This document shows positions 1-64,000 of a stretch of 64,000 nucleotides of DNA, piece after piece. A program made the translations under genes and the position numbers. Source of the DNA: Oscillospiraceae bacterium (GTDB taxonomy: Bacteria; Bacillota; Clostridia; Oscillospirales; Ruminococcaceae); contig JAIKWY010000073.1 of the NCBI GenBank assembly GCA_024684395.1, forward strand, positions 18,720 through 82,719, read 5' to 3'. Within the stretch, counting starts at the first letter, position 1. Each line of letters starts with the position of its first letter. Under the pieces are notes generated by a model. That model saw only the letters and a program-made list of their open reading frames with translations. It made no database searches and was not told the DNA's origin.

Positions 1-97
1 GCTCGTTGGCAACGTCCACCGAGCGGACGAAGGCATTTTTCTTTGTGAGAAGATATATCGTTTCGAGGTAATCCTCGCCGGATTCATGTAACGGCAT
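1..97 (-). CDS. DtxR/MntR-family metal-dependent regulator (N-terminal fragment)
   Basis: Only the first 32 codons are inside the window; the gene continues past its left edge. The translation opens MPLHESGEDYLETIYLL and continues with a lysine-rich turn and VRSVDVANE. That is the first helix and the start of the winged helix-turn-helix of the DtxR/MntR/IdeR family, whose members typically begin with SxEDYLExIYxL. These proteins are Fe(II)- or Mn(II)-activated repressors of metal transport genes. The start is supported by AAGGAGC eight bases upstream and by a sigma-A-like promoter behind it. The metal-binding and dimerisation domains cannot be seen, so the metal specificity is unknown. Confidence 0.75.
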   Translation of the reverse strand, partial: MPLHESGEDYLETIYLLTKKNAFVRSVDVANE

Positions 98-133
98 AAG
101 AATGCTCCTTTCACAGGTGATGTCTGTAGTTCT

Positions 134-162
134 ATTGTAGCATATCGGGGCGGAAAAAGCAA
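134..162 (-). promoter_or_regulatory. Sigma-A-type promoter of the DtxR-like gene
   Basis: Read on the minus strand: -35 TTGCTT, 17-bp spacer, extended -10 (TGC followed by TACAAT). It lies about 40 bp before the start codon of the DtxR-like gene. Confidence 0.6.
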
Positions 163-169
163 GGGCTCC

Positions 170-460
170 ACAACAAAATCCATGTTGTTAGGGCGGAGCC
201 GATCTGGTTTTTTTGATCAAACTTTTTTTCTCTAAAAAAGATTGCAGGGATCCAAGGGACAGCGTCCCTTGGTCGCCCGCCGCAGCGGGCGAGATCTCCT
301 TGCCGGAGGGCGCTCCGCAAGGGGTGAATTGAAAAAACAGTCCGGTGGACTGTTTTTTCAAGAGGGGACGCCCTGCAAGAGAGGGCGTCCCCTACCTCGC
401 CGCCATGTATGCCTTTCCTTGCCGCCATCGGCGGCAAAAACAGCTTTTTGACAAAAAACG
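170..460. repeat. Hairpin-array intergenic repeat (family C)
   Basis: This non-coding stretch of about 290 bp is a run of inverted repeats. First comes an A/T block (TTTTTTTGATCAAACTTTTT, 209-228). Then follow hairpins around AAGGGACAGCGTCCCTT, CGCCCGCCGCAGCGGGCG, CCTTGCCGGAGGGCGCTCC with GGAG/CTCC arms, GAACAGTCCGGTGGACTGTT-like arms with flanking A and T runs, and AGGGGACGCCC/GGGCGTCCCCT. The A/T block and the first two hairpins recur at 33271-33361, so this is a dispersed element. The last hairpins may also terminate the neighbouring minus-strand gene. No gene is seen. Confidence 0.6.
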
Positions 461-492
461 CCGCACTCTTCATTCAGAGCACGGCATTTTCA

Positions 493-2286
493 TCAATAGA
501 TCAGCTTATACAGCGAAGAATACTCCGCCATGTGGTCTGCCAGTGTGAATCGGGTGGAATATCCGGGGTCGTTGATGGTGAAATCACTTGCCTTGAAGTT
601 CACGCCGTCGCCCGTGTAGCCGGTGACGATGACGAAATGCATCCCGGAGGAGCCCTTCTTGCAGCCGAGCACAACAGGTCTTCCGTCACGCAGCAGATCA
701 TAGAGATGCTGCATGTTCGCCTGTGTGATGCCGCCGCTGTAGGTCTCCACGGTGTAGCCGAGATCGGTCACAAGGCTCCAGCTCGAAAGTCCGCCGCCGC
801 CCGAGAATTTCAGCATGTCGCGCATCTCGATGGGCGTGGTCTCCTCGCCCGTGGTATAGGTGTGGAGCATTGCCAGTGAGGTGACAAGGCATCCTACCTT
901 GCCGATGGTGGAGCCGCCGAGACTTGCGCTGCCCCAGCGTGCGTCCTTCTGCTTGTAGCTGATGACATCGAGCACATCCGGGACTTCCTCTACTGCGGAA
1001 ACGCCGTTCTCGTCAAAGGCATAGCGTGTGCCGTCGATGCGGAACTTCACAGAGACCGCCATCGCACCGCTTTCCCGGAAATAATAGCTCACACCGTCGA
1101 TCTCGATCCAGCCGGTCTGTGTACAGCCGTTCTCATCGAGGAAATAGCGGCTGCCGTCGATATCGGTCAGCCCCGTGCAGCGTTTGCCGTTTTCATCGAA
1201 ATAGCATGTGCTGCCGTCGATCTCCGTCCAGCCGACCGCCTTGACGCCGTCAGTGTAATAGCAGCCGTCCAGCCAGCCGTTCACCGCCTTGCCGTTCTCC
1301 GCAAAGAGCCGGATCACGCCGTCCGTCTCGACCTCGCCCGTCTGCATCACGCCGTCCGCATCGAAGCAGTACAGCCCGCTTTCAAGCGTCACCAGACCGG
1401 TCAGCATTCTGCCGTTCTCATCGAAATAATACCGCTTGCCGTCGATCGTTGCAAAACTGTCGCAGAGCGTGGATTGCAGCTCCGGATCGAAATAGCAGCG
1501 AGCGCCGTCATATTCAAACCAGCCGGATGTCCGTGCGCCGGTCTCCTCATCGAAATGATACGGGATCCCGCTCATCTCCACAGCGCCCTTTACGGCGCCG
1601 TCCTCATACGTGATGTAATAGACCTCGCCTTCGATGCTCGTCAGCCCGTAAACGGGTTCGAGCGTCTCGGGATGGATATAGAAGCGCCGTCCGTCCGCAT
1701 CCTCGACCCAGCCGCTGATGGGAACACCGCTGTTGTCGCTCACAAGGTGCTTCTCCTCGGAGACATGGACAGCGTTGTCCAGTTCGCCGGTCTCCGGATC
1801 GGCATAATAGGCAGTGCCGTCCATCTCAAACTCGCCCCGCAGCAGAGAACCGTCCTCCGCAAAGGCGTAGAGCTTGTCCTCGATCTCGAAGAAGCCAGTT
1901 ACCTTGCCCTGTTCCGGATCCACATAATAGGTCTCGTCAAAGTAGGACACCCAGCCGAATACCGGCTCACCGGTGGAGGGATCGTAGTAATAGCGCCTGC
2001 CGTCCACGGTCTGCCAGTCGGTCTTGAGGGCGCCGCTGAACCCGAACAGATAGGGAACGCCGCCGATCGTGACTTCGCCGACCGCATTGCTGCCGTCTTC
2101 GTAGACATAGTACTGTCTGCCGTCCTTGGTGACCCATTCGCCGGACGGCTCTGTTGTTTCGGATACCGTGGCTGCCCCGGTCTCAGTCATGGTCTCTGTC
2201 TCAGCAGCATTTGCAGTCAGTGCGCTGCCGCCCAGGATCATGACCGCTGCCAGAGCAGCCACGGTTATCCCTGCATAATTTGCCAT
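493..2286 (-). CDS. Secreted cell-wall-binding-repeat protein with C39-like cysteine peptidase domain
   Basis: The 597-residue protein starts at an ATG preceded by AAAGGAGG, which is preferred over an ATG nine codons upstream that has no such site. It opens with a signal peptide (MANYAGITVAALAAVMILGG, predicted cleavage near ANA-AE). Residues 55-430 are roughly 17-20 tandem aromatic/glycine repeats (G-W, YY, F-DE-NG patterns) of the cell-wall/choline-binding repeat class, expected to hold the protein on the envelope. Residues 440-597 form a papain-like C39-type domain: Cys in KVGCLVTSLAM, His in GMHFVIVTGY, and INDPGY as the third site. C39-like proteins cleave peptides or amides; the substrate here is unknown. 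It is the last gene of a three-gene minus-strand run with the FkbM and PH-domain genes. Confidence 0.85.
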   Translation of the reverse strand: MANYAGITVAALAAVMILGGSALTANAAETETMTETGAATVSETTEPSGEWVTKDGRQYYVYEDGSNAVGEVTIGGVPYLFGFSGALKTDWQTVDGRRYYYDPSTGEPVFGWVSYFDETYYVDPEQGKVTGFFEIEDKLYAFAEDGSLLRGEFEMDGTAYYADPETGELDNAVHVSEEKHLVSDNSGVPISGWVEDADGRRFYIHPETLEPVYGLTSIEGEVYYITYEDGAVKGAVEMSGIPYHFDEETGARTSGWFEYDGARCYFDPELQSTLCDSFATIDGKRYYFDENGRMLTGLVTLESGLYCFDADGVMQTGEVETDGVIRLFAENGKAVNGWLDGCYYTDGVKAVGWTEIDGSTCYFDENGKRCTGLTDIDGSRYFLDENGCTQTGWIEIDGVSYYFRESGAMAVSVKFRIDGTRYAFDENGVSAVEEVPDVLDVISYKQKDARWGSASLGGSTIGKVGCLVTSLAMLHTYTTGEETTPIEMRDMLKFSGGGGLSSWSLVTDLGYTVETYSGGITQANMQHLYDLLRDGRPVVLGCKKGSSGMHFVIVTGYTGDGVNFKASDFTINDPGYSTRFTLADHMAEYSSLYKLIY

Positions 2287-2319
2287 TGGTATCGCCTCCT
2301 TTGCAGATGGCAATCGGTG

Positions 2320-3435
2320 TTATGCCCCGGTCTCCGGAATGGCATAGAGATTCGTCTCCCATGCCGGGATATAGAGCCGGTGGCGGATATAGAGCTTGTA
2401 GCGTGGATTGAGCTTGTGAACGAGCAGCGGGAGCTCAAAGAGATCCTCATTGCGGTGATAGATCGCCACAGCGAGCTTCGGTGCAAAATGCCCGATGGTC
2501 TTTGCCGCACCCCAGAGCGCCTCCCGCTCAAAGCCCTCGACATCCATCTTCAGCAGCGTCGCCGGAGCGCCCTTCAGGAGCGTGTCCACGCTGCGTGCCT
2601 CCATCGTGTCACCGGTGGAGGAGAGCACGGACTGACGGCCGGATTTTGAGCTGAACGGCAGCTCCGTGTCGCAGCACCAGGCTGCACACTGGAACAGGCT
2701 GACCTGCATCATCTCGTTCTCCTCGATATATGCCACGAGCTTCTTGAAATTCTTCTTATCCGGCTCCACCGCATGGATGGAATTGTATTTGTGATGGGTA
2801 AAGCGCAGCAGCTCCCGGATGGTGTCGCCGTTGTAGGCGCCCAGATCCACAAAGCTCTCGTTGCGTGTCGGGCGGAGGATCTGCTTGTAGATCTCCTCCG
2901 GCTCGGACGTGACGGCATCGAGATAGCGGATGTTGCCGCTGATCTTGTAGAGGATGATGTTGAGGTACACTCTGCGGGACTCGTCATCCGCTAAATTGCG
3001 GTAGACCGCATTCAGCTCCGGCAGATGCTCCATGCAGTAGTTGTAGTCAAACAGCCCGCCGCCGATGACCGGCACATCCGGCACATAGAGCGTGTGCCGC
3101 TTGGCAAGCTCCCGGATGTACTCCACCAGAGACGGATACCCCGCCGCAAATGCCAGCACGATGACGAAATCATCGACCATCTCCTCGACCTCGCTGAGCT
3201 TGTGTACCCGGTAGCCCGCAAAGGAATGTCCCCGGACAAACTCATCGCTCGCAAAGATGCCGGCGACCGGGATGCCGTATTTCGCAAAGACCGACATGAT
3301 CTTTGCTGCACCGTCGCCCATGCCGTAGATGAAGATCGGGCGCTTTTCGGCTTTCAGGCGCTCCCAGCAGGTGCGCTTTTCCGTGATCAGGCTCTCCAGC
3401 CCTGCCCCCTTCGGGGGATATGCAGTGACGTTCAT
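2320..3435 (-). CDS. FkbM-family SAM-dependent methyltransferase
   Basis: 371 residues. Residues 30-140 form a Rossmann-like module (FIYGMGDGAAKIMSVFAKYG) often placed before FkbM domains. Residues 185-365 are the FkbM (Methyltransf_21) domain: SAM-binding FVDLGAYNGDT, acidic HAVEPD at the end of strand 2, and the family signature LLKMDVEGFEREALWGA. FkbM enzymes O-methylate sugars or other small polar acceptors, commonly on surface glycans. The ATG has AGGAGT seven bases upstream and lies five bases after the stop of the PH-domain gene, so the two are probably co-transcribed. The acceptor cannot be predicted. Confidence 0.85.
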   Translation of the reverse strand: MNVTAYPPKGAGLESLITEKRTCWERLKAEKRPIFIYGMGDGAAKIMSVFAKYGIPVAGIFASDEFVRGHSFAGYRVHKLSEVEEMVDDFVIVLAFAAGYPSLVEYIRELAKRHTLYVPDVPVIGGGLFDYNYCMEHLPELNAVYRNLADDESRRVYLNIILYKISGNIRYLDAVTSEPEEIYKQILRPTRNESFVDLGAYNGDTIRELLRFTHHKYNSIHAVEPDKKNFKKLVAYIEENEMMQVSLFQCAAWCCDTELPFSSKSGRQSVLSSTGDTMEARSVDTLLKGAPATLLKMDVEGFEREALWGAAKTIGHFAPKLAVAIYHRNEDLFELPLLVHKLNPRYKLYIRHRLYIPAWETNLYAIPETGA

Positions 3436-3440
3436 GCCGC

Positions 3441-3863
3441 TTACTCCTGATGATCCATGTCGGGATCGAAGTCCCCGTGCCCGTGGATCGGCGCATGACC
3501 CATCGCATAGAGGTCTCTGCCTCTTGTGCCGTAGCGGTCACGTTCGAGGTTGATGTGCTTGTCGAGCAGATCCATGACCTCATGGGGATTCTTGATGCAG
3601 AGGATATCCGCCTCCGGAGAATCCGTGTCCCGGCTGCAAATGTGGATGGTGCCGCAGCCGACCATGCGCTGTCCCATCGGCATGATGAGCTTCTTGTCGG
3701 TGATCTTGTAGAGGTCGATCTCGTCCTCCTCGAGGTTGAAGACGCCCTTGCGGCGGATGAGCTTGGTCTCTGTTAGATAATAGATGGTGAATGACCACGG
3801 AAGCCCGAACAGTGTCCGCTTCCGGTCACGCCAGATGTATTTGGGTTCGTTTTTCTTTGCCAT
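3441..3863 (-). CDS. Bacterial PH-domain-like protein
   Basis: 140 residues without a signal peptide. Residues 10-100 resemble the bacterial PH (bPH2/YdbS-like) fold. RTLFGLPWSFTIYYLTETKLI is the usual opening beta-hairpin with an aromatic W-F-Y-L-T core, followed by KGVFNLEEDEIDLYKITDK and later GTIHICSRDTDSPEADILCIKNP. The strand pattern ends in a helix (EVMDLLDKHINLERDRYG). The last 25 residues are rich in His, Asp and Met and could bind metal. Bacterial PH-like domains mediate protein or lipid contacts, and no enzymatic residues are visible. It is first in the run leading to the FkbM and C39-like genes. The start has GGGGGT upstream. Confidence 0.65.
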   Translation of the reverse strand: MAKKNEPKYIWRDRKRTLFGLPWSFTIYYLTETKLIRRKGVFNLEEDEIDLYKITDKKLIMPMGQRMVGCGTIHICSRDTDSPEADILCIKNPHEVMDLLDKHINLERDRYGTRGRDLYAMGHAPIHGHGDFDPDMDHQE

Positions 3864-3917
3864 AATAGTTGACCCCCATTCCGGTTGTTATTGATGAAGG
3901 AGAGACTTGCAAAGCCT

Positions 3918-3998
3918 GCCCCCTCCGCCGCCGTTCGGCGGCACCTCCCCCGGAGGGGGAGGGATCGGGGAGGATGCTGCGCACCCTCAGACCCGCTT
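3918..3998 (-). repeat. GC-rich intergenic repeat, family A (inverted orientation)
   Basis: The core reads CCGCCGCCGTTCGGCGGC followed by a CACCTCCCCC block and a GGGTGCGCAGC-type arm. It is the reverse complement of the element at 57484-57580, and it abuts the stop codon of the GH31 gene. Its palindromes can form strong hairpins in RNA from either strand. Confidence 0.75.
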
Positions 3999-6401
3999 TT
4001 ATTCACTTATTTTTAACAGCACTTCCGTAACACCATTGCCGACCTTTGCGGCAACGCCGCATTGGGAGGCACCTGCCAGCAGGGGCTCTCCGCCGCCGTT
4101 AAACAGGCGCACCGTGAACGTCTTTTCCGTCGGCGTAGCCGTGACCTTGACAGTATCGCCGGAACGTATAGCTGTGATCGTGACGATGAGGTTTGCCTCG
4201 CTGTCATAGATCTTCGCTTCCGCCGTTTTCCCGTCACCAAGGCTGTAAATGACCGCTTCGGCATCCTGTACATAGTCATAGACGCTGTCCTGTACAAAAT
4301 CACCATAGACAATGATCGAATCCGGTCTTGCCAGCACGGGCATTTCGAGGAAGCTGCACTTCCTGCGGACAAAGCGTCCGCCCTCAAAGGTCTCCCCGGT
4401 GATGATGTCCGTCCATGTCCCCGCCGTGAGATAGACATCCGCCGTGCCCTCGGCATTCATGACCGGTGCACACAGCAGATCATCACCAAGCATGTACTGC
4501 CTGTCGAGCGTGGGAACAGCCGGATCCTCCGCATAGGAAAGCACCATCGGGCGCATCATCGGGATGCCGGTCTCGTGCGTTTTCACCGCCTGCGCAAACA
4601 GATACGGCATCAGCCTGCCTTTGAGCTTCACGAAGAAGCGCAGCACGGCACATGCATTCTCCGGGTTTGCCGGATCGTCCTCCTCATACGCCCACGGCAC
4701 TCTGTAAGACGTGGAGCCGTGCAGACGGGAGTGCGTGGACAGCAGCCCGAAGGCGCACCAGCGCTTGTAGACATCCGCCGTGGCAGTCTGTTCAAAGCCG
4801 CCGATGTCGTGCGAGAAGAAGCCGAAGCCCGAAGCACAGAGCGAAAGCCCGCCCCGGAGCGTCTCCGCCATCGAGGTGAACTCCGCCGAGCAGTCGCCGC
4901 CCCAGTGTACCGGGAATTTCTGCCCGCCCACGGTGGCGCTCCTGGCGAAGAGCACGGTATGGTCTTTGCCCTTTTCGCCTTCGAGCGCTTCAAATACGCA
5001 CTTATTATATAGGTAGGTGTAATAATTGTGCATCATGATCGGGTCGCTGCCGTCATGGTACACGCAGTCGAACGGGATGCGCTCGCCGAAGTCGGTCTTG
5101 ATGGCATCCACACCCATCCGGCACAGCGTCCGGATGTGATTCCCGAACCACTGATAGGCTTCCGGGTTCGTGAAATCCACGATCGCCATACCCGGCTGCC
5201 AGAGGTCGCTCTGGAAGACGGAGCCGTCCTTGTTCCGGATGAAATAGCCCTTCTCTGCGCCCTCGTCAAAGAGCCGGGAACGCTGGGAAATATAGGGGTT
5301 GATCCAGACGCAGACCCCGAGCTTCCGGTCATGCAGCCGCCGGAGCAGCCCCTCCGGATCCGGGAACGCCGTCTTGTCCCACTCGAAATTCGTCCACTCC
5401 CAGGCTTTCATCCAGAAGCAGTCGAAATGGAACATCCGCAGCGGAATATCCCGCTGGAACATTCCGTCCACAAACTCGTTGACGGTCTCCTCGTTGTAGT
5501 CCGTCGTGAAGGAGGTGGAAAGCCACAGCCCGAAGGACTCCGCCGGCGGGAGCGCCGGCTTTCCGGTAAGGTCGGTGTATTTTACCAGCACCTCTTCGAG
5601 ATTGGTTCCTGCAAAGAAGTAGTACTCGATCTCCTCCCCGGGGAGCGTCATGCTGACCTTGGAGACAGTATCGGAAGCGACTTCATAGCTCACCTTGCCG
5701 GGGCTGTTGACGAAAACGCCGTACCCCCGTGAGGACAGATAGAACGGGATGCTCTTGTAGCTCTGCTCGGAGCAGGTGCCGCCGTCGGCATTCCAGATCT
5801 CGACGTTCTGCCCGTTCTTGACAAAGGTCGTGAACTTCTCACCGAAGCCGTAGATCTGCTCGCCCACATCGAGCGAAAGCTGCTCCCGGATGAATGCATT
5901 GTGCGGATCCACCGGATCATTGAAGCACCGGTCATCCCGCTGCAAGTTCCGCCGTGCATCGGCATGGAAGGCGTCCTCCTCGATGTAGGACGTAGACCGC
6001 CACCCGCCACCCGTCAGGCGCTTTCCGTCGTAGGAAAAAGCCACATCCCACTGAAAGCCCTTCATGATGCGGACAGATGTCTTCCCGGCGGTCAGCGTCA
6101 CGGACTGTTCGTCCTCGGTGATCTGTGCCTTGTAGCCGGTCGGCTCGTTCAGCTCGAATTTCGGCTGATGCTTCAGCGTGCCCTTGTGATGGACGATGTG
6201 TACCTTGATGACATCCTCCGCCACGGCTGTATACGTGATCTCCAGTGTCACGCCGCCGAGCGTCATGGCACGGTTATAGATCGGAGTGGTGGTGGCAAAG
6301 ACGGAGACAGTGTTCTCCGTGCAGACCACCTCATACGCCTGCGAGGCGTAGTAGACCTGATAGCCCTTTTTCTGTAACCAGAGGCCGTCGGAAAATTTCA
6401 T
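3999..6401 (-). CDS. yicI: Glycoside hydrolase family 31, alpha-xylosidase (YicI type)
   Basis: 800 residues, close to the usual YicI length (about 770). No signal peptide is seen, so it is probably cytoplasmic and acts on imported oligosaccharides. The order is an N-terminal beta-sandwich, a (beta/alpha)8 barrel, and C-terminal beta domains. The nucleophile Asp437 lies in DAIKTDFGERIP and the acid/base Asp503 in HWGGDCSAEF. The barrel signatures LRMFHFDCFWMK, VWINPYISQRS and FFSHDIGGFE match alpha-xylosidases that release xylose from isoprimeverose or xyloglucan oligosaccharides better than alpha-glucosidases. It is monocistronic with its own promoter. This fits a plant-cell-wall degrader. 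Substrate specificity is inferred from family resemblance. Confidence 0.88.
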   Translation of the reverse strand: MKFSDGLWLQKKGYQVYYASQAYEVVCTENTVSVFATTTPIYNRAMTLGGVTLEITYTAVAEDVIKVHIVHHKGTLKHQPKFELNEPTGYKAQITEDEQSVTLTAGKTSVRIMKGFQWDVAFSYDGKRLTGGGWRSTSYIEEDAFHADARRNLQRDDRCFNDPVDPHNAFIREQLSLDVGEQIYGFGEKFTTFVKNGQNVEIWNADGGTCSEQSYKSIPFYLSSRGYGVFVNSPGKVSYEVASDTVSKVSMTLPGEEIEYYFFAGTNLEEVLVKYTDLTGKPALPPAESFGLWLSTSFTTDYNEETVNEFVDGMFQRDIPLRMFHFDCFWMKAWEWTNFEWDKTAFPDPEGLLRRLHDRKLGVCVWINPYISQRSRLFDEGAEKGYFIRNKDGSVFQSDLWQPGMAIVDFTNPEAYQWFGNHIRTLCRMGVDAIKTDFGERIPFDCVYHDGSDPIMMHNYYTYLYNKCVFEALEGEKGKDHTVLFARSATVGGQKFPVHWGGDCSAEFTSMAETLRGGLSLCASGFGFFSHDIGGFEQTATADVYKRWCAFGLLSTHSRLHGSTSYRVPWAYEEDDPANPENACAVLRFFVKLKGRLMPYLFAQAVKTHETGIPMMRPMVLSYAEDPAVPTLDRQYMLGDDLLCAPVMNAEGTADVYLTAGTWTDIITGETFEGGRFVRRKCSFLEMPVLARPDSIIVYGDFVQDSVYDYVQDAEAVIYSLGDGKTAEAKIYDSEANLIVTITAIRSGDTVKVTATPTEKTFTVRLFNGGGEPLLAGASQCGVAAKVGNGVTEVLLKISE

Positions 6402-6457
6402 GAGAGTACCTCCGTTATAGGATCTTTGACCGCATGGAGCAGTCAGGATATACTAAT

Positions 6458-6486
6458 ATTGTAACACATTTGTAATCATTTGTCAA
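6458..6486 (-). promoter_or_regulatory. Promoter of the GH31 gene
   Basis: On the minus strand: -35 TTGACA, 17-bp spacer, -10 TACAAT, about 57 bp before the start codon of the GH31 gene. Confidence 0.65.
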
Positions 6487-6561
6487 TCAGATTTTTTCTT
6501 TTTTAAAGCAATGGACATACGACCGCCGACAAAGAGAGCGTGCATTTCTGAGTGCTAATAA

Positions 6562-7045
6562 AGCGCAATGCTGCGCTTTTGGGCGGGTCTAAGGGGGCGC
6601 CAGCCCCCTCTTTGTCCTCCCCCAACGGGGGAGGTGCCGTCGAACGGCGGCGGAGGGGGCGGCTTGCAGGCAACTTGCCCCAGAATCAGAAACACTCTCG
6701 TCCTCCGACAAAGAGCTTATATAACGCAATGCTGTGCTTTTTGGCGGGTCTAAGGGGGCGCCAGCCCCCTCTTTGTCCTCCCCCAACAGGGGAGGTGCCG
6801 CCGAACGGCGGCGGAGGGGACGGCTTGCAGGCAGCTTGCCCCAGGATCAGAAACGTTCCCGTCCTCCGACAAAGAGCTTATATAACGCAATGCTGCGCTT
6901 TTCAGTGGGTCTAAGGGGGCGCCAGCCCCCTCTTTGTCCTCCCCAACGGGGGAGGTCCGCCGAACGGCGGCGGAGGGGGCAGTTTGCAGGCAGCCTGCCC
7001 CAGGATCAGAAACGTTCCCGTTCGTGCCGCTCCTCCGACAAAAAT
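6562..7045 (+). repeat. Three tandem copies of a 161-bp GC-rich element
   Basis: Three direct copies begin at the shared GCAATGCTG at 6565, 6726 and 6887, an exact 161-bp period. Each copy holds a GCGCAATGCTGCGC-type hairpin, an AAGGGGGCGCCAGCCCCCTC hairpin, a CCTCCCCAACGGGGGAGG hairpin, a GCCGNCGAACGGCGGCGG block, GGCTTGCAGGC, and a TCCGACAAA tail. The third copy runs directly into the pth promoter. Short open frames inside it are low-complexity and not supported as genes. Confidence 0.85.
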
Positions 7046-7049
7046 CCCC

Positions 7050-7078
7050 TTGCATTTTGCGCAGAAATGTGATATAAT
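7050..7078 (+). promoter_or_regulatory. Promoter of pth
   Basis: TTGCAT, 17-bp spacer, TATAAT, directly after the third tandem repeat and about 105 bp before the pth start. The 5' leader is therefore around 100 nt; no known riboswitch is recognised in it. Confidence 0.7.
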
Positions 7079-7184
7079 AAGGTATATCGTAAGAGTCGCA
7101 GAAGAAAGGCGGTACACGGTCGTGTACCGTCCGGTGTTGTTATGTCCGGAAAAGTGCCGGATAGATGCAGAAAGGGGAAGAAAC

Positions 7185-7811
7185 ATGGGAATCATGGACA
7201 TTTTCGCACAGCTCGAAAAGGAGAGCGCCGCCAGGCACGGCAAGCCGGAATGGCTCATCGTCGGCCTCGGCAATCCGGGTATGCAGTATGAGAACACCCG
7301 CCACAATGCGGGCTTTCTGGCGATCGACACCCTCGCTGCCGAGGAGAATGTGAAGATCGACCGCCTCCGCTTCAAGGGCTATACCGGGGACGTGACCCTC
7401 GGCGAACAGCGCTGCCTGCTGCTCAAGCCCCAGACCTACATGAACAACAGCGGCGAAGCCGTTGTGCAGGCGCTCCAGTTCTACAAGCTCGACACATCGC
7501 ATCTCATCGTGATGTTCGATGACATCTCCCTCGCCCCCGGCAAGCTCCGCATCCGCCGCAAGGGCTCCGCAGGCGGTCACAACGGCATCAAGAGCATCAT
7601 CGAGCTGACCGGCTCGGATGATTTCGCCCGCATCAAGCTCGGCGTCGGCGCCAAGCCCCGCAAGGAGATGGATCTTGCCGACTGGGTGCTGAGCAAGTTC
7701 CGCCCCGAGGAAAAGGAGCCCATGCAGGAAGCCTGCAAGAACGCCGCCGCCTGTCTCCGCCTGATGGTCGAAGGCAAGACGACCGAGGCAATGAACCAGT
7801 ACAATTCCTGA
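7185..7811 (+). CDS. pth: Peptidyl-tRNA hydrolase
   Basis: 208 residues, slightly longer than the typical 185-195 because of an N-terminal extension (MGIMDIFAQLEKESAARHGK). It releases tRNA from peptidyl-tRNA dropped by ribosomes. Family motifs are intact: LIVGLGNPG, NTRHNAGF (catalytic His), LKPQTYMNNSG, the catalytic Asp in IVMFDDISL, and GGHNGIKSI. The start follows AAAGGGGAAG. The frame is open further upstream through the repeat, but the conserved motif begins just after this ATG. mfd follows after 220 bp; pth-mfd is a common bacterial neighbourhood. Confidence 0.95.
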   Translation: MGIMDIFAQLEKESAARHGKPEWLIVGLGNPGMQYENTRHNAGFLAIDTLAAEENVKIDRLRFKGYTGDVTLGEQRCLLLKPQTYMNNSGEAVVQALQFYKLDTSHLIVMFDDISLAPGKLRIRRKGSAGGHNGIKSIIELTGSDDFARIKLGVGAKPRKEMDLADWVLSKFRPEEKEPMQEACKNAAACLRLMVEGKTTEAMNQYNS

Positions 7812-7837
7812 CCGCTCCGATATGGAAATCAATCTGA

Positions 7838-7935
7838 AAAGCGGGTTAAGGGGGCGCAGCCCCCTTAAAACCCTTCCTCCCCCTTGGGGGAGGTGCCGCC
7901 GAATGGCGGCGGAGGGGGGCAGCTTTGCGCTGCTC
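7838..7935 (+). repeat. GC-rich intergenic repeat, family A
   Basis: A GCGGGTTAAGGGGGCGCAGC arm and its complement, then CTCCCCCTTGGGGGAG, then GCCGCCGAATGGCGGCGG. It sits between pth and mfd and could act as a processing or attenuation hairpin; there is no clear T-run. Confidence 0.75.
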
Positions 7936-8032
7936 ATGCGCATTTCTGAAACCTAAGATCATTTTTCATACTGCTTGTGTACGAGATCTTATCTATCACA
8001 TGAGAGCATACCTATTATAAAGGGGGAGCACT

Positions 8033-11000
8033 ATGCAATTCTTTTCCCAGACCTTTGCCGAGCTGCCGGACTACCGCCGCATCACGGATGCGATCGAGAC
8101 AGGGAACACCCCGCTGTGCGTCACCGGTCTGTCTCTTGTCCACAAGGCACAGCTTGCGCTGACGCTTTCCGGGCGTGATGTCCCGCCGCTGCTGCTCGTC
8201 ACCGGCACCGAAGCCGAAGCCATCCGCCTTGTCTCCGACATCAATGCGATGGCAGGCGATACCGTCGCTCTGCACTTTCCGTCGAAGGAGCTGACCTTCA
8301 TCTCCGCCGAGAGCAAGTCCACCGAGTATGAGCACGAGCGCATCCGGGTGCTGTCCGCATTGCAGCGGGGCGAGATCCGCATCGCCGCCGCTTCCGTGGA
8401 AGCCGTGATGCAGCCGACGATCCCGCCCGAGAAGCTGCGGACATCCTTCCTCACCATCGACCAGAACAGCACCGTTGACCTGAAGGAGCTCACGTCACAG
8501 CTCGTGAAGGCAGGCTATGTCCGTGCCGAGAATGTCGAGGGCAAGGGGCAGTTCGCCGTGCGCGGCGCCATTGTGGACATCTTCCCCGTACAGGAGACAG
8601 CCCCCGTCCGCATGGAGCTCTGGGGCGACGAGATCGACACGCTGAGCTATTTCGACCCCGACAACCAGCGCCGTACCGATCCCGTGGAGCATGTCACCGT
8701 CTCGCCCGCCTCCGAGGTGCTCTTTGACCCGGAGGATCTGACGGAGCGCATCGAAGCCTTCTCCAAGAAGCTCCGTGGCAAGCACGCCGCCGAGATCCGG
8801 GAGAAGCTGCACCACGACACCGAGCGCCTTGCCTCCGGACTGTCGCTCATGAATGCGGATAAATACTACACGCTGCTCAATGATCCCGTCTACCTGACCG
8901 ACTACACGGACGGCGGGATCATCCTCTCCGAGCCGGCGGACATCCACCGCCAGAGTCAGGCAGTCACCGCCCAGCTCCGTGAGGATCTGACCGTCCTGTA
9001 TGAGGACGGCACCCTCTGCAAGGGGCTCGACGGCGGAATGCTGGACTACAACGCCTTGCAGGCAAAGCTCGAAGACCGCACCTGCGTCTATCTCAGCCAG
9101 TTCCTGCAGGGCAGCGAGCGCATCCCGTTCAAGCGCATCATCAGCATGGAAGCCCTCCAGAATGCCACCTGGGGCGGCGAGATCCGTCAGCTCTTGGAGG
9201 ACTTGCAGGAATATATCCGTGACCACTACCGCATCGTTCTGGCAGTCGGCAGCGAAAAGACGCTCCCCATCCTTGCCAAGGACTTGCAGGAGAGCGGCAT
9301 CCGCTGTGCCATCGCACAGGAGGATGACCTCTGCCCGCCCGGTGCCGTGCTCATCACGGCAAGGCAGATCAGCGGCGGCTTCTCCTACCCGGAAAACAAG
9401 ACCGCCCTCATCGTCCAGACCCGGATGCATTCCTCCCGCAAGCGCAAGCTCAAACACAAGACCGGCGTGGAGCTGCAAAGTCTCTCCGACCTGCATGAGG
9501 GCGACCTGGTGGTACATGCGCTCCACGGCGTGGGACGCTTCCTCGGCATCCATAAGCTCGAAATGGAGGGCATCACCAAGGACTATATCACCATCCAGTA
9601 CGCCGGCACGGAAAAGCTCTATGTCCCCGTCACCCAGCTCGACATGGTGACACGCTACACGGGCGCTGCGGATGAGACGCATGTCAAGCTCAACCGTCTG
9701 GGCTCGCCCCAGTGGCAGAAGACCTGCTCCAACGTCCGCAGGGCGGTCAAGGATATGGCAGAGCAGCTCATGAAGCTCTATGCCAAGCGGGAAAAGAGCC
9801 AGGGCTATGCATTCTTCCCCGATGACGAGATCCAGCGGGAATTTGAGGAGCGCTTCCCCTATGCCGAGACGGACGACCAGATCCGCAGCATCGACGAGAT
9901 CAAGGGCGACATGCAGCGCACCCGCCCGATGGATCGCCTGCTGTGCGGGGATGTTGGCTTCGGCAAGACCGAGGTGGCATTCCGTGCGGCGATGAAATGC
10001 GTCCTCTCCGACCGCCAGTGCGCCATCTTAGCGCCGACGACCGTTCTGGCGATGCAGCATTACCGCACGGCGCTCCAGCGCTTTGACCGGATGCCCGTCC
10101 GCATCGAGATGCTCTCCCGCTTCCGCACTGCCAAGGAGCAGAAGAAGATCCTCGAAGACCTCGAAAAGGGCAAGATCGACATCATCATCGGCACCCACCG
10201 CATCGTCCAGAAGGATGTGAAATTCCATGCGCTCGGCCTCGCCGTCATTGACGAGGAACAGCGCTTCGGCGTGGCGCATAAGGAGCGCTTCAAGGAGATG
10301 TTCGCCGGCATCGACGTGCTGACCCTCTCCGCAACGCCCATCCCCCGCACGCTGAATATGGCGCTCTCCGGCATCCGCGACATGAGCGTCCTTGCCGAAC
10401 CGCCGCAGGATCGCTATCCGGTGCAGACCTATGTCACCGAGTACCAGGAGGGTATCGTCATGCAGGCGATTGCAAGGGAACTGAAACGCGGCGGACAGGT
10501 GTACTATATCCATAACCGCATCGACACCATCCAGAACTGTGCCGGCAAATTGCAGGCGCTCTTCCCCGATGCCCATATCACCGCCGCACACGGCAGGCTC
10601 TCCGAGGAGGAGATGAGCGACATCTGGCAGCAGGTCGTGGACGGCGACATCGACATCCTCGTGTGTACGACCATCATCGAAACGGGCGTGGATGTGGCAA
10701 ATGTCAACACCCTCATCATCGAGGAATCCGACCGGCTCGGACTGTCCCAGCTCTACCAGCTCCGTGGACGTGTCGGACGCTCCAACAGACGTGCCTATGC
10801 CTATTTCCTGTTCAAGCGTGACAAGGTCCTGACCGAGGTCGCCGCCAAGCGCCTGGATGCCATGCGGGAGTTCACGCAGTTCGGCTCCGGCTTCCGCATT
10901 GCGATGCGGGATCTGGAGATCCGTGGTGCCGGCTCCATCCTCGGCGGCAGCCAGCACGGGCATATGGAAACGGTCGGCTATGACATGTACATGCAGATGC

Positions 11001-11485
11001 TCAGCGAAGCCATCTCCGAGGTCAAGGGCGAAAAAGTCCGCAAGGCAGCCAACTGCACCGTGGACATCCGCATCGAGGCATACATCCCGGAGAGCTACAT
11101 CAGCGGCACAGCGAACCGCATCGACATGTACCGGAAAATTGCGACTGTCCGGGATGTGAACGACCAGAGCGAGCTGATCGACGAGCTGATCGACCGCTAT
11201 GGCGAGCCTCCGAAGGCGATCCTCGGGCTGATCACGGTCTCGCTCCTGCGCAATTCGGCAGCAGCGCTCGGCATCACGGAGATCACGGAGCGCAGCGGCT
11301 CTCTGCAATTCTACATCGAGCAGCCCGACGGTGCCCAGATCGCCGCACTCTCGGCGAAATACGGCAGACGCATCCTGTTCTCCTGTGTCGGCAAGCCATA
11401 CATCGGCGTAAAGCTCCTCCCCGGTCAGGAGCCATCGGCACTCATGCAGGAAGTGGTCTTCACCATGAAGGACGCTGTTTCCTGA
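8033..11485 (+). CDS. mfd: Transcription-repair coupling factor
   Basis: 1150 residues, the usual length. Mfd displaces RNA polymerase stalled at lesions and recruits UvrA. The N-terminal UvrB-like region (residues 1-470) is followed by the RNA-polymerase-interacting CarD-like domain (LHEGDLVVHALHGVGRFLGI and DYITIQYAGTEKLYVPVTQL) and then the RecG-like translocase. Walker A is GDVGFGKTEVA, the DEEQ box lies in VIDEEQRFG, and later helicase motifs include LSATPIPRTLNMAL and QLRGRVGRSNRRAYAY. The C-terminal TRCF domain runs from about residue 1000. The start has AAGGGGGAGC upstream. Its long GC-rich antisense open frames are shadows. Confidence 0.96.
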   Translation: MQFFSQTFAELPDYRRITDAIETGNTPLCVTGLSLVHKAQLALTLSGRDVPPLLLVTGTEAEAIRLVSDINAMAGDTVALHFPSKELTFISAESKSTEYEHERIRVLSALQRGEIRIAAASVEAVMQPTIPPEKLRTSFLTIDQNSTVDLKELTSQLVKAGYVRAENVEGKGQFAVRGAIVDIFPVQETAPVRMELWGDEIDTLSYFDPDNQRRTDPVEHVTVSPASEVLFDPEDLTERIEAFSKKLRGKHAAEIREKLHHDTERLASGLSLMNADKYYTLLNDPVYLTDYTDGGIILSEPADIHRQSQAVTAQLREDLTVLYEDGTLCKGLDGGMLDYNALQAKLEDRTCVYLSQFLQGSERIPFKRIISMEALQNATWGGEIRQLLEDLQEYIRDHYRIVLAVGSEKTLPILAKDLQESGIRCAIAQEDDLCPPGAVLITARQISGGFSYPENKTALIVQTRMHSSRKRKLKHKTGVELQSLSDLHEGDLVVHALHGVGRFLGIHKLEMEGITKDYITIQYAGTEKLYVPVTQLDMVTRYTGAADETHVKLNRLGSPQWQKTCSNVRRAVKDMAEQLMKLYAKREKSQGYAFFPDDEIQREFEERFPYAETDDQIRSIDEIKGDMQRTRPMDRLLCGDVGFGKTEVAFRAAMKCVLSDRQCAILAPTTVLAMQHYRTALQRFDRMPVRIEMLSRFRTAKEQKKILEDLEKGKIDIIIGTHRIVQKDVKFHALGLAVIDEEQRFGVAHKERFKEMFAGIDVLTLSATPIPRTLNMALSGIRDMSVLAEPPQDRYPVQTYVTEYQEGIVMQAIARELKRGGQVYYIHNRIDTIQNCAGKLQALFPDAHITAAHGRLSEEEMSDIWQQVVDGDIDILVCTTIIETGVDVANVNTLIIEESDRLGLSQLYQLRGRVGRSNRRAYAYFLFKRDKVLTEVAAKRLDAMREFTQFGSGFRIAMRDLEIRGAGSILGGSQHGHMETVGYDMYMQMLSEAISEVKGEKVRKAANCTVDIRIEAYIPESYISGTANRIDMYRKIATVRDVNDQSELIDELIDRYGEPPKAILGLITVSLLRNSAAALGITEITERSGSLQFYIEQPDGAQIAALSAKYGRRILFSCVGKPYIGVKLLPGQEPSALMQEVVFTMKDAVS

Positions 11486-11486
11486 G

Positions 11487-11575
11487 GGGGTCAAGGGGGC
11501 GAAGCCCCCTTGAAAAACCATCCTCCCCCATTGGGGTAGGTGCCGCCGGACGGCGGCGGAGGGGGCAGCTTTTGC
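11487..11575 (+). repeat. GC-rich intergenic repeat, family A
   Basis: AAGGGGGCGAAGCCCCCTT hairpin, then CCTCCCCCATTGGGG, then GCCGCCGGACGGCGGCGG. It begins two bases after the mfd stop codon. Confidence 0.75.
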
Positions 11576-11621
11576 AGACCTTTCCGCTTCATACATACAT
11601 TTACATAGTGAGGTGACCCCT

Positions 11622-11924
11622 ATGGAATATGCTTTCTCCATCATCATGTTCATCTTCGGCGGCATCCTCCTGCTCTACGCAGGGGAGCTGGCGATCTTCA
11701 AGAGCCCGAAGCTCATCCCCCGGTCATACTCCGCCAAAATGAAGGATCCAAAGGGCTATACCGTACAGTTCGCCAAGGTCATCGTTTTAGTATCGCTGCC
11801 GTTTATCGCAGCGGGTGTCATCGGGCTGTTCCGGTGGTACATCCCGGCGGTGATCGTGCTGGTCGGCGGCTTTATCGGCGCATGTGCCGCAGCGGCGAAG
11901 CTGATGCAGGATCACATCGACTGA
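11622..11924 (+). CDS. Small membrane protein, unknown function
   Basis: 100 residues with three hydrophobic segments (about 4-22, 51-71 and 74-96) separated by a basic loop (FKSPKLIPRSYSAKMKDPKGYTVQF). The C-terminus ends AKLMQDHID. I do not recognise a named family with confidence; the layout resembles small DUF3784-like inner-membrane proteins. ATG 11622 is preferred to the GTG three codons upstream, because the GTGAGGTGA ribosome site overlaps that GTG. The GNAT-TrmN6 gene starts ten bases downstream, so the two are probably co-transcribed. Confidence 0.7.
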   Translation: MEYAFSIIMFIFGGILLLYAGELAIFKSPKLIPRSYSAKMKDPKGYTVQFAKVIVLVSLPFIAAGVIGLFRWYIPAVIVLVGGFIGACAAAAKLMQDHID

Positions 11925-11934
11925 GAGGTGAAGC

Positions 11935-13209
11935 ATGGAACTGAAACGCATCCATTTGCAGGATCCCGACTGCGACCTTGCCCGGGCGCTCAACCGGGAG
12001 GCATTCCCTGAAAACGAACGTGTCGAGATCGACGACCTCCTTGCCGATGAACAGGACGATACCGAGCTGCTTGGCATCTATGCGGACAGCCGCTTTGCCG
12101 GCTTCCTGTTCCTGCGGACGGCACCGGGGATCGTCTACCTCGCCTATTTTGCCGTATGCCCGGAGCTGCGCAGCCAGGGCATCGGCGGCAGAGCCTTGCA
12201 GATGCTGCGGGATTTTTACACAGACTCCCAGATCGTCGTGGAATTTGAAGCAAGCGACGACCGCAAGGAGGATCAGGCGATGCGCCTGCGGAGAAAGGCA
12301 TTCTACCTGCGCAGCGGCTTCTATGAAACAGGCTGGTTCCAGTACTACATGGAGGATGAGTTCGAGATCGCCTGCACCTCCAAAGAATTTGACAGGGCTC
12401 GCTTCGATGCCCTCATCGCCGCCATCCATGAGAAGGTGCCGTCGTTTGACCCCGTGCCCTACCGGAAGGACACGCCCATGCACCCCGAGCCCATCGGGGA
12501 CGGCGTCATCGTCTTCACATCCGAGGAACACCGTTTCGGCACGGATGCCTTCCTGCTGACGGCGTTCTCGCACTACAAGGCAAAGGACACAGCGGTCGAA
12601 TTCGGCACCGGCTGCGGCATCATTCCGCTGCTCATGCAGAAAAACCGCCCGCCCAAGTGCATCTACGCCCTTGATGTGCAGGAAAATGCCGTTGCACAGC
12701 TCCACGCCGGCATCGTCTCCACCCGCATCGGAGGAGAGATGCCCACGGGCATCCATCCCGTCTGCGCCGATCTGCGGGAGTTATGGGAAAACGCCCCGCT
12801 CGGCATGGTCGATCTGGTGCTCTGCAACCCGCCCTATCAGCCGCCCGGATCGGGCTTTGAAGCGGCGAATGCCTCCCAGCGCATCGCACGGCATGGGGTG
12901 CTGTGTACGCCGGAGGATGTCTGCAATGCAGCAGCAAAGCTCCTGAAGACCGGCGGACGCCTCTGCGTCTGCGGCAGACCGGAGCGCCTGCCGGACTATA
13001 TCTGCGCCATGCGGCAGGCAGGCACCGAGCCGAAACGTCTACAGCTCGTCCACAAGAATACCGAAAGCGAGCCCTGGCTCTTTCTGCTCGAAGGAAAACG
13101 CGGCGCGGCGCCCTTCCTGCGGATCGACCCGCCGTTCATCATGTACGAAAACGGCGAACTGACGCCGGAGGCTGCGGCGCTCTATACCAACGGCTCCACA
13201 AATCTCTGA
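11935..13209 (+). CDS. GNAT acetyltransferase fused to TrmN6-type tRNA1(Val) A37 N6-methyltransferase
   Basis: 424 residues in two parts. Residues 1-165 look like a GNAT N-acetyltransferase: substrate region, GIVYLAYFAVCPELRSQGIG (acetyl-CoA loop), and AFYLRSGFYETGW near the end. Residues 180-424 are a class I methyltransferase of the TrmN6/YfiC type: HRFGTDAFLLTAF, SAM loop VEFGTGCGIIPLL, and catalytic NPPY in LVLCNPPYQPPG. TrmN6 methylates A37 of tRNA1(Val). The protein is about 175 residues longer than stand-alone TrmN6. The frame is continuous, so this is a real fusion rather than a read-through. rsmI follows 19 bp later, the usual yabB-rsmI neighbourhood of Firmicutes. The role of the acetyltransferase part is unknown. 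Confidence 0.82.
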   Translation: MELKRIHLQDPDCDLARALNREAFPENERVEIDDLLADEQDDTELLGIYADSRFAGFLFLRTAPGIVYLAYFAVCPELRSQGIGGRALQMLRDFYTDSQIVVEFEASDDRKEDQAMRLRRKAFYLRSGFYETGWFQYYMEDEFEIACTSKEFDRARFDALIAAIHEKVPSFDPVPYRKDTPMHPEPIGDGVIVFTSEEHRFGTDAFLLTAFSHYKAKDTAVEFGTGCGIIPLLMQKNRPPKCIYALDVQENAVAQLHAGIVSTRIGGEMPTGIHPVCADLRELWENAPLGMVDLVLCNPPYQPPGSGFEAANASQRIARHGVLCTPEDVCNAAAKLLKTGGRLCVCGRPERLPDYICAMRQAGTEPKRLQLVHKNTESEPWLFLLEGKRGAAPFLRIDPPFIMYENGELTPEAAALYTNGSTNL

Positions 13210-13228
13210 AACAGGGGGAATCAACACC

Positions 13229-14053
13229 ATGAGCGGAACACTATACGTCACCGGCACACCCATCGGCAATTTGGAGGATATCACCCTCCGGCAGCAGCGC
13301 ATCCTTGGCGAGGTGGATTTCATCGCCGCTGAGGATACCCGTGTCACACGGGGCTTGCTCACGCATCTGGGGCTGAATACGCCGCTGGTGAGCTGCCATG
13401 AGCATTCGGACATGCGCAGCATCGAGCATATCGCCGACCGCATCGCAGCGGGGGAGAACTGCGCCGTCGTGACCGATGCCGGGATGCCCTGCATCTCCGA
13501 TCCGGGTGAGGTGCTCGTGCGGATCTGCCGGGAGCGTGGCATCAAGGTGGAATCCGTCCCGGGGCCGTCCGCCGTTGTGACAGCGCTGAGCGTTTCGGGC
13601 GGGAGCACGGACGTGTTCTCGTTCTATGCCTTTCTGCCGGCGGATAAGAAGCCGAGAGCAGCGGCATTGCAGGCGCTCTCCTATGAGCATCGGACATGCG
13701 TGCTGTACGAAGCCCCCCACAGGCTCTGCCGCACGATCGACGACCTGGCAGCAGCCCTCGGCACGGAGCGTGTCTGCTCGTTCTGCCGGGAGCTGACCAA
13801 GCTGCATGAGGAAGTCCTCCGCATGACCCTGGGCGAAGCGCAGGCATATTATGCAGAACATGCCCCCCGCGGCGAATTCGTGCTGGTGCTGGACGGCGCC
13901 CCGGAGGAGAAGGAAGTCCTGACGCTGGAGGATGCCGTCTCGGTCGCACAGGCATACATCGCCCAGGGCATGTCCGGCTCCGCCGCCGCCAAGCTTGCAG
14001 CGAAAGAGACCGGCGTCCCGAAACAGGAGATCTATCGGGCATTGCATGAGTAA
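13229..14053 (+). CDS. rsmI: 16S rRNA (cytidine-1402 2'-O)-methyltransferase
   Basis: 274 residues, normal length. RsmI 2'-O-methylates C1402 in the ribosomal P site. It is a tetrapyrrole-methylase-fold enzyme: YVTGTPIGNLEDIT at the N-terminus, EDTRVTRGLL, VTDAGMPCISDPG (SAM loop), VPGPSAVVTALSVSG, and FYAFLPADKKPR. The C-terminal helical part ends KETGVPKQEIYRALHE. It follows the TrmN6 fusion, giving a tRNA/rRNA modification pair. The start has GGGGGAATC upstream. Confidence 0.95.
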   Translation: MSGTLYVTGTPIGNLEDITLRQQRILGEVDFIAAEDTRVTRGLLTHLGLNTPLVSCHEHSDMRSIEHIADRIAAGENCAVVTDAGMPCISDPGEVLVRICRERGIKVESVPGPSAVVTALSVSGGSTDVFSFYAFLPADKKPRAAALQALSYEHRTCVLYEAPHRLCRTIDDLAAALGTERVCSFCRELTKLHEEVLRMTLGEAQAYYAEHAPRGEFVLVLDGAPEEKEVLTLEDAVSVAQAYIAQGMSGSAAAKLAAKETGVPKQEIYRALHE

Positions 14054-14067
14054 TAGGCAGCCAATGA

Positions 14068-14160
14068 GAAAAAGCGGGTTTAAGGGTGCGCAGCCCCGCC
14101 CAAAATCCTCCCCCTTTGGGGGAGGTGCCGCCGAATGGCGGCGGAGGGGGGCGGCATACG
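14068..14160 (+). repeat. GC-rich intergenic repeat, family A
   Basis: AAAGCGGGTTTAAGGGTGCG arm, then CTCCCCCTTTGGGGGAG, then GCCGCCGAATGGCGGCGG. It lies between rsmI and the corA promoter. Confidence 0.75.
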
Positions 14161-14193
14161 GGAGAATTGCCCTGAAAAAATCCCCGAACCCCC

Positions 14194-14222
14194 TTGCCAA
14201 ATCCGAAAAACAGTGCTATAAT
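14194..14222 (+). promoter_or_regulatory. Promoter of the corA transcript
   Basis: TTGCCA, 17-bp spacer, extended -10 TGC then TATAAT. The leader to the corA start is about 90 nt and contains a well-initiated small ORF. Confidence 0.65.
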
Positions 14223-14263
14223 ATATAAGATAGGTGCAACAGCGCCAAACTGGAGGTGAGATC

Positions 14264-14377
14264 ATGAGTACAGACCCTTGCGGGCGAAAACGGACAAATC
14301 TGAAAGGTGGTAACGTTACCCATGATCCATTTCTACCAGACACAGGACAATATTGTCCGGGAGGTCGAACAGCCTGA
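14264..14377 (+). CDS. Candidate 37-residue leader peptide overlapping the corA start
   Basis: An ATG seven bases after a strong GGAGGTGAG site opens a 37-codon frame: MSTDPCGRKRTNLKGG, then NVTHDPFLPDTGQYCPGGRTA and TGA. It overlaps the first 56 bases of corA in another frame. Its initiation site is better than that of corA, and corA's own Shine-Dalgarno (AAAGGTGG) lies inside it. Translation of the leader must therefore influence access to the corA start. The known precedent is the proline-rich MgtL peptide controlling mgtA in Salmonella; this peptide has four prolines but no sequence match I recognise. Whether it is expressed is inference. Confidence 0.45.
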   Translation: MSTDPCGRKRTNLKGGNVTHDPFLPDTGQYCPGGRTA

Positions 14378-15251
14378 ACCGGGCTGTTGGATCTCTGTTG
14401 TCGATCCGACTGCGCAGGAAGTGCAGAATCTGATCGAGACCTATGGACTGGACAGCGGCTTTGTGCGTTCCTCGCTCGATGAAGAGGAAAGCTCCCGTAT
14501 CGAACGTGAAGATGACCAGACGCTCATCATCGTCGATACAGCCGTATCCGAGATCCAGACAGAGGAGACCATCCTCTTTTTCACGGTGCCGCTCGGCATC
14601 ATCATCACGGATGACTATGTGTTCACCATCTCGCTGCGGGACAACCGTGTGCTGCACGACATGGCAGAGGGCGTGATCCGTGGTGTCCAGACGTGGATGA
14701 AGACCCGCTTCGTGATGCAGCTCCTGCTGCGCATCACAGCTGTCTATCTACAGGACTTAAAGCAGATCGACAAGACCAGCCAGGTCATGGAGCTCAAGCT
14801 CAGCGGTGCGATGAAGAACCAGGAGCTGATCCAGATGCTCGAGCTGGAAAAGTCCCTCGTGTACTTCTCTACCTCTTTGAAGGCGAATGAAGTCACGATC
14901 GAGAAGCTGCTCCGTGGCAGAACGATCAAGCTCTATGAGGAGGATCAGGATCTTCTGGAAGATGTATTGATCGAGGTGCGGCAGGCGATCGAGATGAGCA
15001 ATATCTACTCCGGCATCATCTCGAGCATGGTCGAAGCCTTCGGTTCGGTCATCTCCAACAACCTGAACTTCGTCATGTGGCGGCTGACCGTTGTGACCAT
15101 CATCATGTCGATCCCGACGATGGTATTCAGCTTCTACGGCATGAACACGCCGGATCTCCCGTTCCCGACAACGCCCTTCACGCTGCTGGTATCCATCGTC
15201 CCGACGGTGCTCTGTGCAGTGCTGATGCTGAAAAACAGCAAGTACAAGTAA
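14322..15251 (+). CDS. corA: CorA-family Mg2+/divalent cation channel
   Basis: 309 residues. A cytoplasmic N-terminal funnel domain with a long helix (residues about 130-240) is followed by two C-terminal transmembrane helices. The family-defining GMN motif is in SFYGMNTPDLPFP at the end of the first helix. CorA proteins are homopentameric Mg2+ channels (some transport Co2+ or Ni2+). ATG 14322 is chosen because AAAGGTGG lies 12 bases upstream; an earlier GTG lies inside that site. It is transcribed from its own promoter with a leader ORF and ends at a strong hairpin terminator. Confidence 0.92.
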   Translation: MIHFYQTQDNIVREVEQPEPGCWISVVDPTAQEVQNLIETYGLDSGFVRSSLDEEESSRIEREDDQTLIIVDTAVSEIQTEETILFFTVPLGIIITDDYVFTISLRDNRVLHDMAEGVIRGVQTWMKTRFVMQLLLRITAVYLQDLKQIDKTSQVMELKLSGAMKNQELIQMLELEKSLVYFSTSLKANEVTIEKLLRGRTIKLYEEDQDLLEDVLIEVRQAIEMSNIYSGIISSMVEAFGSVISNNLNFVMWRLTVVTIIMSIPTMVFSFYGMNTPDLPFPTTPFTLLVSIVPTVLCAVLMLKNSKYK

Positions 15252-15258
15252 AACGAAT

Positions 15259-15289
15259 GCGCCCTTTTCATCGGAAAGGGGCGCTTTTT
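15259..15289 (+). terminator. corA terminator
   Basis: GCGCCCTTTTC / GAAAGGGGCGC stem-loop followed by TTTTTG, eight bases after the corA stop codon. Confidence 0.8.
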
Positions 15290-15297
15290 GTATGCAA

Positions 15298-15452
15298 TAT
15301 AGCCCCGCAATATAGCCCCCTCCCCCGAGGGGAGGGGGTTGGGGGTGGGGGCGATCGGATCCGGGTGCAGGGCGTCAGCCCTGCCGGGGTTCCGGGGCGG
15401 AGCCCCGCAATATAGCCCCCTCCCTGTGGGGAGGGGGTTGGGGGTGGGGGCA
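15298..15452. repeat. Pyrimidine/purine-rich repeat (family B), two direct copies
   Basis: Two copies of GCAATATAGCCCCCTCCC, each followed by a GGGG turn and GGAGGGGGTTGGGGGTGGGG, starting at 15308 and 15408. A short CAGGGCGTCAGCCCTG hairpin lies between them. Related blocks occur at 59600-59725 and 61256-61335. The G-runs could form quadruplexes. Confidence 0.7.
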
Positions 15453-15611
15453 ATTTTCACATTACCCCTCACACAAATTCCGCATTTTTACCCGTTGCTT
15501 TAATCTGTTTTTTTGGTAGCTATCATTTTTCTATCACAAATCAGAGTATAATAATACTTGTAAACAGAAAACACATCAGCGAAACGCTGAACGATAGAAA
15601 GGATGGTTCCT

Positions 15612-17141
15612 ATGATGAACAACCAGAATGATCAGAACAACATGAACAACCAGAACGGCTACCAGCAGGGCGGCTATCCGCAGCAGGGCGGTTATCAGCA
15701 GGGTGGTTATCAGCAGGACAGCTATCCGCAGAACGGCGGTTATCAGCAGAACGGCTACCAGCAGGGCTACAATTATTATGATGATTCCGAGGGCACCAGC
15801 AACTATGTCAATATGTACTCCGATCCGGAGCGTCCCGTTAAGAAGAACGGCGGCAAGGGCTTCCTGAAGGTGGTCGCAGCCGTTGCAGCACTGGCGATCG
15901 TCTCCGTTTCCTCCATCGAGGTGTACAAGCTCTTCGGTAAGGACTCCCGCACAGCCGACTGGGGCAGTTCCGCCGCCAGCAGTGAGCTGACCGCCGAGGT
16001 CGAGGAGACCGAGGCGCAGACCGAGGCTGCCACCTCCGGCGAATCCAGCACCGCAGCCGCAGCCGTGGCAGGCGGCTCCAAGGGCGCATGGATCACCATG
16101 GCAGCACCGGAAGGCTCCCTGACCATCCCGGAGATCGTCAATAAGGCGCTCCCGTCCGTTGTCGGCATCAGTTCGACCTTTGAGGCTGACACAAGTGGCC
16201 TGGGCGGCAGCTACTGGGGCTTCAACTTCTACGGCGGCAATAACTACGGCACCCAGAAGCAGCGCATGACTGCGACCGGCACCGGCATCGTCATGAGCGA
16301 GGACGGCTATATCATCACCAATGCACACGTCATCTATGACAGTGATTCGAGCTATAAGGCAGGCAAGGCAGTCGCCGTGAGCGTTGTCATGGGCGACGAG
16401 AACGAGACCGAGTATGAAGCACAGATCGTCGGCTACGACATCCAGACAGACCTTGCCGTCCTGAAGATCGATGCCACCGGTCTGACCCCGGCAGAGTTCG
16501 GCAACAGCGATGACCTCCAGGTCGGCGAGATGGTCGTTGCCATCGGCAACCCGCTTGGCTTCGAGCTGTTCGGTACCACCACCTGCGGCATCGTATCCGC
16601 ACTGAATCGTAACGTCACCATCGACGAGCGTGAGATGACCCTCATCCAGACCGATGCAGCCATCAACTCCGGCAACTCCGGCGGCCCGCTGCTCAACGGC
16701 TATGGCCAGGTGGTCGGCATCAACTCCGCAAAAATGGCGAGCAGCTACGGCTCCGCAAGCGTTGAGGGTCTGTGCTTTGCCATCCCGATCTCCAGCGCCA
16801 AGGACATCATCAACGACCTCATCAACACCGGCTATGTAACAGGCCGTCCGCAGCTCGGCATCACCGGCGCAGACATCACCGAGGCTGATTCCCAGCGCTT
16901 CGGCGTACCGCAGGGCGTCTATGTCCTCAGCGTGGCAGATGATTCCGCAGCCGCAGAGGCAGGGCTCCTCCAGGGCGACGTCATCACCGAGATCTGCGGC
17001 GAGACCATCACCACGATGGATGAGCTCAACAAGGTGAAGAATGAGCACACCGCCGGCGAGACCATCACACTCAAGGTATACCGCAGCGGCGAGACCTTTG
17101 AGACCCGCCTGACCCTCCAGGAAGCACAGGCGACAAACTGA
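15612..17141 (+). CDS. HtrA/DegP-like membrane-anchored serine protease with PDZ domain
   Basis: About 509 residues. The first 60 are a low-complexity Q/N/G/Y-rich cytoplasmic tail, followed by basic residues and one transmembrane helix (FLKVVAAVAALAIVSVSS), then a Thr/Glu/Ala linker. The trypsin-like domain has all three catalytic residues: His in IITNAHVIYD, Asp in TDLAVLKID, and Ser in AINSGNSGGPLLNG. A PDZ domain (LGITGADITE through GETFETRL) closes the protein. HtrA proteases remove misfolded envelope proteins. ATG 15612 (or the adjacent 15615) is favoured by AAAGGATGG; the frame is open three codons earlier. A TATAAT at 15547 probably serves as -10. The downstream region contains two terminator hairpins. 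Confidence 0.93.
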   Translation: MMNNQNDQNNMNNQNGYQQGGYPQQGGYQQGGYQQDSYPQNGGYQQNGYQQGYNYYDDSEGTSNYVNMYSDPERPVKKNGGKGFLKVVAAVAALAIVSVSSIEVYKLFGKDSRTADWGSSAASSELTAEVEETEAQTEAATSGESSTAAAAVAGGSKGAWITMAAPEGSLTIPEIVNKALPSVVGISSTFEADTSGLGGSYWGFNFYGGNNYGTQKQRMTATGTGIVMSEDGYIITNAHVIYDSDSSYKAGKAVAVSVVMGDENETEYEAQIVGYDIQTDLAVLKIDATGLTPAEFGNSDDLQVGEMVVAIGNPLGFELFGTTTCGIVSALNRNVTIDEREMTLIQTDAAINSGNSGGPLLNGYGQVVGINSAKMASSYGSASVEGLCFAIPISSAKDIINDLINTGYVTGRPQLGITGADITEADSQRFGVPQGVYVLSVADDSAAAEAGLLQGDVITEICGETITTMDELNKVKNEHTAGETITLKVYRSGETFETRLTLQEAQATN

Positions 17142-17170
17142 CCCTTAAAAACATGACCATCTCTCTCAAA

Positions 17171-17216
17171 GGGCGGTCACTTCACTGGATCGCAGGTGAT
17201 CGCCCTCTTTTCCCCC
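17171..17216 (+). terminator. htrA terminator
   Basis: GGGCGGTCAC...GGTGATCGCCC stem followed by TCTTTTCC, about 30 bp after the protease stop. Confidence 0.65.
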
Positions 17217-17244
17217 TTAGATTTCCTTTCTTATAGATGTGGGT

Positions 17245-17283
17245 GCAGACCGTCGAAAACGTTTTCAGACGGTCTGCATTTGT
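17245..17283 (+). terminator. Second hairpin terminator after htrA
   Basis: A perfect 10-bp stem GCAGACCGTC / GACGGTCTGC with a GAAAACGTTTTCA loop, followed by ATTTGT. It insulates the next, strongly promoted gene. Confidence 0.6.
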
Positions 17284-17411
17284 ATGTGTAACATGCTGAA
17301 AATAGAAAGAATATGGCAATGTTGGGAAAAAATGCCGCTATAATTGTGCAGTTCAACTAAAATGGAATAGAATGTTCATGCAATTTTTTTAAGAAAAAAA
17401 GAATTGGGGTG

Positions 17412-17440
17412 TTGACAATCTCAAAATTATATGCTAAAAT
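17412..17440 (+). promoter_or_regulatory. Strong promoter of the dockerin-cohesin pair
   Basis: Consensus TTGACA, exactly 17 bp, TAAAAT, in AT-rich DNA. Near-consensus elements and the translation-optimised codon use of the next two genes suggest high expression. Confidence 0.8.
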
Positions 17441-17446
17441 AGTCTT

Positions 17447-17605
17447 ATAAAACGCAGGGCTAATAGGCTTATTGCGTTTGGAAAGCATCGGGAAGCCCGG
17501 CGCATGTGCATATAAGGCAGTTTGTGTGTTATGCGAGCGAGCGCGAAAAACCCCGGATGCGGAATCCAAAAGAAATTCTGTAAAGAAGAGAGAGGTAATC
17601 GAACA
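17447..17605 (+). ncRNA. Structured 5' leader with possible pseudoknot (unclassified)
   Basis: The leader is about 160 nt. AAACGCA (17450-17456) pairs with TGCGTTT (17473-17479). Within that loop GGGCT (17457-17461) can pair with AGCCC (17494-17498) beyond the stem, which is an H-type pseudoknot layout. A further GGAT/ATCC hairpin follows before the ribosome site. I compared it mentally with c-di-GMP-I and -II, SAM, preQ1, ZTP and cobalamin consensus motifs and found no convincing match. It may control or stabilise a highly expressed mRNA. Confidence 0.4.
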
Positions 17606-19924
17606 ATGAAGAAGTCATTTCTGAAAAGAGTGATGGCTGCTGCGGTTGCAGTTCCCGTTGCTCTGACACAGACCGCCATGTTTGCTTCGTTTGCTGCTGG
17701 TGAGGAGACCACTGCTGAAGGCGATATCATTGACAAGGGCACATTTTTAAATATCGAGTGTGATCCGACAGTGAACAAGCCTGCAACTGGTGAGTACAAG
17801 GCACCGGAAGCAAGCAATGAGGATGCCATCGTACAGGAGAACAACTGGAACAGCGATCTGAGAGCTGCTCTGAACGCAATGTACGACGAGCAGATCGTTC
17901 TGGATCCTGCCAAGCTTGCTGATGATGTATCGAGCACCGCATGGTACTCTGAGTTCTTTAAGGGCGCAGTTCGTGCAGAGGGCACCAAGGTTACAGCAAA
18001 GATCCAGGATACTGAGGTCGTTATCACGATCGCAGTTGATTACAACTACGGCAACGACGCAGCCAAGAGAATGGCAAGGGGCAATGGCGCAGCAGTTGAG
18101 AACGCCATCGCAACTTACATGAACTCCAAGGCTATCGTAAGAGGCACCATCGTTATCACTGCTGATACCACTGACCTTGACACCAGCAAGGAGATCCCGG
18201 TATCCGTTGAGGTAAATCTGGACGGCATGGAGAAGGGCGACATCACCAAGACCTTCATCCCCTATGTTCAGAAGATGTGGGATACCACCCACGCTGAGAT
18301 GCGTGAGGCACTCGCTAAGGGCGGCGTAAGCCCGGATGCCCTCGAGTACCAGGTAAAGACCATGCAGGGCAAGATCAACACTGCTCAGAGAGCCATCAAC
18401 AGAGCAGGTGAGACCTACAACTACAACTACACTGCTGCAAATGCAGAGGAGCTGTGGGAGAAGGCCAGAGAGAACGCTGTAGATGAGAGCCCGAGATTCG
18501 GCCGAATCCCGCTGAGCATCGCAACTGGTCAGGACACCAACGCTTATGCATGTGCTTCTGAGATCTTCACTCAGGTGATCGACAAGATCAACGAGAAGTG
18601 CGAGATGAAGAAGAACAACTATCATCTGAACATTTCCCTCGACGGCGTTGTTGACACTGTGAACACTGTGACCAACATCACCGCTCATGCAGATGCAAGC
18701 AACTACAACTACAATGCAGATGCTTGGGGCTATCTGCCGGACGAAGAGTTCGAGAAGGATGTTTACATGGCTTACTTCACCGATCAGCTCGCTGCTGAGA
18801 ATGAAGAGCTTGCCAAGGAAGGCAAGGAGAAGGTCGTTGTAGACGTAGAGAGCGTAAAGGTTGCTGAGGTTGCTGGTACTGAGAAGACCGCTGACCTGAC
18901 TGGTACTGCTTATCTGAACGTTTACAGAGTAACCTGGCCGGAGTACGAGATCAAGGAGATCAAGGAGACTGATGCTACTGAGGATACTCAGGCAACTGAT
19001 GCTACCGAGGATACTCAGGCAACTGACGCTACCGAGGATACTCAGGCAACTGACGCTACCGAGGATACTCAGGCAACTGACGCTACCGAGGATACTCAGG
19101 CAACTGACGCTACCGAGGATACTCAGGCAACTGATGCTACCGAGGATACTCAGGCAACTGACGCTACCGAGGATACTCAGGCAACTGACGCTACCGATGA
19201 GACCGACGAGACTGGCCCGCAGGTTCGTCCTGACGTAAAGGTTTCTGTACACGGCGGTTTCTACTTCTCTCATGATCCGAGAGCGTTCTCCACTCAGAAT
19301 CTGGTTGATTCCGCAACCATCATCGTTGACGGTGAGGAGCAGGAGGCAGATCTGAGCAAGTTCGAGTTCAGCTTCCGCCGCAACACTCTGCTGAGCGATG
19401 CAGAGCCCTCCGGCGAGAAGGTTTCCCCGCAGTCCGCTTACGCTGACCAGAGCCTGAACCCGCTGGGCGGCTACTTTGGTCAGACCCTGTATGTATACTA
19501 TGAGGGTCAGCTCGTTGATGCTGAGGCTACTGTATACATCGGCGTTAAGGGCGACGTTAACAACGACGGCGTTGCAAACGCTTCCGATGCTGCGAAGGTC
19601 CTGATCTACGCTGCTGAGGTTGGCGCAACTGGTAAGGATGGCTACATCTACAGCCAGGATAACGAGAACTTCGAGAAGCTCGCATATTTCCTGGGCGATA
19701 CCAACGGTGAGTCCATCGACCACGGTAAGACCGCTTCCTATGCTGCGGAAGAGTCCCCGCTGAACGCTTCTGATGCAGCTCAGATCCTGATCTACACTGC
19801 AGCTGTCAATGCTTCTGACGATGGCAAGGCTGACTGGATCCCGACCGTTCTGAAGAGCGCTCCGTATCCGACTTACTCCGAGGCTATCGCAAAGGCTGCT
19901 GGTCTGATGCCGGCACAGGACTAA
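17606..19924 (+). CDS. Secreted dockerin-containing protein with (TDATEDTQA)8 linker
   Basis: 772 residues. A signal peptide (about 1-31) precedes a 420-residue region with no catalytic family I recognise (alpha/beta character, several YNYNY-type motifs). Residues 455-526 are eight perfect copies of TDATEDTQA, an acidic Thr-rich extracellular linker. A beta-rich module follows (KVSVHGGFYFSHDPRAF through ATVYIGVKG). The C-terminus is a type I dockerin: GDVNNDGVANASDAAKVLIYAA, then a second half with NASDAAQILIYTAA whose calcium loop is interrupted. Codon use (GCT, GTT, GAG-rich) differs from most neighbours and suggests high expression. The ATG follows AGAGAGG. The next gene encodes a cohesin-like anchor, suggesting a cognate pair. 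The function of the N-terminal region is unknown. Confidence 0.8.
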   Translation: MKKSFLKRVMAAAVAVPVALTQTAMFASFAAGEETTAEGDIIDKGTFLNIECDPTVNKPATGEYKAPEASNEDAIVQENNWNSDLRAALNAMYDEQIVLDPAKLADDVSSTAWYSEFFKGAVRAEGTKVTAKIQDTEVVITIAVDYNYGNDAAKRMARGNGAAVENAIATYMNSKAIVRGTIVITADTTDLDTSKEIPVSVEVNLDGMEKGDITKTFIPYVQKMWDTTHAEMREALAKGGVSPDALEYQVKTMQGKINTAQRAINRAGETYNYNYTAANAEELWEKARENAVDESPRFGRIPLSIATGQDTNAYACASEIFTQVIDKINEKCEMKKNNYHLNISLDGVVDTVNTVTNITAHADASNYNYNADAWGYLPDEEFEKDVYMAYFTDQLAAENEELAKEGKEKVVVDVESVKVAEVAGTEKTADLTGTAYLNVYRVTWPEYEIKEIKETDATEDTQATDATEDTQATDATEDTQATDATEDTQATDATEDTQATDATEDTQATDATEDTQATDATEDTQATDATDETDETGPQVRPDVKVSVHGGFYFSHDPRAFSTQNLVDSATIIVDGEEQEADLSKFEFSFRRNTLLSDAEPSGEKVSPQSAYADQSLNPLGGYFGQTLYVYYEGQLVDAEATVYIGVKGDVNNDGVANASDAAKVLIYAAEVGATGKDGYIYSQDNENFEKLAYFLGDTNGESIDHGKTASYAAEESPLNASDAAQILIYTAAVNASDDGKADWIPTVLKSAPYPTYSEAIAKAAGLMPAQD
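18968..19183 (+). repeat. Coding minisatellite, 8 x 27 bp
   Basis: Eight in-frame 27-bp units encode TDATEDTQA. The units differ by at most a few synonymous bases (GATGCT/GACGCT, ACT/ACC), so copy number could change by slippage or recombination without breaking the frame. Confidence 0.9.
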
Positions 19925-19948
19925 GTCCCAACATTGTAGGCATGTTGG

Positions 19949-19975
19949 CTGCCGCATCTAAGCGGTGCGGCAGCT
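19949..19975 (+). other. Intercistronic hairpin
   Basis: GCTGCCGCAT / GTGCGGCAGC stem-loop between the dockerin and cohesin-like genes, with no T-run. It is more likely an mRNA-processing or stabilising hairpin than a full terminator, so the two genes may share a transcript. Confidence 0.5.
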
Positions 19976-20019
19976 GCATATAAACATCATTTAATCTATT
20001 TGAAAGGAAATGAACGAAA

Positions 20020-20868
20020 ATGAAGAAGATTAGTTTCAAGAAGGTTCTGGCTTCTGTAGCTGCACTTTCTGTAGTAGCTTGCATGGCTGCTATCCCGGCT
20101 TCTGCTGCTGACGGCACATTTAACGTAAAGATCGACCAGAAGACGATTACCCTGGACGAGGCTAAGAGCGCAGTTCCGATCTACATCAAGGCTGATGCTC
20201 TGGAGAAGGGCTGCACCGACTATGAGTTCGGCGTAACTGTTGACCCCCGCTGCACCTATGAGTTCATCAACGACACCGACGAGGCTGAGGAAAAGGGCGG
20301 CGAGACCCTGAACCGTGGCGTTACAATGCAGCCTGGTTCCGGCAACTTCATGTGGATTGCTGACGCTAACTCCACTTCCCTGAAGAAGGCTCTGAAGATC
20401 GGTCTGGTTATGGTAACCATCACTGATCCGAAGGCTGGCGAGACCTATGACATCAAGTTCAGCAAGACCAACGGCGCTGGCAAGGATGCTGCATTCTGCA
20501 AGGATCAGCTCCAGACCCTGACCTACGATGTAGCTGGCGTTGATGGCTGGATCAAGATCGAGGGCGAGGCTGATTCTTCCGAGGCTTCCTCCGAGGCTTC
20601 TTCTGAGGCTTCTTCCGAGGCTTCTTCTGAGGCTTCTTCCGAGGCTGCATCCTCTTCTGAGGCAGCATCCTCTTCTGAGGCAGCTTCCAGCTCTCAGGCA
20701 GCTTCCAGCTCTCAGGCAGCTTCCAGCTCCAGCACTTCCGGTTCTGGCAGCAGCTCCAGCGGCTCCCCGAAGACCGGTTCTTCTGACGTTCTGCCGATCG
20801 CAGGCGCAGCAGCAGCTGTTGCAGTACTCGGCGGCGTAGCTCTGGTTGCTAAGAAGAAGAACGACTAA
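20020..20868 (+). CDS. Cell-wall-anchored single cohesin-like surface protein
   Basis: 282 residues in an anchored-receptor layout. Signal peptide 1-30 (ending PASAAD). Residues 31-185 form a beta-rich domain with cohesin-like pattern: VPIYIKADALEKGCTDYEFG, FMWIADANST, GLVMVTITDPKAGETYDIKF, and closing GVDGWIKI. Residues 190-245 are a Ser/Ala/Glu linker (SSEA repeats). The C-terminus carries a sortase-type signal: SPKTGS, a hydrophobic helix (VLPIAGAAAAVAVLGGVAL) and KKKND. Cohesins bind dockerins, and single-cohesin wall anchors (such as ScaE in R. flavefaciens) are known from ruminococci. The cohesin call rests on pattern only. AAAGGAAATG precedes the ATG. It lies directly after a dockerin gene with the same codon bias. 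Confidence 0.65.
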   Translation: MKKISFKKVLASVAALSVVACMAAIPASAADGTFNVKIDQKTITLDEAKSAVPIYIKADALEKGCTDYEFGVTVDPRCTYEFINDTDEAEEKGGETLNRGVTMQPGSGNFMWIADANSTSLKKALKIGLVMVTITDPKAGETYDIKFSKTNGAGKDAAFCKDQLQTLTYDVAGVDGWIKIEGEADSSEASSEASSEASSEASSEASSEAASSSEAASSSEAASSSQAASSSQAASSSSTSGSGSSSSGSPKTGSSDVLPIAGAAAAVAVLGGVALVAKKKND

Positions 20869-20897
20869 TTTAGTCTGAACCTTCTGAACACAGAAAC

Positions 20898-20932
20898 AAT
20901 TCCCTCCCTGTGCAAACAGGGAGGGTTTTTGC
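20898..20932 (+). terminator. Terminator of the cohesin-like gene
   Basis: CCCTCCCTGT / ACAGGGAGGG stem-loop followed by TTTTT, 30 bp after the stop codon. Confidence 0.85.
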
Positions 20933-20954
20933 ATGTATATGTAAAGATAGCCGT

Positions 20955-20986
20955 AAAAACCCCCGTATCTCTCGCAGATACGGGGG
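20955..20986 (-). terminator. Terminator of the alpha/beta hydrolase gene
   Basis: CCCCCGTATCT / AGATACGGGGG stem-loop; on the minus strand it is followed by TTTTTAC. Confidence 0.8.
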
Positions 20987-20991
20987 TATGC

Positions 20992-21843
20992 TCATAGCAG
21001 GCTGCGGAAGAATTCGCATTCCTCTTTGTTGATCTGTTTTGCCGCCGCATTCCGTATATCGCAGTGGAATACATGCCCGAGCCGCAGCTCGTCCGTCCCG
21101 CAGAACCGGTACTGATACGGGATCCCGCACCGCTCCAGCACCGGCAGCAGCTTCTCCGGTTCATGCTGTAAGAAATCCTCATTCGATGTCATGATGAACG
21201 CCGGCGGAAAATCCGCAGTGATATAGTCAATAACACTGAGCAGCGCCAGATCCTCGGGCTTTGCGAGGAAATCGTCAAGGCTGTCGAGCGCCACATCCGT
21301 GGAATACAGCCCGCAGTTGAGCGCCACGGCTTGCAAACGCAGCCCCTCCGGCGCCTTGAAAGGGAACTTCGCCGCATAAGCCGGATTCGTCAGCATACAG
21401 GAATACAGCGCAATGCCCTGCGCCCCGGCAGAATCCCCCACGGCAAAAATATGCGCCGTATCCAGCCCATACTCCTCCGCATGAGCCAGGATCCACGCAA
21501 ATACGAGGTTCGTATCCTCCAGCGGCGCCGGGAACTGAAACTCCGGCGTGAGCCGATAGGTATAATTTACCACCGCAAAGCCCTGCTGCGCCAGCTCCAT
21601 GCCATAATACTGGTAGCGCTCCTTGTCGCCATACGCCCATGCGCCCCCGTGAAAGCTCACGATCACCGGCAGCTTCCCTACAGCCTCCGCCGGGCGATAG
21701 ACATCGAGCTTATGCCAGACCGGATCACTGCCGTACTGAATGTCGTCAAACCGCCTGATCCCCGGCGGATCGGTCAGCCCCGCATCCCGGATATCATCAT
21801 ATTTCTGAAACATCGCTCGGATCTCCAGACTTTTCGCAGACAT
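20992..21843 (-). CDS. Alpha/beta hydrolase, esterase/lipase family
   Basis: 283 residues without a signal peptide. Hormone-sensitive-lipase/BD-FAE-like features: oxyanion motif HGGAW (65-69), nucleophile elbow GDSAG with Ser138, probable Asp223 in TSNEDFL, and His257 in LGHVFH. The fold is complete. Enzymes of this family hydrolyse short acyl esters or acetylated sugars; the substrate cannot be set. It is monocistronic, ending at a strong hairpin. Its upstream region carries a 25-bp palindrome also found before the TerB-Hsp70 operon, which suggests shared control. Confidence 0.85.
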   Translation of the reverse strand: MSAKSLEIRAMFQKYDDIRDAGLTDPPGIRRFDDIQYGSDPVWHKLDVYRPAEAVGKLPVIVSFHGGAWAYGDKERYQYYGMELAQQGFAVVNYTYRLTPEFQFPAPLEDTNLVFAWILAHAEEYGLDTAHIFAVGDSAGAQGIALYSCMLTNPAYAAKFPFKAPEGLRLQAVALNCGLYSTDVALDSLDDFLAKPEDLALLSVIDYITADFPPAFIMTSNEDFLQHEPEKLLPVLERCGIPYQYRFCGTDELRLGHVFHCDIRNAAAKQINKEECEFFRSLL

Positions 21844-21964
21844 AAGATCGCCCCCACATCATGATATTTGTCTCTATTATAGCATATAAGCGAAGCGTTA
21901 TGCTATAATTGCCCGATATGCAGGGAGCAGATCTCTGATCTGCGGATCTGCAAGGGCATCATTC

Positions 21965-21989
21965 ATAATGAATGCTATGCATTCATTAT
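21965..21989 (-). promoter_or_regulatory. Perfect 25-bp palindrome overlapping a -10 element (operator candidate)
   Basis: ATAATGAATGC, TAT, GCATTCATTAT: perfect 11-bp arms. The palindrome overlaps the -10 (TATAAT, 21985-21990) of a minus-strand promoter whose -35 is TTGCAA at 22008-22013 with 17-bp spacing. A second extended -10 (TGC TATAAT) lies nearer the hydrolase at 21876-21881. A closely related palindrome occurs at 28144-28168. Confidence 0.6.
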
Positions 21990-22084
21990 AGCATATCCTG
22001 CCATGAATTGCAATACTTTGTATCAAATAAAGAAAAACCGTCTCTGTGCACAAATTGATGCATCCAAATGTAGATATAAGGCAC

Positions 22085-22113
22085 AAAAAAGCGCCCGCCG
22101 AAGCGAGCGCCTT
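22085..22113 (-). terminator. Terminator of the TerB-Hsp70-GrpE operon
   Basis: On the minus strand: GGCGCTCGC, TTCG loop, GCGGGCGC, then TTTTTTG. It lies nine bases after the stop of the GrpE-like gene. Confidence 0.85.
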
Positions 22114-22121
22114 GATTCAGG

Positions 22122-24266
22122 TCAATCCTCTTTATACTCTGCCACGACAAGCGCCTTGATCTCGGGAAATTCCCCGCTCTTGTCCATGAATCCGCCCGAC
22201 ACGATCTCCTTGACCGTGTACATCGGATATTCCTCCGGATCTGCGGGATAATCGTCATCCACTTCAAGCGCCTCCATCGTCTCCGGATCCAGCTCAGCGC
22301 CGACCTCCGGCATGTAGCGCAGGAACCCGAGCTTATTCAGCGTATTTTCGAGCTTTTTCAGGAAGAAGCGCACGCTCTTCCAGTACTCCTTGAACTCCGG
22401 CGTATCCACCCCGGAACGGCTCTTATAGAAGACCTGCGTTTCGAGCGTCCGGAATGCATCGAGCAGATCCCGGAAATCCGTCCCCTGCAAGCGGCGGCTG
22501 GTATCCACCACAGAATTGATGGCGCTGTTGGTCTGCTGTTCGAGCGTCTTGCGCAGCTCTTCACACGCCGCAGTGATGGCAGCAGTCGCCTCGCCGGCGC
22601 TGTCCCGGAAGCTGCGGTTGGTCGCATTCAGCGCATTGACGAGCTCCTGTTCAAAGGCAGCCCGTCCGGCGACCATCTCGCCGACCTCCTCATTGCGGAC
22701 AGACGTCCCGTCGAACCGATATTTGAAGCCGGTCTCCCGCTCCAATTCTTCGAGCAACCATGCCTTCTCCGCCTCGATCGCCGCATCCGCCTCGATCCGG
22801 AGCGCCTCGTCCGGTTCGATCGTCTTGCGTTCCCGCAGATCGGCATTTTCCTGTTCCAGCTCTGCGATGCGCTTGTCCGCATCGTCCTTCTGGCTCTTGC
22901 CGAGCGATTCCTGATCGTTCAGCTTCTGCTCCAGCTCGGAGATACGCTTCTGCGCCTCCGTCAGAGCCTCGCTGTCCTGCGGTGCAGCATTTTCCAGTGC
23001 GATCTGGAGCTCCTTGACCTCCTCCTGGAGATCATTGCGCTCCTGCTCCAGCACATTGATACGCCGCTGTGCCCGGGAAAGCTCCTTGTCATCCGACTTC
23101 TTCTTCCCGCCGGATGCCATCTGCTTTCTGATCTCATCGAGCGTCTGCTGCAATTCGTTGCGCTCCAGCTCCAGGATATTGACCTGCCGCTGTGCCTTGG
23201 AAAGCGCTTCCTCATCCGGCTTCGCTTCCTGTGCAGATGCAAGCTGCGCTCTCAGCTTCTCTGTCTCCTGCTGCAAGTCGGCACGCTCCTGCTCCAGCAC
23301 ATTGATGCGCCGCTCCGCACGGGAGAGCTCCTTCTCATCCGGCTTCGCTTCCTGCGCAGAAGCAAGCTGCACTCTCAGCTCTTCCATCTCCTGCTGCATG
23401 TCAGAACGCTCCTGTTCGAGCACATTGATGCGCCGTACCGCACGGGAGAGCTCCTTCTCATCCGCCGCCGAAGCAAGCTGCGTTCTCAGCGACTCGACCT
23501 CCTGCTGCAAGTCGGAGCGCTCCTGTTCGAGGACATTGATCTGCCGTCTCGAACGTGAAAGCTCCGCATTCTCCTGCCGCTCTGTCTCAGCGGCAGCGAT
23601 CTCCTTCTCTGCCCGGAGCCCGTCGATCTCCCGCAGCAGATCATGCTTCTCGAGCTTGAGATGCGCCACCTTCTCACGATCCGCCTTCAGATCCCGGATC
23701 TCCTCGAGAAGCGCATCCCGCTGGTCGGCGAGCTCGATGGCTTCGTCACGGTTTTCCACCAGCGCCTCGATCTCATCCTGTAGCTTGCGCTTCTGCTCCC
23801 CGAGCGACACGAGCTGCGCCTGTGCGACGGTCAGCACCTCCTCCTGCACGGACTGCTGCGGTGCAGCCTGATCCGGCGGCGTCAGATAGCGCTCATTGAG
23901 CTTGGCGATCTGATTGAGCAGAATGGGCACATGCTTCTCCGAAAAGGACGGATGCGGCTTTTTGCCCGCTTTTTCGACGATCTCACGCTGCAAGTCGAGC
24001 GTGGCATTGGTCAGTGAATCATAGAGGAAGAAGTCCCAGTAATCGAGCAGCTCCGGGTCGATCATGCAGTGTGTCCGCAGCAGCGTGGACAGCATCGGAG
24101 ACTGCCCCTTCTCATACTCATGCCGCAGCGCCTCCAGGATATTGCGGAACGAGGTGAGCGCCGTTTTGCGGAAATAGTCATGCGTATAGGCATACTGCTT
24201 GGATTTCTCCCGGATCCGCTTCATTTCGGCTTTATATACATCATAGGAATGTCTGCTTGTCGCCAT
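22122..24266 (-). CDS. Large coiled-coil protein with C-terminal GrpE-like domain
   Basis: 714 residues (718 from an ATG that overlaps the hsp70 stop as TAATG; the ATG four codons later has GGGGGT upstream and is chosen). The N-terminal 140 residues are helical (YAYTHDYFRKTALTSFRNIL) and unrecognised. Residues 145-500 are coiled coil, including five to six tandem units of about 41 residues with core RRINVLEQERxDLQQE. Residues 560-650 are further helices. Residues 640-718 resemble the GrpE beta-wing: NKLGFLRYMPEVGAELDPET, then YTVKEIVSGGF and a final IKALVVAEY. GrpE releases ADP from Hsp70, and canonical GrpE is about 200 residues. With two Hsp70 genes immediately upstream, it is probably their dedicated exchange factor/scaffold. 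The GrpE assignment rests on pattern and context. Confidence 0.72.
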   Translation of the reverse strand: MATSRHSYDVYKAEMKRIREKSKQYAYTHDYFRKTALTSFRNILEALRHEYEKGQSPMLSTLLRTHCMIDPELLDYWDFFLYDSLTNATLDLQREIVEKAGKKPHPSFSEKHVPILLNQIAKLNERYLTPPDQAAPQQSVQEEVLTVAQAQLVSLGEQKRKLQDEIEALVENRDEAIELADQRDALLEEIRDLKADREKVAHLKLEKHDLLREIDGLRAEKEIAAAETERQENAELSRSRRQINVLEQERSDLQQEVESLRTQLASAADEKELSRAVRRINVLEQERSDMQQEMEELRVQLASAQEAKPDEKELSRAERRINVLEQERADLQQETEKLRAQLASAQEAKPDEEALSKAQRQVNILELERNELQQTLDEIRKQMASGGKKKSDDKELSRAQRRINVLEQERNDLQEEVKELQIALENAAPQDSEALTEAQKRISELEQKLNDQESLGKSQKDDADKRIAELEQENADLRERKTIEPDEALRIEADAAIEAEKAWLLEELERETGFKYRFDGTSVRNEEVGEMVAGRAAFEQELVNALNATNRSFRDSAGEATAAITAACEELRKTLEQQTNSAINSVVDTSRRLQGTDFRDLLDAFRTLETQVFYKSRSGVDTPEFKEYWKSVRFFLKKLENTLNKLGFLRYMPEVGAELDPETMEALEVDDDYPADPEEYPMYTVKEIVSGGFMDKSGEFPEIKALVVAEYKED

Positions 24267-24277
24267 ACTTACCCCCA

Positions 24278-25831
24278 TTATTTACGCTTGATGGAAACGG
24301 TATCCTCCACGGAAACGCCGTTGATATGATCGACCGCCTTCATGGAGAGCAGCTCCGCCTCCGAGAGCGTCAGTGTCTCGATGGTCTCGGTGTGAACCGG
24401 GATCTCGTGATCCTTGGCACGAGTCAGAGCGATCGACATGATCTCATGCCCCTCCGACTCCGGCACCAGCTCGTCCTTGTCGGCATAGGTATCCAGTTCA
24501 TACACCGTGAACACGGATTCATACTGGTTGAGCCGCCGTGTGAAGGAGAATGTCTCCGCCGAATACGGCAGCTGTACGCCTCTCGGGATCAGGATGCAGA
24601 TGCGGAACTCGCCGATGGCATCATAGAAATACCGGATGCCGTAAGCGTGGGAAGAAATGAGCTTGATGTGCTTCTTTTCCTCCTTCTTGCCCTCCTTACC
24701 GTCGGAGACAGGCGTCTGCCGCAGCCAGTCTGCATAACGTGCTGCGCCGTTGGCAATGGCATGTGCCGGGTTGACGCTGCGGACATCGACGGTCGGGAAG
24801 TGGTCTGCGATGGTGCGCAGCACCTGCGGCATGATCGAGCTGCCGCCCGTGAGGATGATATGATCGGGATCCTTGTCCTTGTGGCGGCTCACCAGTGCCT
24901 CCATCTTCTTGACGGCACGGTCGATCAGCGGGCGTGTCATCTCCTCGAACTGCTCTCTTGTCAGCTCGCCCTCGACCACATTGCCCCGCAGCTCCACCGA
25001 CCAGTAGCAGACATCCGTCTCGGAGAGCTCCTCCTTGATGCTTCGAGCCTCACGGCGGAAGTATGCCTGATTCTGGGGCGTGAGCTTGTCATCCGGATAT
25101 TCGTTCTGATACTGCTCGATCAGCCATTTTGCGACAGCCTCGTCCCAGTCGTCGCCGCCAAGCTCCGGATCGCCCTCCTGGTCAACGACCTCATAGGGCA
25201 CCTTCGTCTCATCATCGTTGGAGCGTACCCATGCCGCATCAAATGTACCGCCGCCGAGGTCGAATACAAGGATGTCCTCGTTCTTCTTGTTGCGGGCGCC
25301 GAAATACTCCACCGCTGCCGCCACCGGCTCCGGGAACATCGTCCGCACGACAACATGATTGCCGTTGGGCAGCACGATGGCAGAGATCGCCTCCTGGATG
25401 AGGTTCTTCTGCGGCTCCGAGAAGCCGACCGGCACGGTGCAGACTGCCTCGATGCGGAAATCATCCGCAAAGTCGATCTGGTAGTTCTCCTTTGCCACAC
25501 GCACCGCATCCAGCACCAGATGCTGGATGATCTCCGTGATGACATCCTTGACCGTATACTTGCGTTCGCCTGCCTCCAGGATCACGCCCTTTTCGTTCAG
25601 GCGGCGCTTGACAGAGGTCACGACCTTGGAAGCCGTGCGGGAGTTTTCCAGCTTTCTTGCCGCAATGCGTCCGTAAGCCTTCTGCTTGCCGTCGTCGAAG
25701 AACAGCGACGGGATGGCATAGGTCTCCGTGACCGGGATCAGAGAACGGATCTCGTCCCCCTCCAGATAGCTGCAAAAGCTGAATGTGGTACCGAAGTCGA
25801 TACCGATCGACAGTGTTTTTTTAAGCTCCAT
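24278..25831 (-). CDS. Hsp70/DnaK-family ATPase (paralogue B)
   Basis: 517 residues, about 120 shorter than DnaK. Residues 1-370 form an actin-like ATPase domain with intact motifs: GIDFGTTFSF (phosphate 1), VCTVPVGFSEPQK, VFDLGGGTFDAAW (phosphate 2), ILTGGSSIMPQV (adenosine) and NPAHAIANGAA. A basic linker (GKEGKKEEKKH) replaces the usual conserved hydrophobic linker. The C-terminal 130 residues are a short beta-type substrate domain (GIRYFYDAIGEFRICILIPRGVQLPYSA), and no helical lid or EEVD-type tail is seen. AAGGAGAG precedes the ATG. It is third in a TerB-Hsp70-Hsp70-GrpE order, and the downstream gene starts within its stop codon, so translation is coupled. Confidence 0.88.
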   Translation of the reverse strand: MELKKTLSIGIDFGTTFSFCSYLEGDEIRSLIPVTETYAIPSLFFDDGKQKAYGRIAARKLENSRTASKVVTSVKRRLNEKGVILEAGERKYTVKDVITEIIQHLVLDAVRVAKENYQIDFADDFRIEAVCTVPVGFSEPQKNLIQEAISAIVLPNGNHVVVRTMFPEPVAAAVEYFGARNKKNEDILVFDLGGGTFDAAWVRSNDDETKVPYEVVDQEGDPELGGDDWDEAVAKWLIEQYQNEYPDDKLTPQNQAYFRREARSIKEELSETDVCYWSVELRGNVVEGELTREQFEEMTRPLIDRAVKKMEALVSRHKDKDPDHIILTGGSSIMPQVLRTIADHFPTVDVRSVNPAHAIANGAARYADWLRQTPVSDGKEGKKEEKKHIKLISSHAYGIRYFYDAIGEFRICILIPRGVQLPYSAETFSFTRRLNQYESVFTVYELDTYADKDELVPESEGHEIMSIALTRAKDHEIPVHTETIETLTLSEAELLSMKAVDHINGVSVEDTVSIKRK

Positions 25832-25894
25832 TTCGTTCTCTCCTTATCATTTCGGGATCCGGCGTCTTTCATACGATTCCTCATACCTAAAATT

Positions 25895-25955
25895 GCTGAA
25901 GCAGGTCAAGGGGCACAGCCCCATAAAACCCCTTCCTCCCCGCTTGCGGGGAGAT
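25895..25955. repeat. Truncated family A repeat between the two hsp70 genes
   Basis: AAGGGGCACAGCCCC and CTCCCCGCTTGCGGGGAG hairpins without the GCCGCC core. It makes up most of the 130-bp gap and has no T-run on the minus strand. Confidence 0.55.
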
Positions 25956-25960
25956 CGCAT

Positions 25961-27526
25961 TCAGGAATGCCGGTTCTCTATATTGATCTGCCTGCGGATG
26001 CCGGCATTGTTGACTGTATCCTCCGCCTCAAAGCTGAGCTGAAGCGATTCATTGAGCGAGAGCGTCTCTCTGACGGGCGTCCCCGGATCAACGGGCTCCG
26101 GTCGGGTCAAAATCGCTGTCAGCACCTCACGCCCCTGGAAGATGGCAGTATAGGGGACGCCGTCGATCACGGCATAGCAGCCCTTCTCGTAGGGATCGCT
26201 GCTCTCTTTCAGCACATCCGTCTCATAGATGCCATAGACGCTGCTGCGCCGCCGCTCTGCCGAGAGATTCCCCATTTTGCTCGCACCCTCTGCTGAAGCA
26301 GGGAGCGGATCGTTTTTCCGGATGAAGATCCGGAGCAGCGGCTCATCCCCCCGCTGCGGCACTGCTTCCACAATGCCGTAGCCATGCGGGGCAATGTTGG
26401 CAAGCCCCGGCTGCTTCGCTTCCTGAGAAGCCTCCGCAAGGAGCGCCGCACCCTCTGCAATGGCACGTTCCGGATGGAAGCACCGTATCGAAGCCTTCTT
26501 CGGCAGAATGCCCGCCCGCCGGATGGATGCCTCGATCTGCGGCATATAGCTGCCGCCGCCGGTCAGGATCAGACTGCCGATCTTCTTGTCCTTCTGCCGG
26601 TCAGTGATCCGCTGCAGGATGGAAACAGCCCGCTCCGCCAGATCCAGCGTTGCTTCCTCAAAATCCTCCCGGGTGATGTCCAGCTCGATATAATCGCCCT
26701 CGTTCTCGATCTCAATGCTGACACGATCCGCCGCACTGAGCTGTTCCTTGGCATCCACGGCAAAGGTCTTGAGCCGCCGCCGCAGTGCCGAAGAGGTGGA
26801 CTTCCCCATCTGTTTGCGGTAAGCCCTTCCGAGCAGTCCCGCCATGACCTCGTCCCAGCATCGTCCGCCGAGCGTCCGGTCGCCGTCCTGGTCGATCACA
26901 CGGAACGGCATGTCCCCGTCCGGGGCATGCTGCACCAGCGCCACATCGAGCGTACCGCCGCCGAGGTCAAAGACGAGCACATAGTCGTCTGCCTTGCCGT
27001 GCGAATCCAGATACCGCACCGCCGAAGCGACCGGCTCCTGCACGACACGCTTGACTTCGACTTTCGTGCCGCTTGCGAGCTCTACAGCTTCCAGTGCAGA
27101 ACGCAGCACCCGGACCTGTGCCTGGTCGAAGTCCACCGGCACCGTCATCACGACCTCCAGCACATCCGGCGAGAGCGCATAGCTGTCCCGCAGCATCGTC
27201 TCGGCATCCGTGAGGAACCGTGTCAGCATCCGCCGGACGATGTCAGCGGGGGTAAATTCCTTGTCACCGAGCATGAGCTTCTGTTCAAGGAGCTTCGCCT
27301 TGATGCACTCCACACCGAACTGCGGATGGTTCCGGAACCGCCGCTGTGCATCGGCGCCGAAGAGCTCCGCCTTGCCGTTGTTCCAGTACAGAGTCGGGAT
27401 GCCCCGTGTGGCATAGCGTGTGGCAACGAGCGACTGCACCTGCTTGCGTCCCTTGCTGTCCACGCCGTGAACGAAGCCGATATAGGTATAATTATGACCA
27501 AAATCCAAACCGATCGAGATCTTCAT
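25961..27526 (-). CDS. Hsp70/DnaK-family ATPase (paralogue A, altered phosphate loop)
   Basis: 521 residues from the ATG with AAAGGAT upstream (the open frame extends nine codons earlier). Same architecture as paralogue B: ATPase domain followed by a short beta-type C-terminal domain (GYGIVEAVPQRGDEPLLRIF) with no helical lid. Motifs: VMTVPVDFDQAQ, VFDLGGGTLDVAL, ILTGGGSYMPQI, HPERAIAEGAA. The first phosphate motif is GLDFGHNYT. Aligned with DnaK GIDLGTTNS, Thr11 and Thr12 become His and Asn, so nucleotide handling may differ. It lies between the TerB-like gene and paralogue B and has a possible internal promoter. The two paralogues may work as a heteromeric pair. Confidence 0.87.
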   Translation of the reverse strand: MKISIGLDFGHNYTYIGFVHGVDSKGRKQVQSLVATRYATRGIPTLYWNNGKAELFGADAQRRFRNHPQFGVECIKAKLLEQKLMLGDKEFTPADIVRRMLTRFLTDAETMLRDSYALSPDVLEVVMTVPVDFDQAQVRVLRSALEAVELASGTKVEVKRVVQEPVASAVRYLDSHGKADDYVLVFDLGGGTLDVALVQHAPDGDMPFRVIDQDGDRTLGGRCWDEVMAGLLGRAYRKQMGKSTSSALRRRLKTFAVDAKEQLSAADRVSIEIENEGDYIELDITREDFEEATLDLAERAVSILQRITDRQKDKKIGSLILTGGGSYMPQIEASIRRAGILPKKASIRCFHPERAIAEGAALLAEASQEAKQPGLANIAPHGYGIVEAVPQRGDEPLLRIFIRKNDPLPASAEGASKMGNLSAERRRSSVYGIYETDVLKESSDPYEKGCYAVIDGVPYTAIFQGREVLTAILTRPEPVDPGTPVRETLSLNESLQLSFEAEDTVNNAGIRRQINIENRHS

Positions 27527-27595
27527 GATGCAGATCCTTTCCACGCAGCGCAAAGCGCAGCACTGCGTTTTTTGGCATATCAGTAACTATGTAAC

Positions 27596-27624
27596 ATTTT
27601 AGCATATCTATGCAAAAAAGTCAA
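27596..27624 (-). promoter_or_regulatory. Internal promoter before hsp70 paralogue A
   Basis: On the minus strand: TTGACT, 17 bp, extended -10 TGC then TAAAAT, just after the stop of the TerB-like gene. It would let the hsp70/grpE genes be made apart from the TerB-like protein. Confidence 0.55.
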
Positions 27625-27638
27625 GGTAAGTCCGGCTA

Positions 27639-28103
27639 TCATTCGACCAGAGCCCGCAGCTTTGCGATCTCTTCCTTCTCCTCATCGGTGACGATGCCGT
27701 CGCTCATGGACATGATCCCGCAGCTGAGCAGCACCAGCTCCCGGAAGGACGCCGCCAGCCGGGGGTTGATCGACCGCAGGAGCTTCATGCTGTCGATGAT
27801 GACCTTCTCATTGGAGGCGCTGTGCAGCGGCGAATCGAGCCCGTCAAGCGCCTTGTCGAGCTCCTTCTGGGTATAGGTGAAGCCGAAGAACTCGTTGAGA
27901 TAATCGACCTCTTTCTGGCTGACCCAGCCGTCGGCGGTGATGATGCGGAGGATCATGATGAGCAGCTCACGGGTATAGTAAGCGCCCATATCCCCGAGGT
28001 TTTCGGTACTCCAGTCGCCCTCCTCCTGCACGGCATCGCAGCCGATGAGGAAGCGCTCATATTTCAGCTTGAAGCTCTCAGCATATTCCTGGATCTTGCT
28101 CAT
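27639..28103 (-). CDS. TerB-like domain protein
   Basis: 154 residues, all helical, no signal peptide. Two acidic loop-helix motifs, ITADGWVSQKEVDYL (about residue 65) and MSMSDGIVTDEEKEEI near the C-terminus, match the paired Asp/Glu signatures of the TerB (tellurite-resistance, PF05099-type) fold, which can bind divalent metal. The start has AGGAGG upstream; the frame is open for 60 more codons without conserved sequence. It is the first gene of the Hsp70/GrpE-like operon, behind a promoter with a palindromic operator candidate. TerB-fold proteins often occur in stress or conflict gene sets. The role here is inferred only from context. Confidence 0.75.
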   Translation of the reverse strand: MSKIQEYAESFKLKYERFLIGCDAVQEEGDWSTENLGDMGAYYTRELLIMILRIITADGWVSQKEVDYLNEFFGFTYTQKELDKALDGLDSPLHSASNEKVIIDSMKLLRSINPRLAASFRELVLLSCGIMSMSDGIVTDEEKEEIAKLRALVE

Positions 28104-28143
28104 GACATTCTCCTCCTGTTTTGTGAGATCTCTGGTATCATCC

Positions 28144-28168
28144 ATAATGGATGCTATGCATTTATTAT
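28144..28168 (-). promoter_or_regulatory. 25-bp near-palindrome, second copy of the operator candidate
   Basis: ATAATGGATGC, TAT, GCATTTATTAT: two mismatches between arms. It overlaps the -10 of the TerB promoter in the same way as the perfect copy at 21965-21989. Confidence 0.6.
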
Positions 28169-28193
28169 AGCATAAAAACGGCGCATTTGTCAA
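28164..28193 (-). promoter_or_regulatory. Promoter of the TerB-Hsp70-Hsp70-GrpE operon
   Basis: On the minus strand: TTGACA, 18 bp, extended -10 TGC then TATAAT. The -35 lies in the loop of the upstream gene's terminator hairpin. Confidence 0.7.
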
Positions 28194-28209
28194 TGAAAAC
28201 AAATGCGCC
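28173..28209 (-). terminator. Terminator of the LRR-dockerin gene, overlapping the next promoter
   Basis: GGCGCATTTG / CAAATGCGCC perfect 10-bp stem followed, on the minus strand, by GTTTTTATG. The loop and right arm contain the TTGACA of the TerB promoter. Confidence 0.75.
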
Positions 28210-28227
28210 GGAATCATACAATTTAAT

Positions 28228-29991
28228 TTAAGCAAGGGTTGCGAGGTAGTCGGCAATAGAGTCGGTGCCGCCCGCCCCGACATAGGCGGCGTAGATCAGA
28301 ATGAGGGCAGCGTCCGAGGCGTTGACGGAGCCGTCGCTGTTGATGTCGGCGGCTTTCATCTGCGTATCCGTCAGACCGTAATCTCCGCCTGCGCCCGCTG
28401 CGGCGGCAGCGATCAGGATGATGGCAGCATCCGAAGCGTTGATGACCCCGTCATTGTTCAGGTCGCCGGATGAGATGTCGTCCTCCGGTTCACCATCCAG
28501 CGTAACAAAGGTGATGCCGTACTTTTCCGCATAGGCTTGTGCGGTGGAGTCTCTGTAGCCGTAGATGGTGCCGGTGCAGTAGTAATTGGCGGTACCGGGA
28601 CGACCCGTATTGCCGAATGTGTCTTCTCTGTCATATATTTCACAATCACGGCTCAATATTGTCACAGAGTTTAACTTATCACAGATCATAAAAGCTTGGT
28701 TTCCGATACTCTTCACGCTCTCCGGGATGGTAATGAATTCCAAACTTGTACAGTAAAAGAATGCTCCTTCTCCAATTTCCGTAACAGCATCCGGGATATT
28801 GACGGATGCAAGATTTCTGCAACGATAGAAACTCAAGTCTCCAATACTCGTAACACTGCCCGGGATCTCCAGAGAGGTCAACTCGGTATTTTCAATAAAA
28901 GCTTCCCCTGAAATTTGCGTCACGCCGTTGGGAATGATAACATCACCTTTGCAGGTGGTGCCATCTATCAGGACATTGTTGACTATCACCATCGGGTTAT
29001 TTTTGATCTGTGTTTTCAACCAGAGTGTCCCCGAAAACGCTTCTGCATCAATGCGTGTCACGCTTTCAGGAATAGTGATGGTTGAAAGGCGAGAACAGCC
29101 GTTAAAAGCCTCCTTTCCTATGCTTGTTACGCTGTCAGGTAGATGAATATACTGTAGCGATTCTTTCATATAGAACGCCCCTGCGCCTATTGCTGTAATC
29201 GTATCCGGGATGATAAAACTGCTTCCTGTTTCCCGAGCATCTACCAGGACACCGTTAACAACAACAAGCGGCTCCTGGCTTTGCTGTGCCTCCAACCACG
29301 GCGTGTTATCAAACGACAGGACTCCAAATTCTGTCAGGTTTTCCGGAAACGTGATTGTTTCCAAAGCAGAACAGTCTGCAAATGCGTAGTCACCGATTTT
29401 TGCGACTTGATCCGGAATCTGAAAGGAAGTCAGACTGGTACAGCTACGAAACATTCTGTCCTCAATACAAGTGAGCTTCGATGGCAGTTCAATAGATGTC
29501 AGCCCGCTACAGTTGCTGAAAGTATCAGTACCGATCTTTGTTACGGAATCAGGGATGGTTACTGATGTCAGATTGGAACAGCCCGAAAAGGCATAAGCAC
29601 CGATGCTGATCACACTACTCGGGATGGTGACTGAAGTCAATTTGGAACTTGCACGGAATGCATGATCACCGATGCTTGTTACGCCATCCTGGATAATGAC
29701 CGTTTTGATTTCTGGAATACTCCAGCTATTGTATTTATTGAGCCAGCTATCCAAATCTGTCCACGGTGTACTGTCTCTTGAATCAGAGTAATTATCCATT
29801 TCCCCCGTTCCGCTGATCGTCAGCGTTCCCGCATCATCCAACGTCCATGTCAGATTCTCTCCGCATGTTCCGGAGTATTCCTCCGCACTTGCGATGATGC
29901 TGACCAATTCTGTGATTGCTGGCAGCGGTGCGCAGGCGCCAACCAATGCCATAGCCGTCAAAAATGCAGCCGCTTTTTTAAATCTCATCAT
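28228..29991 (-). CDS. Secreted BspA-type leucine-rich repeat protein with C-terminal dockerin
   Basis: 587 residues. Signal peptide 1-37 (MMRFKKAAAFLTAMALVGAC start). Residues 40-100 contain a short beta module (LTWTLDDAGTLTISGTGEMD) frequent before such repeats. Residues 100-470 are LRR_5/BspA repeats of 23 residues (TIPDSVTKIGTDTFSNCSGL type), interrupted twice by longer units with PWLEAQQSQEPLVVVNGVLV-like motifs. Residues 508-587 are a type I dockerin with two good calcium loops (GDLNNDGVINASDAA and ADINSDGSVNASDAA). BspA repeats usually mediate adhesion, and the dockerin would attach the protein to a cohesin scaffold. GGAGG lies four or seven bases before two consecutive ATGs; the second may be used. 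Confidence 0.9.
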   Translation of the reverse strand: MMRFKKAAAFLTAMALVGACAPLPAITELVSIIASAEEYSGTCGENLTWTLDDAGTLTISGTGEMDNYSDSRDSTPWTDLDSWLNKYNSWSIPEIKTVIIQDGVTSIGDHAFRASSKLTSVTIPSSVISIGAYAFSGCSNLTSVTIPDSVTKIGTDTFSNCSGLTSIELPSKLTCIEDRMFRSCTSLTSFQIPDQVAKIGDYAFADCSALETITFPENLTEFGVLSFDNTPWLEAQQSQEPLVVVNGVLVDARETGSSFIIPDTITAIGAGAFYMKESLQYIHLPDSVTSIGKEAFNGCSRLSTITIPESVTRIDAEAFSGTLWLKTQIKNNPMVIVNNVLIDGTTCKGDVIIPNGVTQISGEAFIENTELTSLEIPGSVTSIGDLSFYRCRNLASVNIPDAVTEIGEGAFFYCTSLEFITIPESVKSIGNQAFMICDKLNSVTILSRDCEIYDREDTFGNTGRPGTANYYCTGTIYGYRDSTAQAYAEKYGITFVTLDGEPEDDISSGDLNNDGVINASDAAIILIAAAAAGAGGDYGLTDTQMKAADINSDGSVNASDAALILIYAAYVGAGGTDSIADYLATLA

Positions 29992-30136
29992 GTATCCTCC
30001 ATTTCTGGCGAAAATCCGCCTTGAATCACAATTATTATATCACATCTATACGAAAAAGTCAACTATATTTGTATCATTACATTCACAAGAGTTATACTTA
30101 TATGTGGTAAACTATTATTTGATGGAGGGTACAAAT

Positions 30137-30436
30137 ATGGTTGACTTTGGTGCAAAATTAAAAAAACTGCGCATGGATGCCGGAATGACGCAACAGCAGC
30201 TTGCTGAGAAGATATGGGTAACAAAAACCAGTATCAGTTATTATGAGCTTTCTGATCGTATGCCCTCCCCCGAAGTCCTCGTCAAGCTTGCGGCAGCCTT
30301 CCATGTGACGACCGACTACCTCCTTGGACTGGAGGAGAAGAAAAAATACCTTGACGTGAGCGACCTTCCCGAGGAAGACATCGCCCTCCTCGAACAGATG
30401 GCAGCAAGACTCCGCACACTTCGCCGGGACGAATAG
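30137..30436 (+). CDS. XRE-family helix-turn-helix regulator
   Basis: 99 residues. Residues 4-62 are a Cro/C1-type HTH (LKKLRMDAGMTQQQLAEKIW, SISYYELSDRMPSPEVLVKL, HVTTDYLLGLEE). A short C-terminal helix pair (DLPEEDIALLEQMAARLRTL) probably dimerises. ATG with GGAGG nine bases before; the frame is open upstream without conserved residues. It is divergent from the LRR-dockerin gene with 145 bp between the starts, so it may act on that intergenic region or on itself. No ligand domain is present. Confidence 0.88.
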   Translation: MVDFGAKLKKLRMDAGMTQQQLAEKIWVTKTSISYYELSDRMPSPEVLVKLAAAFHVTTDYLLGLEEKKKYLDVSDLPEEDIALLEQMAARLRTLRRDE

Positions 30437-30451
30437 CGCCCCGGCTGTTTT

Positions 30452-30482
30452 TATGCCCTAAAACCGCCTTTTTTAGGGCTTT
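30452..30482 (+). terminator. Terminator of the XRE gene
   Basis: GCCCTAAAA / TTTTAGGGC stem-loop followed by TTTT, 16 bp after the stop codon. Confidence 0.75.
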
Positions 30483-30488
30483 TGCCTA

Positions 30489-30517
30489 TTGACATTTGTT
30501 CGGAAATATAGTATAAT
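30489..30517 (+). promoter_or_regulatory. Promoter of the C39-like lipoprotein gene
   Basis: TTGACA, 17 bp, TATAAT, ending about 42 bp before the start codon. Confidence 0.75.
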
Positions 30518-30559
30518 GATGTAGATATTTGTCCAGAATCGCCGAAAGGAGGGGAACCG

Positions 30560-31483
30560 ATGCATCGAGTGCTGAAACGCTGTCTTGCGCTGCTGACAGC
30601 GGCAGTCCTGTGCTGCGCAGCCACAGGCTGTCAGAGCAAGGACAAAGCACCGGCAGAAGCGGAGATGATCGGTCCCGAGCTCCCGGCGGCGACCGCACCG
30701 ACCGAGCCGGAAACGACCGAGCCGGAGCCGACCACCGAGCCGGAAACGAAACCGCCCGCCCCCGCCGAAGCAATGGTCGAGAACGTGCCGTTCTACACCC
30801 AGCGTGGACTGCTCCCGACAGGCTGCGAGCTGGTCAGCGCCAAGATGGTGCTGGAATTTTACACCGGCAAGGAGGTGCCGATCGAGGAAGTGGTCGAGCA
30901 TACCACCTGCGCCTATCCCGAGTGGAAGGACGGCAAGGGCTGTGCGCCGCACCCGGAACACGCCTTCATCGGCAGCCCCTATGACGAGACGAGCTATGGC
31001 TGCTTTGCCCCGGTCATCGTGGAGATGATGAACCAGCTCCTCCCGGAGGGCTATGAAGCGGTCGATATGACCGGCGCCGATCTACAGGATCTGGCAGAGA
31101 CCTTCATCCCCGAGGGCACGCCCGTCATCATGTGGGCGACGATCGGGATGCTCAACGAGTTCCCGTGGCGCAGCTGGTACCTGATGGATGAGGAAGGCAA
31201 CCCGACGGACGATTTCTATAACTGGATGGCATTGGAGCACTGCCTGGTGCTGGTCGGCTATGACGAGGACTACTACTACTTCAACGACCCCAACCGCTAT
31301 GCAGCGAACACCGCCTATAAAAAGAGCATCGTGGATGAACGCTATACCACAATGGGGCGCTACTGCGTCGTTGTCCAGCCCTATGACGAGGAGGAAACGA
31401 TCGACCGTGACCGCATGGATCCCGACCTGACCGAGGAGGATCCCATCCCGGAGCCCGTCCCGATCGAGACAACAGCGCCTTGA
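30560..31483 (+). CDS. Lipoprotein with C39-like cysteine peptidase domain
   Basis: 307 residues. The lipoprotein signal ends at Cys24 (CAATGC lipobox), followed by a Pro/Glu/Thr spacer (residues 30-72). Residues 75-280 are a peptidase C39-like (PF13529-type) domain: VPFYTQRGLLPTGCELVS with Cys89 as nucleophile, His227 in ALEHCLVLVGY, and FNDPNRY as the third site. A short acidic Pro-rich tail closes the protein. It is predicted to sit on the outer face of the membrane; the peptide or amide substrate is unknown. AAAGGAGG precedes the ATG. It differs from the C39-like protein at 493-2286 in having no wall-binding repeats. Confidence 0.85.
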   Translation: MHRVLKRCLALLTAAVLCCAATGCQSKDKAPAEAEMIGPELPAATAPTEPETTEPEPTTEPETKPPAPAEAMVENVPFYTQRGLLPTGCELVSAKMVLEFYTGKEVPIEEVVEHTTCAYPEWKDGKGCAPHPEHAFIGSPYDETSYGCFAPVIVEMMNQLLPEGYEAVDMTGADLQDLAETFIPEGTPVIMWATIGMLNEFPWRSWYLMDEEGNPTDDFYNWMALEHCLVLVGYDEDYYYFNDPNRYAANTAYKKSIVDERYTTMGRYCVVVQPYDEEETIDRDRMDPDLTEEDPIPEPVPIETTAP

Positions 31484-31508
31484 CAAAAATAGGCAGCTGT
31501 GCTATACT
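31480..31508 (+). promoter_or_regulatory. Promoter of the Fur-family gene
   Basis: TTGACA, 17 bp, TATACT. The -35 overlaps the stop codon of the preceding lipoprotein gene. Confidence 0.7.
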
Positions 31509-31540
31509 AAGAATGAAAATTGATCCCAAGGAGGCAGCCC

Positions 31541-31957
31541 ATGAAGCAGTCCGGCGGCTACAAGACCAAACAAAAGGAGCAGATCCTGCAATATCTGACG
31601 AGCCATGAAGGGCAGCATGTCACCGCACAGGAGCTGTCCCGCCATCTTGAAGAGGAGGGCACCCCGGTCGGCACAGCGACGATCTACCGCTGTCTTGACC
31701 AGCTCGTTTCGGAGGGTGTGCTGCGGAAATACACCTTTGACAGCCGCACCTGTGCCTGCTATGAATACCTGCCGCACAGCCATGAATGCAAGCGCCATTT
31801 CCATCTGAAATGCCTGCAATGCGGCAAGCTCTACCATGTGACCTGCGAGCATCTGAGCGGTCTGGAGGATCATATCTTAGAGCACCACGGCTTCCAGATC
31901 GACCAGTCCAAGACGGTGCTCTACGGCATCTGTGCCGAGTGCCGGGAGAAGGAATAA
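31541..31957 (+). CDS. Fur-family metalloregulator (Fur/Zur/PerR type)
   Basis: 138 residues. An N-terminal winged helix (TKQKEQILQYLTSHEGQHVT, GTPVGTATIYRCLDQLVSEG) is followed by the dimerisation domain with both structural-zinc CxxC pairs (LKCLQCGKLYHVTC and GICAEC) and His-rich regulatory-site residues (HSHECKRHFH, ILEHHGF). It represses transport or stress genes when metallated. The regulatory metal cannot be decided from sequence; the extra Cys and His around HSHECKRHFH would suit Zn. AAGGAGG lies upstream of the chosen ATG. Monocistronic, with its own promoter and terminator. Confidence 0.88.
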   Translation: MKQSGGYKTKQKEQILQYLTSHEGQHVTAQELSRHLEEEGTPVGTATIYRCLDQLVSEGVLRKYTFDSRTCACYEYLPHSHECKRHFHLKCLQCGKLYHVTCEHLSGLEDHILEHHGFQIDQSKTVLYGICAECREKE

Positions 31958-31964
31958 CAGCAGA

Positions 31965-31996
31965 AGGGACGCTTTGCAAAAAGCGTCCCTTTTCAG
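31965..31996 (+). terminator. Terminator of the Fur-family gene
   Basis: AAGGGACGCTTT / AAAGCGTCCCTT stem-loop with TTTT, right after the stop codon. Confidence 0.8.
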
Positions 31997-32033
31997 AGTA
32001 TTCTTCCGTTCACACCATCAGCGCAGGAAGGCA

Positions 32034-32174
32034 TCAACTCTCCGGCAATGCCCCGGTTCGGGAGCTCCCCTGCGGCGGATAGATCCTCACCGGCGCATCA
32101 TCCGCACCGTCCTGTACAGGCTGCACAGCGGGATGCGGCTGATAGATCCGGGTAGGCAGTTCGGTATCCTTCAT
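32034..32174 (-). CDS. 46-residue proline-rich small protein
   Basis: A short frame with a very strong ribosome site (AAAGGAGG, five bases before ATG). The product begins MKDTELPTRIYQPHPAVQPV and ends QGSSRTGALPES. RIYQP and RIYPP form an internal repeat, and there are eight prolines. It starts 11 bases after the stop of the helical protein gene upstream, so it is probably translated from the same mRNA. No family is recognised and no membrane segment or signal peptide is present. The call rests on initiation quality and operon position. Confidence 0.6.
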   Translation of the reverse strand: MKDTELPTRIYQPHPAVQPVQDGADDAPVRIYPPQGSSRTGALPES

Positions 32175-32185
32175 GGCATCCTCCT

Positions 32186-32638
32186 TTACAGATAGGGCGT
32201 GATGCGGGCAAGGTACGCCTGCTCGTGGGACAGGATCTTCTCGCCCTGCATTTTCAGCTCGCCCGGGATGTTGGGGTTATGGTTGAGCAGCTGCCGCAGC
32301 TGCACCATGCCCATGTTCGTCCCCTCCACCATGAGCTTGGCAGCGGTCTCGGCGGACATGCCGAGCTTCGCCTTCATGCGGATCATGAGCTTTGTCCAGT
32401 ACCGTGCCGTCTTGCCGCTTTCGAGGGGTTCGAGCCAGATATCCGCCATCTGACGGCGGATGCTCTGCATCTGGTTTCGGTAATAGGTGCGCTGTGCAAA
32501 CAGCTCTTTTCGCAGGCGCATGTCCTGCACCTCCGGCAGAAGCGCCGAAATGCCGTCAGCCCCGACGGCAGCATTTTTATAGAACCCGCTCAGTACATTC
32601 TCCACCGGATTCCCGGTGGTATGGTCGATCGTTTCCAT
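32186..32638 (-). CDS. Helical protein of unknown function
   Basis: 150 residues beginning METIDHTTGNPVENVLSGFY, predicted almost entirely alpha-helical. It has Met-, Arg- and Gln-rich amphipathic helices (MRLRKELFAQRTYYRNQMQS, TAAKLMVEGTNMGMVQLRQL) reminiscent of four-helix-bundle proteins such as DUF2383/ferritin-like folds, but I see no clear metal ligands and do not assign it. ATG with AAAGGAGC; the frame continues 35 codons upstream without support. It is co-directional with, and probably translated together with, the 46-residue protein. Divergent from the membrane protein at 32712. Confidence 0.65.
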   Translation of the reverse strand: METIDHTTGNPVENVLSGFYKNAAVGADGISALLPEVQDMRLRKELFAQRTYYRNQMQSIRRQMADIWLEPLESGKTARYWTKLMIRMKAKLGMSAETAAKLMVEGTNMGMVQLRQLLNHNPNIPGELKMQGEKILSHEQAYLARITPYL

Positions 32639-32711
32639 CTGACTGCTCCTTTCTGTGTCGGTCTGCCAATAGTATGGAGCGATCAGCGAAAAATATACAT
32701 GCAGGGGATGA

Positions 32712-33209
32712 ATGATCATGATAAAACAAATTCTGCGCATCATCGGCAGCTATCTGCTTGCAGAGGTGCTGACACTGTTCATAGATCTCACACTGTCCTT
32801 TTCGGGCACAACGCTCATGCGCATCTTGTGCAGCATCTGCACGCTCGGCATTCTGCTCGGTCTGATGGCAAACAGCGGCTACGCAGCAGCCCTTGCCGAT
32901 GCCAGAGCAAAACGCACGCCCTCTCTGCCCCGTGCGATGCTGTACGGGCTTTGCGGTACGGCGATCCCGGCGGTGCTCTGGGGAATGCTGACAGCCGCAC
33001 GGGCGGGGCTGCTGCCGGGGGATTTTTATCGCCTGTATAAGCTGCTGTGTGCGCCGTTCCTGAGCATCTGCAATCTGCTCTCAGCGGATGTGGAAGCATC
33101 GAGCCTCCCGCCCTGGGGCATGATCGTGCTGGCAGCACTGACCCTGACCCCGTGCATAGCGGTCATGACCGCCTGTCTCCTTACCGGAAAGACAAAGAGA
33201 AACGCCTGA
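32712..33209 (+). CDS. Polytopic membrane protein, unknown function
   Basis: 165 residues with about four hydrophobic segments (approximately 7-30, 36-56, 78-96, 135-158) and a short basic C-terminus (KTKRNA). A cytoplasmic loop carries AALADARAKRTPSLPRA. No family recognised. Two ATGs (32712 and 32718) are possible behind AGGGG; the first is annotated. Divergent from the helical protein gene with only 73 bp between the starts. Confidence 0.7.
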   Translation: MIMIKQILRIIGSYLLAEVLTLFIDLTLSFSGTTLMRILCSICTLGILLGLMANSGYAAALADARAKRTPSLPRAMLYGLCGTAIPAVLWGMLTAARAGLLPGDFYRLYKLLCAPFLSICNLLSADVEASSLPPWGMIVLAALTLTPCIAVMTACLLTGKTKRNA

Positions 33210-33270
33210 GCGGTTTTGGCTCGGGCGTTAATTTGTCGAAAACGATGCTTTTACGGTGAAGCCCAGGATG

Positions 33271-33361
33271 ATTTTTTTGATCAAACTTTTTTTCTCCAAA
33301 AAAAGTTTGTGGGAGTCCAGAGGGCAAAGCCCTTTGGTCGCTCACCGCAGTGAGCGAAATC
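33271..33361. repeat. Hairpin-array repeat, family C (second copy)
   Basis: Shares with 207-295 the TTTTTTTGATCAAACTTTTT block, the AGGGCAAAGCCCT-type hairpin and a TGGTCGC-led hairpin (CGCTCACCGCAGTGAGCG). The right part overlaps the last seven codons and stop of cbiD. Confidence 0.7.
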
Positions 33362-34478
33362 CCCCTGCAGCCTCCTCCAGCATAGCGTTCGCCCCCTCCG
33401 TCATATAAAGCCGGTTCTCCTGAAAGGTAAACAGCACCGCCTCCACCGGCAGCGCATCCCGCACCCGCTTATGCAGATGATAGGAGATGCGCTCCGTCAG
33501 GATGCGCATCGTCTGCTCCAGGACCCCCGCATGTTCGAGGATGTCGAGCGCCGCATCAACCGTCACGCAGTCCGGGATCTGCCGGAGCACGGATACATCC
33601 GCCCCCGCCAGCACCCCGCAGGTGACAAGTGTCTCCATCCTGCCGTCCGCCTGTGCCGAGTGCGTGTTCATAATGCCGGCACCGAGCTTCACCAGCTTTC
33701 CGGCATGACCGATGAGCAGGATCTTCTCAAACCCGAGCGATATGCCGATGTCGAGCGCCTCGCCGATGAAATTGCTGCATGTCACCGTCCGATCCGATGC
33801 GACCGGCAGCGCCATGCGCACGAACTGCTCGCTGTAATTGCCGAGCGTCAGGATGAGCAGCGTCTCGCCCTGCGCCCGGTGCATGGCGGCCTCCGTGCGG
33901 ATGGTCTCGATGAGCGCACGGGTGCTCATCGGCTCCACGATGCCCGTCGTGCCGATGATGGAAATGCCCCCTAAGATCCCCATATGCGGGTTGTAGGTCT
34001 TTTCCGCAAGCGCTGCGCCGCCGGGGACATAGATCTGCACCCGGAACCCGCCCGCATAGCCGAGCCGTTCGGCGGTCTCGGTGAGCATTTCTGCGATCAT
34101 CCGGCGTGGCGTGGAATTGATCGCCCACGCCCCCACCGGCTGGTCGAGCCCGGGCTTTGTCACCTTGCCGATGCCCTCGCCGCCGAGGATCTCGATGCCC
34201 TCCGGCAGACGGCTGACAGCAGCCCGCACCGTGATGCCGTTGGTAATATCCGGGTCGTCGCCGCTGTCCTTGACGATGCCGCAGTCGGCAGTCTCCCCGT
34301 CCAGAACAGGCTCGCTGACCGGCAGCAGCAAGGTCTCGTCCGCCGGCAGCCGGACGCTGATCTCCTCCGGCGCTTTCCCCGTCAGAAGATACACAGCCCC
34401 CGCCCCTGCGGCAGCAGCGGCACAGGTGCCGGTCGTGTAGCCGCAGCGGAGCTTTTCGGTACCGTTATAACGAAACAT
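33342..34478 (-). CDS. cbiD: Cobalt-precorrin-5B C1-methyltransferase
   Basis: 378 residues. CbiD methylates C1 in anaerobic cobalamin synthesis. Family motifs: LRCGYTTGTCAAAAAGAG near the N-terminus, CGIVKDSGDDPDITNG, LGGEGIGKVTKPGL, GAWAINSTPRRMI, and IIGTTGIVEPMSTRA. The start (ATG with AAAGGAGGAT) overlaps the end of cbiL by 14 bases, so translation is coupled. The C-terminal GGFRSLR and the TGA come from an intergenic repeat of family C, so the native terminus has probably been replaced. Other cobalamin genes are not in the window. Confidence 0.93.
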   Translation of the reverse strand: MFRYNGTEKLRCGYTTGTCAAAAAGAGAVYLLTGKAPEEISVRLPADETLLLPVSEPVLDGETADCGIVKDSGDDPDITNGITVRAAVSRLPEGIEILGGEGIGKVTKPGLDQPVGAWAINSTPRRMIAEMLTETAERLGYAGGFRVQIYVPGGAALAEKTYNPHMGILGGISIIGTTGIVEPMSTRALIETIRTEAAMHRAQGETLLILTLGNYSEQFVRMALPVASDRTVTCSNFIGEALDIGISLGFEKILLIGHAGKLVKLGAGIMNTHSAQADGRMETLVTCGVLAGADVSVLRQIPDCVTVDAALDILEHAGVLEQTMRILTERISYHLHKRVRDALPVEAVLFTFQENRLYMTEGANAMLEEAAGGFRSLR

Positions 34479-35163
34479 CCGCATCCTCCTTTGCCGGGAC
34501 AATGACCGTCGTGAAATAGCCGCACCTCTCCGGCTGCACCACCGGAAACAGCCGCTCCTCCGGCAGCCCGCAGTTCTCCACGGCATACGCATGGGACAGC
34601 TGCCCCGTCTCCTCCAATAGCCGCACGAGCTCCGGCAGATGCGCCCCGCATTTCAGGATGACCTTGGCGCCGGGGAGCCGCAGCCGCTCCGCAAGCCCCT
34701 CGCAGCCGAACGGCAGCACCTGCAGCGGCGTATCCCCCGTGACAAGCGCCTTCCCGGCAAGCGCAGCAGCAGCAGAAAAGCTCATGACGCCCGGGATCTG
34801 CACCACCTCAAAGCCCGCCTCCCGGACAAGCGCCGCCACCGGGCTGTAGGTCGCATAGAGCGAGATGTCCCCGAGACAGAGAAAGGCAGCATCCGCCGTC
34901 CGCAGCACCTCACAGAGCGCCGCCGCCGCTTTCTGTTCCGCCGCCGCAAGGACAGCCGCATCCTTCGTCATGGGAAAGTCGAGCGCCAGAACTTGCTTTT
35001 TCCGCAAGTTGACAGTCCCGCCGGCGATGCGCAGCGCAAGGCTCTCCGTCCCCGGCTTCTGCGGTGCAGCGATGACCGTGCAGCGCTCCAAAATGCGCAC
35101 CGCCCGGACGGTCATCAGCTCCGGATCGCCGGGACCCGTGCTGATGCCATACAGAATGCCCAT
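34465..35163 (-). CDS. cbiL: Precorrin-2/cobalt-factor II C20-methyltransferase
   Basis: 232 residues, tetrapyrrole methylase fold. LYGISTGPGDPELMTVRAVR is the family N-terminal signature, followed by FLCLGDISLYATYSPV and VQIPGVMSFSAAAAL. It adds the C20 methyl group in corrin ring synthesis from SAM. It pairs with cbiD downstream. The ATG overlaps the stop of the ArsC-like gene (TAATG), so the three genes form one translationally coupled unit. The cobalt (anaerobic) version is inferred from the accompanying cbiD. Confidence 0.9.
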   Translation of the reverse strand: MGILYGISTGPGDPELMTVRAVRILERCTVIAAPQKPGTESLALRIAGGTVNLRKKQVLALDFPMTKDAAVLAAAEQKAAAALCEVLRTADAAFLCLGDISLYATYSPVAALVREAGFEVVQIPGVMSFSAAAALAGKALVTGDTPLQVLPFGCEGLAERLRLPGAKVILKCGAHLPELVRLLEETGQLSHAYAVENCGLPEERLFPVVQPERCGYFTTVIVPAKEDADVSL

Positions 35164-35504
35164 TATTCCCAGCTCTCCCAGATCTCCGGATGATAGCCGA
35201 CCGTTGCCTGCTTGCCGTTCCGGACGATAGGCAGCCGGATGAGCTGCTGGTTCTCAAAGAGCTTGTCCGGCTTGGCATCGTCGGTGAGATAGCGCAGGAG
35301 CGCAAGGGTATCCTTGTCCTTCGCATTCTCATCGAGGAGCGCATCGAGCCCGCCTGCCGCCTTCATCACGCTGTCAAACTCGCCCCGGCTCAGCCCCTTC
35401 TCCTTCATGTCGATGCTCTGAAACCGGATGCGCCGCTCCTTGAACCAACGCTCCGCCTTGCGTGTGTCGGCGCTCTTTTTGGTGCCGAAGATCTGGATGT
35501 TCAT
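35163..35504 (-). CDS. ArsC/Spx-family thioredoxin-fold protein lacking all cysteines
   Basis: 113 residues, full length for the ArsC/YffB/Spx family: IQIFGTKKSADTRKAERWFK at the N-terminus, the FQSIDMKEKGLS strand, and the conserved cis-Pro region LIRLPIVRNGKQATVGY (Arg-Pro contact). The family's active Cys (normally in a C-x-T-x-R/K-K-A motif) is Ala in SADTRKA, and the whole protein contains no Cys. It therefore cannot act as a Cys-dependent reductase; an adaptor role (as for Spx) is possible but unproven. TAGGAGG precedes the ATG. It leads a coupled unit with cbiL and cbiD. Confidence 0.85.
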   Translation of the reverse strand: MNIQIFGTKKSADTRKAERWFKERRIRFQSIDMKEKGLSRGEFDSVMKAAGGLDALLDENAKDKDTLALLRYLTDDAKPDKLFENQQLIRLPIVRNGKQATVGYHPEIWESWE

Positions 35505-35645
35505 AGTCAGTTCCTCCTATGGTGATCGTTTTTTTAATTATACCCGGATACGTGCGAAAAGTCAAGGTTTGCATGGACCGTAGCTGCGAAAAATGTCCCT
35601 CAGCAGCGTAGCTGCTCTTGCCCTGATTCCCCCCCCGTATCCTTA

Positions 35646-35674
35646 TTGACACATATAGTGACGTCTGGTATAAT
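35646..35674 (+). promoter_or_regulatory. Promoter of the LRR paralogue array
   Basis: TTGACA, 17 bp, TATAAT, ending 36 bp before the first LRR gene. It can drive at least the first five genes, whose gaps are 16-22 bp. Confidence 0.8.
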
Positions 35675-35709
35675 GAAAGTACAGAGTTCCGGCACAGGAG
35701 GTGCATCAC

Positions 35710-36888
35710 ATGGATGAATCTGAGATACAAAACGGCGTGCTGGTGAAATACAGCGGAAAAAGCAAAGATATCGTCATCCCGGACGGCGTGACAGAGATCG
35801 GGGAGCGGGCATTCTACAGCTGCAAGAAGCTGCGCACTGTCACGATCCCGGACAGCGTCACATGCATCGGTCATCTTGCTTTCGCATACTGCTCCAGTCT
35901 GACCGCTGTCAGGATCCCGGAGCGGGTGAAGCGCATAGAAGCTGCTGCATTCAGACATTGCAAAGCGCTGTCTCTTGTCACGATCCCGGACATCGTGACA
36001 TGTATCGAAGAGGAGACCTTCTTAGGCTGCGAAAGCCTGACCTCGATCAGGATCCCGGACGGCGTAACGAGCATCGGGCGGTGTGCATTTGAAAAATGCC
36101 ACAAACTGACCTCGTTCACGATCCCTGACGGTGTGACGAGCATCGAGGAAAATACATTTAGAGGATGCAGTGAGCTGACCTCGGTCACGATCCCGGACAG
36201 CGTGACGAGTATCGGGAAACGTGCGTTTGATTCCTGCTACAGTCTGACAACGATCACGATCCCGGACGGCGTGACGAGCATCGGGGAAGATGCGTTCGGT
36301 TTCTGCATGAAACTGACCTCGATCACGATCCCGGACGGTGTGACGAGCATTGAAGCAAATACTTTCCTCTGCTGCACCGGGCTGACCTCGGTCACGATCC
36401 CGGACAGCGTGACAAGCATCGGTCAAGGTGCATTTGAAAACTGCACCGAACTGTCCTCGGTCACGATCCGCAGGCTCCATATAGAGCAGGATGCAGTGAA
36501 GGCTCTGATAACGAAAGCAAGGTACACCATGTATAGTCCGTATTCCACGTATGTTGACATCGGCTTCTTTTTGGAGTATCAGTATTGCTTCGACTATTAT
36601 CCTGCCGTCTGGGCGGCATTCCGGAGCTGTCCGGAGGATGAGAGAAATACGGGCTATCTCCGGAAGCATTTCAGAGATGCGTTTGGATATCTTATAGAGA
36701 AGAACGATAAAGAGACCATACAGCTTGTGCTGCAATGCGGACAGTTTGACGATCTGTTCCGAGACCTGATTGACGGCTGGATCGACGATGCGATCAGGCA
36801 TGAGATGCTCGAAATGCAGCTCATGCTGACCAATTACAAAGCAGAAAAGCTCGGCTATACAGATGTGGCAGAGCTGTTCAGGCTGTAG
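35710..36888 (+). CDS. Signal-less LRR_5/BspA-repeat protein 1 of 6
   Basis: 392 residues from the ATG with AGGAGGTGC. There is no signal peptide, so it is predicted cytoplasmic. It begins MDESEIQNGVLVKYSGK, a leader shared by all six paralogues. Then come ten 23-residue repeats of the IPDGVTSIGEDAFGFCxxLT type. A cap strand (VTIRRLHIEQDAVKAL) leads to a C-terminal helical domain of about 95 residues: AVWAAFRSCPEDERNTGYLR, then helices, then MQLMLTNYKAEKLGYTDV and LFRL. The repeats probably make a curved binding surface. The C-terminal domain has no function I can name. First gene of the operon. Confidence 0.85.
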   Translation: MDESEIQNGVLVKYSGKSKDIVIPDGVTEIGERAFYSCKKLRTVTIPDSVTCIGHLAFAYCSSLTAVRIPERVKRIEAAAFRHCKALSLVTIPDIVTCIEEETFLGCESLTSIRIPDGVTSIGRCAFEKCHKLTSFTIPDGVTSIEENTFRGCSELTSVTIPDSVTSIGKRAFDSCYSLTTITIPDGVTSIGEDAFGFCMKLTSITIPDGVTSIEANTFLCCTGLTSVTIPDSVTSIGQGAFENCTELSSVTIRRLHIEQDAVKALITKARYTMYSPYSTYVDIGFFLEYQYCFDYYPAVWAAFRSCPEDERNTGYLRKHFRDAFGYLIEKNDKETIQLVLQCGQFDDLFRDLIDGWIDDAIRHEMLEMQLMLTNYKAEKLGYTDVAELFRL

Positions 36889-36909
36889 CAGCAAACGGAG
36901 GTGCATCAG

Positions 36910-37701
36910 ATGGAAGAATTTGAGATCAATGACGGCATCCTGGAAAAATACCACGGCGCCGGCGGCGATGTCGTGATCCCGGCAGGGGTCAGGGAGATCT
37001 CGTACAGTGCGTTTTACGACTGTACCGAGCTGACATCCGTGGTCGTCCCGGAGGGTGTTACGGAGATCGGAAAGGATGCCTTCCGGTACTGCGAGCGCCT
37101 GACCTCCGTCACGCTCCCGCACAGCATCGAGCTGATCGCCTACCAGGCATTCAGGGGCTGCGACAGCATTACCTCCATCACAGTGCGGGACATCCATTTT
37201 GACCGTGAATTGATCCGGGATCTTGCAGAAACATGGAAGATCGAGCCCTGGAAGATCTTCAACGTTCTCTGCAACACCACCTCCCCGCTCGTGAGCCTGT
37301 CCATGTACAAATACCCCATCATCTGGGCAGCGTTCCGGCTTTGTCCGTCGGATGAGAAGACCACGTTCTACATTCAGTCGCACGTCACGCAGTTCCTCAG
37401 CTTTTCTGCCAAAACAGGCGATTCCCAGATGTTCTGGGATATCATGAAAAACGATCTTTTCCAGGACGGCATCATGGACAGTTTCAAATGGGTGCCGGAG
37501 GCACTCATCGAATATGAACGGCCGGTGCTCCTGCGGGCGTTCCTGTACAGCGGACGGTATGACGATGCCCTCCGTGCCTGCATAGATGACCTGATCGAAT
37601 ATGCGATCCGGGAGAAAAAACTCGAGTACCAGCTTCTTCTGACCAATTACAAAAGGGAAAAGCTCGGCTACACAGATGTGTCGGAGCGATTCGAGCTTTG
37701 A
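36910..37701 (+). CDS. Signal-less LRR_5 protein 2 of 6
   Basis: 264 residues, from the ATG with GGAGGTGC. Leader MEEFEINDGILEKYHGAGGD, only three LRR_5 repeats, cap strand ITVRDIHFDRELIRDL, then the shared C-terminal domain (IIWAAFRLCPSDEKTTFYIQ ... YQLLLTNYKREKLGYTDV, ending RFEL). This member carries about 30 extra residues in the middle of the C-terminal domain, around FWDIMKNDLFQDGIMDSFKW. The gap to the previous gene is 21 bp. Confidence 0.85.
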   Translation: MEEFEINDGILEKYHGAGGDVVIPAGVREISYSAFYDCTELTSVVVPEGVTEIGKDAFRYCERLTSVTLPHSIELIAYQAFRGCDSITSITVRDIHFDRELIRDLAETWKIEPWKIFNVLCNTTSPLVSLSMYKYPIIWAAFRLCPSDEKTTFYIQSHVTQFLSFSAKTGDSQMFWDIMKNDLFQDGIMDSFKWVPEALIEYERPVLLRAFLYSGRYDDALRACIDDLIEYAIREKKLEYQLLLTNYKREKLGYTDVSERFEL

Positions 37702-37723
37702 GCTATGAACGGAGGTACGCCGG

Positions 37724-38533
37724 ATGGGCGAATTTGAGATACAGGGCGGCGAGCTGATCGAATACCGTGGCGAAGGCGGAAATGTCACCATCCCCGACAG
37801 CGTGACGAGCATCGGGAAGTTTGCATTTGAAGGCTGCACCGGGCTGACATCGGTCACGATCCCGGACAGCGTGACGAGCATCGGCAGATGGGCGTTCGAC
37901 GGCTGCACCGGGCTGACATCGGTCAGGCTCCCGCACAGTGTGAAGACCATCGAGGGCGGTACCTTCATCGGCTGCACCGGTCTGACCTCGGTCATCATTC
38001 CGGATGGCGTGACGAGCATCGAAGCCGGCGCATTCAGCGAATGCACGAGCCTGGCATCGCTCACCATCCCGGAGAGCGTGATGACGATCGCACCGTATGC
38101 GTTCTCGAATTGCTATGCGCTGACGGAGGTCACGATCCGTGGCATCCGGCTGGAGCAGGCGACGCTTGACCTGCTGATGCGCAAATGCCTGATGGATGCC
38201 GCCCGTATCATATCGCAGCTTGTCGATTATAAAGCGGCAAAATACGCCGTCGTCTGGACAGCGTTCTGGCACTGCCCGGAGGATGAGCGGAACAATGCCT
38301 TCATCCGTGCAGATCTCCCGAAAATGCTGCGCTATCTCATCGACCAGAAGGATGCGCTGACGCTCGAAGAAGCCCTGCGGTGCGGGGCATTTGACGAGCC
38401 GCTGAGAGCCTGCACCGACAGCTGCATCGAATACGCCATCGCACACGGCGCCATCGAGATCCAGCTCCTTCTGACCAACTACAAGCAGGAAAAGCTCGGC
38501 TATCCGGATGCCACAGCGCATCTGAAACTGTAA
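37724..38533 (+). CDS. Signal-less LRR_5 protein 3 of 6
   Basis: 269 residues. Leader MGEFEIQGGELIEYRGEGGN, five LRR_5 repeats (TIPDSVTSIGKFAFEGCTGL type), cap VTIRGIRLEQATLDLL, and the shared C-terminal domain (AVVWTAFWHCPEDERNNAFI ... IQLLLTNYKQEKLGYPDA, ending HLKL). Its repeats are the most alike at DNA level to those of protein 1, so unequal crossover is plausible. GGAGGTACGCCGG precedes the ATG. The gap to the previous gene is 22 bp. Confidence 0.85.
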   Translation: MGEFEIQGGELIEYRGEGGNVTIPDSVTSIGKFAFEGCTGLTSVTIPDSVTSIGRWAFDGCTGLTSVRLPHSVKTIEGGTFIGCTGLTSVIIPDGVTSIEAGAFSECTSLASLTIPESVMTIAPYAFSNCYALTEVTIRGIRLEQATLDLLMRKCLMDAARIISQLVDYKAAKYAVVWTAFWHCPEDERNNAFIRADLPKMLRYLIDQKDALTLEEALRCGAFDEPLRACTDSCIEYAIAHGAIEIQLLLTNYKQEKLGYPDATAHLKL

Positions 38534-38549
38534 AAAGGAAGTGCAGAAC

Positions 38550-40073
38550 ATGAAGGATTTCAAGATCGAGGACGGCACCCTCGTCAGATACCTCGGCGAA
38601 GGCGGAGCCGTCACCATCCCGGAAAGCGTGGACAGGATCGAAGAAGACGCCTTTGCCAACTGCCGGCGCATGACCTCCGTGACGATCCCGGGCAGCGTGA
38701 AGACCATTTGCAGCAGAGCGTTCCTGAACTGCACCGGGCTGACTGCCATAACCCTCCCGGAAGGTCTGCGGGACATCGGAAGATCGGTGTTCGAGCACTG
38801 CACCGGGCTGACCTCTGTCACCATCCCGGAGAGCCTGACGAGTATCCCGGAGCTGACCTTCAAGGGCTGCACCGCTTTGACCTCCGTCACCCTCCCGGAC
38901 AGCCTGACAGAGATCGACGGCTGTGCCTTCTGCGCCTGTCTGAACCTGAAAGACATCAAGCTCCCGCCCGCTCTGCAACATCTGGGCGAGAATGCCTTCG
39001 CCCTCACCCCCTGGTACGAGGCATTGCAGAAAGCGGGCTCGCTCGTGATCAGCGGCGGCTATCTGTTCGATGCCAGGCACTGCACCGGCAAAGTGGAGAT
39101 CCCCGACGGCGTGACGCTCATCGCCAGCCATGCATTTACCACCCCGCTGATCACCGCCGTCACTGTCCCCGGCAGCGTCCGCTATATCAATGACGTCGCC
39201 TTTTACAAGTGCTGGAACCTGACCGCCCTCACCATCGAGGAGGGCGTGACGCACATCGGGGAAGAAGCGTTCAGCTGCTGCACCGGGCTGACCTCCGTCA
39301 CGCTCCCGGACAGCGTGACGCACATCGGGGATGGGGCATTCAGTTACTGCGTCGGGCTGACCTCCGTCACCCTGTCCAAAGGCATGACGAGCATCACCGA
39401 GGAGATGTTCTCCGACTGCGCCGCCCTGACCGACCTCACGATCCCCGGCACGATCCGGAAGATCGAACGATCGGCATTTGAGTTCTGCACTGCCCTGACC
39501 GCCTTCACCGCCCCGGAGGGCATGACCTGCATCGAGGAGAACGCCTTTCGATCCTGTAGTGCCCTGACCTCCGTCACGCTCCCCGCCAGCATGACAGAGC
39601 TGAACGCCTGGGCGTTCACTGACTGCGAAAAGATCCGCATGATCCGTGTACGTGGCATCGAACTGCATCATAAGGAGATTGACTATCTCAAATGGGAAAG
39701 CGCTACCGATCCCCGTTATTTCCTCTACCTCCTTGTGAGCTATGATATGGTGAAAGTGGAAGACGCCCCCCCCGATGATCCGATCATCCTGACAGCGTTC
39801 AAAGCCTGTCCGGATGACGAGCGTACCATTGCCTGTATCCGTTCGCATTTCAGCAGTATGCTGAGCTGGATCTTTGAAGAGGATGAGTTGGATCTGGAGC
39901 TGCTGCGGCTGATGATGAACAGCGGAAAGTTCAACGACAATTTCCGTGGCTGCATCGACGACCTGATCGAATACGCCATCGACGAGGAACTGCATGAGCT
40001 CCAGCTCCTCCTGATGAATTACAAACACGAGCAGCTCGGCTTTCCGGATATCACAGACCGATTCGAGCTATAG
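38550..40073 (+). CDS. Signal-less LRR_5 protein 4 of 6
   Basis: 507 residues, from the ATG with AAGGAAGTGC. Leader MKDFKIEDGTLVRYLGEGGA, about thirteen LRR_5 repeats with one longer unit in the middle (ALTPWYEALQKAGSLVISGG, also seen in secreted BspA-like proteins), cap IRVRGIELHHKEIDYL, and the shared C-terminal domain (IILTAFKACPDDERTIACIR ... LQLLLMNYKHEQLGFPDI, ending RFEL). No signal peptide. The gap to the previous gene is 16 bp. Confidence 0.85.
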   Translation: MKDFKIEDGTLVRYLGEGGAVTIPESVDRIEEDAFANCRRMTSVTIPGSVKTICSRAFLNCTGLTAITLPEGLRDIGRSVFEHCTGLTSVTIPESLTSIPELTFKGCTALTSVTLPDSLTEIDGCAFCACLNLKDIKLPPALQHLGENAFALTPWYEALQKAGSLVISGGYLFDARHCTGKVEIPDGVTLIASHAFTTPLITAVTVPGSVRYINDVAFYKCWNLTALTIEEGVTHIGEEAFSCCTGLTSVTLPDSVTHIGDGAFSYCVGLTSVTLSKGMTSITEEMFSDCAALTDLTIPGTIRKIERSAFEFCTALTAFTAPEGMTCIEENAFRSCSALTSVTLPASMTELNAWAFTDCEKIRMIRVRGIELHHKEIDYLKWESATDPRYFLYLLVSYDMVKVEDAPPDDPIILTAFKACPDDERTIACIRSHFSSMLSWIFEEDELDLELLRLMMNSGKFNDNFRGCIDDLIEYAIDEELHELQLLLMNYKHEQLGFPDITDRFEL

Positions 40074-40092
40074 CCCGGGAAAGGAGCAGGAT

Positions 40093-41940
40093 ATGGACGG
40101 TCTGATCATACGATACACCGGACTGGTGGCATACGAAGGCGAAGGCGGCGACGTCATCATCCCGGACAGCGTCCGCAGCATAGAGCCCGAAGCCTTCAAG
40201 GACGGAAAGAGCCCGACCTCGGTCACCGTCCCGGCAAGCGTGACCGAGATCGGCGACAGGGCATTCCAGGACTGCAAGGAGCTGCGCTCGGTGACAGTCA
40301 AAGGCGACCTGACAGAGCTCGGCAAGGAGGCATTCAAGGGCTGTGAAGCGCTGGAAGAGGTCATCTTCATGGGCGATGTGCTGACGATCGCCGAGAAGGC
40401 GTTTGAGGGCTGTCAGGCACTGCGCAGAGCCGAGATCCAGGGCGATGTGTTCACCATTGGAGAGAAAGCCTTCCAGGAATGTGATGCTCTGAAAACGCTT
40501 ATCATCCACGGCACCGGTGACGAGATCGGACATGCCGCCTTCCGTGGATGCCGCAGCCTGACCGACTTCTCCCTCCCAGAAGCAGTCACCTCCATCGGCG
40601 AAGATGCCTTTGCCGGCTGCCGCAGCCTGAAAAAGATAGAGCTCCCGTTCGGTGTGCTGCGGACCGGGGACTTCGCCTTTGCCCACTGCACCAAGCTGAC
40701 CACCGTCACCCTTCCGTTCAGCCTGAAAAGGATCAGCGCAGGCGCCTTCTCCGGCTGTCGTGCGCTGAAAGACGTCACCATAGAACGCGGCATAGAGGTC
40801 ATCGAGGATATGGCATTTGAAAGCTGCACCGCACTGACCACGATCACCCTCCCGGACACCGTCAAGGACATCGGCGACCATGCCTTCGACCACTGCAAGT
40901 CGCTGACCACGCTCACGATCCCCGCCGGCGTGAAGTACATTCCAGAAAAGATGTGCAGCGAGTGTACCGGACTTGTCTCTGTCCGGCTGCCGGAGGGGCT
41001 TGACGGCATCGAAGGCAATGCATTCCGGGGCTGTACCGGCCTGCGCACGATCAACTTCCCGGAAAGCCTGGACACGATCAGTGACGCGGCATTCAAGGAC
41101 TGTGTCAGCCTGCGGAGCATCTCCCTTCCGAAGGAGATGTTCTGGATCAACAGCTTTGCATTCTGCGGCTGCACAAACCTCTCCGCCGTCAAACTCCCGG
41201 AGAAGCTGCTCACGCTGGGCGTCAACGCCTTCTCGAACACCTTCTGGCTGAATGCAAGGATCGACCCGGCAAAGCCCTATGTCATCATGGACAACATCCT
41301 GCTCTTCGGCAGACGGCATACGGGTGCCCTCACCATCCCGGACGGCGTGAAGGTCATCAGTGACAATGCCTATTATCAATGCAAGGAGCTGACCGCCGTC
41401 ACCTTCCCGGACAGCCTGCGGAGCATCGGCACTGAAGCGTTTGCAGGCTGCACCGGACTGACCGAACTGCGGCTTCCGGAGGAGCTGTTCTATGTCGGCT
41501 ACAAAGCATTTGAAGACTGCAACCGTCTGACCACCGTGACCATCCGGGGGATCGTGCTGGATGAGGAACTGCTGCATCAGTACGCCCCCCCGACATCGGT
41601 GATTGACTGGCTGGTCTCCTACAAGCCGCCCGGCGATCGCAGCATCTTTCACATGATCCTCTGGGCTGCCTTCTGTCTCTGTCCGGAGGATGCGAAGAAC
41701 AGCGGCTACATCCGGGAGCACCTGACCGAAATGCTGTACTTCCTCATAGATGAGGAGGATGAAGAGACGATGCAGACCGCACTGGAAAGCGACATGTTTG
41801 ACATCCCCCTGAGCCTCTGCATCGACGAGATCATCGGCTATGCCATCGACCGGCAGGCGCACGGGCTCCAGCTCCTCCTGACGAACCACAAGCACGAGCG
41901 ATTCGGCTACCCCGATGCCACAGACCATCTCCAATTATAA
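40093..41940 (+). CDS. Signal-less LRR_5 protein 5 of 6
   Basis: 615 residues, the longest member. Leader MDGLIIRYTGLVAYEGEGGD, then about fifteen to seventeen LRR_5 repeats, several diverged (SVTVKGDLTELGKEAFKGCE), with one long unit near residue 390 (FSNTFWLNARIDPAKPYVIM). Cap VTIRGIVLDEELLHQY and the shared C-terminal domain (MILWAAFCLCPEDAKNSGYI ... LQLLLTNHKHERFGYPDA, ending HLQL). AAAGGAGC precedes the ATG. Last of the five closely spaced genes; a family A repeat follows. Confidence 0.85.
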   Translation: MDGLIIRYTGLVAYEGEGGDVIIPDSVRSIEPEAFKDGKSPTSVTVPASVTEIGDRAFQDCKELRSVTVKGDLTELGKEAFKGCEALEEVIFMGDVLTIAEKAFEGCQALRRAEIQGDVFTIGEKAFQECDALKTLIIHGTGDEIGHAAFRGCRSLTDFSLPEAVTSIGEDAFAGCRSLKKIELPFGVLRTGDFAFAHCTKLTTVTLPFSLKRISAGAFSGCRALKDVTIERGIEVIEDMAFESCTALTTITLPDTVKDIGDHAFDHCKSLTTLTIPAGVKYIPEKMCSECTGLVSVRLPEGLDGIEGNAFRGCTGLRTINFPESLDTISDAAFKDCVSLRSISLPKEMFWINSFAFCGCTNLSAVKLPEKLLTLGVNAFSNTFWLNARIDPAKPYVIMDNILLFGRRHTGALTIPDGVKVISDNAYYQCKELTAVTFPDSLRSIGTEAFAGCTGLTELRLPEELFYVGYKAFEDCNRLTTVTIRGIVLDEELLHQYAPPTSVIDWLVSYKPPGDRSIFHMILWAAFCLCPEDAKNSGYIREHLTEMLYFLIDEEDEETMQTALESDMFDIPLSLCIDEIIGYAIDRQAHGLQLLLTNHKHERFGYPDATDHLQL

Positions 41941-41944
41941 GCAA

Positions 41945-42015
41945 AAGGGGTGTGTGGCGAAGCCCCACAAATAACCCTTCCTCCCCCGCTTGCGGCGGAG
42001 GGGGCGGCAGAAGCA
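41945..42015 (+). repeat. GC-rich intergenic repeat, family A (partial)
   Basis: GTGTGGCGAAGCCCCAC hairpin then CTCCCCCGCTTGCGGCGGAGGG. It separates the fifth and sixth LRR genes. Confidence 0.6.
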
Positions 42016-42086
42016 CCAGACTTGGCTTTATCGACAAATGATTGCCGAAGCGCTTTCAACTGATCACGTAGAAATGGAGGTCCCCC

Positions 42087-42791
42087 ATGCCCGAAGAATT
42101 TGAGATCCGTGACGCCGTCCTCATCAAATACAATGGCAAAAGCGCCGCTGTCACCATCCCGGACGGCGTGCGGAAGATCGAGCGCAGGGCATTCCGTGGC
42201 TGCAAACAGCTGCTGAGCGTCACCATCCCGGAGGGCGTGACAACGATCGGCGATCTGGCATTTGAGGAATGCACCGGGCTGACCGCCGTCACTCTCCCGC
42301 ACAGCGTGACCCGGCTCGGGAGCTATCCCTTCTATGCCTGCGCCGGACTGACCTCCGTCACGATCCGTGACATCCGTTTCGATGCCGCCGCCCTCCGGGA
42401 GCAGCAGGAGAAGTGGGACTACTACCCCTGGGAGGTCATCAACATCCTGATCATGTCCCTGCCCGTCTTTTCGTTCTGCCTGCCCTTTGCCGAGCAGAAA
42501 TACCCCGTCGCCTGGACAGCCTTCTGTCTCTGCCCGACGGATATGGAAAACACCGCCTATGTCCGGATGCATCTCGAAGACATGCTCCGTTTCCTCATCA
42601 GGCACAACGACGCCCGGACGCTGCAAACCGCCCTCGAAAGCGGTATGCTCGATGACCTCCTCCCCAACTGCATCGACACCTGCATCAGCTATGCCATCGA
42701 ACAGCAGTCGCTCGAAACGCAGCTCCTCCTGACCAACTACAAGCACGAGCACATCGGGTATACGGATGCCGCCGATCAGTTTACACTATAG
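42087..42791 (+). CDS. Signal-less LRR_5 protein 6 of 6
   Basis: 234 residues, the smallest member. Leader MPEEFEIRDAVLIKYNGKSA, three LRR_5 repeats, cap VTIRDIRFDAAALREQ, and the shared C-terminal domain (VAWTAFCLCPTDMENTAYVR ... TQLLLTNYKHEHIGYTDA, ending QFTL). GGAGGTCCCCC precedes the ATG. It stands 146 bp after gene 5 and ends at a terminator; no separate promoter is obvious, so read-through is likely. Confidence 0.85.
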   Translation: MPEEFEIRDAVLIKYNGKSAAVTIPDGVRKIERRAFRGCKQLLSVTIPEGVTTIGDLAFEECTGLTAVTLPHSVTRLGSYPFYACAGLTSVTIRDIRFDAAALREQQEKWDYYPWEVINILIMSLPVFSFCLPFAEQKYPVAWTAFCLCPTDMENTAYVRMHLEDMLRFLIRHNDARTLQTALESGMLDDLLPNCIDTCISYAIEQQSLETQLLLTNYKHEHIGYTDAADQFTL

Positions 42792-42800
42792 CCTGCAAAA

Positions 42801-42831
42801 AAGGGAGCCCTCACAGGCTCCCTTTCAGTCT
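42801..42831 (+). terminator. Terminator of the LRR array
   Basis: AAAGGGAGCC / GGCTCCCTTT stem-loop, about 10 bp after the last LRR stop codon; the trailing T-run is short. Confidence 0.65.
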
Positions 42832-42870
42832 GTCAAATAAGTGCCGAAGGCACAAAACGGGGTTTTTAGG

Positions 42871-43034
42871 GGCGGTCGGGTTCACATCTACTCCCGACAC
42901 TACTCGTCTTCGATCAGCATCCTGTCTCATCCGCGGTCGGAGCCCCTAAAGCGGCTGCGGTGCGGTCGGTTTTCATCTATGACCGACACTACTCGTCTTC
43001 GTGCAACATCCTGCCTCATCCTCGGTCGCAGCAC
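42871..43034. repeat. Two direct copies of a ~75-bp non-coding unit
   Basis: CGACACTACTCGTCTTCG followed by CATCCTG and CTCATCC occurs twice about 91 bp apart (42896 and 42984). Each copy is preceded by GCGGTCGG and followed by CGGTCG. No gene is seen in 42832-43040. Confidence 0.65.
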
Positions 43035-43039
43035 CGCCA

Positions 43040-43140
43040 AAAATTCCTCCCCCGCGCCTGTGCCCGGATGGGTATGCGGGGGAGGTGCCGCCGAACGGCG
43101 GCGGAGGGGGCACCCGAAGCGAGAAACCGGGGTTTCTCGA
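43040..43140 (+). repeat. GC-rich intergenic repeat, family A, with GAGAAACC palindrome
   Basis: CCTCCCCCGC / GCGGGGGAGG arms around a short loop, then GCCGCCGAACGGCGGCGG, then CGAGAAACCGGGGTTTCTCG. The last palindrome recurs at 63929-63951 in the opposite orientation. Confidence 0.7.
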
Positions 43141-43183
43141 CAAGCTGAAGGCAGCACCGTTCCCCGGTGCTGCCTCCTTACAT

Positions 43184-45991
43184 TTATCCGAACGTCCTGA
43201 TCTTCCCATGTACAAAATCCTGTACCAGCGCCAGATCTTCCGCATCGACCGTGCCGTCTCTGTTGACATCCGCATTGGCAAGCGCCGTGCCGGTCAGCTC
43301 TTCCTTCCCGGTGAGATAGCGCTTGTACACCGCCATGTCAAAGACATCTACCACATCGTTCCTGTCCACATCGCCGAGCGCCGTTGCCTCCGCCCTGACC
43401 TCCTTGAGGTAGACCGTATAATTCGTGCTGTAGGAGCTTGTGGTATTCATGCCGAGCGTGACAGAATCTCCGGCACTGAGATCCGCCTTGTACAGCTTAT
43501 ATGTCACATCCTGGCTGTTCTGCGCTTCGAGCCCCGTCGCCGTAAAGTCCGCCATCCACGAGGGCGCCGGATCCACGCGGGAATCCAGTCCCACATAGAC
43601 CTCGCAGTCCTTCGTCACGGTAAAATATGCCTGTGTCCCGGTATAATTCTTCGCACTGCACGGCGTAAGGATCGCCTCACAGCCGATGATCTCCTCCGGC
43701 AGCGACAGATACGTCATCGCATCCCGGTCAGTATAGATCAGATCCCCCACCTGAATGGACGGGTCTATCGCCCACTTGTACTCCGTCCCGGACGGCGTCA
43801 GCCCCTGTACGAGCACGCCCTCGATCGTGACAGGCTCCGGCGGCGGTGTCAGATCCTGCCGGAAGTTCAGATAATACGGCTCCCAGCTCCCGAGGTACGT
43901 CAGCACATCGAGCCCCTCACCGGAGCTTCTGACAGTGCCCGCCACACGCCCGGAGGTGTTGACCGGTGCGCCGCCTGCGGTCGTGTTGTATTCCTTGAAA
44001 TTGGCATTCTCCGGCGCATGACCGCTCATGCTCGTCCAGCCTGCCGCCGTGATGAGATCGCCCCGCTGTAACGTGGTGTTGACAAATGCCACATCCGCCG
44101 TTTCGCCCCACGGTCTGCCGAAATAGCCCGCTGCCACCGACTGCGCCGCCGTGACGTTGCAGCCGTAGAGCAGATACTTGCCGGAGCTCGTTTTCGCCGT
44201 GATATAGCCGCCGACCTGCTTGTCGGAATAGCCCTTGAACCGCAGCTCACACGCCTGGAAGACCATGTCGCCCTGTCCGAAGATGTAATCCGTGTTGCCC
44301 TCGATGACGCACTCCCGGAAATACCCCTGCGAACCCTTTGTGTACAGCGTGTCCTGACTGCCGAGGAACGTACACTTGTAAAATTCGCTGTAATCGCCCT
44401 CGACCGCAATGGCAGCGCCCCGCTCGGTCGCCTCCTTCCGGCTCACATCCGCCCCGGCATACCGCTGGAAGGTGATGTTCTCCTTGCCATTGAGCTCCAC
44501 GCCGTCGGCAAGCTCCTCATCCGTCACATAGCGGTTGAAGGAATTTTCAAAGGTGATATACTCCGCCCGGAAGTACTTCGCCCCGGACTTCAGCCCGACC
44601 GCACTGCCCCAGCGCACAGGCGTAGCCTTGCCGGACTTCGCAGCCGCCTTCTCGGCGCTGTAATAGCCGTTGTCGCCCACGCTGTAGTACTGGTAGCCGA
44701 TGCCGTAGTACCAGGTGATCTTGACCTCCATGTCCGGCGTGTCATTCACAAAGCTGATGAACGGCGTGTTCACCAGCACCTGCTCCCGGTAGGTGCCCGG
44801 TGCGATGTGGATGAACACACGCTCCGCCTCCGTCATCGGCGAGAGGAGCGCCGCCGCATCCACCGCCTGCTGGATGGTCGCATAATTCGCCGCCTGATCC
44901 GCATAGCCTACATAAAGATGCGTCCCATAGACCACATCCTCCCCCGGCAGCGGCAGAAGCCCCTGTTTCACGTTCTTTTCCGGCCATGTCCCGTACCAGG
45001 AATAGCCCGTCCGCCGCTCCAGACTGATCTGGGAAACGTCGGTATATGCCTGCCCGTCCCGGTCGGAGAACAGCGGCTTGCTGTTCTGTAGGTCATAGAA
45101 CCTCGCCCAGATGGTCGAACCGCTCGCATCCGTCAGGATCTTGTCGGACTTATCCGAATTCCAGTCCCACTTCTTCCCCTCGATCTTCACGGCATCGAAC
45201 CACTTCACCGCCGCATTGATGCTGCGGATGATGCGCTCGTCCTTGTCCGGCAGGCTCCGCAGGAAGTCCACGATCCCCACGCTCTCCGCCGTGCAGATGG
45301 ACGGCAGCTCGTAGGCTCTCGCCGCAGCCGGCGCAAGGGTGTACTCATCGTGCTGCTGCCCCCATGCCGTCAGCTCGCCGTTGACCGTGATCTGCGTGTT
45401 CAGGATGCATTCAATGCCGTTGTGGACGGCGACCTGAGCACGGCTCGCATAGGAGCTGTCGATGTAGGTGAAGTCGCCGGAGCAATTGGCGACCTCCTGC
45501 AACAGCCGCAGCACAGCCACCATCGCCGTGTCATTGTACGTGATATGTGCATGATACGTGCCCGGATCCCCGAACACCTGCGGCCATCCGCCGTTGTCGT
45601 ACTGCCCGTTGATGAGCAGGTCGATGCCCCGGAGGGCGCTCTGCCGGTACTTGTCCGTGCCGGTGGCATTGTAGACCTTGGACAGGATGCGGATCTGCGA
45701 CCAGGTCGCATCATTGTCGATGGTGGATTTCGCCCACGAGCCCTCCGTGATGGTGTTGTCCTTCCGCCAGCCGCCGTCCGAGAGCTGCATGCTCATGATG
45801 CTATCCGCAAGCGATGTCGCCTCACTGCTGCTGTACCAGGAAGCCTCCTTGTTGAGATAGCTCCGCCAGTCCACCTGCTCCGCCGATGCCGTGATACTGC
45901 CCGTCATCTGCGGCAGATAGCCCGCCCCGGACGAAAACAGCATACACGCCGCAACAGCGAACCCGATGCCATGCCCCAATTTTCTTTTCAT
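43184..45991 (-). CDS. Modular secreted pectinase: PL10 pectate lyase, CE8 pectin methylesterase, dockerin
   Basis: 935 residues. Signal peptide 1-36. PL10 pectate lyase at about 50-355 (SMQLSDGGWRKDN, catalytic-site STIDNDATWSQIRIL, GGWPQVFG). CE8 pectin methylesterase at about 357-690, with GSQDTLY and GNTDYIFGQG (catalytic Asp pair) and GRPWGE (Arg/Trp). A beta-rich module at 715-855 may bind carbohydrate. A type I dockerin covers 868-935 (GDVDRNDVVDVFDMAVYKRY and ADVNRDGTVDAEDLALVQDF). De-esterification plus beta-elimination in one chain is an efficient way to depolymerise methylated homogalacturonan. Its dockerin differs in recognition positions from the NASDAA dockerins elsewhere here. 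GGGGATCG precedes the chosen ATG; the frame is open 36 codons upstream. Confidence 0.93.
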   Translation of the reverse strand: MKRKLGHGIGFAVAACMLFSSGAGYLPQMTGSITASAEQVDWRSYLNKEASWYSSSEATSLADSIMSMQLSDGGWRKDNTITEGSWAKSTIDNDATWSQIRILSKVYNATGTDKYRQSALRGIDLLINGQYDNGGWPQVFGDPGTYHAHITYNDTAMVAVLRLLQEVANCSGDFTYIDSSYASRAQVAVHNGIECILNTQITVNGELTAWGQQHDEYTLAPAAARAYELPSICTAESVGIVDFLRSLPDKDERIIRSINAAVKWFDAVKIEGKKWDWNSDKSDKILTDASGSTIWARFYDLQNSKPLFSDRDGQAYTDVSQISLERRTGYSWYGTWPEKNVKQGLLPLPGEDVVYGTHLYVGYADQAANYATIQQAVDAAALLSPMTEAERVFIHIAPGTYREQVLVNTPFISFVNDTPDMEVKITWYYGIGYQYYSVGDNGYYSAEKAAAKSGKATPVRWGSAVGLKSGAKYFRAEYITFENSFNRYVTDEELADGVELNGKENITFQRYAGADVSRKEATERGAAIAVEGDYSEFYKCTFLGSQDTLYTKGSQGYFRECVIEGNTDYIFGQGDMVFQACELRFKGYSDKQVGGYITAKTSSGKYLLYGCNVTAAQSVAAGYFGRPWGETADVAFVNTTLQRGDLITAAGWTSMSGHAPENANFKEYNTTAGGAPVNTSGRVAGTVRSSGEGLDVLTYLGSWEPYYLNFRQDLTPPPEPVTIEGVLVQGLTPSGTEYKWAIDPSIQVGDLIYTDRDAMTYLSLPEEIIGCEAILTPCSAKNYTGTQAYFTVTKDCEVYVGLDSRVDPAPSWMADFTATGLEAQNSQDVTYKLYKADLSAGDSVTLGMNTTSSYSTNYTVYLKEVRAEATALGDVDRNDVVDVFDMAVYKRYLTGKEELTGTALANADVNRDGTVDAEDLALVQDFVHGKIRTFG

Positions 45992-46040
45992 AAACGATCC
46001 CCTTTTCTGCGGCAAATTTCCCATAGCGCCGCTTTGTTCC

Positions 46041-46069
46041 ATTATACCAAAACGAAAGCCGGATGTCAA
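46041..46069 (-). promoter_or_regulatory. Promoter of the pectinase gene
   Basis: On the minus strand: TTGACA, 17 bp, TATAAT, ending about 50 bp before the start codon. Confidence 0.75.
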
Positions 46070-46304
46070 GCGCCATTGTGGAATATCACTCAGCACCAAG
46101 AAAACCGACCAATCGCCTTTTTGTCTAAAACAGCATACTATAATTTGGAGGGTTCGCCAAACATTTCATTTTATGCCAAACATTATTGACATTTTTTTGT
46201 TATAATGTGATTATCCACAATGCAGATAAAGGATGTTGAAATGTTGAATACCTCGCCCACAGTCATCCAAAACCGCATCCACTTTCACAAAGGAGGGATC
46301 ATTT

Positions 46305-47351
46305 ATGCCAACCACGATCAAACTTATGCTATTTAGTATGATAGGAACCGTTGTTTTTTTCATTATCTCCATGTTTTTTCCATTTCTTTCGATTGTTCCT
46401 ACAGGATTCTGGATCATGGCTGCATTAAGTCTGGATGCCTTCATATTCCATGTTTTGCAGACACGGCATCATTTCATGAAATCCGCCATCGGATTTGGCA
46501 TCGGCACTGTATTCATGGGCATCCTCACGTTTGTCTATGCGGTGTTCGGCATCAACCAGGAAACTGGGATCTTGCTTGTCCTGATCAACCAACTGATTTG
46601 TATCAACTCCGTCCGGACTTGCTTCCTCATTGCAGTGGCTGATCTTCTGTTCCTGCTGCTGGACTTTCTGTTCACATGGACGATCTCGCTTTCCAAGGAA
46701 CGCAATAACGTACCATTCGGTCTGTTTCGTGTATCAGTTTACATGACCTATGCGATCTATTTCTTCATCTTATTTGTGGATCTGAATATACCGCTGCTCA
46801 GCGTGATCTTACAAATGCTTCTTGTGTTCGCTGTCATCTTTGATATGGTTGCGCTGATGATTCTGCTTTCCAGCCAGACTACAGCATCAGTTCGGGTCAA
46901 ACTAATCATATGTAATGTATCCGCACTGCTGTTGTCAGCATTCCTATTCTATGAGTTCGGACGCGATGGCGATCACATCTCGGAATTCTTCCAGCTCGGA
47001 CAAGTCAATACAGCATTCATCCTTCAGCTTCTCTGCAATTTCCTGATGATGCTCCTGATCCTGCAATGTTTTATCTACATGCTGATCAGCATTTTCACAC
47101 CCAAGACCTCGATCCTGCACTGCTTCTCACCAGTATTGTATGCTTCCATCGGACTTCTGCTGTCCGGGGGATTTTACTATAAGGGCAATCTGACAAACTT
47201 CTACCTCCCGGAAACAATGTTCATCTACTACATCGTCATGATCTGTTTTGCGGTGGGCATAGCGGTGAGCTTTTTGAGCGCCGCCTATAAACTGATCTTC
47301 ACCAAGACCAAAACCAAGGAAACAGAACGCATCTACATTGATCAGGATTGA
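46305..47351 (+). CDS. Polytopic membrane protein, unknown family
   Basis: 348 residues with about ten hydrophobic segments and short loops. It ends in a basic cytoplasmic tail (TKTKTKETERIYIDQD). No transporter or enzyme motif is recognised; the layout resembles receptor-like or signalling integral membrane proteins. AAAGGAGGGATC precedes the ATG. Base composition and codon use are more AT-rich than in neighbouring genes, compatible with recent acquisition. An extended -10 (TGT TATAAT, 46198-46206) probably starts the transcript; the TTGACA just upstream is too close to pair with it. It is convergent with the decarboxylase genes, with a bidirectional terminator between them. Confidence 0.75.
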   Translation: MPTTIKLMLFSMIGTVVFFIISMFFPFLSIVPTGFWIMAALSLDAFIFHVLQTRHHFMKSAIGFGIGTVFMGILTFVYAVFGINQETGILLVLINQLICINSVRTCFLIAVADLLFLLLDFLFTWTISLSKERNNVPFGLFRVSVYMTYAIYFFILFVDLNIPLLSVILQMLLVFAVIFDMVALMILLSSQTTASVRVKLIICNVSALLLSAFLFYEFGRDGDHISEFFQLGQVNTAFILQLLCNFLMMLLILQCFIYMLISIFTPKTSILHCFSPVLYASIGLLLSGGFYYKGNLTNFYLPETMFIYYIVMICFAVGIAVSFLSAAYKLIFTKTKTKETERIYIDQD

Positions 47352-47383
47352 GTACGAAAGCCTTCAATCTCCCAGCTCCCAAC

Positions 47384-47416
47384 AAAAAGAAGCCCCCCGC
47401 TCCGGGAGGCTTCTTT
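47384..47416. terminator. Bidirectional terminator between membrane protein and oadB-like gene
   Basis: AAAAAGAAGCCCCCCGCTCC / GGGAGGCTTCTTT hairpin with A-run on one side and T-run on the other, so it works in both directions. Confidence 0.8.
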
Positions 47417-47423
47417 CATAACC

Positions 47424-48638
47424 TTAATACTTGATAACGCTCAGCAGCACACCAGCCGCAACCGCAGAACCGATAACACCAGCCACGTTCGGACCCATAG
47501 CGTGCATCAGCAGGAAGTTGGTCGGATCGACCTTTGCGCCCTCCTTCTGGGAGATACGGGCAGCCATCGGAACGGCAGAAACGCCGGCAGAACCGATGAG
47601 CGGGTTGACCTTGCCGCCGCTGATCCAGTTCATGATCTTGGCAAGCAGCAGACCGCAGGCAGTACCCAGCGAGAATGCCACAACGCCGAGTGCCAGCACC
47701 TTGAGAAAGTCAAGGTTGACAACGTTTGCGGAGGTACATGTCGCACCAACGGAGATGCCGAGGAAGATCGTAACGATGTTCATCAGCGCATTCTGTGCGG
47801 TATCGACCAGACGCTCACACACACCGCTCTCCTTGAGGATGTTACCGAACATCAGCATACCAACGAGTGCAGCAGCAGACGGAACGAGCAGCGCTACAAC
47901 AAGCGTAACAGCGACCGGGAAGATGATCTTCTCCGTCTTGGACGGTGTACGCAGCTGTGGCATCTTGATCGCACGCTCCTTCTTGGTCGTCAGGAGCCGC
48001 ATGATCGGCGGCTGGATGACGGGAACAAGCGCCATGTACGTGTAAGCCGCCAGCGCAATGGTACCCGTGCTCAGGTTAGAATCCACATTTTCGAGCAGTT
48101 TCGACGATACGTAAATAGACGTCGGGCCGTCCGCACCGCCGATGATGGCGATGGAGCCGCACTCCGCAGCCGTCATGCCCATCAGGGAAGCAGCCAGGAA
48201 GGTGAAGAAAATACCGCCCTGTGCCGCTGCACCAAGCAGGAAGCTCTTCGGGTTGGCGATCAGCGGGCCGAAGTCGGTCATCGTGCCGATGCCGAGGAAG
48301 ATCAGGCAGGGATAGATCTGGAGCTTGACGCCGAGGTAAAGCTTGTCCAGCAGTCCGCCGTCGTGCAGCACCTTCCAGAACCATTCAGCGCTTTGCTGTT
48401 CGTTCCAGAACTCCGCATGGAAGATCATGTCCTCCGAAAGGACGGTCGGCAGATTGGACAGAAACATGCCGAATGCGATCGGCAGCAGCAGGAGCGGTTC
48501 AAACTCCTTGACAATGGCAAGATACATCATCAGGAAGGAGACGAAGATCATCGCCAGCTTCCAGGGATCATCCACCAGTCCGCACAGACCGCTGGTTTCC
48601 CAGAGACCTGCAAGGATATCCAACAAGACTTGTAGCAT
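47424..48638 (-). CDS. Sodium-pumping decarboxylase beta subunit (OadB/GcdB/MmdB family)
   Basis: 404 residues, about ten transmembrane segments. It carries the conserved ion-site motif AIIGGADGPTSIYVSSKL and the C-terminal NPLIGSAGVSAVPMAARISQ, both typical of the Na+-translocating carboxybiotin decarboxylase subunit. This subunit drives Na+ export by decarboxylating carboxybiotin from oxaloacetate, methylmalonyl-CoA or glutaconyl-CoA. AAGGAGTT precedes the ATG. The gamma-type subunit gene is 25 bp upstream. The carboxyltransferase and biotin carrier are not in the window, so the substrate cannot be named. Confidence 0.92.
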   Translation of the reverse strand: MLQVLLDILAGLWETSGLCGLVDDPWKLAMIFVSFLMMYLAIVKEFEPLLLLPIAFGMFLSNLPTVLSEDMIFHAEFWNEQQSAEWFWKVLHDGGLLDKLYLGVKLQIYPCLIFLGIGTMTDFGPLIANPKSFLLGAAAQGGIFFTFLAASLMGMTAAECGSIAIIGGADGPTSIYVSSKLLENVDSNLSTGTIALAAYTYMALVPVIQPPIMRLLTTKKERAIKMPQLRTPSKTEKIIFPVAVTLVVALLVPSAAALVGMLMFGNILKESGVCERLVDTAQNALMNIVTIFLGISVGATCTSANVVNLDFLKVLALGVVAFSLGTACGLLLAKIMNWISGGKVNPLIGSAGVSAVPMAARISQKEGAKVDPTNFLLMHAMGPNVAGVIGSAVAAGVLLSVIKY

Positions 48639-48663
48639 GAATTATAACTCCTTTCTTGACCGG

Positions 48664-49143
48664 TCAGAACGGCGAGACATTGCTGCGTCGTCCATCCATC
48701 GCCCAGGCAGATCTGCCGCCGAAGCCGGAAGACTGAACAGGCTTTACGGACTTCACACGGTATGTCGTCCCATCCGCCTCGCTCATCATGGCGACCACAG
48801 CCGAGATCACAGCGATGACCTCATCATCATCCTCCGCAGCGGGTGCAGATACCGGCGCCGGCGCAGGTTCAGGTGCTGCCTTGACCGGTGCAGGCTTCTG
48901 GCTGATCTTGGGCGCCTGATCCGCAGCAGCTTTCGCTTTTTTGCGCTGTGCAGCCCCATCGAGCGCATCGAAGATCTTGCCGAAGCAGAAGATCACGAGC
49001 ACCAGAATGGCAAGCGCTGCGATAACGATACCCAGACCCGCAAAGGTCACACCCAGGTATTCGTCAACAGTCGGTCTTCGTCCGCCGTCAATGGATCCGC
49101 CGGCAAGCGTCAGGAGATTGCTTGTCAGAAAGCTAAGATTCAT
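48664..49143 (-). CDS. Sodium-pumping decarboxylase gamma-type subunit (OadG-like)
   Basis: 159 residues. One transmembrane helix (about 28-52, TFAGLGIVIAALAILVLVIF) is followed by a Lys/Ala/Pro-rich linker (residues 65-105). The conserved C-terminal segment DDEVIAVISAVVAMMSEADG and YRVKSVKPV is typical of OAD_gamma proteins. The subunit stabilises the membrane complex and binds Zn2+ in characterised homologues. The ATG with GGAGAGTG is chosen over a TTG five codons upstream. Co-transcribed with the beta subunit. Confidence 0.82.
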   Translation of the reverse strand: MNLSFLTSNLLTLAGGSIDGGRRPTVDEYLGVTFAGLGIVIAALAILVLVIFCFGKIFDALDGAAQRKKAKAAADQAPKISQKPAPVKAAPEPAPAPVSAPAAEDDDEVIAVISAVVAMMSEADGTTYRVKSVKPVQSSGFGGRSAWAMDGRRSNVSPF

Positions 49144-49184
49144 AGACTCACTCTCCAATCATTGAATTTTCAGCATACAAATTT

Positions 49185-49213
49185 ATTATACTATATTTCC
49201 GAAATAATTGCAA
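49185..49213 (-). promoter_or_regulatory. Promoter of the decarboxylase subunit genes
   Basis: On the minus strand: TTGCAA, 17 bp, TATAAT, about 42 bp before the gamma-subunit start. Confidence 0.7.
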
Positions 49214-49263
49214 GTGTTTTTTTCGCTTTTTTTACAGGTTTTACGATACGCACAGTTTCCCAT

Positions 49264-49297
49264 ATAAAAGCGCTCCCCTGTTTGGCAGGGAAGCGCC
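49264..49297 (-). terminator. folD terminator
   Basis: On the minus strand: AGGCGCTTCCCTG / CAGGGGAGCGCTTTTAT stem-loop with T-run, just after the folD stop. Confidence 0.8.
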
Positions 49298-49317
49298 TTT
49301 GCTTCAAAATCAGATGC

Positions 49318-50178
49318 TCAGTCCTTGATACCGTTCTGGATCTTAGCAGCGGTCAGTGTGTTGCGCATCAGCATGGCAATGGTCATGGGGCCGACACCGC
49401 CCGGAACGGGGGTGATAAAGCTTGCCTTGGGCTCTACCTCAGCAAAGTTCACATCGCCGCAGAGCTTGCCGGTCTCAAGACGGTTGATGCCCACGTCAAT
49501 GACAACAGCGCCCTCCTTCACCATGTCGCCAGTCACGAAGTTCGGCTTTCCGACTGCTGCAACGAGAATGTCGGCTTCTCTGGTGATCGCCGTAAGGTCC
49601 TTGGTGCGGCTGTGGCAGATGGTGACGGTGCCGTTGCGGTGCAGGAGCAGCATTGCCATCGGCTTGCCGACGATATTGCTGCGGCCGATGACTACGCAGT
49701 TCTTGCCGGCAACATCAACGCCGGTCGAGTCAAGCAGCTCGATCGCGCCCGCCGGTGTGCAGGGCAGGAACTTGTACTCGCCGATCATAATACGGCCGAC
49801 GTTCTCCGGATGGAACGCATCCACATCCTTTTTGGGGTTGATCGACTTGATGATGGCCATATCGTTGATGTGCTTCGGCACGGGAAGCTGTACGAGGATG
49901 CCGTTGATCGCCGGATCCACGTTCATTTTCTTGACGAGGGCAATAAGCTCTTCCTGGGTAGTATCCTCCGGGAGGGCATACTCGATGCTCTTGAAGCCCA
50001 TGAGCTCGCAGGCCTTCTTCTTGTTGTTGACGTACACTCGGGAAGCCGGATCATTGCCCACGATCACGACCGCCAGACTGGGCTGGATACCGTACTTTTC
50101 CATAAACGCAGCCGTCTCCTGACGAACCTCTTCCTTGATCCGTGCGGAGATTGCCTTGCCGTCGATCAGTTTTGCCAT
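49318..50178 (-). CDS. folD: Bifunctional methylene-THF dehydrogenase / methenyl-THF cyclohydrolase
   Basis: 286 residues, normal length. FolD interconverts 5,10-methylene-THF and 10-formyl-THF with NADP. Catalytic motifs: SRVYVNNKKKACELMG (Tyr and the catalytic Lys), GILVQLPVPKHI, DVDAFHPENVGRI (folate site), VVIGRSNIVGKPMAMLLL (nucleotide site) and the C-terminal PVPGGVGPMTIAMLM. ATG with GGAGGGG upstream, chosen over open frame 31 codons longer. Monocistronic with its own promoter and terminator. Confidence 0.96.
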   Translation of the reverse strand: MAKLIDGKAISARIKEEVRQETAAFMEKYGIQPSLAVVIVGNDPASRVYVNNKKKACELMGFKSIEYALPEDTTQEELIALVKKMNVDPAINGILVQLPVPKHINDMAIIKSINPKKDVDAFHPENVGRIMIGEYKFLPCTPAGAIELLDSTGVDVAGKNCVVIGRSNIVGKPMAMLLLHRNGTVTICHSRTKDLTAITREADILVAAVGKPNFVTGDMVKEGAVVIDVGINRLETGKLCGDVNFAEVEPKASFITPVPGGVGPMTIAMLMRNTLTAAKIQNGIKD

Positions 50179-50212
50179 AGTTGACCCCTCCATAATTAGC
50201 ATTATTATAATT

Positions 50213-50241
50213 AGTATAGCACAGTCGTGCCGAAAATGCAA
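50213..50241 (-). promoter_or_regulatory. folD promoter
   Basis: On the minus strand: TTGCAT, 17 bp, extended -10 TGC then TATACT. Confidence 0.7.
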
Positions 50242-50271
50242 GTGTTTTTTTCGGAGGGAGGCACCCCACAT

Positions 50272-50300
50272 TTGACATTTCCCTTCGATTCTGCTATAAT
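50272..50300 (+). promoter_or_regulatory. Promoter of the DUF218 gene
   Basis: TTGACA, 17 bp, extended -10 TGC then TATAAT, about 45 bp before the start. Confidence 0.75.
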
Positions 50301-50345
50301 GAACAGGGCTCTCAACGCCAAGATCATCCAGAAAGGAAAATACCC

Positions 50346-51782
50346 ATGCCGTCCGACACCCGATTCAGCGCCGTTCTGCGCCGTATGCATATCGCCATGA
50401 TCGTTTCTGCCGTGCTCCTGCTCGTTGCACTCGTGCTCTCTGTCGAGTGCAGTGCCGGACACCTCGTCATGACCATCCCCTACCAGACCCCGCCCGCCGG
50501 ATTTGTTTCGGAGAACGAGAATATCATCATCGAGGAGATCCCCGGCAATGACAGGCAGGTACTCGTCACCGCCAAGTCCCCCGGCATCTGCTTTGTCGAA
50601 GGGGATGACAATTCAGTCCTGTCCTTTCTGGTGCTGCCCAACGGCACCATCATCGACCGGAGCCGGTTTGTCTTTTCCGGCTATCTGCCGCTGTTTTTCA
50701 GCTTGCAGGGCTTTGTCCTCGTCATGACGATCTTAGTCTACGCCGCCTTCTTCCTCCGCATCCGGCACGAGCTTTACTCCTATTCCACGCTGTTTGCAGG
50801 CGGTACTGCCATCTTCCTGACAGCAGTAGCCGTCTTCCTTCTTGCCACAGCAGTCACCCTCTGCAACCAGAGCGATGAAAACGCCGTCTTCTACGTCTAT
50901 GACCTCATCACCGGCGCCGGCGTCATCTTCCTCGGTATCAGCGCCCCCTTCCTGCTGCTCTTCGCGCTGGTGCTCACGATCAGCAATCTCGTGCTCATCA
51001 AGCGTGAGGGTTTCTCGATCGGCCGCATTCCCGGTCTGCTCATCAGCTTTCTCATTTTTGCAGGCATCGGCGGCTATCTGATCCTGACAAACTTTTTCTT
51101 CTCCGGCAGCGAGAAGCAGATGCGCATTTACTATGCGATCGAAAACACCTATGCGTTGCTGTTCGCCTACCTCGAATCCATGCTGGTCGGCGCCTGTATA
51201 TGCGGCATGATCGCAGCCAGACGCAAGCCTGCCCCCGACAAGACCCATGTCGTGATCCTCGGCTGCCGTGTCGGCGATGACGGCAAGCCCCTCCCGCTGC
51301 TGCGCGGCAGGATCGACGCCGCCGTTGCGCTTGCCAAGAAACAGGAAGCCGAGACCGGCACCGCCGTCACCTTCGTCCCCTCCGGCGGCAAGGGCTCGGA
51401 TGAAGTCATCTCCGAAGCCGGCTGTATGCGCAATTACCTGCTCGAACAGGGCATCCCCGAGTCCCGCATCCTCGTGGAGGACAAGTCCACCTCCACCCTC
51501 GAGAACATGCGCTTCTCTCTGATGAAGATCCGTGAGGACTGCGAAGCGCCGAAGGTCGCCTTCGCCACGTCCAATTACCACGTCCTCCGCAGCGGCATCA
51601 TCGCCCGGAGCGCCGGACTCGATGCAGAAGGCGTCGGCTCCCGCACCGGCTGGTATTTCTGGCCGAATGCCTTCATCCGGGAGTTCATCGGGCTGATCGT
51701 GAGCAAGTGGAAAAGCCACCTGCTTCTGCTCGGGCTGTTCGTCATCCTGTGCTTCACCGCCAACCTGATCTTCCCGCGCTGA
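50346..51782 (+). CDS. Membrane protein with DUF218 (YdcF/ElyC/SanA) domain
   Basis: 478 residues. The first 290 residues contain about seven transmembrane segments: one at 15-35, an external loop to about 115, then a cluster to about 285. Residues 298-445 are a DUF218 domain: THVVILGCRVGDDGKPLPLL, GTAVTFVPSGGKGSDEVISE, ESRILVEDKSTSTLENM, VAFATSNYHVLRS. A final transmembrane helix lies near 455-475. ElyC/SanA-type proteins are linked to envelope and peptidoglycan precursor integrity, but their reaction is not established. Expressed alone from a consensus promoter. Confidence 0.87.
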   Translation: MPSDTRFSAVLRRMHIAMIVSAVLLLVALVLSVECSAGHLVMTIPYQTPPAGFVSENENIIIEEIPGNDRQVLVTAKSPGICFVEGDDNSVLSFLVLPNGTIIDRSRFVFSGYLPLFFSLQGFVLVMTILVYAAFFLRIRHELYSYSTLFAGGTAIFLTAVAVFLLATAVTLCNQSDENAVFYVYDLITGAGVIFLGISAPFLLLFALVLTISNLVLIKREGFSIGRIPGLLISFLIFAGIGGYLILTNFFFSGSEKQMRIYYAIENTYALLFAYLESMLVGACICGMIAARRKPAPDKTHVVILGCRVGDDGKPLPLLRGRIDAAVALAKKQEAETGTAVTFVPSGGKGSDEVISEAGCMRNYLLEQGIPESRILVEDKSTSTLENMRFSLMKIREDCEAPKVAFATSNYHVLRSGIIARSAGLDAEGVGSRTGWYFWPNAFIREFIGLIVSKWKSHLLLLGLFVILCFTANLIFPR

Positions 51783-51791
51783 TCCGACACA

Positions 51792-51820
51792 GGCTGACCG
51801 CACCCCGGTCAGCCTTTTTT
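51792..51820 (+). terminator. Terminator of the DUF218 gene
   Basis: GGCTGACCG / CGGTCAGCC stem-loop followed by TTTTTT, about ten bases after the stop codon. Confidence 0.85.
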
Positions 51821-51978
51821 ATCCCCCGTGACCCCCGATATATCCGTGACCCCCTCGAAAAAACTGCGCATTTCTGCACTTTTGCAATGGAAATACCCAG
51901 TTTTTTCAGATTTCACCCCGTGAAATCGTATACCTCTCCAAACCTTTTGAATCCTTTGTGAATTTCGGGCTTTTCTCG

Positions 51979-52007
51979 TTGACATTTCCCCGCAGATACT
52001 ATATAAT
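51979..52007 (+). promoter_or_regulatory. Promoter of the two-module lipoprotein gene
   Basis: TTGACA, 17 bp, TATAAT. The leader is about 60 nt. Confidence 0.75.
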
Positions 52008-52073
52008 ACACATGGGCATTAAAAAAAGAAGAGACTGCCCGTTCCGAATCATTTCAGAGAGGAGTAAGGATTT

Positions 52074-53039
52074 ATGAAAAAGAGAATTGCACTGATCGTA
52101 GCACTTGGCATGTTAGCCTGCGGCATGACCGCCTGCGGCGGCAGCACCGAGAGCACTGTTGAGCCGGCTACTGAAGCAACGACCGAGGCGACCGAAGAGT
52201 CCACCGAGGAGACCACTGAAGTTGTCTACATCGAGGACGAATCCGTCATCGGCACCTATGTCTGTGACAGAGCCAAGCTCGACATCACCAGCAACGACGC
52301 CAAGACCTTCTTCATCACCGTGATCTGGGGTGCTTCCGCATCCGAGACAGCCGAATGGGATGCTGTCGGCCATCTCGACCAGGACCATGTGATGCATTAT
52401 GAGGCTTGCCGCAAGCAGCATGTTGTCTATGCCGAGAACGGCGAGGCTACCTCTACCGAGGTCATCTACAGCGACGGCGACGGCACTCTCGTCTTCACCG
52501 ACAAGGGCGTAGAGTGGCACGACAACAAGGAGGACGCCGGCAAGGATATGCTCTTCACGCCGGCACCCGAGGAGGAGACCACCGAGGAGACAACTGAGGA
52601 GACGACCGAGGCTTCCACCGAGGACACCACCGCAGCCGAGGATACCACCGCAGCTGAGGATGAGACCAACGCACCGCTCGTCGGCATCTTTGAGGGCACC
52701 TATATCGAGAGCGCCGGCAAGGGCGTTGTCGAGATCATCAACAACATGAACGACACCTACACCGTACACGTTCGCTGGAATGAGTCCGCTGCGGCTGTCA
52801 ACGAGTGGGAATTCAGCGGCGAATTCAGCGGCAGACAGGTGCTCGAGTACACCAATGGCACCAAGACCCGCACCGTTTACGGCGAGGACGGCAATGCGAC
52901 CGTTGACGAGGACGGTAACCAGACACCCTACACCGTTTACACCGACGGCACCGGCTATGTCAAGGTGACCGACGAGGGTCTGTACTGGAACGACGAAAAG
53001 GAGCACATCGCTGACGACGTTCTGTTCGTCAAGCAGTAA
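52074..53039 (+). CDS. Lipoprotein with two similar beta-rich modules
   Basis: 321 residues. The lipoprotein signal ends in MLACGMTACGG (lipobox Cys at 17 or 22). An acidic Thr/Glu linker leads to module 1 (about 55-165: VIGTYVCDRAKLDIT ... GVEWHDNKEDAGKDMLF). A second Thr/Glu linker follows (EETTEETTEE), then module 2 (about 205-321: LVGIFEGTYIESAGKGVVEI ... GLYWNDEKEHIADDVLFV). The modules align end to end (W-A/N-E-S/T-A-WD/EF, VVYAENG/TVYGEDG, LYWNDEKE/VEWHDNKE), so they arose by internal duplication. No enzyme motif is seen; it is probably an extracellular binding protein of unknown ligand. GAGAGGAG precedes the ATG. Confidence 0.78.
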   Translation: MKKRIALIVALGMLACGMTACGGSTESTVEPATEATTEATEESTEETTEVVYIEDESVIGTYVCDRAKLDITSNDAKTFFITVIWGASASETAEWDAVGHLDQDHVMHYEACRKQHVVYAENGEATSTEVIYSDGDGTLVFTDKGVEWHDNKEDAGKDMLFTPAPEEETTEETTEETTEASTEDTTAAEDTTAAEDETNAPLVGIFEGTYIESAGKGVVEIINNMNDTYTVHVRWNESAAAVNEWEFSGEFSGRQVLEYTNGTKTRTVYGEDGNATVDEDGNQTPYTVYTDGTGYVKVTDEGLYWNDEKEHIADDVLFVKQ

Positions 53040-53060
53040 GCCCCCCTATCCCGAATACCA

Positions 53061-53098
53061 AAAGCCGCATCGTGTTCTGCACTGTGCGGCTTTTCTTT
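53061..53098 (+). terminator. Terminator of the lipoprotein gene
   Basis: AAAGCCGCA / TGCGGCTTTTCTTTT stem-loop, 20 bp after the stop. Confidence 0.75.
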
Positions 53099-53159
53099 TG
53101 CGTTCCGGAAACAGGGGCGTGCGCATTCCGAACAGTTAGTGTGGTGCTTATCATTCTAA

Positions 53160-53240
53160 AGGCAGGTCTAAGGGGACGGCTTGCAGGCGGCTTTCCCCAG
53201 GATCCAGAACACTCCTGTCCGGTCGTCCCCCCAAAGCATC
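53160..53240 (+). repeat. Degenerate copy of the 161-bp element upstream of the GT4 promoter
   Basis: GGCAGGTCTAAGGGG, ACGGCTTGCAGGCGGCTT, CCCCAGGATCCAGAACACTC and CCGGTCGTCC match the tail half of the units at 6562-7045. As at pth, it stops just before a promoter whose -35 is TTGCAT. Confidence 0.55.
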
Positions 53241-53243
53241 CGC

Positions 53244-53272
53244 TTGCATTTTTTCCTCCCCTGTGCTATAAT
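53244..53272 (+). promoter_or_regulatory. Promoter of the GT4-GH13 operon
   Basis: TTGCAT, 17 bp, extended -10 TGC then TATAAT, about 37 bp before the start. Confidence 0.75.
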
Positions 53273-53308
53273 AATACTACCAAAGGACTACAAAAGGAGG
53301 TATCCCCC

Positions 53309-54883
53309 ATGAAGGTGATTCTGCTCAACGATTCCTTCCCGCCCGTGATCGACGGCGTAGCCAATGTCGTGACGAACTACGCTTCCATCCTGACAAGGAC
53401 AGGCCGCGCCAGCGTCATGGTCGGCACTCCGGCCTATCCGGGAACGGACTACTCCGTCTATCCCTATCCGGTGGTCGCATACCAGAGCTTCAACACCCCG
53501 GACATCACTGCCGGCTACCGCGCCGGTAATCCCTTCCAGATCAAGTCGGTCAGCAAGATGGCAAAGTTCGAGCCGGACATCATCCATGTGCACTGCCCTG
53601 CCGCTTCTGCGGTGCTCGGACGGCTGCTGCGCAAAGAGACCAATGCACCGATCGTGTTCACCTACCACACAAAATATGACGTTGACATCGCACGCGCCGT
53701 CAAGTCCGAGATCCTCCGCAAGGAAGCCATCAAGGTCATGATCGACAATGTCTCCGCCTGCGATGAGGTCTGGACCGTCAGCCAGGGCGCCGGCGACAAT
53801 CTGCGTGCGCTCGGCTATGAGGGCGACATCCGTGTCGTATCCAACGGCGTAGACTTCGAGAAGGGCAGAGCCGATGACGCCCTGGTCGAAGAAGCCGTCA
53901 AGGGCTATGACCTCCCGGAGGATGTGCCGATGTTCCTCTTTGTCGGACGCATCATCAATTATAAAGGTCTCCCCCTCATCCTCGATGCCATGCGCCAGCT
54001 CTCGGAGGACGGCATCGACTACCGCATGGTATTCATCGGCTCCGGTGTCAACAAGGAGGAGCTGGAACAGAAGACCCGTGAATACGGCATCTCCCTCTCC
54101 GTCCTTCAGGAGGACGGCACTGTCACCGACGAGACCGGCAGCAAGAAGGCAGGACGTGTCATCTTCACCGGCCCTGTCTATGACAGAAATATCCTCCGTG
54201 CCTGGAACACCCGTGCCGACCTGTTTCTGTTCCCCTCGACCTACGATACCAACGGCATCGTTGTCCGTGAAGCCGCCGCCTGCGGGCTTGCCTCCGTGCT
54301 GATCGAGGGCTCCTGTGCCGCCGAAGGCATCACAGACGGCAGAAACGGCTTCATCATGCAGGAAAATGCCGACTCCCTCGCAGCGCTCCTGCGTGAACTG
54401 GCACCGAAGCGGGATGTCATGCGCCAGGTCGGTCAGAAGGCAATGGACGAGATCTATATCTCCTGGGAGGAGAGCGTGCTCGCCGCCGCCGACCGCTATC
54501 AGGTGATCCTCGAAAAGCGACACGCCGAGCAGCGCACCGGCACCGAGCGGTCTGAGCTGAGCTCGGATCGGTTCATCGGCACCACAGTCGATGTGATGGA
54601 TGCGCTCTACGATGCGTTCCACCTCCCGAAGGCGCTGCACACCGGCATCCAGGACAATCTCAACGGCAGCTTCCAGTATATGAAGGACAATCTGGGCGGT
54701 ATGCAGGAGAACGTCGCCGATATGTCCGACTTCCTGAAAGAACGATTCGATGAGATGCAGAAGCGTGGAAAAGAGATCGGCGCCGGCTTCCGTGAGATCG
54801 GCGAAGGCTTCCACAGCGCCGGACATGAAGTGAAAGCGGGGTTCAAAGAGGGATGGAAGAAAATCAAGGGCGACAAGGACTGA
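53309..54883 (+). CDS. Glycosyltransferase family 4 with amphipathic C-terminal tail
   Basis: 524 residues. The GT4/GT-B core covers residues 1-395: MKVILLNDSFPPVIDGVANV at the N-terminus, DIIHVHCPAASAVLG, FTYHTKYDVD, VSNGVDFEKG, LFVGRIINYKGL and the donor-site E-x7-E region in DTNGIVVREAAACGLASVLI. The closest characterised type is the diacylglycerol glucosyltransferase/mannosyltransferase group, so it may make membrane glycolipids; this is inference. The last 95 residues (from about MDALYDAFHLPKAL) are an unusual series of amphipathic helices with repeating G-F and E-I-G motifs (GAGFREIGEGFHSAGHEVKA), suited to lying on a membrane. AAAGGAGG lies upstream. It overlaps the GH13 gene by 31 bp. 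Confidence 0.87.
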   Translation: MKVILLNDSFPPVIDGVANVVTNYASILTRTGRASVMVGTPAYPGTDYSVYPYPVVAYQSFNTPDITAGYRAGNPFQIKSVSKMAKFEPDIIHVHCPAASAVLGRLLRKETNAPIVFTYHTKYDVDIARAVKSEILRKEAIKVMIDNVSACDEVWTVSQGAGDNLRALGYEGDIRVVSNGVDFEKGRADDALVEEAVKGYDLPEDVPMFLFVGRIINYKGLPLILDAMRQLSEDGIDYRMVFIGSGVNKEELEQKTREYGISLSVLQEDGTVTDETGSKKAGRVIFTGPVYDRNILRAWNTRADLFLFPSTYDTNGIVVREAAACGLASVLIEGSCAAEGITDGRNGFIMQENADSLAALLRELAPKRDVMRQVGQKAMDEIYISWEESVLAAADRYQVILEKRHAEQRTGTERSELSSDRFIGTTVDVMDALYDAFHLPKALHTGIQDNLNGSFQYMKDNLGGMQENVADMSDFLKERFDEMQKRGKEIGAGFREIGEGFHSAGHEVKAGFKEGWKKIKGDKD

Positions 54884-56529
54884 AAAGCCGCAGGAAGGGC
54901 TGGTTCAAGGAGACCGTCTTCTACCAGATCTGGATCCGCAGCTTTGCCGACGGCAACGGCGACGGCATCGGCGATCTGTACGGCGTCTATGACAAGCTCG
55001 AGTATCTGCATGACCTCGGCATTGACGGCATCTGGTTCTCGCCCATCTATCCGTCACCGAATGCAGACTTCGGCTACGACATCTCCGACTACCGGAACAT
55101 CCACCCGGATTACGGCACTCTCGAGCAGTTCCTGAAAGTGCTGAACAAGGCGCACAGCCTTGGCATCCGGGTGCTGATGGATCTGGTCGTGAACCACACC
55201 TCCGATGAGCATATGTGGTTCCAGATGAGCCGCCGCCGCATCGCACCCTATACGGACTACTATATCTGGCGGGATGAGCCCAACAACTGGGATTCCCTTT
55301 TTGAGGGGAAGGCGTGGGAGTATGACGAGCTGCGGGGGCAGTACTATCTGCACCTGTTCAGCAAGAAACAGCCCGACCTGAATATGGATAACCCGAAGGT
55401 GCGCCAGGAAGTGCGTGAGATCATGCGTTTCTGGCTGGATATGGGCGTAGACGGCTTCCGGGAGGATGTCATCACCTTCATCTCCAAGCGGGAGGGGCTC
55501 CCCGACGGGCTCCCCTTCGTCCCGGCAGCAAATGCCATCATGCATTATAAGGACGGCCCCCATGTGCATGAATATCTGCGGGAATTTCGCCGCATCGCCG
55601 AGGAATACAACGCCGTCCAGATCGGCGAAGGCCCCATGACGACCGTGCAGTCCGCCATGCAGTACCTGACCGGCGACACCAAGTCGATGGACATGATGAT
55701 CTCGTTTGACCACATGTTAGCGGACTGTATCTATACGGAATACCTGCACCTGCCGTTCAGTCTGGTGCGCTTCAAGCGTGCCGTGAGCCGCTGGCAGACA
55801 ACGCTCGCAGGCAAGAGCTGGAACGTGCTCTATCTCGAAAACCACGATCATCCCCGCATCATCAGCCGCTACGGCAGCGAGGACTACTGGCGGGAGAGCG
55901 GCACCATGCTGGCGATGTGCTACCTGTTCTTGCAGGGCACGCCGTTCGTGTACCAGGGGCAGGAGATCGGCATGACGAACATCCGCCTGGATTCGATCGC
56001 CGACTACATCGACGTGCAGAGCAAGGGCAATTACGAGCGCCTCCTGACCTTCGAGCCGGAGGAAAAGCGCCTGCACCGTGTGCATGTGTCGAGCCGTGAC
56101 TCCGCCCGCACGCCCGTGCAGTGGACAGCGGGAAAGAACGCCGGCTTCACGACCGGCGAGCCGTGGTTCGTCATCAACCCGAACTATACACATATCAACG
56201 TGGCTGCTGAACAAGACGATCCGTGGAGCATTCTGTCATTCTACAAGAAATGCATCGCCCTGCGGAAGCGCAGCAAAACCTTGCTCTACGGCAGCTACCG
56301 GGAATTTTACCCGAACGATCCGCATTTCTACATCTATGAGCGGGTGCATGACAAGACCCGCTATCTGATCGTCTGCTCCTTCTCCGAGCATGAGCAGGTG
56401 CTGACGATGCCGGAGCCCTACTGCTCCGGAAAGCTCCAGCTCGTGCTGGCGAACTACCCCGGCACAAACGGCGCCCTGCCGACCTTCCGCCCCTACGAAG
56501 CGAGGGTCTACCGGATGCGCAAAACATGA
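54853..56529 (+). CDS. GH13 alpha-glucosidase (oligo-1,6-glucosidase / trehalose-phosphate hydrolase type)
   Basis: 558 residues, no signal peptide, so it acts in the cytoplasm. GH13 regions: VLMDLVVNHTSDEH (region I), GVDGFREDVITFI (nucleophile Asp), IGEGPM (acid/base Glu), ENHDHPRIISRYG (third Asp). The QPDLNMDNPKVRQEV and TPFVYQGQEIGMTN motifs place it with exo-acting alpha-glucosidases, not endo-amylases. The likely start ATG lies within the GT4 gene with AGAGGG too close to be ideal, so coupling to GT4 translation is likely. The first 17 residues (MEENQGRQGLKSRRKGW) are not conserved. A GT4 plus glucosidase pair suggests storage or glycolipid glucan turnover, which is inference. Confidence 0.9.
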   Translation: MEENQGRQGLKSRRKGWFKETVFYQIWIRSFADGNGDGIGDLYGVYDKLEYLHDLGIDGIWFSPIYPSPNADFGYDISDYRNIHPDYGTLEQFLKVLNKAHSLGIRVLMDLVVNHTSDEHMWFQMSRRRIAPYTDYYIWRDEPNNWDSLFEGKAWEYDELRGQYYLHLFSKKQPDLNMDNPKVRQEVREIMRFWLDMGVDGFREDVITFISKREGLPDGLPFVPAANAIMHYKDGPHVHEYLREFRRIAEEYNAVQIGEGPMTTVQSAMQYLTGDTKSMDMMISFDHMLADCIYTEYLHLPFSLVRFKRAVSRWQTTLAGKSWNVLYLENHDHPRIISRYGSEDYWRESGTMLAMCYLFLQGTPFVYQGQEIGMTNIRLDSIADYIDVQSKGNYERLLTFEPEEKRLHRVHVSSRDSARTPVQWTAGKNAGFTTGEPWFVINPNYTHINVAAEQDDPWSILSFYKKCIALRKRSKTLLYGSYREFYPNDPHFYIYERVHDKTRYLIVCSFSEHEQVLTMPEPYCSGKLQLVLANYPGTNGALPTFRPYEARVYRMRKT

Positions 56530-56665
56530 TACTGATCCTCAAAACAAAAATAGGGCACCTCTAAAAACATAGTTTTTAGAGATCTCCAATAAATAAAGCG
56601 GGTCTGCGGAGGGGGAAGTTTACTTATCTATCCGGGTAATGGGGAGTAGTATGATCATAGAAAAC

Positions 56666-56704
56666 ATGAGCCCGGAGGCTATATGGCTTCCGGGCTCTTT
56701 GTCT
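56666..56704 (+). terminator. Terminator of the GT4-GH13 operon
   Basis: GAGCCCGGAGGC / GGCTTCCGGGCTC stem-loop followed by TTTG, about 137 bp after the GH13 stop. Confidence 0.75.
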
Positions 56705-56943
56705 GTATCTTATGGGCATCTTCTGGTTTTACGTTTTGTATTTGATGATATAGATTCAATGTATTGTATACATCATTTGTATACAAGCCGTATATTCTCG
56801 CCCATTTATTAACTTTTTGTTCACATTTTCTTCATATTATCAACGCATTTTCACAAATCTATCACATTCAAATGTTAATATACTATTAACGAATCATGAT
56901 AATATATGAACAATTCATGATGAAAGTTTGGACGGTGAGAATT
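56705..56943 (+). promoter_or_regulatory. AT-rich intergenic region with twin TTGTATACA boxes
   Basis: An unusually AT-rich 240-bp stretch without a gene. Two identical TTGTATACA boxes (56764-56772 and 56777-56785), each containing the palindrome TGTATACA, are spaced 13 bp apart. That would place a regulator on nearly the same helical face. GntR-type proteins bind similar sites. No sharp promoter consensus is seen. Confidence 0.4.
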
Positions 56944-57432
56944 ATGAAACACAAAACAGACCCCATCCGCCTCCCCTTGTCTGGAATGCAGCTGCTCGGT
57001 GTCGTCATCCTGCTGACAGGGCTTTGCCTGCTGCTGCTCTTTGGCATGAGCGCCTACCGACTGGCAAACAGCGACCCCGAAGCCTCCCTCGAGGAGCACC
57101 AGGAGGAGCTCGATGCCGGCATCAGCCCCGATCTGATCGAAAGCGAGATCATGCTGACGAACCGGAAACGAGCCGCCTCCAAGCTCCCGTTTGCTGCGCT
57201 CGGCGGCATTCTGGTGCTCGCCTCCATCCCGATGTTCTACAAGCCCCGTGCGGAGGGGATAGCGCTGCGGCTCCGGAGATCCCGGAGGGAGGACGAGGAA
57301 CCGGAGACGCTGACCGACGAAGGCTATACCGCCCCGGATATGGATGATTATGACTACATCATCGACCCGGATCTCCGTGAGCGCCTGATCCGTGAGGACC
57401 GCAGACGCAAAGCCATGCAGAAACGCCGCTGA
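56944..57432 (+). CDS. Small membrane protein with charged C-terminal tail
   Basis: 162 residues from the ATG preceded by GGTGAGAATT; two earlier in-frame ATGs (56896 region) have no good site. Two transmembrane segments (about 14-36 and 82-99) flank an external loop rich in Glu and Asp (SDPEASLEEHQEELDAGISP). The C-terminal 60 residues are strongly charged (LRRSRREDEEPETL ... RERLIREDRRRKAMQKRR) and probably cytoplasmic. No family recognised. Monocistronic. Confidence 0.65.
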   Translation: MKHKTDPIRLPLSGMQLLGVVILLTGLCLLLLFGMSAYRLANSDPEASLEEHQEELDAGISPDLIESEIMLTNRKRAASKLPFAALGGILVLASIPMFYKPRAEGIALRLRRSRREDEEPETLTDEGYTAPDMDDYDYIIDPDLRERLIREDRRRKAMQKRR

Positions 57433-57441
57433 TACACGGAA

Positions 57442-57473
57442 ACGCCCCCTATGCACAAAGCACAGAGGGCGTT
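57442..57473. terminator. Hairpin terminator, copy 1 of a 32-bp direct repeat
   Basis: ACGCCCCCTATGC / GCACAGAGGGCGT stem-loop followed by TTTTCC; it terminates the membrane protein gene. The same 32 bp with one change recurs at 57613-57644. Confidence 0.7.
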
Positions 57474-57483
57474 TTCCTGTATT

Positions 57484-57582
57484 TTGTTTCGGCGATCCAA
57501 GCGGGTTTGAGGGTGCGCAGCACCCTCCCCGATCCTCCCCCTTTGGGGGAGGTGCCGCCGAACGGCGGCGGAGGGGGCGATA
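57484..57582 (+). repeat. GC-rich intergenic repeat, family A (complete copy)
   Basis: AAGCGGGTTTGAGGGTGCGC arm, CCTCCCCCTTTGGGGGAGG hairpin, then GCCGCCGAACGGCGGCGG and AGGGGGC. It lies exactly between two copies of a terminator hairpin. Confidence 0.8.
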
Positions 57583-57612
57583 GGAGAGGACCCCGACTTT
57601 ACCAACGATTCA

Positions 57613-57644
57613 ACGCCCCCTATGCAAAAAGCACAGAGGGCGTT
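57613..57644. terminator. Hairpin terminator, copy 2 of the 32-bp direct repeat
   Basis: Same stem as 57442-57473, now placed seven bases after the rex stop, where it can terminate minus-strand transcription. Confidence 0.65.
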
Positions 57645-57650
57645 CCTCAC

Positions 57651-58295
57651 TTATTCATCCGTCTCCTCACGATGATGCATACAATATGCCAGCGTCATGA
57701 GACTGTCGCCAAGATGCACGTTTTCCACGATGATGTCCGGACTGTTGATCCGCAGATCGAAATGGCTGAAATTCCAGAAGCCCACGATGCCGAGCGAGAT
57801 CAGCTTGTCGGCAAGCTGCTGTGCCGCATCCTTCGGGATGCAGAGCACGGCTGCCTGCGGCTTGTGCTGCTGACAGAAGCTGTCGAGCGTCTCCATCGGC
57901 ATGATCGGCAGCGAAGCCGTCATCGTCCCGGCAAGCAGCGGATTGTTGTCAAAAATGCCGATCAGCTTGCAGCCACGCTTCTCAAAATCCACATGCGCTG
58001 CGATTGCCTTGCCGAGATTGCCGGCGCCGATCATGATGACACCGGTATCCTTGCGCACACCGAGGATCTCCCCGATGATCTCCCGCAGTTCCTTGACATG
58101 ATAGCCAAATCCCTGCTGCCCGAAGCCGCCGAAGCAATTGAAATCCTGTCGGATCTGCGAGGCGGACAGTCCCATGCGCTGTGCCAGCTCACGGGACGAG
58201 ATGCGCTCTACCTGCTCCCGCTCCAGTTCGCCTAAGAACCGGTAGTAGCGGGGCAGCCGGCGGATCACCGGTGTTGAGATCGCCTCTTTCGCCAT
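57651..58295 (-). CDS. rex: Redox-sensing transcriptional repressor Rex
   Basis: 214 residues, normal length. N-terminal winged helix (VIRRLPRYYRFLGELEREQV, SASQIRQDFNCFGGFGQQGF) and a Rossmann NADH-binding domain (IMIGAGNLGKAIAAH, with Asp in IGIFDNNP). The swapped C-terminal helix (MTLAYCMHH) reaches the partner NAD site. Rex represses fermentation and respiration genes and releases DNA when NADH binds. It follows icd by nine bases, so dehydrogenase and redox sensor are co-expressed. I found no clear TTGTTAA-type palindrome upstream of icd, so autoregulation is not shown. Confidence 0.95.
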   Translation of the reverse strand: MAKEAISTPVIRRLPRYYRFLGELEREQVERISSRELAQRMGLSASQIRQDFNCFGGFGQQGFGYHVKELREIIGEILGVRKDTGVIMIGAGNLGKAIAAHVDFEKRGCKLIGIFDNNPLLAGTMTASLPIMPMETLDSFCQQHKPQAAVLCIPKDAAQQLADKLISLGIVGFWNFSHFDLRINSPDIIVENVHLGDSLMTLAYCMHHREETDE

Positions 58296-58304
58296 AGTAT
58301 CGCC

Positions 58305-59519
58305 TCACTTCATCAGTGCTGTCAGTCTCTGGTTGATCTCCTCGAGGAACTCACGGGAGTTGACCTTGCGCTTGTTCTCGAGCGTGGAGAGCAGATAGAG
58401 GTCGCCGGTCATCACGCCGTCCTCGATGGTCTGGATGGTCGCCTGTTCGAGCTTGTTGGCATAATCCACCAGTGCCGGGATGTTGTCCAGCTCGCCTCTC
58501 TTGCGGAGCGCACCGCTCCATGCAAAGATGGTCGCAACGGAGTTGGTGGAGGTCTCCTCACCCTTCAGATGCTTGTAATAGTGGCGCTGTACCGTGCCGT
58601 GAGCCGCCTCGAACTCGTAAACGCCGGTCGGGGATACGAGCACGGAGGTCATCATGGCAAGAGAACCGTAAGCCGTGGAGACCATGTCACTCATCACGTC
58701 GCCGTCATAGTTCTTGCAGGCCCAGATGAAACCGCCGTTGGAGCGGATGACACGGGCAACAGCATCGTCGATCAGCGTGTAGAAGTACTCGATGCCCGCA
58801 GCAGCGAACTTGTCCTTGTACTCCGCCTCAAAGATCTCGTTGAAGATGTCCTTGAAACGATGGTCATACTGCTTGGAAATGGTATCCTTGGAAGCGAACC
58901 AGATGTCCTGCTTGATGTCGAGCGCATAGTTGAAGCAGGCTCTTGCAAAGCCGGCGATGGACTCGTCACGGTTGTGCAGACCCTGGATCACGCCGTCCTC
59001 AGTGCCGAAATCATAGATGAGCTGACGGGTCTCGTTGCCGTCCTTGTCGGTATAGACGAGCTCCGCCTTGCCGCCGCCCTTGACCTGCATCTCGGTGTTC
59101 TTGTACACATCACCGTAGGCATGACGTGCGATGGTGATGGGCTTGGTCCAGGTCGGGATATAGGGTGTGATGCCCTTCACAAGGATGGGCGTGCGGAATA
59201 CGGTGCCGTCGAGGATCGCACGGATGGTGCCGTTCGGCGACTTCCACATCTGGGAGAGGTTGTACTCCGGCATACGTGCGGCATTCGGAGTGATGGTAGC
59301 GCACTTGACTGCGACACCATACTTCTTGGTCGCCTCAGCAGAATCGAAGGTCACCTGATCCTTGGTCTTTTCACGGTTCTCGAGGCCGAGGTCATAGTAC
59401 TCGGTATTCAGCTCGACATAGGGTGTGATGAGAATGTCCTTGATCCACTGCCAGAGGATCCGGGTCATCTCGTCGCCATCCATTTCGACGAGCGGGGTTG
59501 TCATTTTGATTTTGTCCAT
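58305..59519 (-). CDS. icd: NADP-type isocitrate dehydrogenase (eukaryotic-like class)
   Basis: 404 residues. Oxidative decarboxylation of isocitrate to 2-oxoglutarate. Motifs of the homodimeric, eukaryote-like class: [51 protein letters not shown] (phosphorylation-loop equivalent and substrate site), [17 protein letters not shown] (metal Asp), and [14 protein letters not shown] (nucleotide site typical of NADP preference). AAGGAGGAAAT precedes the ATG; the frame continues 17 codons upstream. It pairs with rex, and the aconitase operon lies about 2.2 kb away, giving a citrate-to-2-oxoglutarate branch probably for glutamate supply. Confidence 0.95.
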
Positions 59520-59599
59520 GGGTATTTCCTCCTTGAAATTGATAGAATATGGAGCACTCAATGCTAACAACAGCGCCTCACCGCAGGTGAGCCGGGTGG

Positions 59600-59725
59600 A
59601 GGGGGCGGAGCCCCCTCCTATAATAGCCCCCTCCCTGGGGAGTGACTCCCCACAGTGTGGGGAGATGTCCGCAGGACAGAGGGGACGTGGGGCTGTTAGC
59701 CCGGTTGGGGGTGGGGGGAAAAAGG
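59600..59725. repeat. Family B repeat region upstream of icd
   Basis: AGCCCCCTCCCTGGGG, GTGACTCCCCACAGTGTGGG hairpin, GATGTCCGCAGGACA hairpin, and GGTTGGGGGTGGGGGG. It shares the C/G tracts of 15298-15452. No gene seen between 59520 and 59769. Confidence 0.6.
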
Positions 59726-59769
59726 ATGCTTTTCCTTTGTTAAGTTGCTGGCATTGATAGCGTGCAGGG

Positions 59770-60162
59770 TTAACGGTATTTGATAAAATGCACGATCAGA
59801 AAAACAGCCACTGCTGAGTTGAGCAGAATGATCTGGAACCAATCGAACTTTTTATACGGCACATGCAGCACAAACTGCTCGATCAGCATGCGCACAAGCG
59901 TCGATGCCACAAGAAACGCCAGCAGAAACAGGAACGATGCTGCGCCCAGCCCGATCATCTTCGGCGCGATCCAGAGTGCCATGCGCTCCTCCACAGAGGG
60001 AATGTTCATCACAATGACGCTAAGAAGCACCAGCGCCGACACCACATAGTAACCCGCTTTGCTGCCCCGTTTCTGCAGCTTGTTCCTGCGGTAACGGATG
60101 CATACGACCACCACATGCAGCAGCACGATCACAATACAGGCAATTATCACAAATGGGTTCAT
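59770..60162 (-). CDS. Membrane protein, paralogue of the upstream gene (copy 2)
   Basis: 130 residues, four hydrophobic segments. The segment [20 protein letters not shown] matches TAMLRMLFEQFVLRMTYSKA of the preceding gene at the same position, so the two arose by duplication. No family recognised. ATG with GGTGAAAG, starting five bases after the stop of its paralogue. Last gene of the aconitase-led minus-strand run. Confidence 0.7.
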
Positions 60163-60167
60163 AGCTT

Positions 60168-60548
60168 TCACCAGAAAAGAAACGTCAGTGCCGTCCAGCC
60201 ACCGAACAGCACACAGGAAAGGATCCACTCCGCTTTGGAGTAGGTCATTCGCAGCACAAACTGCTCGAACAGCATCCGCAGCATCGCCGTGACCAGCACG
60301 AACTCAATCGCATAGACGACAGCCGCAAAGCCCAGCTCCGCCGCAACCGGCTTGATGAGTGCCACAAGCCATTCCCGGACGGACGGCGCCTTCAGCACCA
60401 ACAGACCGCCGGTCACCAGAACCGTGGCCATCAGGTACAGCACATCGTGGCTGGATCGCTCCAGCTTCACCAGAAGCCACCGCAGGAATGCCACAACGAC
60501 ATGCGCCAGCACCGTCACCAGACAAAAGATCAGAAGCGGCCTTGTCAT
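60168..60548 (-). CDS. Membrane protein, paralogue pair (copy 1)
   Basis: 126 residues with four hydrophobic segments (about 3-22, 39-55, 66-90, 104-124). It shares the R-M-L-x-E-Q-F-V-L signature and size with the next gene. Its ATG overlaps the stop of the macrodomain gene (ATGA), indicating translational coupling. The function is unknown; the pair could form a heteromeric membrane complex. Confidence 0.7.
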   Translation of the reverse strand: MTRPLLIFCLVTVLAHVVVAFLRWLLVKLERSSHDVLYLMATVLVTGGLLVLKAPSVREWLVALIKPVAAELGFAAVVYAIEFVLVTAMLRMLFEQFVLRMTYSKAEWILSCVLFGGWTALTFLFW

Positions 60549-61249
60549 GGCGCCGGATGCGGATCCGCGAAGACCACTTCGATGTCCTCCGGGAGATAGC
60601 GCGTAATCGCCCGTTCAAACATGGGATACACGTCCGCCCGCTTGTTGCCGAACTGTCCGCAGCCGTAGGCGCCGAGGATCAGCACCTCGGGATGCTCCTT
60701 CGCTGCGAGCCGGATGATGCCGCCGATGCGGCGTTCCATCGTCTCGTCGAGCTTCCTGCGGGGTATGATGAGCCTTGCGAAATAGCGGTTGACTGCCGGG
60801 CTCGTGATGAACCCCGCCGTAACGGGCGTTTCGAGCAGCGTTCCGGCAGCATCCCGGATGACCGGGACATTCCGTGAGATCATGATGCCGTCGGTATAGT
60901 CCGGCAGCACATGCAGCTGGTTATGGAGATAGTAGTCCGTCGCCGTGCGGATGGTGTAGAACAGCAGCGAGGAACGGCAGAGCGCCTCCTCCTGGGCATT
61001 GCCGCCGAGGATATAGGCGCCGCCGGGACAGTTGGCATTGGCGAAATTCAGCGCAATGCACTTCTGATCCCGATGCATCAGCACCGCCGAGATCGTGTCC
61101 GTCTGCACCAGATGCTCCTTGACAGAAAACGGGCTGCGGCTGATCTCCGGCATATCCGGTGCCGTCGGATGATAGAGCGTGAGCATGTCCGGGAAGCTGC
61201 CTTCCTTGAAGATGCGGTCATTCTCCCGCTTGATAGATAAGTTGCTCAT
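60545..61249 (-). CDS. PARG-type macrodomain protein (TIGR02452-like)
   Basis: 234 residues. The microbial PARG signature is present as ANCPGGAYILGGNAQEEALC: a glycine-rich loop followed by the catalytic Glu pair QEE. Other features are IALNFANANCPGG, then GFITSPAVN and LILGAYGCGQFGN (second macrodomain loop). Related proteins hydrolyse ADP-ribose-protein or ADP-ribose-O-glycosidic bonds. The canonical loop is usually PGGG-x-x-x-GA-x-AQEE; here the third Gly is Ala. Its ATG is preceded only by a G-run belonging to a family B repeat, so translation initiation may depend on the repeat. It is coupled to two paralogous membrane proteins. Confidence 0.8.
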   Translation of the reverse strand: MSNLSIKRENDRIFKEGSFPDMLTLYHPTAPDMPEISRSPFSVKEHLVQTDTISAVLMHRDQKCIALNFANANCPGGAYILGGNAQEEALCRSSLLFYTIRTATDYYLHNQLHVLPDYTDGIMISRNVPVIRDAAGTLLETPVTAGFITSPAVNRYFARLIIPRRKLDETMERRIGGIIRLAAKEHPEVLILGAYGCGQFGNKRADVYPMFERAITRYLPEDIEVVFADPHPAP

Positions 61250-61255
61250 AAGAGA

Positions 61256-61335
61256 AATGCCCCCACCCCCAGCCCCCTCCCCCCGTGGGGGAGGGGGCTT
61301 ATTTTTCGCAGGGGCTTCGCCCCTGCACCCCTTGC
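61256..61335. repeat. Family B repeat upstream of the macrodomain gene
   Basis: GCCCCCACCCCCAGCCCCCT followed by CCCCCCGTGGGGGAGGGGGC and CAGGGGCTTCGCCCCTG. It lies between the 55-residue membrane protein and the macrodomain gene. Confidence 0.65.
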
Positions 61336-61352
61336 CTTTCGGCTGAATTGCG

Positions 61353-61520
61353 TCACAACAGGCTGTCCAGATTCGCCACAAAGATCATAAACAGGATGAA
61401 CGCCACGCCGCCCGCAATGCCGAGCCGTGGCTTATACTCCCATTCCGGGAAGAGCTTTCCGAGCCCCCAGTACACAACAGTTCCGATGCCGAACGCCAGA
61501 AACGGCAGGATCACAGCCAT
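61353..61520 (-). CDS. 55-residue membrane protein
   Basis: Begins MAVILPFLAFGIGTVVYWGL and ends MIFVANLDSLL, with two hydrophobic helices joined by GKLFPEWEYKPRLG. CAGGAGACTG precedes the ATG at good spacing. It lies 14 bases after the 70-residue membrane protein gene and in the same direction. No family recognised. Small paired-helix proteins of this kind often accompany membrane complexes. Confidence 0.65.
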   Translation of the reverse strand: MAVILPFLAFGIGTVVYWGLGKLFPEWEYKPRLGIAGGVAFILFMIFVANLDSLL

Positions 61521-61534
61521 CGTTCAGTCTCCTG

Positions 61535-61747
61535 TCAGTTCGAGGGGAATACGAATATCGCCACCGCAACAATGATGATCACCACGATCGTCACAATGGT
61601 AGAACGTACCTTTTCCGACATCTGCGGGAACATGTTCTTCAGCAAAAACCGCAGCCCGATGCCGATGACAGTCGCCACAACGACGGTGATGAGCTTGTGC
61701 GCCGATGTCCGCCGCAGGAGATAGTTGGATAGTGTCTGCATCATCAT
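61535..61747 (-). CDS. 70-residue membrane protein coupled to aconitase
   Basis: Two hydrophobic helices (about 17-36 and 48-67) with a basic N-terminus (LSNYLLRRTSAHK). The first ATG overlaps the aconitase stop (TAATG), followed by two more in-frame ATGs, so translation is likely coupled. No family recognised. Confidence 0.65.
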   Translation of the reverse strand: MMMQTLSNYLLRRTSAHKLITVVVATVIGIGLRFLLKNMFPQMSEKVRSTIVTIVVIIIVAVAIFVFPSN

Positions 61748-63699
61748 TACTTCAGATTCTCTCTGGTGTAATCCAGCAGACCGCCTGCGAGGATAATGTC
61801 CTTGGTTCTGCCGGTCAGCTCACAGAGTACCGGGATCTCCTTGCCGGTGGTCTTGTTGACAACAGTGAGCTGCTGCTCGCCTGCCTCGACCTTGGCACGG
61901 ATGTCCGCCAGCTCGAGAACATCGCCCTGGGAGATGCTGTCGTAATCTGCCTCGTTGACGAAGGTCAGCGGGAGAATGCCGGCGTTGATGAGGTTCGCTC
62001 TGTGGATACGTGCAAAGCTCTTCACGAGCACAGCCTTGATGCCGAGATAGAGCGGCGCCAGTGCAGCGTGCTCACGGGACGAGCCCTGACCGTAGTTGGA
62101 ACCGCCGACGATGATGCTCTTGCCGAGCTCCTTGGCTCTTGCCGGGAAGCTCTCGTCGCATACGGTGAAGCAGTGCTGGGAGATCGCCGGGATGTTGGAA
62201 CGCAGCGGCAGGATCTTGGCACCGGCAGGCATGATGTGGTCGGTGGTGATATTGTCCTCGACCTTGAGGGAAACAGGCGCCGTGATGGATGCTTCGAGCG
62301 GAGCCGTCTCCGGATAGGGCTTGATGTTCGGACCACGCAGGATCTCGACAGAATCCGCCTCAGCCTCAGAAGCCGGGAGTGCGATCATGTTGTCATGTAC
62401 CGTGAACTTCTCCGGGAGCACGAATGCCGGCATCTCGCCGATCTCTCTCGGATCAGTCAGATAGCCTGTGATGGCGGAAATGGCTGCCAGCTCAGGGCTT
62501 ACCAGATAGATCTGACCGTCCTTGGTACCGGAGCGGCCGAGGAAGTTACGGTTGAAGGTACGCAAGGAGATACCGCCGGAGTTCGGGGACTGACCCATGC
62601 CGATGCACGGACCGCAGGCAGATTCAAGGATTCTTGCGCCTGCGTCGATCATGATGGAGAGCAGACCCATGTCCGCCATCATATTGAGCACCTGCTTGGA
62701 GCCGGGTGCGATGGCAAGGGAAACATCCGGATGCACGGTCTTGCCCTTGAGGATGTGAGCGACCTTCATCATATCGAGCAGAGAAGAGTTGGTGCAGGAG
62801 CCGATGCAGACCTGATCCACCTTGAGCTTGCCGCCCTTCTCGTCCTCGATCTCCTTGACGGACTTCACGTTGTCCGGGGAGTGCGGACATGCAGCAAGCG
62901 GCTCCAGCTCGGAGAGGTTGATCTCGACGATCTCATCGTAAACAGCGTCCTCATCCGGCTTCTGCTCGCTCCATACCTCACCTCTGCCCTGTGCTTCGAG
63001 GAATGCCTTGGTGATCTCATCAGACGGGAAGATGGAGGTGGTGGCGCCGAGCTCTGCGCCCATGTTGGTGATGGTGGCACGCTCCGGAACGGACAGCGTC
63101 TTCACGCCCTCGCCGGTGTACTCGATGACCTTGCCGACACCGCCCTTGACGGACAGACGGCGGAGCACTTCGAGGATGACATCCTTAGCAGCCACCCACG
63201 GAGAGAGCTTGCCGGTCAGGTTGACCTTGACGATCTTCGGATAAGTGATATAGTAAGCGCCGCCGCCCATTGCAACGGCAACATCCAGACCGCCTGCACC
63301 GATGGCGATCATGCCGATGCCGCCGCCGGTCGGGGTATGGGAGTCGGAGCCGATGAGCGTCTTGCCCGGGATGCCGAAGCGCTCGAGATGTACCTGATGA
63401 CAGATACCGTTGCCCGGACGGGAGAAGTAGATGCCGTGCTTCTTGGCAACAGAGCCGATGAAGCGGTGATCGTCGGCATTCTCAAAGCCGTTCTGGAGGG
63501 TGTTGTGGTCGATGTACGCAACAGAGCGCTCAGTGCGCACTCTCGGCACACCCATAGCCTCAAATTCAAGATACGCCATCGTACCGGTAGCGTCCTGGGT
63601 CAGTGTCTGGTCGATGCGGATGCCGACCTCCTGCCCCTTGACCGGCTCACCGTCAACGATGTGCGCACGAAGGATCTTTTCTGTGAGAGTCAAACCCAT
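61747..63699 (-). CDS. acnA: Aconitate hydratase, monomeric mitochondrial-like type
   Basis: 650 residues, shorter than the ~890-residue AcnA class, matching the compact acon_putative type. It isomerises citrate and isocitrate with a 4Fe-4S cluster. Cluster ligands: Cys in CIGSCTNSS and the pair in ACGPCIGMGQ. Active-site regions include IGSDSHTPTGGGIG, TFNRNFLGRSGTKDG and, in the swivel domain, VGGSNYGQGSSREHAAL. ATG 63699 has AAAGGA ten bases upstream; the ATG three codons earlier is too close to it. It leads an operon with small membrane proteins and a macrodomain protein, and functions with the nearby icd. Confidence 0.95.
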   Translation of the reverse strand: MGLTLTEKILRAHIVDGEPVKGQEVGIRIDQTLTQDATGTMAYLEFEAMGVPRVRTERSVAYIDHNTLQNGFENADDHRFIGSVAKKHGIYFSRPGNGICHQVHLERFGIPGKTLIGSDSHTPTGGGIGMIAIGAGGLDVAVAMGGGAYYITYPKIVKVNLTGKLSPWVAAKDVILEVLRRLSVKGGVGKVIEYTGEGVKTLSVPERATITNMGAELGATTSIFPSDEITKAFLEAQGRGEVWSEQKPDEDAVYDEIVEINLSELEPLAACPHSPDNVKSVKEIEDEKGGKLKVDQVCIGSCTNSSLLDMMKVAHILKGKTVHPDVSLAIAPGSKQVLNMMADMGLLSIMIDAGARILESACGPCIGMGQSPNSGGISLRTFNRNFLGRSGTKDGQIYLVSPELAAISAITGYLTDPREIGEMPAFVLPEKFTVHDNMIALPASEAEADSVEILRGPNIKPYPETAPLEASITAPVSLKVEDNITTDHIMPAGAKILPLRSNIPAISQHCFTVCDESFPARAKELGKSIIVGGSNYGQGSSREHAALAPLYLGIKAVLVKSFARIHRANLINAGILPLTFVNEADYDSISQGDVLELADIRAKVEAGEQQLTVVNKTTGKEIPVLCELTGRTKDIILAGGLLDYTRENLK

Positions 63700-63753
63700 T
63701 GTGATCATTCCTTTCCGTTTTGGCGCTTTTTAGTAATAAAGCCTATAATATGT

Positions 63754-63782
63754 ATTATACACCCAAAAACAAAATTTGTCAA
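63754..63782 (-). promoter_or_regulatory. Promoter of the aconitase operon
   Basis: On the minus strand: TTGACA, 17 bp, TATAAT, about 55 bp before the start codon. Confidence 0.8.
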
Positions 63783-63789
63783 GTATTTA

Positions 63790-64000
63790 ACAAGGCGGGG
63801 AGCCCCCGCTGACGTCCTGCTTCGAGGATCAAAATGCACCGCTTCGATCACCGCTTGCCCCAATGCTTACGCAAAGGGGGCAATGCTGTTTTTTCTCAGG
63901 ACGTCGCATCCATTCGGATGCTCAGCTTGTCGAGAAACCCTGGTTTCTCGCTTCGGGTGCCCCCCTCCGCCGCCGTTCGGCGGCACCTCCCCCAAAGGGG
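63790..64000. repeat. Palindrome-rich intergenic DNA ending in a family A repeat
   Basis: Contains GCGGGGAGCCCCCGC, an outer inverted pair GACGTCCTG (63811) / CAGGACGTC (63898), an inner pair TTGCCCC / GGGGGCAA, a CGAGAAACCCTGGTTTCTCG palindrome, and the inverted CCGCCGCCGTTCGGCGGC core. The window ends inside the element. No gene is seen. Confidence 0.6.

Follow-up and report, generated by a model that had tools for sequence, protein, structure and literature searches.

Accessory Hsp70 proteins accompanied by a GrpE of their own are found in the GAP1-N2 GTPase-centric conflict systems, a subset of which also carries a second, shortened Hsp70, as far as excerpts of the describing paper go (Kaur et al. 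2020, PMC7159879). In the CoCoNuT Type IV restriction systems, Hsp70-like nucleotide-binding and substrate-binding domains occur alongside coiled coils, and these Hsp70-like proteins are reported to have predicted RNA binding and very inefficient ATP hydrolysis; the text of that paper (PMC11090510) mentions neither GrpE nor TerB.

The locus described here lies in a window of 64,000 nucleotides (the whole stretch of DNA analysed) from an Oscillospiraceae bacterium. By sequence, it is composed of a pair of Hsp70s of their own clade, the second of which (Hsp70-B) adjoins a protein with a GrpE-like tail, and of a TerB-like gene that is present in the window and in two close relatives. It differs from the GAP1-N2 systems in that no GTPase or J-domain gene was found alongside, and in the other clade of its Hsp70s, the placement of GrpE on a repeat spacer and the TerB or radical-SAM partners. 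In contrast to CoCoNuT, a McrB-type GTPase is absent here, and neither a nuclease nor a helicase family was seen in the four genes or the nine neighbours. A preliminary description knew of no system with exactly this composition. Sets of Hsp70 and GrpE, some with a second Hsp70, are reported in PMC7159879 from within GTPase-centred conflict systems; the present genes and their nine neighbours include no GTPase, and the Hsp70s belong to another clade. No publication describing this gene set was found in the open-access literature, which leaves its absence unproven.

Layout of the locus and its expression signals

The genes follow each other on the minus strand in the order TerB-like protein, Hsp70-A, Hsp70-B and coiled-coil protein with the GrpE-like tail, with a consensus promoter ahead and a terminator-like hairpin behind:

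28164..28193, minus strand: promoter ahead of the TerB-like gene, TTGACA-N18-TATAAT, 12 of 12 sigma-70-type consensus positions
27639..28103, minus strand: TerB-like protein, 154 aa, PF05099 27.4 bits against a cut-off of 24.4 (a narrow pass)
27596..27624, minus strand: second promoter-like site, ahead of Hsp70-A, 10 of 12 consensus positions
25961..27526, minus strand: Hsp70-A, 521 aa, nucleotide-binding domain and short C-terminal part, PF00012 126.6 bits (scored on the longer open reading frame starting at 27553)
24278..25831, minus strand: Hsp70-B, 517 aa, nucleotide-binding domain and beta substrate domain, PF00012 145.1 bits
22122..24266, minus strand: predicted coiled-coil protein with GrpE-like C-terminus, 714 aa
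23877..24266, minus strand: conserved N-terminal region of the coiled-coil protein (about residues 1-130), aligned in 9 of 9 rows of alignment A2
22770..23849, minus strand: repeat spacer of the coiled-coil protein (about residues 140-499), repeats of 37-41 residues, length differing among orthologues
22185..22640, minus strand: GrpE-like domain, PF01025 36.6 bits, E 7.8e-9, profile positions 20-150 of 165
22092..22105, minus strand: terminator-like hairpin and T run past the last gene

The four same-strand genes reported earlier are all open reading frames at the positions and on the strand given, and the promoter and terminator placed around them were both recovered. The promoter also precedes TerB in locus L003, and a similar TTGACA-N17-TATAAT is found in L001; promoters of this class occurred about twice as often as in shuffled sequences (10 against 5.2), while the terminator class was barely enriched (8 against 6.4). 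The second promoter-like site means that TerB need not share a transcript with the other genes. The letters TAATG, previously read as an overlap of Hsp70-B with the coiled-coil gene, are present, but the ATG at 24278 has no visible Shine-Dalgarno sequence, whereas the ATG at 24266, 12 bases downstream, is preceded by GGGGG and coincides with where close orthologues begin (MTSRHSY). The two genes are therefore likelier to be 11 bases apart than to overlap. Nothing in Rfam scored above threshold within positions 18000-32000.

The TerB-like protein, without a match in NCBIfam, contains two DGxVxxxE stretches and has orthologues of 94% identity in L003 and 80% in L001 (dN/dS 0.12-0.14); the metal-responsive input suggested earlier would be a putative role for it. 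TerB-like proteins are found in tellurite and stress gene sets; these have the TerB-like protein in common with the locus, but here no other ter family was detected among the nine neighbours scanned.

The Hsp70 pair and the GrpE-like tail

Hsp70-A and Hsp70-B both belong to the Hsp70 superfamily by an HSP70 Pfam domain above the gathering score of 20.6, and in both of them the ATP-site residues K70, E147 and D169-LGGGT-x-D176 are retained (by alignment, in the numbering of DnaK from the same genome). In Hsp70-A the LGTT of this DnaK is replaced by FGHN, so that the two threonines after DLG have become H and N; among the A proteins the threonine is kept in P0012 to P0015, with H in P0010 and N in P0011. 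The DnaK linker LMLLD aligns with PGLAN in Hsp70-A and KHIKL in Hsp70-B, and the canonical hydrophobic linker ending in D393 is absent. According to the excerpts of PMC6843406, the interdomain linker and D393 matter for allostery and for the work with DnaJ and GrpE.

Both Hsp70s are predicted to be without the usual helical lid, as had been proposed. For Hsp70-B this is seen in the AlphaFold model (mean pLDDT 71.5, with lower values for the C-terminal domain), which has a strand as its last element (residues 506-514 of 517) and as its best PDB matches 2v7y, a DnaK of 504 residues, and 5obu, a DnaK lacking SBDalpha (TM 0.58-0.60); Hsp70-A was judged from its alignment with DnaK. Orthologues of A and of B form separate clades (100/99 and 98/96, respectively), and the A/B split thus predates these species.

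The housekeeping grpE-dnaK-dnaJ genes of the genome are located on a different contig from the accessory set, and the single J-domain match genome-wide, on contig C26, is the housekeeping DnaJ. The proposals that the set is distinct from the housekeeping genes and that the cluster is devoid of a J-protein are therefore both upheld. The two sets are alike in the Hsp70 fold, the ATP-site residues and the GrpE homology, and the accessory one differs in having two paralogues, predicted to be lidless and with an altered linker, no J-protein, and a GrpE fused to a long stalk.

In the fourth protein, a coiled coil is predicted from SMC-like matches and a low content of glycine and proline (9 in 361 residues). 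Its N-terminal region (dN/dS 0.16) matched no Pfam entry and no known family. Positions 23038-23565 of the spacer consist of tandem DNA repeats, with units of 123 and 111 bp. Both ends of the protein are conserved while the spacer varies in length: two to five repeat motifs per protein were counted in seven family members, and the spacer is mostly missing in G148 and G171.

The suggested GrpE-like nature of the C-terminus is supported by profile methods. The PF01025 match listed above was obtained in a profile search of the genome, where the gathering cut-off is 25.8, and this cut-off was passed by four of the five orthologues scanned; P0004, which fails, is named GrpE by NCBI. Whole-protein hmmscan of the window protein reported no GrpE match, and the precomputed Pfam annotation has GrpE in four of eight family members, not including the window protein, P0003, P0004 and P0005. 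The structure model of the tail, helices followed by strands, has a mean pLDDT of 53.8, too low for confidence or for a fold search, and a profile-profile comparison was used instead. Using as the reference a set of GrpEs that covers 25 of 30 genus loci, hhalign aligned tail residues 128-200 (window positions 22170-22388) at E 2.4e-6 and a probability of 88.9, against E 0.37 for the reversed profile and 0.13 to 0.9 for ten column shuffles. Single sequences gave E 0.042 for the G393 tail, 0.036 for a C82 protein and 0.013 for a G113 protein; since the latter, a GrpE accepted by Pfam, is left unsupported too, hhalign is insensitive for single rows.

A predicted Hsp70 switch and competing readings

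The locus is best read as a dedicated Hsp70 switch equipped with a tethered exchange factor of its own. We regard the chances as evenly balanced that the two Hsp70-like proteins, together with a GrpE-like domain carried on the predicted stalk, form a private switch that is driven by ATP and distinct from the housekeeping DnaK. Such a switch may be depicted as follows: The coiled coil would dimerise and hold two GrpE wings apart, their spacing depending on the number of repeats. The wings would expel ADP from Hsp70-B, the member that is always kept, and perhaps from Hsp70-A too. The lidless Hsp70s would grip their clients loosely, and with no lid and a loose hold the cycle is proposed to control how one particular partner is assembled or released, and not to serve refolding in general. 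In place of a canonical J-domain contact, the trigger for hydrolysis might be a client, TerB or the N-terminal region of the coiled-coil protein. In the most speculative step, the client would be part of a stress or conflict response, by analogy with what has been proposed for the GTPase-centred Hsp70/GrpE systems.

The stretch after ELS, in DnaK a putative GrpE contact, is about six residues shorter in both window Hsp70s than in DnaK. The specialised E. coli Hsp70s HscA and HscC are independent of GrpE according to excerpts of PMC4753570, and given both this and the shortening, the tail may not be the exchange factor of the window Hsp70s.

More tentatively, and with considerable doubt, the locus may represent an undescribed GTPase-free family that has two to four Hsp70s without a lid, most of them from their own clade, and no J-protein, in which GrpE sits on a coiled-coil ruler of repeat-dependent length and a lineage-specific TerB or NrdG-like radical-SAM protein takes part, for ATP-switched assembly in stress or conflict. 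If the proposed switch is real, it would be an Hsp70 cycle with its own exchange factor, no J-protein gene and, as predicted, no lid, and the set would make the minimal Hsp70 parts needed for an ATP switch directly testable. The A, B and C paralogues, which recur together with a GrpE-tailed partner, would also be a marker for accessory Hsp70 systems that are annotated merely as 'Hsp70 family'.

It is unlikely that the locus is instead a reduced relative of the GAP1-N2 or DO-GTPase Hsp70-GrpE conflict systems from which the GTPase was lost. Besides the gene content shared with the published systems, this reading draws on genome G113, in which Pfam identifies genes for a DO-GTPase, a GrpE and an Hsp70, on G181 (from the window's own genus) and G686, which resemble G113 by sequence, and on the G686 Hsp70, which matched the lidless-Hsp70 profile at E 2.4e-76. 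The tree separates the two, the A/B/C Hsp70s being a branch of their own (96/96) and the Hsp70s of the GTPase systems grouping with DnaK (97/97), subject to the program's warning of long branches meeting, also between vWA-fused Hsp70s and DnaK. By Pfam, a GTPase family is moreover absent from the four genes and nine neighbours, from five proteins of L110 and from four of L159; the scan of the four genes and nine neighbours contained no DO-GTPase gene, whereas it detects one in G113.

Also improbable is a role of the Hsp70s as holdases or RNA-binding scaffolds with the GrpE-like tail as a mere docking piece, along the lines of the CoCoNuT proposal. The FGHN of Hsp70-A and the changed linkers of both Hsp70s would suit such a role, as would the properties reported for the CoCoNuT proteins, but the remaining ATP-site residues are intact in both, the threonine is retained in the A proteins P0012 to P0015, and the families that accompany CoCoNuT are missing from the four genes and nine neighbours.

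Conservation and genomic neighbourhood

Returning to the proposed dedicated switch, the pair at its core is conserved, but the four-gene composition described at first is not, as the exact set varies. Hsp70-B adjoins the GrpE-tailed protein in all five loci in which the contig continues past Hsp70-B (window, L001, L002, L110 and L111), whereas one of them (L001) lacks Hsp70-A and two (L110 and L111) gave no TerB; neither is thus essential to the core. A search of the 767 bases upstream of Hsp70-B in L001 revealed no remnant of Hsp70-A at E 10, with L003 as the positive control. Relatives contain three or four Hsp70s plus an NrdG-like radical-SAM gene. All tested coding stretches, namely TerB, Hsp70-A (dN/dS 0.14-0.17), Hsp70-B (0.09-0.11) and the coiled-coil protein at its two ends, are under purifying selection, with an overall range of 0.09-0.17.

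The distribution is patchy. In 148 family genomes, the coiled-coil query matched only in G000 and weakly in G101, and the latter match (25% over 91 residues, E 2e-4) was taken as a chance resemblance of coiled coils. Of 68 genomes that passed one search, G000, G393 and G113 were inspected and the other 65 were assigned DnaK by score and frame length; among these 65, frames of unusual length for DnaK were seen in G051 (579 aa) and G412 (380 aa).

The nine scanned neighbours encode an esterase, a dockerin-LRR protein, a C39-like peptidase, two regulators and four proteins without a family above cut-off, and judged from this gene content the neighbourhood is not a defence island. Membership in an anti-phage system known to PADLOC, established or candidate, was rejected, as PADLOC gave weak partial matches only, none of them convincing: to PDC-M61B across some 200 residues of the Hsp70s (37.4 and 30.6 bits) and to JetC within the coiled coil (19.8 bits). 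That the set is a chaperone dedicated to secreted or cellulosome-type surface proteins encoded next door is very improbable: a dockerin-bearing LRR gene lies directly upstream of the set, and the downstream esterase with the two genes past it (secreted-looking by eye) recurs in L001 and L002, but the left-hand neighbour is not the same in the window, L001 and L003, other genes adjoin L110, L159 and L176, and the esterase is present in four of 38 genus genomes. No clean empty site was found; G168, the sole genus genome with the esterase and no cluster match, has other genes before the esterase.

Among 50,697 phage records and 72,556 plasmid records, none matched Hsp70-B at E 1e-40. The Hsp70-A profile matched 113 viral stretches, of which 80 were retained; identity in the best segment of these does not exceed 31%.

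Gene set and transcription signals

The set consists of four genes, all located on the minus strand of the window:

Within 22122-28103, minus strand: TerB-like protein, 154 aa (Pfam TerB)
Within 22122-28103, minus strand: Hsp70-A, 521 aa (Pfam HSP70)
Within 22122-28103, minus strand: Hsp70-B, 517 aa (Pfam HSP70)
Within 22122-28103, minus strand: probable coiled-coil protein with a GrpE-like C-terminus, "GrpE-tailed", 714 aa (open reading frame)

TerB passed its Pfam cut-off narrowly (27.4 bits, cut-off 24.4), and Hsp70-A (126.6 bits) and Hsp70-B (145.1 bits) passed theirs widely (cut-off 20.6). A perfect TTGACA-N18-TATAAT promoter lies upstream of TerB, a second, promoter-like site precedes Hsp70-A and a terminator-like hairpin is found 3′ of the last gene. 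The promoter before TerB was found again in locus L003 (genome G165), with a closely similar one in L001 (G164), despite a different left-hand neighbour gene in the window and in each of these loci, which suggests that it marks the 5′ edge of the unit. A 37-base element occurs in exactly two copies in the window, on the same strand, at 21958-21994 (before an esterase gene) and 28137-28173 (before TerB), so that the cluster is bracketed. In L001, L002 and L003 the TATAAT core of this element is kept and the palindromic remainder is missing.

The GrpE-like tail and the two Hsp70s

Genome searches with PF01025 (cut-off 25.8 bits) detected GrpE in the window protein with 36.6 bits (E 7.8e-9), and in its relatives from G172, G148 and G171 with 31.2, 27.7 and 27.2 bits, all above the cut-off. 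GrpE was not listed for the window protein by whole-protein hmmscan against Pfam, and only 4 of 8 family members carried it in the precomputed Pfam annotation of the protein search; the putative cause of these misses is hmmscan's correction for biased composition, as found in coiled coils. Four of five orthologues passed a Pfam GrpE scan, and P0004, which failed, is named nucleotide exchange factor GrpE by NCBI despite this. When a profile of the tail (5 rows) was compared with GrpEs taken from 25 of 30 genus loci, tail residues 128-200, beyond the spacer, were aligned with E 2.4e-6 and a probability of 88.9, against E 0.37 for a reversed profile and E 0.13-0.9 for ten column shuffles. At least nine proteins, all of the GrpE-tailed family, were among the 7,999 candidates listed in a profile search of a large protein set. 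The AlphaFold model of the tail was too poor in quality to count as evidence. Repeats 37-41 residues long are found in the spacer, with 2 to 5 motifs counted across seven family members. P0004 and P0005 differ in length by 40 residues, equal to one repeat, and in G148 and G171 the spacer is mostly missing.

The AlphaFold model of Hsp70-B (mean pLDDT 71.5, lower in the C-terminal domain; alignment of only 6 rows) displayed a nucleotide-binding domain and, after it, a domain made up of strands only that stops at residue 514. In the PDB it was matched best by 2v7y, a 504-residue DnaK chain, and 5obu, a DnaK without SBDalpha. TM-scores of 0.58-0.60 and rmsd values of 17.5 and 11.6 indicate a different domain arrangement in the model; full-length Hsp70s were also among the matches. 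Hsp70-A is predicted from the alignment alone to be without a lid. In the alignment with the DnaK of the same genome, K70, E147 and D169-LGGGT-x-D176 are kept in both proteins. DnaK LGTT is FGHN in Hsp70-A and in its homologue P0010; at this site P0011 has N, and the first-place threonine is kept in P0012 to P0015. The DnaK linker LMLLD aligns with PGLAN in Hsp70-A and KHIKL in Hsp70-B. Linker and D393 changes reportedly affect allostery as well as the interplay with DnaJ and GrpE (PMC6843406). A single J-domain match was detected in the genome, adjoining the housekeeping dnaK and grpE.

Related loci, selection and Hsp70 phylogeny

Hsp70-B matches at E 1e-30 were present in 6 of 38 genus genomes. 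L001 contains TerB, Hsp70-B and the coiled-coil protein; Hsp70-A is absent, and no remnant of it was detected in the sequence before Hsp70-B. The L002 sequence (G172) begins just before Hsp70-B, and that of L003 ends after TerB, Hsp70-A and Hsp70-B. L110 (G148) and L111 (G171) harbour Hsp70-C, A, B, the GrpE-tailed protein and a divergent fourth Hsp70-D. Both loci also encode a coiled coil roughly 350 aa long and a small NrdG-like protein of the radical-SAM type; in L110 the latter scored 104 bits for Fer4_12 and 100.8 bits for NrdG (under its 126.1 cut-off) and is followed by two further coiled-coil genes. TerB was not found at E 0.01 in the available stretches of L110 and L111. Hsp70-B and the GrpE-tailed protein form a constant pair (5/5 loci where both are readable); among five loci readable upstream of Hsp70-B, Hsp70-A occurs in four and TerB in three, the TerB count being limited by the L111 contig, which starts only 441 bases before Hsp70-C.

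In another genus, L159 (G393) contains three Hsp70s and one truncated copy, radical-SAM and coiled-coil genes, and a protein resembling the GrpE tail (25% identity, E 1e-6; against the window tail, probability 71, E 3.6e-5) which matched neither Pfam GrpE nor the GrpE set. The truncated copy (L159:9091-9465) lies between two longer ones, which points to a recent tandem duplication. In G628, from another family, locus L176 carries a tandem pair of Hsp70s sharing 57% and 53% identity with the G393 proteins; the genes beside them (L176:4621-9340), which from their sequence we take to be transposase-like and TraG/VirD4-like, hint at mobility.

The dN/dS values were 0.09-0.17 for TerB, Hsp70-A, Hsp70-B and the two end regions flanking the spacer of the coiled-coil protein; the Hsp70-A comparison with G148 was close to saturation (dS 2.75).

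In a tree of 38 nucleotide-binding domains, Hsp70-A, B, C and the G393/G628 Hsp70s formed one branch (96/96), with Hsp70-D outside it; DnaK and the GTPase-system Hsp70s grouped separately (97/97). The orthologue groups A (100/99) and B (98/96, P0016 included) were distinct and joined at 81/84; the tree gave A+B, C and the G393/G628 group no firm order. The tree program warned of long branches meeting (C with the D group side, vWA-fused Hsp70s with DnaK), and the wider joins are therefore less secure than groups A and B.

Proposed mechanism and comparison with other systems

Sequence evidence establishes the composition, homology and conservation of the set and its lack of a J-gene. In the mechanism proposed on top of this, the coiled-coil stalk would be dimeric, and its GrpE wings would exchange nucleotide on Hsp70-B and perhaps Hsp70-A. 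Without a lid, clients would be bound loosely, the cycle might be triggered without canonical J-contact, and the client would belong to stress or conflict. Two points speak most strongly against this mechanism. First, in the alignment with DnaK, both Hsp70s are shorter in one stretch, presumably a GrpE-contacting one. Second, GrpE is reported to be dispensable for specialised Hsp70s, HscA and HscC among them (PMC4753570).

Hsp70 and GrpE occur in about 14% of GAP1-N2 neighbourhoods, a subset of which has a second Hsp70 without the peptide-binding domain, according to Kaur et al. 2020 (PMC7159879). A set of this GTPase-centred kind (Hsp70, Hsp70-vWA, GrpE and GTPase, with DO-GTPase domains by Pfam) was found at L160:3909-14376 (G113). 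By resemblance, others are located at L161:5894-12652 (G181, the window's genus; GrpE by PF01025 genome search) and in G686. In the window set, no GTPase was found among the four genes or 9 scanned neighbours, and the Hsp70s are different ones; on these grounds we call the window set a variant of accessory Hsp70/GrpE systems outside the GTPase-centred class.

The distribution was patchy within the genomes sampled. Hsp70-A at E 1e-40 was present in 1 of 148 family genomes, and the tail profile matched 1 of 396 (the window's own), a sample without the other Hsp70-B carriers of the 38-genome search. At E 1e-50 the Hsp70-A profile matched 68 of 396 genomes, nearly all with DnaK-like scores, and among these a tandem pair was found, besides the window genome, only in G393 (loci examined: G393 and G113). 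Of 391 genomes from the class, 3 matched the lidless-Hsp70 profile at E 1e-70: the window genome, G628 and G686, whose matching set looks GTPase-centred. One of the G393 Hsp70s, searched at E 1e-60, was found in 1 of 16 genomes of its genus. For a coiled-coil partner of the long form, 2 of 297 family genomes matched weakly, and the window genome did not match.

A second unusual Hsp70 set lies on contig C82 of the window genome (L015:2779-11652). Its 569-aa Hsp70 adjoins a 520-aa protein whose GrpE match stays below threshold (17.9 and 21 bits) and was not supported by hhalign against GrpE (E 0.036). Also present are two proteins without an assigned family and one of 852 aa that resembles NB-ARC, at 21.4 bits against a cut-off of 23.5. 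At L166:2097-13491 (G136) and L167:2436-10162 (G323), where no A, B or GrpE-tailed gene was seen, there are Hsp70-D-like proteins, coiled coils and a protein judged AAA+-like by eye, with the NrdG-like radical-SAM gene in L166, and these sets possibly represent an independent D module.
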